Assembly (NCBI GenBank): GCA_947508055.1
Contig: CANNRR010000023.1
Span: forward strand, 1-32,336
Direction: 5' to 3'
DNA: 32,336 nucleotides
Origin: Burkholderiales bacterium
Lineage (GTDB): Bacteria > Pseudomonadota > Gammaproteobacteria > Burkholderiales > Burkholderiaceae_C
Shown: one piece after another, positions 1 to 32,336 of the stretch
How the letters are laid out: the number at the start of each line of letters is the position of its first letter
Numbering within the stretch: position 1 is the first letter of the stretch
The notes under the pieces: generated by a model
Told to the model about the DNA's origin: nothing
Databases searched by the model: none
Seen by the model: the letters and a program-made list of their open reading frames with translations, nothing else
Translations under genes and position numbers: made by a program

Positions 1-191
1 ACCTGCGGGTCCAGTTGGCAGTCATTTGTGTCCAGTTTTCCGCCCGGAAATACATAGGCACCGCCCAGCACGTCGGACAGGCCGTGGCGTTTAACCAGAA
101 ACACTTCGAGCCCGTGGGGCGCGTCACGCAGCATGACTACGGTGGATGCGTTGCGGGGTGGGTCGGTGGGGATTTCGGAGTTCAGTTCCAT
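1..191 (-). CDS. NUDIX hydrolase, N-terminal fragment (CoA-pyrophosphatase-like)
   Basis: Only the first 63 codons are present; the gene runs off the left end of the window. The start is the ATG at 191-189. The visible protein carries a strand with STVVMLRD, then EVFLVKRH and GGAYVFPGGKLD. This is the layout of the N-terminal half of NUDIX proteins of the NUDT7/NUDT19 (acyl-CoA diphosphatase) group, where FPGG precedes the NUDIX box. The NUDIX box itself lies outside the window, so catalytic residues cannot be checked. It is divergent from an SDR of the hydroxyacyl-CoA dehydrogenase type, which fits a role in CoA or acyl-CoA turnover, but that link is inference. Another NUDIX substrate is possible. 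Confidence 0.75.
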   Translation of the reverse strand, partial: MELNSEIPTDPPRNASTVVMLRDAPHGLEVFLVKRHGLSDVLGGAYVFPGGKLDTNDCQLDPQ

Positions 192-321
192 AGTGGTGTG
201 TCTCGGTCTTGACGCAAGTCAGCGAAGCGGGTGCGCGGGTGAATTACAGTAGCCAGTGATTCGCAGCGCAGCTTAGCCGCGCTGTTTGTGTGCTGGTGGT
301 ATTCATTTGCAAGGGTCTTTT

Positions 322-1230
322 ATGAGCATTGATTTCAAAGGGCGTGTTGCCATTGTGACGGGTGCGGGCGGCGGTTTGGGTCGCCAACATGCCTTGGCCC
401 TGGCGGCGCGCGGCGCCAAGGTGGTGGTGAACGACTTGGGAGGTGCCCGTGATGGTTCTGGCGGTTCGGTGACGGCGGCGCAGGCCGTCGTAGACGAGAT
501 TCGCGCGGCAGGTGGCGAGGCCATTGCCAACGGTGCCTCGGTCACCGACTGGGATGCGGTACAGGCCATGGTGCAACAGGCGGTGGACACCTGGGGCCGG
601 GTGGATATTCTGGTGAACAACGCTGGCATTCTGCGTGACAAGACCTTTGCCAAGATGGACCTGGCTGATTTTCGTCTGGTGCTGGACGTGCACCTGATGG
701 GTGCCGTGCATTGCAGCAAAGCCGTGTGGCCACACATGGTGTCGCAAAAATACGGTCGCATTTTGATGACGACTTCCAGTACCGGGTTGTATGGTAATTT
801 TGGCCAGTCGAATTACGGTGCGGCCAAGCTCGCCTTGGTGGGTTTTATGCAGACCCTGGCGCTGGAAGGCGCCAAGTCCGACATTCGGGTCAATTCGCTG
901 GCACCTACAGCGGCTACCCGCATGACCGAGGGCCTGATGCCAGAGGCCGTGCTGGCCGCGCTACAACCCCAGGCTGTGGTGCCAGCCATGCTGGTGCTGG
1001 TGTCTGAGGACGCCCCCACCCGCACCATCTTGTGCGCCGGTGCGGGCCATGTCGAGTCGGCCAACATCACCATGACACAGGGCGACTGGATCGGTCTGGA
1101 TCACGACGCCCCACAGCGCCTGGCCGCACAACTGGACCAGGTGCGTGACCGTACTGGCGAAATGGTGCCGCCCAACGGGTCGTCACAAGGCACTCACGAG
1201 GTGGCGCGCGCCACGGCGAAGTTGGCCTGA
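322..1230 (+). CDS. SDR-family (3R)-hydroxyacyl-CoA dehydrogenase-like oxidoreductase
   Basis: The protein has 302 residues. I chose the ATG at 322 because AAGGG lies about 8 bases upstream and the protein then begins directly with the first Rossmann strand; an in-frame start at 286 would add an unsupported 12-residue leader. Visible SDR motifs are TGAGGGLG (13-20, cofactor binding), NNAG (99-102), a catalytic Ser near 152-153, and Y165-x3-K169. The sequence style (AGILRDKTFAKM, then LYGNFGQSNYGAAK) matches the dehydrogenase domain of peroxisomal multifunctional enzyme type 2 and its bacterial stand-alone relatives, which oxidise (3R)-hydroxyacyl-CoA with NAD. The C-terminal 60 residues extend past the SDR core, as is usual in that group. 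It likely acts in the cytosol in fatty-acid or related acyl-CoA metabolism; the exact substrate is not known. Confidence 0.88.
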   Translation: MSIDFKGRVAIVTGAGGGLGRQHALALAARGAKVVVNDLGGARDGSGGSVTAAQAVVDEIRAAGGEAIANGASVTDWDAVQAMVQQAVDTWGRVDILVNNAGILRDKTFAKMDLADFRLVLDVHLMGAVHCSKAVWPHMVSQKYGRILMTTSSTGLYGNFGQSNYGAAKLALVGFMQTLALEGAKSDIRVNSLAPTAATRMTEGLMPEAVLAALQPQAVVPAMLVLVSEDAPTRTILCAGAGHVESANITMTQGDWIGLDHDAPQRLAAQLDQVRDRTGEMVPPNGSSQGTHEVARATAKLA

Positions 1231-1321
1231 TCCTGCAAACCCGGAAAACTTCCCTATTCGTGCATTTGTTCACGCGGTGTGGTACCTTCAGCGCCGCACA
1301 AAAAGTTGAAGGCCCGTTGGT

Positions 1322-2851
1322 ATGCACATAAATTCACAGGCCCTGGGGGCCCTTCTGACATCACGCATTCTGGGTATTCGCCGGGGCGTTGAAAAAGAGA
1401 GCTTGCGTACGCTGGCTGATGGGGAACTGGCGCTCACGCCACATCCCCAAGGCCTGGGGTCTGCGTTGACGCATCCGCACATCACCACCGATTTCAGTGA
1501 GTCGCAGTTGGAGCTGATTACCGGCGTGCATGATGGTGTGCAAGCCTGTCTGGATGAGCTGACGCAAGTGCAGCAGGTCACGGTACGGGAGTTGGGAGAC
1601 GAAATGCTGTGGGTTTCCAGTATGCCGTGCTGCCTGCCGCAGGACGATGCTATTCCCCTGGGACAATACGGCACGTCCAACGTGGGTCGCGCTAAAACGC
1701 TGTATCGCAGCGGCTTGGGTCACCGTTATGGGCGGCGCATGCAGACCATATCGGGCATTCACTACAACTGGTCGCTGCCCGATGTGTCGAGCGAGCAGTA
1801 CTTTGGGTTGATCCGTAACTTTCGCCGTCACGCCTTCTTGTTGCTCTACCTGTTTGGAGCCTCACCGGCGGTGTGTTCCACCTTTGTGGCCGGGCGCCAG
1901 CACCAGCTACAGGCGCTCAGTGCCGGCACCATGTATTTGCCCTACGCCACCTCGCTGCGCATGGGGCGCCTGGGGTACCAGAGTGATGCGCAAGCCTCGC
2001 TGGCTGTCAGCTACAACAGTTTGCAGGGGTATGCTGCATCGCTTCAAGACGCATTGACCCGGCCCTACGCGCCCTATGAAGCCATCGGCGTGCGCGGGCC
2101 CAACGGTGAATACCGTCAACTCGCCACCACCCTGTTGCAGATTGAAAACGAGTTCTACGGCACTATTCGCCCCAAGCGCGTCATCCGGCAGGGCGAGCGA
2201 CCCTTGTATGCCCTGCGCGAGCGGGGTGTGGAGTACGTTGAGGTTCGTCTCATGGATTTAGACCCGTTTGAGCCCATGGGTATCAACGCCCAGACCATGC
2301 GCTTTCTGGACGTGTTCTTGCTGTATTGCCTGCTGGCCGATAGTCCGCCTGACACACCACGTGAGATTGTTGCGCTGGCGCACAACCAGCACAACGTGGC
2401 CGAGCGCGGGCGCGAGCCCGGGCTCACGCTCGAACGTGGCGACTCTACCGTGACGCTGGTGGATTGGGGCCTGGAACTGGTCGGCCAGTTGCTGCCTATT
2501 GCCAAACAGCTCGATGCGACCTATGGCGGCACGGATTACGCGGCCGCCGTCGAGTCAGCGGTGCACGCCTTGCACCAACCCGATACGCTGCCATCGGCGC
2601 GAGTTTTGCGCGAAGTGACTCAGAACTTTGATGGTTGCTTCGTTGCCTTCGTTAAGGCGCAGTCGATCAAGACGCGCCAGGCCATGCTGGATGCCGAACT
2701 GCCACCGTCTGTGGGTGATCAGTTTGCGCAACTGGCGCGCACCTCTGTGGATGACCAGCGCAAGATTGAGGCAGGCGACTCCATGCCGTTTGACATCTAC
2801 CTGCAAGAGTATTTGTCGCCCCGGCATTTGAACCCTGCCAAGCCGCTGTGA
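1322..2851 (+). CDS. gshA: glutamate-cysteine ligase (gamma-glutamylcysteine synthetase)
   Basis: This is a 509-residue cytosolic enzyme that joins L-glutamate and L-cysteine using ATP, the first and rate-limiting step of glutathione synthesis. The N-terminus (GIRRGVEKESLR near 19-30, then LGSALTHPHITTDFSESQLE) closely resembles the proteobacterial type 1 GshA of Escherichia coli, which is 518 residues long. The stretch GIHYNWSLP and the segment around YVEVRLMDLDPFEPMGI are further signatures of this family. The start ATG is 91 bases after the SDR stop, so the genes may or may not be cotranscribed. The glutathione synthetase gene gshB is not in this window. The 3' end faces the convergent phasin-like gene across a short hairpin. 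Confidence 0.97.
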   Translation: MHINSQALGALLTSRILGIRRGVEKESLRTLADGELALTPHPQGLGSALTHPHITTDFSESQLELITGVHDGVQACLDELTQVQQVTVRELGDEMLWVSSMPCCLPQDDAIPLGQYGTSNVGRAKTLYRSGLGHRYGRRMQTISGIHYNWSLPDVSSEQYFGLIRNFRRHAFLLLYLFGASPAVCSTFVAGRQHQLQALSAGTMYLPYATSLRMGRLGYQSDAQASLAVSYNSLQGYAASLQDALTRPYAPYEAIGVRGPNGEYRQLATTLLQIENEFYGTIRPKRVIRQGERPLYALRERGVEYVEVRLMDLDPFEPMGINAQTMRFLDVFLLYCLLADSPPDTPREIVALAHNQHNVAERGREPGLTLERGDSTVTLVDWGLELVGQLLPIAKQLDATYGGTDYAAAVESAVHALHQPDTLPSARVLREVTQNFDGCFVAFVKAQSIKTRQAMLDAELPPSVGDQFAQLARTSVDDQRKIEAGDSMPFDIYLQEYLSPRHLNPAKPL

Positions 2852-2856
2852 CATCG

Positions 2857-2874
2857 GGCCACCGGAAAGTGGCC
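2857..2874. terminator. hairpin between convergent gshA and phasin-like gene
   Basis: GGCCAC and GTGGCC form a perfect 6-bp stem around the loop CGGAAA, lying in the 33-base gap between the two convergent stop codons. There is no U-run on either strand, so this is at best a weak bidirectional terminator or an mRNA 3'-end protecting hairpin. Confidence 0.4.
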
Positions 2875-2884
2875 TGACAGGCAA

Positions 2885-3436
2885 TTAAGCGGCCTTGGGC
2901 GCGCGAACTGCTTTCTTGGCCACAACGACCTTCTTGGCAACAACACGCTTGGCAGCAGCAACCTTGACCTTGACGGATTTGCCGGCAATCTTGCTGGCCA
3001 GTACGCCGGATTGGGCTTCAATCTTGGCCGCTACCACGGTCACAGCCTTGGCGGCTGGTACAGCGGCGGTGGCGAGTGTGGTCAAGGCAGTCACGCCGGT
3101 CGACTTCTCAAAGCGCCCTGCATTGGCAGCTACTTGAACAATACCCTTGCCAGCCAATTCAACCGCTTTGTCGATGACCATGTCGGCGTTGACTGAAGTC
3201 ATTTCGACGCCCTTTGCATAGTAGGCAGTGATCTTTTTCTCGGTGGCAACGGCGTTGCGGCGGGTCTGGGTGCTCAGACGTGCACCGGCCTTGTCCAGTG
3301 CCGCCACAAAGCTCTGGTCCATGAACACCACAGCGCGCTCGTTGCCGACGCGGTAGGCTTTGATCACGTTCTTGGCGGTGTTGCCGTAGGACTCGATCAG
3401 TTCGTTGGTGACAGTTGCCAGTTTTTGGTTAGCCAT
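2885..3436 (-). CDS. phasin-like protein with lysine/alanine-rich histone H1-like tail
   Basis: The protein has 183 residues and its start is supported by CAGGAG 8 bases upstream of the ATG. Residues 1-115 are predicted by eye to be largely alpha-helical and amphipathic (MANQKLATVTNELIESYGNT, later ITAYYAKGVEMTSVNADM). Residues 115-183 become Ala/Val/Lys-rich, ending in repeated AKK and VAKK units. The layout of a helical phasin-type body plus a basic, histone H1-like tail is that of PhaF-type phasins, which coat polyhydroxyalkanoate granules and bind DNA. I do not see a diagnostic phasin motif, so the name rests on layout only. It could instead be a nucleoid-associated protein. It is followed by a hairpin shared with gshA and preceded by a 228-base divergent promoter region with metY. 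Confidence 0.6.
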   Translation of the reverse strand: MANQKLATVTNELIESYGNTAKNVIKAYRVGNERAVVFMDQSFVAALDKAGARLSTQTRRNAVATEKKITAYYAKGVEMTSVNADMVIDKAVELAGKGIVQVAANAGRFEKSTGVTALTTLATAAVPAAKAVTVVAAKIEAQSGVLASKIAGKSVKVKVAAAKRVVAKKVVVAKKAVRAPKAA

Positions 3437-3540
3437 GGAAATACTCCTGAAGAAAGAATTAAAGGGGATGAAGCGCTTTGCTTGCTGGCGTGAATTCTCC
3501 GGGTTCGTCCTAGTGCAGACACCTTAATTCCGTGTGTTTT

Positions 3541-3560
3541 CCTAGAGACTCCTGTCTAGG
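3541..3560. promoter_or_regulatory. 20-bp inverted repeat in the phasin-like/metY divergent promoter region
   Basis: CCTAGA and TCTAGG are perfect 6-base arms separated by 8 bases. The dyad sits in the 228-base region between the divergent phasin-like gene (start 3436) and metY (start 3665), about 105 bases from each start. A further CCTAG occurs near 3508. It could be an operator for either gene. No regulator in the window can be assigned to it. Confidence 0.4.
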
Positions 3561-3664
3561 TTTAGCGGCGTGCACAAACTGCCCGACAATCTATCGGCTC
3601 CCGCGGCTGTTGAATCATTGATGGTCAGGGGGATTCAGACGCCCGACTTCCAAGGAACCCAAAC

Positions 3665-4942
3665 ATGAAAATCGAAACCATCGCCGTCCACGGCGGCTAC
3701 ACGCCAGATCCCACAACCAAGGCCGTGGCGGTGCCTATTTATCAAACCGTGGCTTATGCGTTTGACAACACCCAGCACGGCGCGGACCTGTTTGACCTGA
3801 AGGTGGCGGGAAATATTTACAGCCGCATCATGAACCCGACCAACGGTGTGCTCGAGGCCCGCGTGGCGGCCATGGAAGGCGGCATTGGCGCGCTGGCCGT
3901 GGCATCCGGCATGGCGGCTATTGCTTATGCCATTCAGACCATTACCGAAGCCGGTGACAACATCGTGTCCGCCTCCACGCTGTATGGCGGCACCTACAAC
4001 CTGTTTGCCCACACGTTTCCGCAAATGGGTATTGAGGTACGCTTTGCCGATGCAAAAGACCCTGCCTCGTTTGGCAAGCTCATCGATGCACGCACCAAGG
4101 CCGTGTACTGCGAGTCGGTCGGCAACCCGCTGGGCAATGTGACGGACCTTGCCGCACTGGCCGCCGTGGCCCACGCGCATGGTGTGCCGCTGATTGTGGA
4201 CAACACCGTTCCCAGCCCTTACCTGTGCCGCCCGTTTGAGCACGGTGCCGATATCGTGGTGCATTCGCTGACCAAATACCTGGGCGGTCACGGCACCACC
4301 ATTGGTGGCGCAATCGTGGACAGCGGCAAGTTCCCATGGGCCGAACAAAAGGCACGCTTCAAACGTCTGAATGAACCCGACGTGAGTTACCACGGCGTTG
4401 TCTACACCGAGGCCTTGGGCGCTGCAGCCTACATTGGCCGGGCCCGCGTGGTGCCGCTGCGCAACATGGGGGCGGCTTTGAGCCCCATGAACGCCTTCCA
4501 GATTTTGCAAGGCATCGAAACACTGGCGCTGCGCATGGACCGCATTTGTGAAAACGCGCTCAAGATTGCCAATTACTTGAAGGCCCATTCCAAGGTCGGC
4601 TGGCTCAACTACGCTGGCTTGCCCGACCACGCCGACCACCCACTGGTGCAGAAGTACATGGGCGGTCGCGCCTCGGGGCTGATCAGCTTTGGTCTGAAGG
4701 CTACCGACAGCCTGGAGGCCGGTGCCCGCTTCCAGGACGCGCTGCAGTTGTTCACCCGTTTGGTAAATATTGGGGACGCCAAGTCGCTGGCCTGCCATCC
4801 GGCTACCACCACGCACCGTCAGCTCAACGCAGCCGAGATGGCCAAGGCCGGGGTCAAGCCCGACATGGTTCGCCTGTCGATTGGCATTGAGCACATCGAC
4901 GACCTGATCGCCGATCTGGATCAGGCGCTGGGTGCTGTCTAA
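3665..4942 (+). CDS. metY: O-acetylhomoserine sulfhydrylase (PLP-dependent)
   Basis: This 425-residue cytosolic PLP enzyme of the Cys/Met metabolism family makes homocysteine from O-acetylhomoserine and sulfide (direct sulfhydrylation in methionine synthesis). The N-terminus ETIAVHGGYTPDPTTKAVAVP and the stretch YSRIMNPTNGVLEARVAAMEGG are typical of the MetY branch, and the length of about 425 is usual for it, longer than MetB/MetC/MetZ. The PLP lysine is K204 in HSLTKYLGGHG, with D179 of IVDNTVPSPY upstream to hold the pyridine nitrogen. The next gene, rbgA, starts 29 bases downstream, so the two may share a transcript. A long reading frame on the opposite strand covers the whole gene and is a codon-bias shadow. 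Confidence 0.93.
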   Translation: MKIETIAVHGGYTPDPTTKAVAVPIYQTVAYAFDNTQHGADLFDLKVAGNIYSRIMNPTNGVLEARVAAMEGGIGALAVASGMAAIAYAIQTITEAGDNIVSASTLYGGTYNLFAHTFPQMGIEVRFADAKDPASFGKLIDARTKAVYCESVGNPLGNVTDLAALAAVAHAHGVPLIVDNTVPSPYLCRPFEHGADIVVHSLTKYLGGHGTTIGGAIVDSGKFPWAEQKARFKRLNEPDVSYHGVVYTEALGAAAYIGRARVVPLRNMGAALSPMNAFQILQGIETLALRMDRICENALKIANYLKAHSKVGWLNYAGLPDHADHPLVQKYMGGRASGLISFGLKATDSLEAGARFQDALQLFTRLVNIGDAKSLACHPATTTHRQLNAAEMAKAGVKPDMVRLSIGIEHIDDLIADLDQALGAV

Positions 4943-4971
4943 TCGGTGGTGAAACGCGAGGTCTGACAGGT

Positions 4972-5949
4972 ATGGCAATCCAGTGGTTCCCGGGGCACAT
5001 GCACCTGACGCGCAAGGCGATCGACGAGCGCATCAAGGAGATAGATGTGGTCATCGAACTGCTGGATGCACGCCTGCCGGGCTCCAGCGCCAACCCCATG
5101 CTGGCCCAGCTCACCGCTGGCAAGCCAGCACTTAAGGTACTCAACAAGCAGGACTTGGCGGACCCCGAGCGCACGGCCTTGTGGCTGGAACATTTCAATG
5201 CTTTGCCGGGTACGCGTGCGCTGGGGTTGGACGCCAGCATGACGGCACCCGCCAAGGTGCTGGTGAAAGCGTGCTTTGAGCTGGCGCCCAACCGCGGCAC
5301 CATGGTCAAGCCCATGCGGGTGCTGATTTGCGGCATTCCAAACGTGGGCAAGTCCACGCTGATCAACACGCTCAAGGGCAAGCGCGCCACACTGACGGGC
5401 GATGAAGCCGGTGTCACCAAGCTGGAGCAGCGCATCGTGCTGCAGGACGGTTTCTACCTGTTTGATACGCCGGGCGTGCTGTGGCCGCGCATCATTGTGG
5501 CCAAGAGTGGGTACAACCTTGCAGCCAGCGGCGCCATTGGCCGAAATGCCTTTGACGAAGAAGAAGTGGCGCTGGAATTGCTGGACTACCTGCGCCAGCA
5601 CTATGCACCTTTGCTGGAGGCGCGCTACAAGATCGCCGGTGTTGCGCAGCAGACCGATGAGCAGATTCTGGAAGCTATTGGCCGCAAGCGCGGCGCGTTA
5701 CTGCCGGGTGGCAAAATCAATTTGCAAAAGGCCGCCGACCTCGTCATCCACGACTTTCGCTCCGCCGTGATGGGCCGCACGACGCTGGAAACGCCGCAAG
5801 AGTTTTCGCAGTGGCTGTCGCACGGCCAGAAACTCGATGCCGAGCGGCAGGTCAAGAAAGATGCCATCGAACTGGACCGGGCTATTCGGTTCAAGAAGGT
5901 TCCACGGCCACTGCGCAAGCAGGTTTTGGACGGCCAGTCTTCAGACTAA
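4972..5949 (+). CDS. rbgA: ribosome biogenesis GTPase, circularly permuted (YlqF/RbgA family)
   Basis: The protein has 325 residues. GTPase motifs occur in permuted order: G4 NKQD (58-61) comes first, then G1 GIPNVGKST (121-129), a G2 threonine near T149 and G3 DTPG (165-168). The N-terminal WFPGHM at 5-10 is the hallmark of YlqF/RbgA, which assists late assembly of the 50S ribosomal subunit in Bacillus subtilis. The C-terminal helical region (about 200-325) matches the usual RNA/ribosome-binding tail in length. It sits between metY and a DHH phosphoesterase (15 bases to the next gene), which suggests one transcript ending at the terminator near 6945. A role in 50S assembly in this organism is inferred from the family. 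Confidence 0.92.
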   Translation: MAIQWFPGHMHLTRKAIDERIKEIDVVIELLDARLPGSSANPMLAQLTAGKPALKVLNKQDLADPERTALWLEHFNALPGTRALGLDASMTAPAKVLVKACFELAPNRGTMVKPMRVLICGIPNVGKSTLINTLKGKRATLTGDEAGVTKLEQRIVLQDGFYLFDTPGVLWPRIIVAKSGYNLAASGAIGRNAFDEEEVALELLDYLRQHYAPLLEARYKIAGVAQQTDEQILEAIGRKRGALLPGGKINLQKAADLVIHDFRSAVMGRTTLETPQEFSQWLSHGQKLDAERQVKKDAIELDRAIRFKKVPRPLRKQVLDGQSSD

Positions 5950-5964
5950 AGGACACAAACGCCC

Positions 5965-6897
5965 ATGAAAACCATTCTCCCCCTTGGATTGCTGTTTGCT
6001 CCTGACAAGAATGACCCCCGGCCTCTGGTGATTTACCACGGGCATAGCTGCCCTGATGGGTTTGCGTCGGCGCTGGCTGCCTGGATTTTTTATGAAGGAA
6101 AAGCCGAGTTTCTGGGGCTTGACCACGGGGATATCAGTTCGGTCGCGGACCTGCCTGACATGCGCGGTCGTGCGGTCTACATTCTTGACTTCTCGTTCTC
6201 TACAGAAATTATGCGCGGAATCGATGCGCAGGCCTCCAAACTGGTGCTACTGGACCACCACAAGAGCGCGGCCGAGCATCTGACCGGATTTGTCTGCCGT
6301 TGTGGTGTGGTGCACTTCGATATGAATAAGGCGGGCTCGCGACTGGCGTGGGAGTTTTTTCAAGCCGACAGGCCATTGCCCGACCTGTTTCGCTTCATTG
6401 AAGACCGCGATATCTGGGTTTGGCAATACCCCGAAAGTGCAGGTTATCTGGCCGCGTTGGATATGGAGTCTTTCGACTTTGCACACTGGGCTGCCATGGC
6501 GGCGTTCGACGCGGAGCAATTGCAGCAGTTTATGGCGCGCGGGCGGGCCATGGATGACAAATTCAACAAACTCGCTGATGATATTGCCGAGGGCGCACAA
6601 CCCGTTGTATTCAACGGGCAGATCGGTCTGATGGTGAATGCACCCGGCGTGTTCCACAGCGTGATTGGCGACATGCTCTCGCTGAAAAGTGGAACATTTG
6701 CCTTGATGTGGTGTGCCACCAAAGGCGGCGTCATCAAGGTAGGGCTTCGGTCACAACGCAGTTTTAACTGCATTGGCCTGGCGCGCAGCATGGGCGGCGG
6801 TGGCCACGCGCAAGCCTGCGGCTTCAAAATGGGGGCGGATCAACTTGCCGGCTTGGTGGCCGGCATTCTGGATGCGCCGACCCGCCCCGCTGGCTGA
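5965..6897 (+). CDS. DHH-family phosphoesterase
   Basis: The 310-residue protein starts at an ATG with AAAGGA upstream. Conserved DHH-superfamily metal-binding motifs are visible: HGHSCPDG (25-32), D75 in YILDFS, the signature LDHHKSA (DHH at 97-99) and D149 in EDRDIW. The C-terminal GGGGH (277-281) is the DHHA1-type substrate-binding motif. The family hydrolyses phosphodiester or phosphoanhydride bonds (nanoRNases, cyclic-di-AMP phosphodiesterases, exopolyphosphatases). This one lacks CBS or other extra domains and its substrate cannot be told from sequence. It is the last gene of the metY-rbgA-DHH run. Confidence 0.88.
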   Translation: MKTILPLGLLFAPDKNDPRPLVIYHGHSCPDGFASALAAWIFYEGKAEFLGLDHGDISSVADLPDMRGRAVYILDFSFSTEIMRGIDAQASKLVLLDHHKSAAEHLTGFVCRCGVVHFDMNKAGSRLAWEFFQADRPLPDLFRFIEDRDIWVWQYPESAGYLAALDMESFDFAHWAAMAAFDAEQLQQFMARGRAMDDKFNKLADDIAEGAQPVVFNGQIGLMVNAPGVFHSVIGDMLSLKSGTFALMWCATKGGVIKVGLRSQRSFNCIGLARSMGGGGHAQACGFKMGADQLAGLVAGILDAPTRPAG

Positions 6898-6929
6898 CGG
6901 GCGCTCTGCAAAGGGCAAAAACTTGAAAA

Positions 6930-6958
6930 AGGCGTGAAAGCGCCTATTTGTTTTTTTC
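6930..6958. terminator. bidirectional Rho-independent terminator
   Basis: AGGCG and CGCCT pair around TGAAAG (a sixth T-G pair leaves a GAAA tetraloop). On the plus strand the stem is followed by ATTTGTTTTTTTC, terminating the metY-rbgA-DHH transcript. On the minus strand it is followed by TTTTTC, which would end the small gene whose stop codon (6944-6946) lies inside the stem. Confidence 0.75.
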
Positions 6959-7084
6959 TTTGCCGCGTGGAATAACCGCTGTCATCGGCGCCATGGGGCG
7001 GTCGGATGTAGAGTTCTTGGGCTCAGAAGTGTCCTTCTTGGGCTTCTTCGCCATTTTCTCTTTGCGCTGGTCACCTTTAGCCAT
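6944..7084 (-). CDS. small highly basic protein, 46 residues
   Basis: An ATG at 7084 is preceded by a strong GGAGG 5 bases upstream, and the reading frame closes with TAG inside the terminator stem. The protein begins MAKGDQRKEKMAKKPKKD and ends PMTAVIPRGKEKNK. It is rich in lysine and has no cysteine or hydrophobic core, so it is probably disordered. It resembles short MAKG(Q/D)QR-type hypothetical proteins I recall from many proteobacteria, for which no function is known to me. The ribosome-binding site and its own terminator are the main evidence that it is real. Possible roles (nucleic acid or ribosome binding) are guesses from charge. Confidence 0.7.
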   Translation of the reverse strand: MAKGDQRKEKMAKKPKKDTSEPKNSTSDRPMAPMTAVIPRGKEKNK

Positions 7085-7256
7085 ATGTCCTCCATAGTCA
7101 ACCCCGACATGGGATTCGATAGCCCGATATTACGGCAGAAATGGGTTATCCATTGAGGTAGTATCCGGTCCCGTCGTACATGACATGATACGCAGCAAGC
7201 ATTGGCACGAATCGGTGGTCTTCGATGGACGCGTGCCGGATGCAAATGCGTCCAAA

Positions 7257-7270
7257 TTGACGCAAATCAT
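7257..7270. promoter_or_regulatory. FNR/Anr-like binding site upstream of universal stress gene
   Basis: TTGAC-GCAA-ATCAT matches the FNR consensus TTGAT-N4-ATCAA at 8 of 10 positions. It lies 65-78 bases upstream of the usp start. A possible -10 element (TACTAT) sits at 7314-7319. Control of Usp genes by FNR/Anr is known in other proteobacteria; here it is inferred from the motif only. Confidence 0.45.
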
Positions 7271-7334
7271 TGAATGTGGAGCGACAAAGGTGCAGCATTC
7301 ACAATGGGTTTTTTACTATTCGAGAGGCAATCAC

Positions 7335-7775
7335 ATGTTCAAACATATTCTTATCGCCACCGATGGCTCCGCTGCATCCGAGCACGCCGCGCAATTGGCC
7401 GTGGGGCTGGCGCGTACCCATGGTGCAAAGCTGACCGTGGTCTATGTGGTTGACCCCTATCCCTACATTGGCGTGGGCGAAATCAACCCCATGGGCTATC
7501 AGGCCTATACCGCAGCCGCGCAGCAACAAGCGGCCCAGGCGCATGCGCTGGTCGAGTCTCTGTGTTCGCAGGGTGGTGCACCCGTAACGCTGCAAGCCCG
7601 TCTGGTGGAAGACGTGGGTGCGGCGGCTGGCATTGTGCAATCTGCAGAAGCCGAAGGTGCCGACCTGATCGTGCTGGGGTCGCACGGCCGCTCCGGCATT
7701 TCGCGCTTGATGCTGGGCAGCGTGTCCACCAAGGTGGTTGCAGAGTCGAAAGTGCCGGTGCTGGTGACACGCTAA
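7335..7775 (+). CDS. universal stress protein, UspA family, ATP-binding type
   Basis: The 146-residue single-domain protein starts at the ATG at 7335 (GAGAGG upstream; the protein opens with the family-typical FKHILIATDGS). A longer in-frame frame from 7185 has no support. Residues 115-129 fit the ATP-binding pattern G-x2-G-x9-G-S (G115, G118, G128, S129), and D10 in ATDGS is the usual acidic residue at the nucleotide pocket. UspA proteins are cytosolic dimers induced by starvation, stress or low oxygen. The FNR-like site upstream suggests anaerobic induction. It is separated from the next gene by a GC-rich dispersed repeat that could also stop transcription. Confidence 0.92.
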   Translation: MFKHILIATDGSAASEHAAQLAVGLARTHGAKLTVVYVVDPYPYIGVGEINPMGYQAYTAAAQQQAAQAHALVESLCSQGGAPVTLQARLVEDVGAAAGIVQSAEAEGADLIVLGSHGRSGISRLMLGSVSTKVVAESKVPVLVTR

Positions 7776-7778
7776 TTA

Positions 7779-7827
7779 GGCCCCCGCGCTCTACGCTTGC
7801 GCTCCATCACTGCCGCCCGAGGGGGCT
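7779..7827. repeat. GC-rich dispersed repeat, copy 1 (family A)
   Basis: This intergenic element begins GGCCCCCGCGCT and ends CGCCCGAGGGGGCT. Its outer arms GCCCCC (7780-7785) and GGGGGC (7821-7826) are complementary. A related copy lies in inverted orientation at 30191-30240 inside the HAD gene. The two share the CCCCC(G/A)CGCT start, an inner CGCT and the CCCGAGGGGGC end. I recall similar elements between genes in Comamonadaceae genomes; a genome search is needed to confirm the family. Confidence 0.6.
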
Positions 7828-7892
7828 GTTTTGGCTTGGGGTGGCCCAGTGCCAAAACTTGAAATTCCGGGCTTGACTCCCAGTTATGGCGT

Positions 7893-8750
7893 GTGACAAC
7901 CGCTTTAACTGGAGCACTGCCCGTGGCGTTTTTTCTGTTTTGTGGCCTGGCCCTGCTCTTGGTGCTGGGGTTGGTCGCCCATCCCTACTGGCTGACCTGG
8001 CAACGTACCCGGGTGCGTGCTACCGCCTTTCCGGCGGCGTGGCGCAAAGTCTTGCAGCGTCGGGTGCCGCTGGTTCGACGCTTGCCCACTGATCTGCAGT
8101 TGCAACTCAAAAAGCATATGCAGGTCTTCATTGCCGAAAAGTCATTTTTGGGGTGCGGCGGGTTGCACATTACCGAAGAAATGCGGGTGGTCATTGCCGC
8201 ACAGGCTTGCCTGTTGATTCTTAATCGGGCGACCGATTACTTTGGCAATGTGCGGCAAATTTTGGTCTACCCAGGTGCCTTTGTGGTGAATCGGACCACG
8301 GTGGATGGTGCCGGTGTGCAACAGGAAAGTCGTAATGCGCTGTCGGGCGAATCTTGGGCTCAAGGGCAGGTCATTTTGTCGTGGCAAGACACGATCGAGG
8401 GTGCCGCCGTGGCGGATGATGGCCGCAACGTGGTGATCCACGAATTTGCCCACCAGTTGGACCAGGAGAACGGTGCCGCACAGGGTGCACCGCCTCCGGT
8501 TGTGGGTGACGTGCAATACGATGCACGGCGCTGGTCCCAAGTGTTTCACGCGGCGTTTGCGAAGCTACAGTCAGAGGCGCGCCAGGGTCTGGACGGACTG
8601 CTCAGCCACTATGGCGCTCAGGACCCCGCAGAGTTCTTTGCCGTCGTGTCCGAGGTCTTTTTCGAGCAGGGTCCGGCACTGGCGTTTGAGTATCCGGCGC
8701 TGTACCAGGAACTCAGTGGCTACTACAAGGTAGACCCAGCCGGTTGGTAA
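7893..8750 (+). CDS. mtfA: MtfA-like zinc-dependent peptidase, membrane-anchored
   Basis: The protein has 285 residues from a GTG start at 7893 (another GTG at 7923 would trim 10 residues). A hydrophobic helix at about 11-30 predicts an N-terminal membrane anchor, which E. coli MtfA lacks. The catalytic core follows: VYPGAF, SWAQGQVILSW, then HEFAHQLD with zinc ligands H183 and H187, catalytic E184 and a likely third ligand E254 in SEVFFE. This HExxH plus downstream Glu layout and the surrounding sequence match MtfA, a gluzincin-type peptidase that in E. coli also binds the glucose repressor Mlc. Mlc itself is probably absent here, so the physiological role is open. Confidence 0.88.
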   Translation: MTTALTGALPVAFFLFCGLALLLVLGLVAHPYWLTWQRTRVRATAFPAAWRKVLQRRVPLVRRLPTDLQLQLKKHMQVFIAEKSFLGCGGLHITEEMRVVIAAQACLLILNRATDYFGNVRQILVYPGAFVVNRTTVDGAGVQQESRNALSGESWAQGQVILSWQDTIEGAAVADDGRNVVIHEFAHQLDQENGAAQGAPPPVVGDVQYDARRWSQVFHAAFAKLQSEARQGLDGLLSHYGAQDPAEFFAVVSEVFFEQGPALAFEYPALYQELSGYYKVDPAGW

Positions 8751-8766
8751 TTCGTTATGGGTCTAC
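8730..8766. terminator. hairpin spanning both ends of convergent mtfA and DUF1330 genes
   Basis: GTAGACCCA (8730-8738) and TGGGTCTAC (8758-8766) form a perfect 9-bp stem with a 19-base loop holding the mtfA stop codon. The right arm lies within the end of the DUF1330 gene. There is no U-run, so it may act as a weak bidirectional terminator or protect both mRNA 3' ends. Confidence 0.5.
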
Positions 8767-9053
8767 ACCCCTTCAAGCATGATCATGGTACGTCGGGCTG
8801 ACTGTTTGCTGATGGGCAGGATGGCCTGGTACTCGGGCGAATGGTAGAAGCGGTTGGCTGACTCGGCATCGGGAAAACGAATCAGCACCATGCGCGTTGG
8901 CGACCACAAGTCGGTCTCCTTCAGTGTCAGATTGCCACCGCGCGCCAGGTATTCACCACCGTACTGCTCCACCAGTGGCCTGGCTTGGAGTTTGTAGTCT
9001 TCGTAGAGTTCGGGCTTGTCGAGCAGGGTGTCGACGATCAGGTAAGTTGCCAT
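8763..9053 (-). CDS. DUF1330 family protein
   Basis: The 96-residue protein starts at the ATG at 9053, 7 bases after GGAGG; an in-frame GTG two codons upstream overlaps that ribosome-binding site and is rejected. The sequence is a single dimeric alpha/beta-barrel (ferredoxin-like) domain of the DUF1330 family: it opens ATYLIVDTLLDKPELYEDY and has the conserved GGEYLARGG and RFPDAESANRFYHSPEYQ stretches. Family members are cytosolic and structurally related to monooxygenase-like barrels, but no reaction is established. The gene is convergent with mtfA and lies just downstream of the ketopantoate reductase gene on the same strand, with a 50-base gap. Confidence 0.9.
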   Translation of the reverse strand: MATYLIVDTLLDKPELYEDYKLQARPLVEQYGGEYLARGGNLTLKETDLWSPTRMVLIRFPDAESANRFYHSPEYQAILPISKQSARRTMIMLEGV

Positions 9054-9103
9054 GGGCACCTCCGTTGAATGGGTTAGTAGTGAAGTCTAAGGCCGACCGC
9101 ATA

Positions 9104-10135
9104 TCAATAGAGGCCCCGCACTCGGGCCTGCAGGCGGCTCAAGCCCAACAGGGCGTCGGTGAATGGTGTCGCGACCCCGGTCAGTGTGCCCAGCTCTTTC
9201 ACAACCGTCACCAGGGCGTCCAGTTCCACTGCCTTGCCCGCTTCCACGTCTTGCAGCATGGAGGTCTTGAACGCCCCCAACTTGAGCGTGACCTGGTGCC
9301 GGTCGGCCGGTTGCTGGTCAATGGGAATGCCAATGCGTGTACCGATCTCCTTGGCTTCGAGCATGACCGCAGAGACGAAATTGCGCACCAGTTCGTCACC
9401 CAGAATCAAGTCGGTGGTGGCGCCGGTCAGCGCACTGATCGGGTTGACCGTCATGTTGCCCCACAGTTTGTACCAGACGTCTTTTTGGATCTGGGGCGAT
9501 ACGGTGGCGGCAAATCCCGCGCGCACCAGCAGGGCTGCGAGCGCCTGCACGCGTGCGGTTGTTTGGCCAGAAGGTTCACCGATGATCAGGTCATTGCCAA
9601 AGTGGTGACGAATAACGCCCGGTGCGTCGACCGAGCAACTGGCGTGCACCACGCAGCCGATGACATGCTGCGCCCGGATCGCGGTGGCGATTTCCCCCGT
9701 CGCGTCTACGGCCTTCAGACGCGTATCCGACAGTGCGCCACCAAAGCCCTGAAAAAACCACCACGGCACGCCATTCATGGCCGTCAGCACCGCCGTGTGC
9801 GGCCCGATCAGCGGGCTGATCTGGCGCGCCACCTCCAGCAGGGCAGGCGCTTTGACCGCGACCACCACCAGGTCTTGTACACCCAGGGCATTGGTATCGC
9901 TACCGGCTGTCACAGGGTGCGTTTCATTACCCAGACGCAAGCCGCGTAATTGCACCGCCGCCAGCGTGGCGCCTCGCGCAAGCACGCTGACGTCGCAACC
10001 TGCCCGCGCCAGTCCGGCACCTAGCCAGCCGCCAATAGCGCCTGTGCCCACGATGCAGACTTTACTGAAGGACTTTGTCACATGAATATCGGCTCCAGTC
10101 AATGCAACTGGCTCGGAGCTGGGCGGTGTGTTCAT
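9104..10135 (-). CDS. panE: 2-dehydropantoate 2-reductase (ketopantoate reductase family)
   Basis: The protein has 343 residues from the ATG at 10135; a second ATG at 10141 adds two residues but leaves no room for the AGAAAGA ribosome-binding site. A Rossmann motif GTGAIGG occurs at 30-36 (G30, G32, G35), and K95 in VAVKAP is the conserved lysine of the family. The family enzyme reduces ketopantoate to pantoate with NADPH in pantothenate and CoA synthesis. Burkholderiales genomes carry several ApbA/PanE paralogues, and some act on other 2-oxo acids, so the symbol is provisional. The first 23 residues before the Rossmann fold are an unusual extension and the true start could lie further downstream. 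Confidence 0.8.
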   Translation of the reverse strand: MNTPPSSEPVALTGADIHVTKSFSKVCIVGTGAIGGWLGAGLARAGCDVSVLARGATLAAVQLRGLRLGNETHPVTAGSDTNALGVQDLVVVAVKAPALLEVARQISPLIGPHTAVLTAMNGVPWWFFQGFGGALSDTRLKAVDATGEIATAIRAQHVIGCVVHASCSVDAPGVIRHHFGNDLIIGEPSGQTTARVQALAALLVRAGFAATVSPQIQKDVWYKLWGNMTVNPISALTGATTDLILGDELVRNFVSAVMLEAKEIGTRIGIPIDQQPADRHQVTLKLGAFKTSMLQDVEAGKAVELDALVTVVKELGTLTGVATPFTDALLGLSRLQARVRGLY

Positions 10136-10562
10136 TGGCATTCTTTCTGCGATCGGGAGGTGGGGGTCATTTTGGTAGCCCGGCGCTGATGGTCATTTGT
10201 GAGGCAGTGTGTCGCAGCCCCCTGTTTACGCGCCCTGGGGAGCTTGTGAACATAGTTATCCACAAAGTGACCCACAGCAAACGGGGGTAACTTGGGGTTG
10301 TTTGCTGGTAATCCGTGCGCCTGAGAGTGGCATCAATTTTTGCTATCGTAGCTGACGCTATCATTGGTAAAAAAGGTAAAAACTTTCCGGGTTAACCCTG
10401 ATTCTGTGGTTGTTTCCTGACCTTGTGGACAAGAAACGCATCGGAGCACGTGACCAAAATGATTCGATGTTATCCACAGGGCAAGCATTAGTCAGTTTGT
10501 CGTAAGAAATTGGGTAAACCGCCTGTCGATGCGGCTTTGCGGCTATCGCAAAGGTAGCGTTT
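10136..10562. promoter_or_regulatory. 427-bp non-coding region with DnaA boxes
   Basis: I see no gene here. It holds perfect DnaA boxes TTATCCACA at 10256-10264 and 10470-10478, and a relaxed one (TTGTCCACA on the minus strand) at 10424-10432. An A-rich patch lies near 10366-10382. A short dyad GCTATCGTAGC lies at 10342-10352. The region is upstream of panE and downstream of the ferredoxin gene, both on the minus strand. No dnaA, repA or parAB gene is nearby. Confidence 0.6.
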
Positions 10563-10856
10563 TCAGTAACCCGGTCGCAACACTACGTTTGAGCAGGGGT
10601 AGGCCGCGCAGGGCAGTACACAGCCCTCCGCCATTTCTTCGGTGGTCAAGCCTGGCCACTCCATTTCATAGCGCACCGCGCCGCTGAGTAGTTGGCCCAC
10701 ACAGGTGCGGCAGTTGCCTGCGCGGCACGAACTCGGCCAGTCGCTGCCGCCTTGCTCCAGCGAGATCAATAACGGCTGATTGGACCAAGCGTCGAATTGC
10801 AGCGAATCTGGTTCAGTGTGTCCAATATGAAGTGTGGGCATGTCGGTAGTTTGCAT
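10563..10856 (-). CDS. small plant-type 2Fe-2S ferredoxin
   Basis: The protein has 97 residues from the ATG at 10856; an ATG at 10841 is an alternative, and an in-frame GTG at 10907 falls inside a DnaA box and seems unlikely. None has a clear ribosome-binding site. The cluster ligands fit C-x4-C-x2-C-x30-C: C44, C49, C52 and C83, in SCRAGNCRTCVG and LPCAAYPC. This is the beta-grasp [2Fe-2S] ferredoxin fold used as an electron carrier for oxygenases and reductases. No partner reductase or oxygenase is adjacent, so its electron partners are unknown. It is divergent from dctA, and the region between them carries two more DnaA-box-like sites. Confidence 0.85.
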   Translation of the reverse strand: MQTTDMPTLHIGHTEPDSLQFDAWSNQPLLISLEQGGSDWPSSCRAGNCRTCVGQLLSGAVRYEMEWPGLTTEEMAEGCVLPCAAYPCSNVVLRPGY

Positions 10857-10894
10857 GGTGGTGTCAAAGTGTACCGTTGGCACAACAGGACACA

Positions 10895-10919
10895 TGTGGA
10901 TAACCACAATTGTGGATAT
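10895..10919. promoter_or_regulatory. tandem DnaA-box-like sites with a 12-bp palindrome upstream of dctA
   Basis: TGTGGATAA (10895-10903, the exact complement of TTATCCACA) and TGTGGATAT (10911-10919, one mismatch) are directly repeated. Between and overlapping them is the perfect palindrome CCACAATTGTGG (10904-10915). The block lies 50-74 bases upstream of the dctA start and 39-63 bases upstream of the ferredoxin start. It could be a DnaA-bound or other regulator-bound operator. Confidence 0.5.
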
Positions 10920-10968
10920 GGGGTGGCCTGACTAGACTGCGCTTCAAATCAACGAGGAGACACCCGCC

Positions 10969-12315
10969 ATGACCCCTACCGCACCTGCCACGAAACGTCC
11001 CTTTTACCGATCCCTGTACTTACAGGTTCTGACCGCCGTGGTCATCGGTGTTGCCCTGGGACACTTCTACCCACAATTGGGTGCCGACATGAAACCATTG
11101 GGTGACGGATTCATCAAGCTGATCAAGATGATCATTGCGCCCATCATCTTCTGCACCGTGGTTGTGGGTATTGCCGGCATGGAAGACATGAAAAAGGTCG
11201 GCAAAACTGGCGGCCTGGCGTTGCTGTACTTTGAAGTCGTCAGCACCCTGGCGCTGATTGTCGGGTTGGTCATCGTTAATCTGGTGCAACCGGGTTCGGG
11301 CATGAATGTTGACGCTTCCACGCTGGACACCAAAAGCATTGCGGCTTACACCGCTCCCGGCAAGATGGTGGGCACGGTCGACTTTTTGCTCAACGTGATT
11401 CCCACCTCCGTGGTGGATGCGTTTGCCAAGGGCGAGATCCTGCAGGTGCTGCTGTTCTCGGTGCTATTCGGCTTTGCGCTGCACAAGTTCGGCGGGCGCG
11501 GCACCATGGTGTTTGACTTCATCGAGAAGACCTCGCATGTGCTGTTTGACATCGTTGGCATCATCATGAAGCTGGCCCCCATCGGCGCCTTTGGAGCCAT
11601 GGCGTTCACCATCGGCAAGTACGGCGTGGGTTCGCTGCTTTCGCTGGGCAAGCTGATGGGTACGTTTTACCTGACTTGCCTGATTTTCGTTTTTGTGGTG
11701 TTGGGTCTTATTGCCCGTTTCCACGGCTTTAGCATCTGGAAGTTCATCAAATACATCAAGGAAGAGCTGCTGATCGTGCTGGGCACGTCATCCTCTGAAT
11801 CCGTGTTGCCCCGCATGATGGAGAAGATGGAAAACCTGGGCGCCAAGAAGACCGTCGTCGGTCTGGTCATTCCCACTGGCTATTCGTTCAACCTGGACGG
11901 CACCTCCATCTATCTGACCATGGCGGCGGTGTTCATCGCTCAGGCCACCAACACGCCCATGACGCTGATGCAGGAGGTGACGCTGCTAGGCGTCTTGCTG
12001 CTGACATCCAAAGGCGCAGCAGGCATCACCGGCAGCGGCTTCATTGTGTTGGCGGCTACGCTGTCGGCCGTGGGAACCGTGCCCGTTGCGGGGCTGGCGT
12101 TGATCCTGGGTATCGACCGGTTCATGTCAGAAGCTCGCGCGCTGACCAATCTGGTGGGCAATGGCGTGGCCACCATCGTGGTTGCCAAGTGGACCGGTGA
12201 GCTCGACACGCAGCGACTGGATGCTGCCTTGAACAACGAAACCTGGGAAGAAGCCCAGGAGCCCGAAGTGCTGCTGGACCAAAAGGTTGCACACATGGCG
12301 GTGGGGAAAAAATAG
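10969..12315 (+). CDS. dctA: C4-dicarboxylate:cation symporter DctA
   Basis: This 448-residue inner-membrane protein of the DAACS family takes up succinate, fumarate and malate with protons or sodium. It is very close to E. coli DctA over its whole length: [25 protein letters not shown], the serine-rich hairpin loop [13 protein letters not shown], the [13 protein letters not shown] substrate-site helix, and [18 protein letters not shown] near the C-terminus. The start follows GAGGAG with a 9-base spacer. In many proteobacteria dctA needs sigma-54 and DctBD; I found no convincing -24/-12 promoter here. Instead the upstream region carries DnaA-box-like repeats and a palindrome. Orthology is strong. 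Confidence 0.96.
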
Positions 12316-12330
12316 TAGGCGAATCGACCG

Positions 12331-12374
12331 ATAGCCCCCGTAAGACGTGCGCAGTGCGCTATCAAATACGTAGC
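12331..12374. repeat. GCTA-N9-TAGC dispersed repeat, copy at the end of the DUF2145 gene (family B)
   Basis: Read on the minus strand the element starts GCTA-CGTATTTGA-TAGC, continues GCAC and ends with a GGGGGCTA stretch, in the same order as the copy at 14944. The core overlaps the last codons and the stop codon of the DUF2145 gene and extends into the 46-base gap with the convergent dctA gene. Confidence 0.6.
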
Positions 12375-13261
12375 GATATCACTTCATCACCGGGCTGCGG
12401 CTGGCAGCCCGGCGCAATTGGCTCCCAGCCGCGGTGCAGCACCACGCGCTGGTCGGTGTAGCACAGCTCCATGCGTGTCGCCTCGGGCAGCCGGACCTGC
12501 ACAAAGGTTTCAATCGACTGTGGCATGCTGACACGAAACTGCGCTTGGTCCAGGTCTGCATCCGGGTGGTCATCGCTGTGTAACCAGGGTAGCAGATCGG
12601 CGACCCACATCAGCGGTTGCCAGCCCACCTTCAGCACGCTGGGCTGGTAACCCTCGGCACGTAGCCATTGCTGGGCCTCTCCACGCGAACTATCACCTTG
12701 CCGCGGCTGACCCCAGGCACTGGCTAGCAGTTCGGCCAGCCACTGGTTGCAGTTCTGGTAGCGCTGGCTGAAGGCATGGGCATTGGCGCTGTAGGTGGTG
12801 CCCAGCAGTTGCAGGGCTTGCGCATCATTGAATGCGGTGCGCTCCAGTGCCTGTGCGGCCTCGAGGGGCAGCAGCACGATGCTGATATAGCCTTCGCCCG
12901 GGTCATGCGCGCCCAGCACAAAGCCGCTCATGCCCTGGTCAAAAATGCGGGGGCGCTGCTCGTCACAGGCGTAATACAACTGGCGCACCGACCATGGCGT
13001 GTTGCTGCTGGCTTTGAGGCTGACCCCGGCGTGCGAGTAACGCTGATCGAGGTGCTGCAGGGCCAGCCCGGATCGCGACACAATGGCCAGGCTCTGTTCC
13101 GAGCGGTCCAGCTCGGCCTTGATGATGCCGGCCACCTGGATGAGCCGGTCTTGCACCGCCGCTGTCGGTTCGGGCTGCCCGTCACAGTAGCGCAACGACC
13201 CGGCCCAGGCAGAGCTGGCGAGCAGACCCAGCGCCAAACCGGCGGCCAGCGCGACACGCAC
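12362..13261 (-). CDS. secreted DUF2145 family protein
   Basis: The protein has 299 residues from the GTG at 13261, which has GGAG 8 bases upstream and directly follows the TAA of the upstream gene; an ATG at 13309 lies within that gene and is less likely. The N-terminus is a clear signal peptide (ALAAGLALGLLASSAWA, cleaved before GSLRYCDG). The mature part has the conserved YCDG, RYSHAGVSLKAS and PWSVRQLYYACDE stretches of DUF2145, a family of exported proteins without a known function. Its last residues (LRI) and stop codon are contributed by a dispersed repeat. It forms a two-gene unit with the Ser-rich secreted protein. Confidence 0.85.
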   Translation of the reverse strand: MRVALAAGLALGLLASSAWAGSLRYCDGQPEPTAAVQDRLIQVAGIIKAELDRSEQSLAIVSRSGLALQHLDQRYSHAGVSLKASSNTPWSVRQLYYACDEQRPRIFDQGMSGFVLGAHDPGEGYISIVLLPLEAAQALERTAFNDAQALQLLGTTYSANAHAFSQRYQNCNQWLAELLASAWGQPRQGDSSRGEAQQWLRAEGYQPSVLKVGWQPLMWVADLLPWLHSDDHPDADLDQAQFRVSMPQSIETFVQVRLPEATRMELCYTDQRVVLHRGWEPIAPGCQPQPGDEVISLRI

Positions 13262-13262
13262 C

Positions 13263-13760
13263 TTAAATCTCCAGGGGGCGGCTTCCCAGTTCACGGTACC
13301 AGCCGTCATCCAGCACCAAAAAGAAGGGGCTGGTGTTGCCGGTTGCCGTTACTGTTGCAAACGCCAGGCCATAGGACCGGTGCTCGGCGGCAATCGCCTG
13401 GCCCACAGCCAGTTGCCCCTGCTCGGCAGCCTGGCGTGGCAATACCAGATCGAATGCCCGGGCTTTGTTGCTTGCTGTTGCGTCGGCGATTGCAAGGGGC
13501 TGTAGACGCACGCGCAGCATGTTCGCCTGGTCGGCCAGTGCTGCCACCTCCACGACCGTGTATTGGCCTTGGGCGACGCGGTCTTTGGCGCCGGAGTTCG
13601 AGCTGTCGCTGGACTTGCCAATGGATGTGGACGAACTGCCCACGGACGTAGACGATGCGCTGGATGCAGAAGACGTGCTGTCAGCCAGAGCGGGGGCGAC
13701 ACCCAGGCACAACGCCACTGCGGCGGCAAGGGGAAAGGTGGTTTTCAGAAAGTGCTGCAT
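13263..13760 (-). CDS. secreted protein with Ser-rich linker, function unknown
   Basis: The 165-residue protein starts with a signal peptide (PLAAAVALCLGVAPALA, cleaved near residue 26). Residues 27-58 are a low-complexity Ser/Thr linker. Residues 59-165 form a compact domain that begins VAQGQYTVVEVAAL and ends FFLVLDDGWYRELGSRPLEI. I do not recognise the domain. The stop codon is joined to the start of the DUF2145 gene (TAAGGTG), so the two are translationally coupled and the two exported proteins probably act together in the periplasm or at the envelope. The gene is divergent from the DUF748 gene at 13906. Confidence 0.8.
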   Translation of the reverse strand: MQHFLKTTFPLAAAVALCLGVAPALADSTSSASSASSTSVGSSSTSIGKSSDSSNSGAKDRVAQGQYTVVEVAALADQANMLRVRLQPLAIADATASNKARAFDLVLPRQAAEQGQLAVGQAIAAEHRSYGLAFATVTATGNTSPFFLVLDDGWYRELGSRPLEI

Positions 13761-13830
13761 GGGAGTTTGTCAGATGGAGGTTAAAAGCCGGGATATCGGG
13801 AGCGACAAAGCGAGGATAGCGGCATTTTGG

Positions 13831-13851
13831 GCCAGTGCCGGGGCCACTGGC
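13831..13851. promoter_or_regulatory. inverted repeat upstream of the DUF748 gene
   Basis: GCCAGTG and CACTGGC are perfect 7-base arms with a 7-base spacer, in the 145-base region between divergent genes and 55-75 bases upstream of the DUF748 start. It may be an operator or a leader hairpin. Confidence 0.4.
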
Positions 13852-13905
13852 TGGCGGCACTAAAATTTGGCTGCCGACCCGACGGCTGATTTTGAAGGCG
13901 CATCC

Positions 13906-16900
13906 ATGCAGGTTCTTTTTTCCGTTTCACCGCAATGGTTGCGCCGTGGACGCTGGTTTTTGGGTGGATTGCTGGTGGTTTGGGTGCTGGCCTGGGTGGC
14001 GGTGCCGCCACTGGCGAAGCGTTTGATCGAAGAGAAGGGCGGCGCGGCGATGGGTCGCACGCTCACCATTGGCTCGGTCAACTTTTATCCGTGGTCGCTG
14101 GAACTCACCGTGCATGACCTGTCCATCGCCACCGCTGACGGCAGCGCCAGGCAGCTCAGTATTGAGCGCCTGTACGTGGATGTTGAGCTGGAATCCGTGC
14201 TGCGCATGGCCCCGGTGGTGGATGCTCTCACGGTGGATGGTCCCACGCTGCACCTCGCCCATTCGGGCGACGGCCATTACGACGTGGAAGACATTCTGGC
14301 CAAGCTGAACAAGGACAGCGCCGCTGCCGCGTCGGCACCGTTGCCATTCGCGCTGTACAACCTCACCATCAATGGCGGAGCGGTGGACTTTACCGACCAC
14401 CTGCCGTCTGGCGAACGCCATCACACGCTGCGGGCGCTACAGTTGGCCATACCATTTTTAAGCACGCTTGACTCCAAGCGCGAGGTCAAGGTCCAGCCAC
14501 GCTTGGCGTTCGAGCTCAATGGCGGCCATTTCGACACCACGGCCGAAGACACCCCCTTTGCCAAAACCCACAAGGGCGATGCCACCATCAAGATTACACA
14601 GCTGGACCTGGCCCCCTACTTGCCCTACCTGCCCGCCAGTTTGCCGGTGCGCCTGCAAAGTGCGGTGGTGGATGCCGATGTGCGCCTGGGCTTTGAGCGA
14701 GCCGCCAAGTCCAAGATCACGCTCAAGGGCTCGATCAAGGTGTCTGGCCTGGCGGTGCTCGATGCGGCGGGCCAGCCGTTGCTTGGCGTGGAAACCATTG
14801 CCGTCGAATTGACCGATGTGCGCCCGTTGGAGAGAATCGTTCACTTGGCATCGCTGGAGATCACCGGGCCCAAACTGCAGGCCACGCGCAACCGCAGCGG
14901 GCATATCAATCTCGACATGGGCAAACCCGACGCAGCACCAGTTGCTACTAAAAATATAGCTGCACCCGCTGTTTCTACAGGGGCTAGCGCCCAGAATGAC
15001 TCAAAGGGTGTGCCGGCACCAGGCGTTTGGAGCCTGGCGCTGGAGCGCCTGGTGGTGCACCAGGGGGATGTCGCTTGGACCGATGACAGCCTGCAACCCC
15101 AAGCCCGGGTGGCGCTGACCCATTTGGAGTTGAAGGCCCAGGCCATGCATTGGCCTTTGACCGCGACGCCCTTCACCTTTGAAGGTTCTGCCAATCTGCC
15201 CTTGCCGGGCAAGCCCGCGCGCCTGCGCGTCAAGGGCGAGGGTGCCCAATCCACCACGACCGTGCACGCCTCGGTTGGCGAACTCGACCTTGGCCTGGTA
15301 GCGCCCCACGTTGCGCAGTTTTTGCTGCCTGGTGTCGTGGGTGTGCTGGACGCTGAAGTGGACCTGCGCGTGCAGGGCGACGCGTTGCAGGTGGCCGTGC
15401 CCCGGTTGACGGTGCGCGACTTTGCGCTTAAGGGTCCGAAAGGGTGGACGGCCGCGGTAGCCGCGACAGCCACGAACGCCGAGCGCGCTGCCAACGAAAT
15501 GCCCAGTTTCAAGCTGCTCGAAGTGGCTGATGCCCAATTTGATATGGCAGCCCGAACCGGTACCGTGGGCAAGCTAGGCCTGCGCTCGCCCAACGCCACG
15601 GTGCACCGCGATGCGCAGGGGCAGTGGATGTTCCAGCGCTGGTTAAAAGCAACACCATCGGCTGCAACCCAGCCTGTGGCGGACTCTGCGCCTGGGCAGG
15701 CTGACACACCCGCGAAGCCACATATCCCCTGGCAAGTGACCCTGGACGAACTGCTCATATTGGATGGCACCGTCAAGCTGGAAGACCGCAGCTTTGCGCG
15801 GCCTGCGCGCCTGGAGGTATCGGCCTTGCAACTGCAACTCAAGGGCGCCGCGCTGGATGGCACCAAACCCGCGCCGCTGACGCTGTCGGCCCGTCTCAAG
15901 TCGGGCCGCGCCGAGCCTGGCAGTCTGCGTTACCAGGGTACTGTGACGTGGATGCCTCTGACCGTGCAAGGCAGTGTGGACGCGGTAGACCTGCCGGTGC
16001 ACGGCGTGGCCCCCTACTTTGCCGATCAGCTCAACATTGCCATCCTGCGCGCTGATGCCAGTTACAAGGGGCAGGTTCACTACGCCGCAAGCCAAACCGG
16101 CGCACAGTTGCAGCTGCAAGGCGATGCAGCACTGGAAGACTTTCGGGCCAACAGCGTGGCGGCAAGGGCAGTAGCTGGCGGTGCGGGCGATGGCAGCACG
16201 GGTCGCACGCCAGCCGTATCCGACGACCTGGGCGTGGCCGAAGAGCTGCTGAGCTGGAAGTCGCTTAATGCACCGGGCATCACCCTGCGCACGGCTCCCG
16301 GCAGCGCCACTCGCGTGCAGGTCCGGGAGGCGACGCTGTCCGACTTCTATGCCCGCGTGATCGTCAACGCGAGCGGGCGGGTTAACCTGCAAGACATGGT
16401 GAAGGCGGCGCCCGCTAGCGAGCCAGCATCGACAGCGCAGGCGCCAACCGCACCAGCCGCCGTTGTCACCATGGGCCCCGTTACCCTGGTCAACGGCCGC
16501 GTGCTGTTCTCGGACCAATTCATCAGACCCAATTACTCTGCCGATCTGAGCGAGCTTAGTGGCAAGCTCGGCGAGTTTTCATCGCAGGCGGCAGACGGCC
16601 GCACGCAGTTGGCCGATCTGGTTCTGCGGGGCCGGGCCGAGGGCACCGCCGCGCTGGAGATCAGCGGCCAGATCAACCCGCTGGCCAAGCCCCTGGCCAT
16701 GGACATCAAAGGCCGAGTGCGGGACCTGGACCTGCCGCCACTAACCGCCTACGCCATCAAATACGCAGGCTATGGCATCGAGCGCGGCAAACTCAGCATG
16801 GATGTGCAATACGCTGTGCAACCCGACGGTCAGTTGCTGGCCAACAATAACCTGGTGCTCAACCAGCTCAGCTTTGGTGACAAGGTGGAAGGCGCCCCCA

Positions 16901-17676
16901 ACAACCTGCCGGTCAAGCTGGCGGTCGCCCTGCTGGCCGACAGCAATGGGGTGATTGACATCAACCTGCCTATCAGCGGGTCTCTGAACGACCCACAGTT
17001 CAGCATCGGCGCAGTGGCGTGGAAAGTCATTACCAACCTCGTCGCCAAGGCGCTGACCGCGCCGTTCAGCTTGCTGGTCAACGCCATTGGCGCAAGCCAG
17101 ACTGAGGACCTGAGTTCCGTCAGCTTTGTGCCGGGCAGCAGCGTACTGTCAGCTGAGGTTGCGCAAGGCCTGGACAGGATTGCAGTGGCGCTGGCAGACC
17201 GCCCGGCACTGCACGTCACTGTGGTCGGAACCGCCAGCATGGTGGTGGAGCGCGACGCTCTCAAGCGGGAGCGCCTCAAAGCCCTGCTGCTGGCCGAAAA
17301 GCGCCGCCGTGCCGCCGTGGGCGGGCAGGACGTCACGGCCGTGGCCGTGTTGACCGATGCCGAGTACCCGGTGCTGCTTAAAGACGTGTACCGGCGTGCC
17401 GACATTGTCAAGCCGCGCAACCTGGTGGGCCTGGCCAAAGAACTAACCGCCGCCGAGATGGAGGCCATGCTGCTGGCCAGTCTCGCCGTCACCGAAGAGT
17501 CTATGCACACGCTGGCGCAGCAGCGCGGCGTGGCCGTGAAAGACTACCTGGCGAGTCGCAAGGTCGGTGTCGAGCGCCTGTTTTTGGGTGCACCCAAGAC
17601 CGCTGTCCCCGATGGCGCGAACGCTTCCGATGCGCAGTGGAAGCCGCATGCTGAGCTTAGCGTGACCAGCCGCTAG
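13906..17676 (+). CDS. DUF748 / AsmA-like large envelope protein
   Basis: The protein has 1256 residues from the ATG at 13906; an in-frame TTG at 13867 is less likely. A hydrophobic helix at about 15-38 anchors it in the inner membrane. The rest is a long repeated beta-rich periplasmic part with AsmA-type strands (GRTLTIGSVNFYPWSLEL, LTINGGAVDF, ANNNLVLNQLSFGD, INLPISGSLNDPQFSIG) typical of DUF748. The C-terminal 170 residues look OmpA-like (VSFVPGSSVLSAEVAQGL, then VVGTASMVVERDALKRERL), a common ending in this family. Related AsmA-clan proteins bridge the envelope and move lipids; that role is inference here. A short dispersed repeat is embedded in an Ala-rich linker near residues 347-362. 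Confidence 0.87.
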   Translation: MQVLFSVSPQWLRRGRWFLGGLLVVWVLAWVAVPPLAKRLIEEKGGAAMGRTLTIGSVNFYPWSLELTVHDLSIATADGSARQLSIERLYVDVELESVLRMAPVVDALTVDGPTLHLAHSGDGHYDVEDILAKLNKDSAAAASAPLPFALYNLTINGGAVDFTDHLPSGERHHTLRALQLAIPFLSTLDSKREVKVQPRLAFELNGGHFDTTAEDTPFAKTHKGDATIKITQLDLAPYLPYLPASLPVRLQSAVVDADVRLGFERAAKSKITLKGSIKVSGLAVLDAAGQPLLGVETIAVELTDVRPLERIVHLASLEITGPKLQATRNRSGHINLDMGKPDAAPVATKNIAAPAVSTGASAQNDSKGVPAPGVWSLALERLVVHQGDVAWTDDSLQPQARVALTHLELKAQAMHWPLTATPFTFEGSANLPLPGKPARLRVKGEGAQSTTTVHASVGELDLGLVAPHVAQFLLPGVVGVLDAEVDLRVQGDALQVAVPRLTVRDFALKGPKGWTAAVAATATNAERAANEMPSFKLLEVADAQFDMAARTGTVGKLGLRSPNATVHRDAQGQWMFQRWLKATPSAATQPVADSAPGQADTPAKPHIPWQVTLDELLILDGTVKLEDRSFARPARLEVSALQLQLKGAALDGTKPAPLTLSARLKSGRAEPGSLRYQGTVTWMPLTVQGSVDAVDLPVHGVAPYFADQLNIAILRADASYKGQVHYAASQTGAQLQLQGDAALEDFRANSVAARAVAGGAGDGSTGRTPAVSDDLGVAEELLSWKSLNAPGITLRTAPGSATRVQVREATLSDFYARVIVNASGRVNLQDMVKAAPASEPASTAQAPTAPAAVVTMGPVTLVNGRVLFSDQFIRPNYSADLSELSGKLGEFSSQAADGRTQLADLVLRGRAEGTAALEISGQINPLAKPLAMDIKGRVRDLDLPPLTAYAIKYAGYGIERGKLSMDVQYAVQPDGQLLANNNLVLNQLSFGDKVEGAPNNLPVKLAVALLADSNGVIDINLPISGSLNDPQFSIGAVAWKVITNLVAKALTAPFSLLVNAIGASQTEDLSSVSFVPGSSVLSAEVAQGLDRIAVALADRPALHVTVVGTASMVVERDALKRERLKALLLAEKRRRAAVGGQDVTAVAVLTDAEYPVLLKDVYRRADIVKPRNLVGLAKELTAAEMEAMLLASLAVTEESMHTLAQQRGVAVKDYLASRKVGVERLFLGAPKTAVPDGANASDAQWKPHAELSVTSR
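14944..14990. repeat. GCTA-N9-TAGC dispersed repeat inside the DUF748 gene (family B)
   Basis: Plus-strand element with core GCTA-CTAAAAATA-TAGC, then TGCAC and a GGGGCTAGCGCCC tail. It is in frame and encodes a segment reading ATKNIAAPAVSTGASA in a linker between beta-rich blocks. It matches the copies at 12331, 26171 and 30445. Confidence 0.65.
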
Positions 17677-17715
17677 CGCGTGCCGGATATTGGCTGGAAT
17701 GTGCTCATTTGCTGC

Positions 17716-18651
17716 CTATGGGCCAGAAAATGGAATATTCTTGTCCTGCGGGTCATCGAAGTGCGCTTCGACATCGCTGGGCAACATTTGAATGGTGGCG
17801 CGCAACCCCGGCACGGCACCCATCAACGCCTGTTCGGCACTGCTGCGAATCGTGGCAGCGCGGCCCAAAGTCCAGTTGGTTGGCATGTGCATGTGCAAGT
17901 CCACAAAGCGGCGTTGACCCGAGCGTCGCGTAATGACATGGTCAAAGCGGATGGTTTGCTTGTCAAAGGAATCGAGCGTCTGCTGAATTTCTCTGAGAAC
18001 GTCGGGTTCAACGGCCTCGTCCATCAGTCCTTGCGATGATCGCCACATCAGGTGGCCGCCTTCCCAGAGAATGTTCAGTGCCACTCCAATGGCGGCAACG
18101 GCATCCAACCAGAGCCAGCCGGTCAACACTACTCCGATCAGACCCACCACCACGCCCACGGACGTCCAGACATCTGTGACCAAATGTTTTGCATCCGCTT
18201 CCAGCGCAATGGAGCGATGCACCTTGGCCGAGCTGAACATAACCCAGGCCAGCAATCCGTTAAGGGCCGAACTCAGCACTGAAAGACCCAAACCCCAGCC
18301 CAGCTCCTGCAATGGCTGCGGTTCAAAGAGGCGGGAGACAGCGGCCCAGATGATGCCCATGGCCACGCCAACGATCAGGACGCCTTCGAAGCCGGACGAG
18401 AAATACTCCGCCTTGTGGTGACCATAGGGGTGCTCTTGGTCTGCAGGCCGTTGTGCAATCGTCACCATCAGCAATGCAAATATGGCGCTGGCCAAATTCA
18501 CAAACGACTCCATGGCGTCTGACAACAACCCAACCGAATCGGTGACATACCAAGCCAACGTTTTGAGCACGATGGTGGTGATGGCTACCGCGATGGAGGC
18601 CCACAGCAACCTTTTTGGGGTCAACCATCGAGTCGGCAACAACGAGATCAT
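17716..18651 (-). CDS. cation diffusion facilitator (CDF) family metal efflux protein
   Basis: The 311-residue inner-membrane protein has about six hydrophobic helices followed by a cytosolic C-terminal domain (residues 205-300). TM2 has D45 in GLLSDAMES and TM5 has H156-x3-D160 in AKHLVTDVWTS, the CDF metal site. The fourth ligand position (Asp in YiiP) is S49 here. The loop EHPYGHHKAEYFSS is the conserved histidine-containing segment between TM2 and TM3. CDF proteins export Zn, Fe, Co or Mn by proton antiport. The metal cannot be assigned. It is convergent with the DUF748 gene (39-base gap). A zinc-ribbon gene lies upstream on the same strand and a ZIP-like gene lies 4 kb away. Confidence 0.92.
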   Translation of the reverse strand: MISLLPTRWLTPKRLLWASIAVAITTIVLKTLAWYVTDSVGLLSDAMESFVNLASAIFALLMVTIAQRPADQEHPYGHHKAEYFSSGFEGVLIVGVAMGIIWAAVSRLFEPQPLQELGWGLGLSVLSSALNGLLAWVMFSSAKVHRSIALEADAKHLVTDVWTSVGVVVGLIGVVLTGWLWLDAVAAIGVALNILWEGGHLMWRSSQGLMDEAVEPDVLREIQQTLDSFDKQTIRFDHVITRRSGQRRFVDLHMHMPTNWTLGRAATIRSSAEQALMGAVPGLRATIQMLPSDVEAHFDDPQDKNIPFSGP

Positions 18652-18824
18652 GGGCAGCGACGGTCTTTCCCTGGCTTGAAAACTAGATTATTTTTGAACC
18701 AGGACATTCTCATTTTTACCCGTCTTCTCCTGTGGCCTGTCGTTCTGGTCTGGCGAGCCCTGCACTTTCTACAGCCTTGTCACTGCATCGGACTGCGGTG
18801 GTGGTGAACTTTCATTCAATGCAA

Positions 18825-19106
18825 TCAATCAAAAATTTCGCCAAGCCAGGATTTCTTGCGATGTTGTTCCTGCCCATAACCGCCATGGTGCGACGAATGA
18901 TGTTCGTCTTTGCGTGGATATCCATTTGGTGGATAGTTGGGTTGTGCAACCGGCATTGCGGCAACGCCAGTTGTCGACCGTTCAATCAACTTGTCGAGTT
19001 CACCGCGATCAAGCCAAACACCGCGGCACTGGGGGCAGTAGTCAATTTCAACGCCTTGGCGTTCGGCCATCAGCAGGCCGGAGTCCGGGCAGACGGGGCA
19101 TTTCAT
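18825..19106 (-). CDS. zinc-ribbon (zf-TFIIB type) small protein
   Basis: The 93-residue protein opens with CPVC (C3, C6) and has CPQC (C24, C27), followed by RGVWLDRGELDKL. This is the TFIIB-type zinc-ribbon signature of small bacterial proteins of unknown role. Residues 50-85 are His/Gly/Pro-rich and low-complexity (HHSSHHGGYG), and the C-terminus KKSWLGEIFD is the short conserved tail common in this family. The cluster likely binds one zinc ion structurally. Function and partners are unknown. It sits between the CDF gene and a DUF2189 gene on the same strand, but the gaps (173 and 104 bases) suggest separate transcripts. Confidence 0.88.
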   Translation of the reverse strand: MKCPVCPDSGLLMAERQGVEIDYCPQCRGVWLDRGELDKLIERSTTGVAAMPVAQPNYPPNGYPRKDEHHSSHHGGYGQEQHRKKSWLGEIFD

Positions 19107-19210
19107 AGGGTTCCATCGCGTAAGGTTGAGCCATCGACACGGTTTTGGAATAGTCCCGTGTTTGACTATCTGGAATATTAGGGCGACCGTCTTAAGGGTT
19201 TCTTATTTTG

Positions 19211-20014
19211 CTACGGCCAACGCACTGAGTCGCGGTATGCATGCCAGCTGGTGTGACCCAGCAGAGGGCCAATCACCGTCAGTCCCACCGCCATCGGGAG
19301 CAGCACAGAAACACCCACCAATAAGGCGATCAGTGCGGCCCACAGCAGCAACACACCCGTGTTTTTCGCCATCACGTCCAGGCTAGTGATAGCTGCCGTA
19401 ATGGCGTCCGTATCACGGTCCAAAATCATAGGCACCGACACCACCGAAAGGCTAAATACTAACGCTGCGAAAGCACCTCCGACAACGGCGTATGCAATAA
19501 CAAACTCCCAGTTGTCGGCGTTCATTGCGGCCTCCATCACATCGAAGTCGGAGGGCACGATGGTGTTGAAGAACAATGCAGTCACGATCAACGATGCCCG
19601 GCCCCATAGCAACGCCAGTACCAACAGCACGCCGACCAGCATGCCCATACTGCGCAGGTGCGGTTTCCAGCTGGTCAGTGAGCCCAGAAAATCGGGTGCC
19701 AAGCCCCGTTCACGGCGGCGACTCGAGTCGTAGAGCCCCATTGCTACGAAGGGCCCAAGCAGCAGGCAGACCGAGATCCCCATCATGGCGTACTCGGGTT
19801 CGAACTGAAACACTCCATCCAGTACCAGCGCCATGCACCAGAAAGGCAAGCCGTAAAAGAGACTGGTAAGCGGATGTGCCGCAATGTCGCGCCAACCCAG
19901 TCTTAGCCAGCTAAAAGGTGCACTCCATGGCAACAGGGTGATCTGTTTGAGCGCTACCTCTGATACGGGCGGAACGTAGGGTTGCGGCGATTCGTCGAGT
20001 AGGGTGCTGGTCAT
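19211..20014 (-). CDS. DUF2189 integral membrane protein
   Basis: The 267-residue protein starts at an ATG with GAGG about 7 bases upstream. After a soluble 35-residue N-terminus (VALKQITLLPWSAPFSWLRLGWRDIAAHP) come about six hydrophobic helices. The stretches RLGWRDIAAHPLTSLFYG, LLLGPFVAMGLYDSSRRRE and GPLLGHTSWHAYRD are the conserved core of DUF2189, an inner-membrane family of unknown function often found near cytochrome and respiratory genes in Burkholderiales. It lies downstream of the redox operon on the same strand after a 116-base gap, which is compatible with a functional link but does not prove one. Confidence 0.88.
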   Translation of the reverse strand: MTSTLLDESPQPYVPPVSEVALKQITLLPWSAPFSWLRLGWRDIAAHPLTSLFYGLPFWCMALVLDGVFQFEPEYAMMGISVCLLLGPFVAMGLYDSSRRRERGLAPDFLGSLTSWKPHLRSMGMLVGVLLVLALLWGRASLIVTALFFNTIVPSDFDVMEAAMNADNWEFVIAYAVVGGAFAALVFSLSVVSVPMILDRDTDAITAAITSLDVMAKNTGVLLLWAALIALLVGVSVLLPMAVGLTVIGPLLGHTSWHAYRDSVRWP

Positions 20015-20130
20015 CTTGAAACCTCAATTGGTTCGAAATATGTCACGTTGTTGATCGCTGCATGAAACGATGAATCCATTGTGCAAGTTGTGCCTTAAGG
20101 ACCGCTTATGCACTTGCATGAGACGTCTAT

Positions 20131-20862
20131 TCAGTCGTGCTCGCGCCCGTCGCCATTTTTTTCCTTGCCACCTATGATGTCGTGCTTATTACCGCTGCGG
20201 TGACATTCCACGCAGTTGTCAAACTGGCGAATACCCTCTTCGACATGCTCGCGCCGGATATTGGCAGGGGTGTGTTCATGGCACCCATAACAGGTGTAGC
20301 GGCTGTAGTCGTTGCGCACATGGCAGGTCACACACGTCGCGGTGTGGTCGCGGTCCAGCGCAAAGTACTTGTCGTGCTCAAAAGTGGCTGGGGTCCACTT
20401 CTGCTGGGTGTGGCACTGGGCACAGTTGCCGGTGATTTGCTTGTGTAGCGCATCGGCCGGTGACTTGTGGCAGTTCTGGCACTGGTGGCTGGTTTCCTTC
20501 TTCAGTAGCGCATGGTCGAAATAGCCTTTCAGGTGGTAACGCTTTACCCCCGCGTGGTCGCTGTGGCAGGCCACGCAGTCCTGGCTGATGAGTTCCTGGT
20601 GGAAGGGGGTGGAGGTGAGCGGCTTTGCAACCGGTAAACCTTTGGTTGTCACACGCCCGATGTCGGCGGGCTTATGGCAGCTTACGCACTTGGGGGAAGC
20701 GACCCCGGTGAATGAGATGTGGCAGGCAAAGCAATCCGTATCAAGCTGCTTGTGCCCCGGGATCAGCTTGCCAGGGCCGACCATGAGATGCGGATAGGCA
20801 AAGGTCAGCACAGCCAAGACCATCAGGTTGATGGCCAGAATAATCTTGAGAGTCCGGCTCAT
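20131..20862 (-). CDS. membrane-anchored octahaem c-type cytochrome
   Basis: The protein has 243 residues from the ATG at 20862; the longer frame upstream has no support, and this ATG overlaps the stop of the preceding gene as ATGA. Residues 5-24 are an uncleaved-looking signal anchor (LKIILAINLMVLAVLTFAY). The periplasmic part has eight CXXCH haem sites: 44-48, 59-63, 96-100, 128-132, 147-151, 177-181, 191-195 and 217-221. Many further histidines (for example H88, H110, H163, H173) could be distal ligands. No catalytic Lys-type CXXCK is present, so it looks like an electron carrier or wire rather than a nitrite reductase of the NrfA type. It is the last gene of the three-gene redox operon. 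Confidence 0.88.
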   Translation of the reverse strand: MSRTLKIILAINLMVLAVLTFAYPHLMVGPGKLIPGHKQLDTDCFACHISFTGVASPKCVSCHKPADIGRVTTKGLPVAKPLTSTPFHQELISQDCVACHSDHAGVKRYHLKGYFDHALLKKETSHQCQNCHKSPADALHKQITGNCAQCHTQQKWTPATFEHDKYFALDRDHTATCVTCHVRNDYSRYTCYGCHEHTPANIRREHVEEGIRQFDNCVECHRSGNKHDIIGGKEKNGDGREHD

Positions 20863-21437
20863 ACCCAACCCCAGAACAAAAATATGCTGAAGATATGGCC
20901 TAGCGCCAGCACCGCAAACACGATGAAGATGGGGATGTGGACCTTGCGCCACTGCGTCATGGCACCCAACGCCACAGCATCCCAAAATACGGCCTGTTCA
21001 ACCTCGGTCTTGGACAAGCCACGCAGTTGGAAACGCTCGCGCTCGCCTTGTACGTGCTGACGCGACTGGTTTAACAACATCTTGCCTACCATGCCGCTGA
21101 TCACGTTGACCCCCATCGCCACGGTGGCTAGCCACGGCAGGATGGCATTGAAGTGGATTCCGGCATGGATCAGCACCATCAAAGAGCCCAGCCAGGTGCC
21201 AAACTCATGCATGGTCAAGAGCGACTTGATGTTCCCCGTGGTGACCCATTTGCGCTTGCGCGCCGAGTAGTACAGCGAGCCAATAATCAGCAGTGTGCCT
21301 GGGATTCCCATGTAGCGCCCAACCCAGACCAGGTCCAGTCGGTGCAACACATAGTCTCCTGCCAAGGTGGCCGCAGCCAAAAGTCCCAGCAGCAAGGTAA
21401 ACGGCAACACATGTTCGCGCCACAGTGAGTTTTTCAT
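20859..21437 (-). CDS. membrane di-haem b protein with ferric reductase/NOX-type His spacing
   Basis: The 192-residue protein has about five hydrophobic helices. Two of them carry His pairs 14 residues apart: H77 and H91 (MHEFGTWLGSLMVLIH), and H167 and H181 (HIPIFIVFAVLALGH). This H-x13-H in two helices is the bis-haem ligand pattern of ferric reductase and NADPH oxidase membrane domains. H95 is an extra histidine near the second haem level. A basic, charged loop (122-148) probably faces the cytosol. The start ATG directly follows the TAA of the reductase gene (TAAATG), with GGAGG just upstream, so the two are coupled. I infer transfer of electrons across the membrane from the reductase to the octahaem cytochrome. 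Confidence 0.8.
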   Translation of the reverse strand: MKNSLWREHVLPFTLLLGLLAAATLAGDYVLHRLDLVWVGRYMGIPGTLLIIGSLYYSARKRKWVTTGNIKSLLTMHEFGTWLGSLMVLIHAGIHFNAILPWLATVAMGVNVISGMVGKMLLNQSRQHVQGERERFQLRGLSKTEVEQAVFWDAVALGAMTQWRKVHIPIFIVFAVLALGHIFSIFLFWGWV

Positions 21438-22727
21438 TTACGCCTCCAGAGTCACAGCAGTTTTTGGAGTGCAAACGCACAGCAGGCAACTGCCCGCTTC
21501 GGGATCAAAATCTGGCGCCTGCGCGTAGGCCACTTCGCCAGAGCGGATGCTGGTCTGACAACTGCCGCAACCGCCCGCCCGACACCCAGAGCTGACCACA
21601 ATGCCATGGTTTTCAGCAAAATCCAGCAGCGAGCCCATACCAGGCTCCCAAGTCTCCTGTTTGCCGGACTTGGCAAACGTCACCACGACAGCACATCCCT
21701 TGTCATCGCGCTGCGACGGGGCCCGCGTGGTGGCTGCCGAGTGTTTGCGCGGGACGGATGCCGGTCCAAACGCCTCAAAGTGAATTCGTGCGTCCGGAAC
21801 ACCCCAATCTTCCAGCGCGGGCACCAGGCTTTGCAGCATCGGGGTAGGCCCGCAAAGGTAGTAATGGTAGGGTTTGAGCGGCAATACGCTGCGTAGCAGG
21901 GCGACGCTCACGCGGCTGTGGTGGAAGCGAACTGGCCCTGAGCGATGCCCGCCAAGGTCATTCGGCTGCGGGTCGCTCATGCACAGGTGCAGATGAAAGT
22001 TTGGATGCTGCGCGGCCAAGTCTTCCAGATGCATTTGCAGCACCAGCTCGGCGCTGTTGCGCACGCCGTAAAACAGCCACACCTCGCGCCCTGGCTGTGC
22101 CACCAAGCACCAGTTCAGCATGCTCAACATGGGCGTGATGCCAATGCCTCCCCCAATCAGCACCACCGGCGAGTTGCTATGGTCGATATGGAAGTGGCCG
22201 GCAGGAGCGCGCACCTGGAGCTGGCTACCCACTTCGACATGGTCATGGAAGTAGTTTGAAGAAATACCCTGTGGTATCTGACTGCCAAAAGGCGCAGGCG
22301 CACGTTTGACGGAAATGCGGTAATGGCCGGGGTTTGGTGCGTCCGACAGTGAGTAGCAACGAATGACGGATTGGTTCTCCCCCGTTGGAGAGGGAACGCC
22401 AAGTTTAAAGGTGAGAAACTGGCCGGGAAGAAATGTGGCGAGCGGTCGCCCGTCCTCGGGTACGAGATAAAACGAACAGACTTGGCTGGCAGTGCCTTCT
22501 TGCGCCTTGCGTTTGACGTAAAAGGTGCGATAGCCCGGCCATTCAGTCGTTGGTGGCTGCATTTCTTCTGGAGTCACGTCTGGATTCACTGAAATTTCAA
22601 ACTCGGCTGCCGCGTTGCGTAGCGCCCGGTAGCCCTGCCAGTGGCGCCAGAATCCAATACTCAAATAGATGGCAATTTGAAGCAGGACGCCCCCTGCAAT
22701 CCAGAGCGACAGGTAAAGAGATGTCAT
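21438..22727 (-). CDS. membrane-anchored FAD/NAD(P)H reductase with C-terminal 2Fe-2S domain
   Basis: The 429-residue protein has one N-terminal helix (5-26) and then three cytosolic domains. The FAD domain (about 60-180) has the FAD-binding R-x-Y-S motif as RCYSL at 123-127. The NAD(P) domain (185-320) has GGGIGITPM at 192-200 and CGPTPM at 292-297. The plant-type ferredoxin domain (345-429) has ligands C382, C387, C390 and C417 in GCRAGGCGSCQ and CLLC. The domain order matches flavohaemoglobin/phthalate-dioxygenase-reductase type proteins such as HCP reductase (Hcr) and NqrF-like enzymes, but with an N-terminal anchor. It is the first gene of the operon and should feed electrons from NAD(P)H to the membrane haem protein. 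Confidence 0.9.
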   Translation of the reverse strand: MTSLYLSLWIAGGVLLQIAIYLSIGFWRHWQGYRALRNAAAEFEISVNPDVTPEEMQPPTTEWPGYRTFYVKRKAQEGTASQVCSFYLVPEDGRPLATFLPGQFLTFKLGVPSPTGENQSVIRCYSLSDAPNPGHYRISVKRAPAPFGSQIPQGISSNYFHDHVEVGSQLQVRAPAGHFHIDHSNSPVVLIGGGIGITPMLSMLNWCLVAQPGREVWLFYGVRNSAELVLQMHLEDLAAQHPNFHLHLCMSDPQPNDLGGHRSGPVRFHHSRVSVALLRSVLPLKPYHYYLCGPTPMLQSLVPALEDWGVPDARIHFEAFGPASVPRKHSAATTRAPSQRDDKGCAVVVTFAKSGKQETWEPGMGSLLDFAENHGIVVSSGCRAGGCGSCQTSIRSGEVAYAQAPDFDPEAGSCLLCVCTPKTAVTLEA

Positions 22728-22762
22728 AGATGAGACGAAGCTTATGCCTTGCGTCTTAACGT

Positions 22763-22780
22763 TTGATTAACAAATATCAA
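22763..22780. promoter_or_regulatory. TTGAT-N8-ATCAA dyad, overlapping FNR-like site
   Basis: A dyad TTGAT-N8-ATCAA lies 36-53 bases upstream of the redox operon start and 62-79 bases upstream of the ZIP-like gene. FNR needs a 4-base spacer; the overlapping 14-mer TTAAC-AAAT-ATCAA (22767-22780) matches FNR at 8 of 10 positions. Flanking CTTAA and TTAAG extend the symmetry. Oxygen-responsive control of one or both divergent genes is a candidate. Confidence 0.45.
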
Positions 22781-22841
22781 TTAAGGCCACACTAAGGTAG
22801 GCAAACTAAGCTGTGCGCATTCCCACTCAGGTTTTTTAGCA

Positions 22842-23561
22842 ATGAACACCCACAATTTCTTGATCATGACCATTCCCGCATTGGTGGCTTTGGGCGGCGG
22901 GGTTCTTGCTGCGTTCTGGACTCCGAGTCATGCCACGCGCAGTCTGATCCAGCACTTTGCAGCGGGCGTGGTGCTGGCCGCGCTCGCGGTCGAACTGCTC
23001 CCGGAAATCGAACGTGAACATGCGCCAGGGTTGGTTCTGGCAGGCGCGTTCGCATTGGGCAGTCTGTTCATGTACGGCCTGAAATTGTGGACACTGCGCA
23101 TGGAGCATTCAGCCACCTTGGCTGGAACGGCATCAGGACTCAGTACGGGGCTGTTGTTGGCGACCTTCATCGACGTGGCAACCGACGGTTTCATCATTGG
23201 CGCGGGCTTTGCCGCGGGTGGGGAAACCGGAACCATATTGGCACTTGGGCTCTCGGTGGAGCTCCTGTTTCTGGGACTGGCGCTGACGTCTGCGGCTACC
23301 TCGGGTGGCAAGATCATCGCCATTTCCGGTGCTCTGGGTGTCACGGTGCTGGTTTTTTCGTTATTGGGCAATGTCTTGCTTGCAGGGGCATCCCACGCAG
23401 TGATTGGCGGCACGCTGGCCTTCAGCGCGGCCGCACTCCTGTACCTCGTAACCGAAGAACTGCTGATGGAGGCGCATGAGGTCGAAGAACGGCCCATTTC
23501 GACCCTGGTACTGTTCGGCGGCTTTCTGGCTTTTTGGAGCATCCAGCTGATGGGTCGTTAG
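22842..23561 (+). CDS. ZIP-family-like metal transporter
   Basis: The 239-residue membrane protein has about seven to eight hydrophobic helices. TM2 carries HFAAGVVLAALAVELLPE, the HxxAG...ELLPE pattern of ZIP proteins, and TM4/TM5 contain FIDVATDGFIIGAGFAAGG, corresponding to the ZIP metal site (D and G in place of the usual H-N). The C-terminus has TEELLMEAHEVEE, with a metal-binding look. ZIP proteins move zinc, iron or manganese into the cytosol; the replaced ligands leave the substrate and even the direction uncertain. It is divergent from the redox operon and shares its promoter region, so co-regulation is possible. Confidence 0.82.
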   Translation: MNTHNFLIMTIPALVALGGGVLAAFWTPSHATRSLIQHFAAGVVLAALAVELLPEIEREHAPGLVLAGAFALGSLFMYGLKLWTLRMEHSATLAGTASGLSTGLLLATFIDVATDGFIIGAGFAAGGETGTILALGLSVELLFLGLALTSAATSGGKIIAISGALGVTVLVFSLLGNVLLAGASHAVIGGTLAFSAAALLYLVTEELLMEAHEVEERPISTLVLFGGFLAFWSIQLMGR

Positions 23562-23613
23562 GCTATTCCCAGGCTGATGCCAGGCTGCGGCCCCGCAAGC
23601 GCAATCATTGAAA

Positions 23614-24618
23614 TTAGTCCACCCGTGCGCCGGATACCTTGACCACCTGCGCCCACTTTTTGTGCTCGCTCTCGATAAGAGCTGCGAATTGTGCAGGTGT
23701 GTTGCCGCTGGGAATGGCGCCCTGCGACAGCATTTTTTCGTTGATGGTGGGGTTGTTGAGTGCCTTGGTTACTTCTTGTTGAATGCGGTTGACCACGTCA
23801 ACCGGTGTACCTGCCGGAGCCAGCAGTCCAAACCAGCTGGTGGCTTCAAAACCTTTGAGCCCAACCGCCTCTTCAATGGTTGGCACATCGGGCAGGGCGG
23901 CTGAGCGCGTGGCGCTGGTCACAGCCAATGCCTTGAGCTTGCCGCTCTTGATGAGTTGCATAGCCGAGGGCAGGTTGTCAAACATCACGTCCACCTGGCC
24001 ACCCACCAGGTCCAGCAGGGCAGGGCCGGAGCCCCGGTAAGGAATGTGGGTCATGAAGATACCGGTCTGGCTTTTGAACAACTCGCCCGCCAGGTGGATG
24101 GAGGTGCCGTTTCCGCTGGACCCCATGTTGAGCTTGCCGGGTTGGGACTTGGCGAGCTTGATGAAGTCCTGCGCAGTGTTGATGCCGTTGGTGCGTGCGG
24201 CCTCGGCCGGCACCACCATCACATTGGGCACGCTGGCCACCAGGGTTATGGGCACGAAGTCCTTGAACGGGTCATAGGGCAACTTGGGGTACAGCGCCCG
24301 GTTGATGCCGTGCGTGCCCACCGTCCCCATGAGCAGGGTGTAGCCGTCGCCCGGTGACTTGGCGACCATGTCGGCACCGAGGTTGCCGCCAGCACCGGGC
24401 TTGTTGTCCACCACAATCTGCTGCCCAAATGCTTTGGATAATTCAGGCGCCACGGCGCGCGCCAAAATGTCGGTCGTGCCACCTGGCGCAAACGGCACCA
24501 CGATGCGCACCGGCTTGTTTGGCCAGGCAGCCTGAGCACGGGCGCCAGTGCCGGTCAGGGTCAGCAGTGCGGCGACGCTGGCGAGCAGCAGTTGGCGTTT
24601 CGAATTCACATGGTGCAT
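23614..24618 (-). CDS. Bug-type (TctC) periplasmic solute receptor
   Basis: The 334-residue protein starts at the ATG at 24618 (GGAG 8 bases upstream; a longer frame is rejected). It has a signal peptide ([19 protein letters not shown], cut near AQA). The mature protein has the hallmarks of the tripartite tricarboxylate transporter receptor family: [38 protein letters not shown], and the closing-lid stretch [11 protein letters not shown]. These receptors bind carboxylated small molecules in the periplasm. No TctA/TctB permease genes are present, which is common for the large orphan Bug sets of Burkholderiales, so the ligand is unknown. It is divergent from murJ with only about 80 bases between starts. 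Confidence 0.93.
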
Positions 24619-24700
24619 GATTTGTCTCCTATTGGCAGGGTTTGTGGGCATCATAGCGGCGTGGCGTGGAGACCAGGTTTCAGCGGGCTACACTGGCGCC

Positions 24701-26266
24701 GTGAGCCTCATTAAATCCGCCTCCATCGTCTCCTTGCTGACTCTGGCCTCGCGTATCAGCGGGTTGGTGCGCGACCTGCTCATGGCATCGACTTTTGGTG
24801 TGAGCGCCATGACCGATGCGTTCTGGGTGGCGTTTCGCATTCCCAATATGCTGCGCCGCATGTTTGCCGAAGGCGCGTTCAGCCAGGCCTTCGTTCCCGT
24901 TCTGGCTGCGAGCAAGGAGCGCGATGGCGACGCCGCGACCCACGTGCTGATCAACGCTGTGGCGACCTTGCTCACCATGGCCTTGCTGGTGACCTGCGTG
25001 GTGGGCGTGGTGGGTGCGCCTGTTCTGGTCTATCTGTTGGCCAGCGGTTTGTCGCAACGGCCTGAAGGGTATGAGGCCGCCGTGGTGATGACGCGCTGGA
25101 TGTTTCCCTACATCGCCTGCATGTCCCTGGTGGCGATGGGGGCGGGCGTCCTCAACACCTGGAAGAAATTTGCCATCCCGGCAGCAACACCAGTCTTGCT
25201 CAACGTGGCCATGATCACGGCCGCCTGGCTGGGCGCGCCCTGGTTTGCGCGAATGGGAATCGAGCCGATTTACGCCATGGCTGGTGGCGTGATGGTGGGC
25301 GGTGTGCTGCAGTTGGGAGCCATTTTGCTGGCATTGCAGCGCATCGGACTGGCACCCAGAATACGGTTGAGTGTTACTGCAACCCGGGCGGCCTGGAGTG
25401 ATCCTGCTACCAAAAAAATAGTTCACTTGATGGGACCGGCCCTGTTGGGTGTGAGCGTGGCCCAAATTTCGCTATTGATCAATACGCAGATCGCGTCCCA
25501 TCTTGCAACGGGTTCCGTTACGTGGCTGAGCAATGCGGGTCTGTTGATGGAATTTCCCACCGCCATGTTGGGCGTGGCATTGGGGGTGGTCCTTATGCCG
25601 CAGTTGGCTGCGGCCAAGGCCAGCAATGATTCCGAGAAGTTTTCCCACATGATCGACTGGGGTTTGCGTCTGGTGGTGTTGCTGGCCGTGCCCAGCGCGG
25701 TCGCACTCCTCACGTTTGCCCAGCCTTTGGTGGCTGTGATATTTCACAATGGTCGTTACACCGATGCAGACGTGGTGCAAACCACCGGGGCTCTGATGGG
25801 CTATGGCGCCGGCTTGCTGGGTCTGGTTGCCATCAAGGTGCTGACGCCGGGCTACTTCGCCAACCAGAACATCAAGACACCGGCCCTGATTGGTGTGGCG
25901 GTGCTGGTCATTACGCAGGTTTTGAACGTGTTGTTTGTGCCCCTGCTGGCCCACGCGGGCCTGGCGCTGGCCATTGGCGTGGGCGCCATGGTGAATGCGC
26001 TTTGGCTGCTGGTGGGCCTGGTGCGCAGTCGCACATTCGTTGCGCAACCGGGCTGGGCGCGCTTTGCCTTGCAGGTGCTGGCGGCCAGTGCGTTGCTGGC
26101 TATCTTCCTGATGTGGGCCAATAGCTCCATCCCGTGGCTTGCCATGCATGCCGAAAAACTAAAACGGATTGGGGCGCTGGCGCTCGTCGTTTCTAGTGGT
26201 GCAGCTATTTATTTCATAGCAATTTGGGCGACCGGGTTGAACCTGCGTCAGTTGTTGCGGCGGTAG
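24701..26266 (+). CDS. murJ: lipid II flippase MurJ
   Basis: This 521-residue inner-membrane protein of the MOP family has about 14 hydrophobic helices and flips the peptidoglycan precursor lipid II to the periplasm. The N-terminus (SLIKSASIVSLLTLASRISGL, then RDLLMASTFGVSAMTDAFW) and FRIPNMLRRMFAEGAFSQAFVPV are near-invariant in MurJ/MviN. The GTG at 24701 is chosen because it aligns with the usual start; no clear ribosome-binding site precedes it, and an earlier ATG at 24548 runs antisense through the Bug gene. The length is close to E. coli MurJ (511). The last 32 residues are partly encoded by a dispersed repeat, and this end is normally variable. The SirB1-like gene starts 21 bases downstream. 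Confidence 0.95.
   Translation: MSLIKSASIVSLLTLASRISGLVRDLLMASTFGVSAMTDAFWVAFRIPNMLRRMFAEGAFSQAFVPVLAASKERDGDAATHVLINAVATLLTMALLVTCVVGVVGAPVLVYLLASGLSQRPEGYEAAVVMTRWMFPYIACMSLVAMGAGVLNTWKKFAIPAATPVLLNVAMITAAWLGAPWFARMGIEPIYAMAGGVMVGGVLQLGAILLALQRIGLAPRIRLSVTATRAAWSDPATKKIVHLMGPALLGVSVAQISLLINTQIASHLATGSVTWLSNAGLLMEFPTAMLGVALGVVLMPQLAAAKASNDSEKFSHMIDWGLRLVVLLAVPSAVALLTFAQPLVAVIFHNGRYTDADVVQTTGALMGYGAGLLGLVAIKVLTPGYFANQNIKTPALIGVAVLVITQVLNVLFVPLLAHAGLALAIGVGAMVNALWLLVGLVRSRTFVAQPGWARFALQVLAASALLAIFLMWANSSIPWLAMHAEKLKRIGALALVVSSGAAIYFIAIWATGLNLRQLLRR
26171..26220. repeat. GCTA-N9-TAGC dispersed repeat in the murJ 3' end (family B)
   Basis: The minus-strand reading is GCTA-TGAAATAAA-TAGC followed by TGCACC and a tail ending in CGCCCC. 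The palindromic ends extend to 5 bases (GCTAT at 26204-26208 and ATAGC at 26216-26220). It is within the coding sequence, about 50 bases before the murJ stop. Confidence 0.6.
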
Positions 26267-26287
26267 GCGCAGAATGGGTCAGAGACC

Positions 26288-27133
26288 ATGAACCTGTCAT
26301 TTGATCTGCCCACTCCGTTGGATTACTTCGCATCGCTGGTGGAGCGCGATGTCGAGTTTGCGTTGTTTGAGGCAGCCGTCAGTTTGGCGCAGGACGAATA
26401 CCCGGAAGTGGACGTGCAAACCGTGTTGAGCGAGGTTGACCAACTGCAGTCGCGGTTGCGCCGGCGCATTGCGGCCGACACCGGGGCGGTGCAGAAGTTG
26501 CGCATCCTGAACCAATTCTTCTTTCAGGATCTGGGTTTTGCCGGCAACGTCAATAACTACTACGACCCTGACAACAGTTTCGTCCACATTGTGTTGCACA
26601 CGCGCCGGGGCATCCCGATCACACTGGCCGTGTTGTGGATGGAATTGGCCCAGGGACTGGGTCTGTCGGTGCGGGGTGTTGGTTTTCCGGGGCATTTCCT
26701 GGTCAAGGTGAACTTGCCCATGGGGCAGGTGGTGATTGACCCTATGGATGGGAAATCCCTTGGCCGCGAACAGTTGTCCGAGCGGTTGGAGCCGTATCGG
26801 AGAAATAGCGGTTTGCTTGACGAGTTGGAGACGCCGTTGGGGCTGTACCTGCAAACAGCCCCTTCGCGGGACATCATCGCCCGCATGTTGCGCAACCTGA
26901 AGGAAATTCATAAGACCCATAGCGACTGGGTGCGCCTGCTGGCCGTGCAGGAACGACTGATCGTGTTGCTGCCCGAGTCATGGATCGACTACCGCGATCG
27001 TGGTTTGGCCCACGCCCAGCTAGGTCAGACCGAGCAGGCACTAGCCGATCTGGAGTGTTATCTGGTGCACGCCGATGAGCACATCAACCTGGACGCGATT
27101 GCCGATTGGGTCGATGCCCTGCGGCGCTCCTGA
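26288..27133 (+). CDS. SirB1-family transglutaminase-like protein with TPR-like C-terminus
   Basis: The 281-residue cytosolic protein has the SirB1 (transglutaminase-like core 2) pattern at about 60-180: LNQFFFQDLGFAGNVNNYYD, then SFVHIVLHTRRGIPITLAVLW and GVGFPGHFLVK. The position of the transglutaminase catalytic Cys appears to be occupied by Ser (the S of NSFVHIVL), as in most SirB1 members, so it is probably not an active protease. Residues 205-281 contain helical repeats of TPR type (RLIVLLPESWIDYRDRGLAH, AQLGQTEQALADLECYL). The family is conserved in proteobacteria, often near prfA/hemK or here murJ, but without a settled function. It follows murJ by 21 bases and is probably cotranscribed. 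Confidence 0.87.
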   Translation: MNLSFDLPTPLDYFASLVERDVEFALFEAAVSLAQDEYPEVDVQTVLSEVDQLQSRLRRRIAADTGAVQKLRILNQFFFQDLGFAGNVNNYYDPDNSFVHIVLHTRRGIPITLAVLWMELAQGLGLSVRGVGFPGHFLVKVNLPMGQVVIDPMDGKSLGREQLSERLEPYRRNSGLLDELETPLGLYLQTAPSRDIIARMLRNLKEIHKTHSDWVRLLAVQERLIVLLPESWIDYRDRGLAHAQLGQTEQALADLECYLVHADEHINLDAIADWVDALRRS

Positions 27134-27169
27134 CTTTTCTTGATGAGCGACGGGTGGCCTTGCACGCCT

Positions 27170-28249
27170 TCAAACGACCACCACCGAGGCGCCGCTACCC
27201 TGAGTGGCGATTGCACCGATGGAGAACACCGTCTCACCGCTGGCGCGCAGGGTCGCTGCCACAGCTTCGGCGTTGGCTGCATCGACGACGACCACCATAC
27301 CAATGCCATTGTTGAAAGTGCGACTCATCTCCATGTCGTCAATGCCGGCCGTCTTTTGCAACCAGGCAAACAGTTCGGTTTGCGGCCAGCTGCCTTTTTT
27401 AAGGTGGGCGGCCATGCCTTCGGGCAGTACGCGTGGAATGTTTTCCAGCAGACCGCCACCGGTGATATGGGCCAGCGCCTTGATGCCGCCGGGCGAGGTG
27501 CCATCCACTGAGTGCGGGTGGGCAGCCAGCGCCGCAAGCACGTTTTTCACATACAGGCGGGTGGGCTCCATGATGGCTTGCTTGAAAGGTTTGCCGTCCA
27601 GCACTTCAGGAATAGTGCCGGCCGCTTCGGCGCGCTCGATGCACTTGCGCACCAGGCTGAAACCATTCGAGTGCACGCCATGGCTGGCCAGACCGAGCAC
27701 CACGTCACCGGGCTTTATATTAGCGCCGGTCAGGATTTTGGACTTTTCGACTGCACCCACTGCGAAGCCGGCCAGGTCGTATTCGCCGGCCGGGTACATG
27801 CCGGGCATTTCAGCGGTTTCGCCGCCGATCAAAGCGCAACCCGACAGTTCGCAACCCTTCGCAATCCCTCCGATGACGGCTGCTGCGGTGTCTACGTCGA
27901 GCTTGCCGCAGGCAAAGTAGTCCAGGAAGAACAGGGGCTCGGCCCCCTGCACCAGCACATCGTTCACGCTCATGGCAACCAAATCGATACCCACGGTGTC
28001 GTGCATATTCCACTCAAACGCCAGTTTGAGCTTGGTGCCCACGCCATCAGTGCCACTCACCAGCACCGGCTCCGTGTAGCGCTTGGGTACTTCGAACAGG
28101 GCGCCAAAGCCGCCAATGCCGGCCAGCACGCCTTCGCGCATGGTTTTTTTTGCCAGCGGTTTGATGCGTTCGACCAGAGCATCGCCGGCGTCAATGTCGA
28201 CGCCGGCGTCTTTGTAGGAGAGGGGAGCGGGGCTGCTGGATTGGGTCAT
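27170..28249 (-). CDS. purM: phosphoribosylformylglycinamidine cyclo-ligase
   Basis: This 359-residue cytosolic enzyme performs step five of purine synthesis, closing the imidazole ring of FGAM to AIR using ATP. Family signatures include [20 protein letters not shown] at the N-terminus, [12 protein letters not shown], the [20 protein letters not shown] stretch, [15 protein letters not shown], and [17 protein letters not shown]. The start is placed at the ATG at 28249, where the protein begins [16 protein letters not shown]; a longer frame from 28285 would add 12 residues. The length is close to E. coli PurM (345). It is divergent from the AI-2E permease gene (104-base gap). This neighbourhood is common in Burkholderiales. 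Confidence 0.97.
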
Positions 28250-28353
28250 TTGGATGGGATGGGGAATGGGCTTGCAGACTGACATGAGCGGCTCTTTGGG
28301 CTAAGCCGATAGAATTTGCCCAGATTTTACGGGTTCACTCCCTCCATTCCTGT

Positions 28354-29436
28354 ATGCAATTGACGCCACCCCAAAAAAGTTTTGTCGCCTGGAGTCTGAT
28401 AGCGGCGCTATTGGGCTTCGCCTTGTGGCGACTGGCGCCAGTGCTGACGCCTTTTGTGGTGGCCAGCGTGCTGGCGTACGCCTTGACGCCGATTGTGAAC
28501 TGGCTGGACAACGTTGGTCGGGGCCACATTCCGCGCGTACTGGCCGTGATCGTGGTGGAGCTGCTGTTCATTTTTGCCATGCTGGGTCTCCTTTTTCTGA
28601 TGATTCCCATTCTGGCCAAAGAATTGCCGTTGATGCGGGAGCAGTTGCCTGCCGTCATGGATAGCGTCAATACAGCGGCCAAGCCCTGGCTGGCACAGTG
28701 GGGTATTCACCTGTCGCTGGACGGCGACAGTATCAAAGCCTTTGTGATGAAATACCTCAATGCCAATGTTGAGGACGCATTGGGCTCTGTGCTGGCGTCG
28801 CTCAAGATGGGGGGCAGCGTTGCGTTTACGCTGATTGGCAACGCCATCCTGATCCCGGTAGCGTTGTTTTATTTGTTGATGGACTGGGACCGTTTTATCG
28901 GCCAACTCCGCGCCCTGATACCACCGCGCATGCAGACCGGCAGCGACCGATTTCTGGGCGAAGCCGATGCTGTGCTGGGGCAGTACCTGCGGGGCCAACT
29001 GCTGGTCATGCTGCTGCTGGCGGTGTTCTACAGCGTGGGCCTTGCCCTGTTTGGTCTGGACCTGGCGATGCCGATCGGGATATTTACCGGGCTAGCCATG
29101 TTTGTGCCTTACGTCGGCTTCGGCATTGGGCTGGTGCTCGCCATTTTTGCCGGCTTGCTGCAGTTCACCGCGACGGTTGGCATAGGGCAAACCGTTGTTA
29201 TGGTGGCGGTGGTGTATGGCGGTGGCCAGTTGCTGGAAGGGTTCTTCCTGACCCCGCGCCTGGTAGGCGAGCGCATTGGTCTGCACCCCCTGGCCGTTAT
29301 TTTTGCCTTGCTGGCATTCGGGCAACTGTTTGGGTTTGTCGGTGTGCTGGTCGCGCTGCCACTGAGCGCGGTGTTGCTGGTTGCCATCCGGCGTGTCAGG
29401 TCGGGCTACCTGGCCAGCCACTTGTACAAAGGCTGA
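28354..29436 (+). CDS. AI-2E family transporter (PerM-type permease)
   Basis: The 360-residue inner-membrane protein has about eight hydrophobic helices in the AI-2E/PerM arrangement. Two or three helices at the N-terminus (LAPVLTPFVVASVLAYALTP) are followed by a soluble loop (about 90-150), then further helices with GQYLRGQLLVMLLLAVFYS, PYVGFGIGLVLA and LTPRLVGERIGLHPLAVIF. All are family-typical. Members export or import small signals, or act as Na+/H+ antiporters, so the substrate is unknown. It lies directly upstream of hda, with 10 bases between the stop and the hda start, which suggests one transcript through hda, the HAD gene and pcnB. Confidence 0.92.
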   Translation: MQLTPPQKSFVAWSLIAALLGFALWRLAPVLTPFVVASVLAYALTPIVNWLDNVGRGHIPRVLAVIVVELLFIFAMLGLLFLMIPILAKELPLMREQLPAVMDSVNTAAKPWLAQWGIHLSLDGDSIKAFVMKYLNANVEDALGSVLASLKMGGSVAFTLIGNAILIPVALFYLLMDWDRFIGQLRALIPPRMQTGSDRFLGEADAVLGQYLRGQLLVMLLLAVFYSVGLALFGLDLAMPIGIFTGLAMFVPYVGFGIGLVLAIFAGLLQFTATVGIGQTVVMVAVVYGGGQLLEGFFLTPRLVGERIGLHPLAVIFALLAFGQLFGFVGVLVALPLSAVLLVAIRRVRSGYLASHLYKG

Positions 29437-29446
29437 GTGCACGAGC

Positions 29447-30145
29447 ATGAAGCAGATCGCGTTGGACATTGGCCTCTCGACCGGCCCCACGATTACCAAT
29501 TTTTATCCAGGTCCCAACGAGGCCGCCTTGCGCCATATGGAGTTGTGGATAGGAGCCAAGTCCAACTCCGGCATCGAATCTCCGACTCGCTCCCCGGTTG
29601 CAACCTATTTTTGGGGCGCGACCGGCAGTGGCAAGAGTCACCTTCTGAAAGCCGCCCGCGAAGCCCTGCGCGAACAGGGCGCGCGCGTGGGTTGGCTGGA
29701 TGCGTCGGTGTTTAATGCGCCCGAGTTCAGCGAGTCGTGGGCCGCCGTCATGATGGACGATGTGCACCTGTACACCGCAGCACAGTTGCACACGGCGTTC
29801 AACTGGTTTGTCAATGCCCAGACCCTCCTGCGCCCGGTGCTGGCCGCCGGAGAATACGCGCCGGTGGATCTGAAACTGCGCGACGACCTGCGCACCCGTC
29901 TGGGTTGGGGCCACATTTTTCACTTGCAGACTCTGAGTGAGCCCGAGCGCCGCGCCGTGATGCGCCAGGAGGCGGATGCCCGCGGTGTGTTTTTGGGTGA
30001 CGAGGTGATGGACTTCATGCTGACCCGCTTTAGCCGCGACCTGGGCAGTTTGATGGAACTGCTCGACCTGCTCGATCGCTACGCCATGCAAACCCAACGC
30101 GCCATCACCATACCGCTGATCAAATCCATGATGGACAACAATTAA
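29447..30145 (+). CDS. hda: DnaA regulatory inactivator Hda
   Basis: This 232-residue AAA+ protein is related to the ATPase domain of DnaA. The N-terminus MKQIALDIG contains the clamp-binding motif (Q3-I-A-L-D) through which Hda binds the DNA-loaded beta clamp and then stimulates hydrolysis of DnaA-ATP after initiation. Walker A is GATGSGKSH (57-65) and Walker B is VMMDDVH. The C-terminal SRDLGSLMELLDLLDRYA is the DnaA-like sensor region. The start is the ATG at 29447; an in-frame earlier ATG at 29381 would overlap the permease gene. Its stop codon overlaps the HAD start (TAATG). A near-perfect DnaA box (TGTGGATAG) lies inside the gene at 29544-29552, possibly by chance. Confidence 0.95.
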   Translation: MKQIALDIGLSTGPTITNFYPGPNEAALRHMELWIGAKSNSGIESPTRSPVATYFWGATGSGKSHLLKAAREALREQGARVGWLDASVFNAPEFSESWAAVMMDDVHLYTAAQLHTAFNWFVNAQTLLRPVLAAGEYAPVDLKLRDDLRTRLGWGHIFHLQTLSEPERRAVMRQEADARGVFLGDEVMDFMLTRFSRDLGSLMELLDLLDRYAMQTQRAITIPLIKSMMDNN

Positions 30146-30930
30146 TGCAAGAGAACCACTTGAGTGCCGACGGGCCGCCCCTAGGCACGAGGGCCCCCTC
30201 GGGGGGCAGCGCAGTACGCGCAGCGACAAGCGTGGGGGTCAAAATAGCCCTTTTTGATTTGGACCACACCCTGCTGCCAATCGATTCCGACCATGCCTGG
30301 GGTGAGTTCACCATCGCGCATGGATGGGTGGACCCGGTCGAGTTCAAGCACCAAAACGACGCTTTTTACGCCCAATACCAGGCCGGAACACTGGATGTGC
30401 ATGCCTACGTGCGTTTCGCTACAGCCGCTATCTGCAAGCAGGGTGCTACAAATTCAATAGCTGCACACGCATATTTCATGAGGGCGACCGTCCAGAATTC
30501 CATAAAGCCCCAGGCGCTGGAGCTGGTGCGCCAACACCAGCGTAATGGCGACCGGGTGGTCATCGTCACGGCCACCAACGAGTTCGTCACCCGCCCCATC
30601 GCGCAAGCCCTGGGCGTCACAGAACTGATTGCGGTGGAACTGGAGCGCGACGAGCAGGCTGGCGGTTCGGGCTGGTACACAGGTGAGATTCGCGGCGTGC
30701 CGTCCTTTCGGGAAGGCAAGGTCACCCGGGTAGAGCAGTGGCTGCAGGAACAGGGACTGGCGTGGGACACTGTGCACACCACGTTTTACTCGGACTCCAT
30801 GAACGACTTGCCGTTGCTTGAAAAAGCCACGGTGCCGGTGGCCACCAACCCGGACGCCCGTTTGCGTTCGCTGGCGACCGAGCGTGGGTGGCGCATACTC
30901 GACCTGTTCAATGGACACCCGGCGGATTGA
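30145..30930 (+). CDS. HAD superfamily hydrolase, subfamily IB (SerB-like phosphatase)
   Basis: The 261-residue protein uses the ATG at 30145 that overlaps the hda stop (TAATG). An in-frame GTG at 30232 is the alternative and would start the protein right at the HAD core (GVKIALFDLDHTL). HAD motif I is D38-x-D40-x-T42 (nucleophile and acid), motif II is the T in VIVTATNEF, and motif IV is SDSMNDLPLL (two acidic metal ligands). This layout is the phosphoserine-phosphatase-like IB group; the substrate is unknown. The gene has absorbed two different dispersed repeats: residues about 16-32 and 101-116 are repeat-encoded, which is a striking oddity. It lies in the hda-HAD-pcnB run. Confidence 0.88.
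   Translation: MQENHLSADGPPLGTRAPSGGSAVRAATSVGVKIALFDLDHTLLPIDSDHAWGEFTIAHGWVDPVEFKHQNDAFYAQYQAGTLDVHAYVRFATAAICKQGATNSIAAHAYFMRATVQNSIKPQALELVRQHQRNGDRVVIVTATNEFVTRPIAQALGVTELIAVELERDEQAGGSGWYTGEIRGVPSFREGKVTRVEQWLQEQGLAWDTVHTTFYSDSMNDLPLLEKATVPVATNPDARLRSLATERGWRILDLFNGHPAD
30191..30240. repeat. GC-rich dispersed repeat inside the HAD gene (family A, copy 2)
   Basis: This 50-base element is in inverted orientation relative to the copy at 7779-7827. It contains a perfect hairpin GCCCCC-TCG-GGGGGC at 30193-30207 and ends GTGGGGGTC. It encodes residues about 16-32 of the HAD protein when translated from 30145, and contains the alternative GTG start at 30232. Confidence 0.65.
30445..30490. repeat. 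GCTA-N9-TAGC dispersed repeat inside the HAD gene (family B)
   Basis: Core GCTA-CAAATTCAA-TAGC on the plus strand, followed by TGCACACGC and then a GGGCGACCG-containing tail. It is translated in the same frame as the copy in the DUF748 gene (ATNSIAAHA against ATKNIAAPA). Confidence 0.6.
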
Positions 30931-30936
30931 TCCGCC
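30921..30936. other. hairpin over the HAD stop codon, before pcnB
   Basis: GGCGGA-TTGA-TCCGCC is a perfect 6-bp stem with a tetraloop containing the HAD TGA stop. It is 9 bases before the pcnB start and has no U-run, so it is not a standard terminator. It could affect translation of pcnB, whose AGAAAAAGA ribosome-binding region follows directly. Confidence 0.4.
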
Positions 30937-30945
30937 AGAAAAAGA

Positions 30946-32336
30946 ATGATCAAAAAATTTATCGATAAATTGTTAGGCAAGGCCACTGGGGGCGCTGCCG
31001 GTAAAAAAGCCAAATTTGGCAAACGCGTAGACGTGCCGGTGCAAACCCACGGGATCGACCCCGCTCTGGTGGATGAGCGGGCCATCACCGTGGTGCGCAC
31101 GCTGCACGACGCCGGCTTTGAGGCCTATGTGGTCGGTGGTGCCGTGCGTGACTTGCTGGTCGGCCTGCGCCCCAAGGACTTTGATGTGGCCACCAACGCC
31201 ACGCCCGAGCAGGTCAAGTACCTGTTTCGCCGGGCCTTCATTATTGGACGGCGTTTTCGCATCGTGCATGTGGTGTTTGGCCGTGGCCGTGAGCACGAGG
31301 TGATCGAGGTTTCGACCTTTCGCGCCTACCTGGACAATGCTGCGGCAGAGCAAGTGGCGGGCAATGAGAAGACCAGCCGAAGCGAACTGGCCGGCATGAA
31401 ACACGCGGTTGATTCGACGGGCCGAGTCTTGCGCGACAACGTATGGGGCCCACAGGAAGAAGACGCGGTGCGCCGCGACTTCACCATCAACGCCATGTAC
31501 TACGACCCGCAAACGCAGGTGGTGGTGGATTACCACAACGGTTTCAAGGACGTCAAGAACCGCGTCATCCGCATGATCGGCGACCCGGCAACACGTTACC
31601 GCGAAGACCCGGTGCGCATCATCCGCGCGGTGCGATTTGTGGCCAAGCTCAGCCCTCTGGGTTTTGCGCTGGAGAGCAAGACTGCGGCACCGCTGGTCAA
31701 GTCACAAGAATTGTTGGCCGATGTGCCACAGAGCCGCTTGTTTGACGAAATGCTCAAACTGCTGCAGACCGGGCATGCCCTGGCCTCCATCGAACAACTG
31801 AAGAAACTGGGCATGGCGCGTGGCATTTATCCGCTGCTCGATGTAGTGGTCGAGCGTGCCGACCAACCCTTTGTGAACGCCGCGCTCAGGGACACTGACC
31901 GCCGCGTGGGCGAAGGCAAACCGGTGGCACCGAGCTTCCTGCTGGCCTGCGTGCTGTGGGCTGATGTGCGCGATGGCTGGGCCCGTCGTATGGAGCAGCA
32001 CCAGCATGCCCACCCGGCCCTGATGGAAGCCATTGACGATGTGTTCCATGCACGCATTGGGGACGTGTCGGGTGGTGGCAAACTGGCCGGCGACATGCGC
32101 GAGATCTGGGTGATGCAGCCGCGTTTTGAAAAGCGCGTCGGCAGCACACCCTTTGGCATGGTGGAGCAGGCACGTTTTCGGGCCGCCTTTGACTTCATGC
32201 GCCTGCGTGCCGACATTGGCGAAGTGGAGGAGGTGCTGGCCGACTGGTGGCAGGAATTCAGCATGGCCGACGACAACCTGCGTCAGGACCTGGTCGACCA
32301 GGTGCGCGAAGAGCAACAAAAGCGCAAGCACGCGCC
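30946..32336 (+). CDS. pcnB: poly(A) polymerase I (partial, C-terminus outside window)
   Basis: The first 463 codons are present and the frame is open to the end of the window. The N-terminus MIKKFIDKLLGKATGG is basic. The nucleotidyltransferase core follows: VVGGAVRDLL with G64-G65, then PKDFDVATNATPEQVK where D78 and D80 are the catalytic carboxylates. RRFRIVHVVFG, RRDFTINAMYYD and the RNA-binding REDPVRIIRAVRF motif are typical of PcnB rather than of CCA-adding enzyme, which fits the length and the gene order hda-HAD-pcnB. The enzyme adds 3' poly(A) tails that mark RNA for decay, controlling sRNA and plasmid RNA levels. The missing C-terminus is usually a basic tail. Confidence 0.94.
   Translation, partial: MIKKFIDKLLGKATGGAAGKKAKFGKRVDVPVQTHGIDPALVDERAITVVRTLHDAGFEAYVVGGAVRDLLVGLRPKDFDVATNATPEQVKYLFRRAFIIGRRFRIVHVVFGRGREHEVIEVSTFRAYLDNAAAEQVAGNEKTSRSELAGMKHAVDSTGRVLRDNVWGPQEEDAVRRDFTINAMYYDPQTQVVVDYHNGFKDVKNRVIRMIGDPATRYREDPVRIIRAVRFVAKLSPLGFALESKTAAPLVKSQELLADVPQSRLFDEMLKLLQTGHALASIEQLKKLGMARGIYPLLDVVVERADQPFVNAALRDTDRRVGEGKPVAPSFLLACVLWADVRDGWARRMEQHQHAHPALMEAIDDVFHARIGDVSGGGKLAGDMREIWVMQPRFEKRVGSTPFGMVEQARFRAAFDFMRLRADIGEVEEVLADWWQEFSMADDNLRQDLVDQVREEQQKRKHA

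Follow-up and report, generated by a model that had tools for sequence, protein, structure and literature searches.

A widespread three-gene operon predicted to pass electrons from NAD(P)H to a periplasmic octahaem cytochrome, a variant of a partly described arrangement

The haem b membrane protein MsrQ and the flavin reductase Fre, a soluble enzyme without a 2Fe-2S centre, together feed the periplasmic molybdenum enzyme MsrP, while the 'novel quinol reductase' of Accumulibacter is a fused protein. The arrangement closest to the locus analysed here was described by He et al. (2017) (PMC5566968), who, in the accessible sections of the paper, reported short, unnamed five-helix inner-membrane proteins with two HX13H motifs beside periplasmic multihaem cytochromes. 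Their genes often lie immediately downstream of a multihaem gene that had not been assigned to a cluster, and these groups mostly contain another redox gene and, save two exceptions, are without a porin, and extracellular transfer was judged less likely for the porin-less clusters (PMC5566968). The same sections ascribe to the membrane proteins of PCC3 and PCC4 five helices, the third and fifth bearing WX3HX13H and the fourth SGXXG, connect these proteins with the ferric reductase domain (FRD), suggest a quinone role for them and report no significant homology between them and the short proteins. In a Sideroxydans, the ircABCD genes go up together with the ability to oxidise iron, as does the membrane component of one PCC3 copy (PMC12442390); the accessible part of that article does not mention the operon described below. 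SHP, encoded in operons with DHC and a cytochrome b, binds oxygen and has a reported NO dioxygenase activity (PMC2909971, partial text), and a 'novel quinol reductase' has been named in Accumulibacter (PMC4930944, partial text). A literature search, with most subscription journals outside its reach, found neither a name nor an experiment for this operon, in line with the initial annotation of the DNA, which knew of no named system of this composition; short-protein clusters had nevertheless been partly noticed by He et al. (2017), whose group, as far as the accessible sections describe it, very probably includes the present operon.

In the window, that is, the whole stretch of 32,336 nucleotides from a Burkholderiales bacterium that was analysed (contig CANNRR010000023.1), three adjoining genes on the minus strand encode, in this order, a reductase (22727-21438, 429 aa), a membrane protein (21437-20859, 192 aa) and an octahaem cytochrome (20862-20131; 243 aa counted from the ATG, the ORF listing beginning at an upstream TTG to give 284 aa), joined by TAAATG and then by ATGA. 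Frames, order and junctions were all as the initial annotation had claimed for a three-gene operon, and the three products that it had described, one a reductase with FAD, NAD(P) and 2Fe-2S parts, one a membrane protein bearing two H-x13-H motifs and one an anchored eight-haem cytochrome, were borne out by the following features.

21438..22727, minus strand: reductase, 429 aa, with N-terminal helix, FAD, NAD(P) and plant-type 2Fe-2S parts (Pfam, motifs, nearest solved relatives)
22656..22712, minus strand: N-terminal hydrophobic helix of the reductase, residues 6-24 (hydropathy)
22188..22442, minus strand: FAD-binding domain of the reductase, residues 96-180 (PF00970)
21828..22160, minus strand: NAD(P)-binding domain of the reductase, residues 190-300 (PF00175)
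21462..21665, minus strand: 2Fe-2S domain of the reductase, residues 355-422 (PF00111; CX4CX2C at 382)
20859..21437, minus strand: membrane protein, 192 aa, proposed di-haem b protein (alignments; relation to longer relatives)
21165..21209, minus strand: first H-x13-H of the membrane protein, H77 and H91 (invariant in 65 sequences)
20895..20939, minus strand: second H-x13-H of the membrane protein, H167 and H181, with W163 before it (histidines invariant in 65 sequences; motif)
21084..21098, minus strand: SGxxG in the fourth predicted helix, residues 114-118 (S114, G115 and G118 invariant)
20131..20862, minus strand: anchored octahaem cytochrome, 243 aa (Pfam; alignment)
20797..20853, minus strand: N-terminal anchor of the cytochrome, residues 4-22 (hydropathy)
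20200..20733, minus strand: eight-CXXCH stretch of the cytochrome (motifs; all eight invariant in 66 sequences)
20859..20862, minus strand: ATGA overlap of membrane gene stop and cytochrome start (kept in 78 of 79 loci)
17716..18651, minus strand: CDF cation-efflux gene, 1.5 kb downstream of the trio (Pfam; recurrent, in 23 of 80 loci)

A second copy was found in the genome bin of the window, the two membrane proteins being 93% identical. This bin is 6.78% contaminated, and the second copy may thus come from another strain.

Among named genomes, 518 relatives of the membrane protein were detected; the 80 that scored best were kept, a set biased toward close relatives. In all of these 80 loci the cytochrome gene lies downstream of the membrane gene (the copy in L105 is partial, cut by the contig end), and in 79 the reductase gene lies upstream (L064 being a partial match), the order reductase, membrane protein, cytochrome holding in 79; in L107, the upstream place is taken by a different type of gene, of 489 aa. 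No base separates the reductase stop from the membrane start in 57 of 79 loci, and the 4-base overlap between the membrane and cytochrome genes was seen in 78 of 79. The co-occurrence of the three genes, which the initial annotation had left to a genome search, is thus wide and exceeds chance, at least in these best 80 of 518 loci, and such tight coupling supports the view that the products form one machine. Distance correlations among the three proteins across 76 loci (0.74 to 0.79) were obtained without a control and were not used as evidence. By record name, the hosts include Rhodoferax, Polaromonas, Accumulibacter, Dechloromonas, Azonexus, Aromatoleum, Thiobacillus, Gallionella, Sideroxydans, Sideroxyarcus, Ferrigenium and at least two 'Gammaproteobacteria bacterium' bins. 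One Accumulibacter record set carries the trio twice (L048, L049).

Two genome samples gave a broader picture. In the order sample, 28 of 300 genomes had a membrane-protein match at E 0.001, namely nine in which the match spans most of the membrane gene (in two pieces in G220), two with fragments (G064, G221) and 17 with longer relatives of ~300 aa only; the reductase lay within the 1.5-kb flank in eight of the nine, and not in G240 (L010). Matches at E 1e-10 occurred in 26 of 398 genomes of the phylum sample, 24 to the short protein and two to a longer one (G442, G480). When the fetched flanks were searched by tblastn, a reductase was seen beside the short protein in 13 of the 24 genomes, in some only partly, and no adjacent one was seen in 10, the remaining gene, that of G428, lying at a contig edge. 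Among those 10, five (G339, G367, G324, G398, G317) carry elsewhere, on a different contig, a relative of the reductase with 44-46% identity; the other five (G371, G309, G390, G379, G466, the last 65% complete) have no reductase at E 1e-20, and another donor, perhaps quinol, would accordingly be needed there. The membrane-cytochrome pair is thus the stable core, and the reductase is a usual but not an obligatory neighbour.

The reductase was matched by the Pfam domains FAD_binding_6, NAD_binding_1 and Fer2 and carries the motifs RCYS at 123, GGGIGITP at 192 and CX4CX2C at 382; flavohaemoproteins were its closest solved relatives by sequence comparison. The cytochrome, in which a hydrophobic N-terminal anchor accompanies the eight CXXCH motifs, matched Cytochrom_c3_2, Cytochrome_C7 and Paired_CXXCH_1 of Pfam. 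Across 66 aligned cytochromes, all eight CXXCH and nine further histidines were invariant, which would be enough for eight bis-His haems. The count of CXXCH was eight in 78 of the 80 loci, ten in one and two in one. A cytochrome model built from the 66 sequences had a mean pLDDT of 49 and was not usable.

As for the membrane protein, no Pfam family matched above the cut-off (a single match fell below it), PF01794, the FRD membrane domain, included, and no match was obtained among NCBIfam families, PDB sequences or a plasmid collection. In an alignment of 65 sequences, consisting of the window and 64 of the 80 best loci after removal of near-duplicates, H32, H77, H91, H95, H167 and H181 were invariant; W163 precedes the second HX13H, and position 73, ahead of the first, is leucine. 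The model built from these sequences, of low confidence (mean pLDDT 65), placed helices at residues 5-33, 44-61, 70-94, 99-138 and 143-188, with the two H-x13-H motifs on the third and fifth. Since only three stretches (13-31, 99-117 and 170-188) passed a simple hydropathy threshold and the pLDDT was 65, the five-helix topology is to be taken as a prediction. Basic stretches near residues 59-63 and within 118-169 suggest that H77 and H167 face the cytosol and H91 and H181 the periplasm, each pair putatively holding one haem. A PDB fold search with this pLDDT 65 model returned nothing at E <=0.001, and its first row, csNOX5 at E 1.0, was not counted as evidence.

Profile comparison revealed homology between the short protein and its longer relatives of ~300 aa (hhalign probability 98.9, E 1.2e-17), the aligned residues, 24-125, covering only the first H-x13-H pair; both motifs, with the same spacing as in the short protein, were present in 18 of 18 aligned longer relatives. 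A multihaem ORF with 4 to 14 CXXCH was located within 1.5 kb in all 20 of the longer-relative loci examined, and in five such loci wider stretches hold 24 to 27 CXXCH. From the size, motifs and 24-CXXCH partners, we infer that the longer relatives are the published PCC3 proteins. The genome of the window itself has such a locus (C183, L145), in which the membrane protein is accompanied by a cytochrome with 24 CXXCH, a protein resembling CcmH and an oxidoreductase of the 4Fe-4S/pyridine-nucleotide type, 429 aa in length, and which resembles PCC3 as characterized in the accessible sections of PMC5566968. In G480, a distant three-gene version comprises a 454-aa FAD/NAD/Fer2 reductase, a 252-aa membrane protein and a six-CXXCH cytochrome. 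Homology to FRD was set aside, as profile comparison with 14 FRD flavocytochromes was not significant (E 0.096 for the short family and 0.18 for the long one); the longer proteins do have their first HX13H in register with that of FRD, which at this score proves nothing.

Like the clusters of He et al. (2017) (PMC5566968), the trio combines a short membrane protein bearing two HX13H with a multihaem partner and a second redox gene; it differs in that the membrane gene lies upstream of the cytochrome gene, not downstream, and in the PCC3-like homology found here by profile comparison, none significant being given in the accessible sections of that work. With PCC3/PCC4 it shares the HX13H pairs, SGxxG on helix four, a multihaem neighbour and, in the pLDDT 65 model, five helices, whereas its membrane protein has 192 aa instead of ~300, its cytochrome has eight haems where the periplasmic cytochromes of PCC3 have a median of 21, leucine stands before H77 where WX3H has tryptophan, and no porin was recognised by eye among the ORFs of window positions 14000-30000. 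As no porin was seen, extracellular electron transfer, one of the functions suggested by the initial annotation, is not favoured, and the accessible sections of PMC5566968 argue likewise. NADPH oxidases and FRD proteins also pair an FAD/NAD reductase with two H-x13-H on helices 3 and 5 (pLDDT 65 model for the trio), but in the trio the chains are separate in 79 of 79 loci with both, a 2Fe-2S domain and an octahaem cytochrome are added, and five helices are predicted from that model instead of six. In MsrQ-Fre-MsrP, too, a separate reductase and a haem b membrane protein have a periplasmic partner, which in the trio is a multihaem cytochrome instead of a molybdenum enzyme, with 2Fe-2S added; the split NADPH-oxidase-like chain of the initial annotation therefore holds as regards the separate genes, but is not new in principle. 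Since the trio is present twice in an Accumulibacter record set, the 'novel quinol reductase' of that group was considered as a counterpart; it is fused, however, whereas the trio consists of separate chains. The SHP/DHC/cytochrome b operons (PMC2909971, partial text) have, as is proposed for the trio, a b-type protein feeding periplasmic c haems and are frequent neighbours (19 of 80 loci), but their proteins are different and most trio loci are without them. What is new here is the conserved reductase, the PCC3-type homology, and the CDF and SHP/DHC neighbours.

The neighbourhoods were counted without matched control neighbourhoods, and, many loci being close relatives, the following numbers are not independent events: a CDF cation-efflux relative in 23 of the best 80 loci (and in 17 when only the 42 loci flanked on each side by 6 kb or more are considered), its gene, by tblastn matches, being on the trio strand in 22 of the 23 and no more than ~230 bp away in 18, 15 downstream and three upstream; SHP (DUF1924) with DHC in 19 of 80; and a single-chain ferric-reductase-type flavocytochrome in 14 of 80. 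Pfam Cation_efflux was confirmed for the CDF gene of the window and for those of L046, L089 and L168. Several of the SHP/DHC-type loci, e.g., in Dechloromonas agitata, also carry PepSY proteins and a two-component system. SHP as a general partner of the trio was rejected, as it was absent from 28 of the 42 well-flanked loci and its genome-wide co-occurrence with the trio in the order sample was not significant (4 of 9 trio genomes vs 82 of 300 overall, Fisher p=0.26). Some single observations may be added: further neighbours of a metal type are an ArsR-family regulator and an ArsP-type permease in G390, a CDF gene in G466 and an RND (ACR_tran) transporter in G480, and SHP is encoded twice in the genome of the window, in one case on a contig also carrying a ferric-reductase-type protein.

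Taken together, we consider the trio to be probably an NAD(P)H-driven inner-membrane electron line to the periplasm, like an NADPH oxidase cut into chains and provided with a haem wire. Electrons would pass from NAD(P)H through FAD to the 2Fe-2S centre of the membrane-anchored cytosolic reductase, then to a putative inner haem b (H77/H167) and on to an outer haem b (H91/H181), and would be delivered by the anchored eight-haem cytochrome to periplasmic acceptors. On this reading, electrons would usually, though not always, enter the membrane-cytochrome pair through the reductase. In its favour are the domains, the kept gene order with tight junctions, the invariant histidines of the membrane protein and their equal spacing in the longer relatives, the conserved CXXCH and histidines of the cytochrome, the multihaem ORFs near all 20 longer-relative loci examined and the distant three-gene version in G480. 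Against it stand the 10 of 24 phylum-sample genomes with no adjacent reductase, the only three stretches of the membrane protein that passed the hydropathy threshold, the quinone role favoured for the longer proteins in PMC5566968 and the lack of a significant fold or profile link to NADPH oxidases or FRD. Outward flow is downhill both in redox and in membrane potential, and the reverse, in which periplasmic cytochromes would reduce the b haems and then the flavoprotein to make NAD(P)H, would run uphill in redox and against the membrane potential; although several hosts bear names of iron- or sulfur-oxidising genera, they also include heterotroph genera, and we regard this inward line as very improbable.

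Because a reductase is absent from some loci, a quinone route was also considered, in which the membrane protein, as a cytochrome b, would pass electrons to or from quinone and correspondingly from or to the periplasmic cytochrome, the reductase being auxiliary. A reductase is not beside 10 of the 24 phylum-sample pairs, a b561-type gene stands directly before the pair in L168, and a quinone role was proposed for the PCC3/PCC4 membrane proteins in the accessible sections of PMC5566968; the joining of the reductase gene to the membrane gene in 79 of the best 80 loci speaks against such a route, and we judge it unlikely. A supply line dedicated to DHC and SHP, fed by the octahaem cytochrome for oxygen or NO chemistry, would fit the properties reported for SHP (PMC2909971, partial text) and its presence with DHC in 19 loci and that of the single-chain flavocytochrome in 14. 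It is improbable, however, given the absence of SHP from most well-flanked loci and the non-significant co-occurrence described above, and the neighbouring flavocytochrome could serve SHP alone.

On the outward reading, metals would be our first guess for the acceptor, from the cation-efflux neighbours, with SHP/DHC second in some lineages. Beyond the trio, we tentatively raise the rather doubtful idea of a widespread, quinone-independent class of conduits from pyridine nucleotides to periplasmic multihaem cytochromes, in which one five-helix di-haem module would be combined with varied flavoproteins and with wires of 6 to 24 haems, the short form serving periplasmic metal chemistry with cation-efflux pumps and not extracellular respiration. 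The flavoproteins in question are the FAD/NAD/2Fe-2S type in the trio and the 4Fe-4S/pyridine-nucleotide type near PCC3-like loci. The route of electrons over the inner membrane is still a question for PCC3-type wires, as it is for multihaem cytochromes with no known partner. Since the trio encodes the likely donor, the membrane haem protein and the wire in three small adjoining genes, the question of NAD(P)H or quinone becomes directly testable, and the cation-efflux neighbourhood provides a first physiological lead for a membrane protein that Pfam and NCBIfam do not recognise.

The window also carries a membrane gene oriented divergently from the trio:

window 22842-23561, plus strand, multi-helix membrane protein of 239 aa

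By eye, its product looks like a ZIP-type metal transporter, and it gave no Pfam match at 0.001; relatives of this protein were located near the trio in 6 of the best-scoring 80 loci among the 518 relatives of the short membrane protein.

Another copy of the trio was observed in the window's own genome bin (locus L154, contig C103, about 7307-9903), whose membrane protein was 93% identical to that of the window. Its neighbours, a two-component system among them, differed from those in the window, and this copy may originate from another strain, given the 6.78% contamination of the bin. The membrane and cytochrome genes were fragmentary in L012 (genome G064) and L013 (genome G221), where the copies are apparently decaying; in G064, a gene for SHP, the partner of DHC in a cytochrome pair neighbouring the trio in some loci, lies ~10 kb from the fragments.

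In locus L072 (2348-5560), SHP, DHC, a PepSY protein, and a ferric-reductase-type flavocytochrome were consecutively encoded, as likewise in L062, L065, L066, L067, L069, L073, L089, and L099. In gene content, this row resembles ircABCD, which according to PMC12442390 comprises a dihaem cytochrome, a monohaem cytochrome, a hypothetical protein, and a b-type cytochrome, although the first two of these cytochromes seem to be differently ordered there.

Among the longer relatives (~300 aa), a subgroup (L014, L018, L019, L021, L022, L027, L028, and L030) was adjoined by ORFs with 4 or 6 CXXCH motifs within the short flank, and by an ORF with 10 in the wider stretch L151. By eye, one CXXCH ORF in L014 resembles a forkhead-associated protein; a ten-haem forkhead-associated protein is listed for Gallionellaceae in PMC10734462.

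Close to loci in which one of the longer membrane proteins is encoded together with a cytochrome carrying 24 CXXCH motifs, a membrane-anchored flavoprotein was also observed:

L145 5717-7006, flavoprotein matching Pfam domains of the 4Fe-4S and the pyridine-nucleotide oxidoreductase type
L149 4927-6222, flavoprotein with the same types of domain (Pfam)
L147 2477-3826, ORF with a similar N-terminus, judged by eye
L152 6805-8151, ORF with a similar N-terminus, judged by eye

Judging from these predicted domains, NAD(P)H, rather than quinone, might also be linked to PCC3-like wires.
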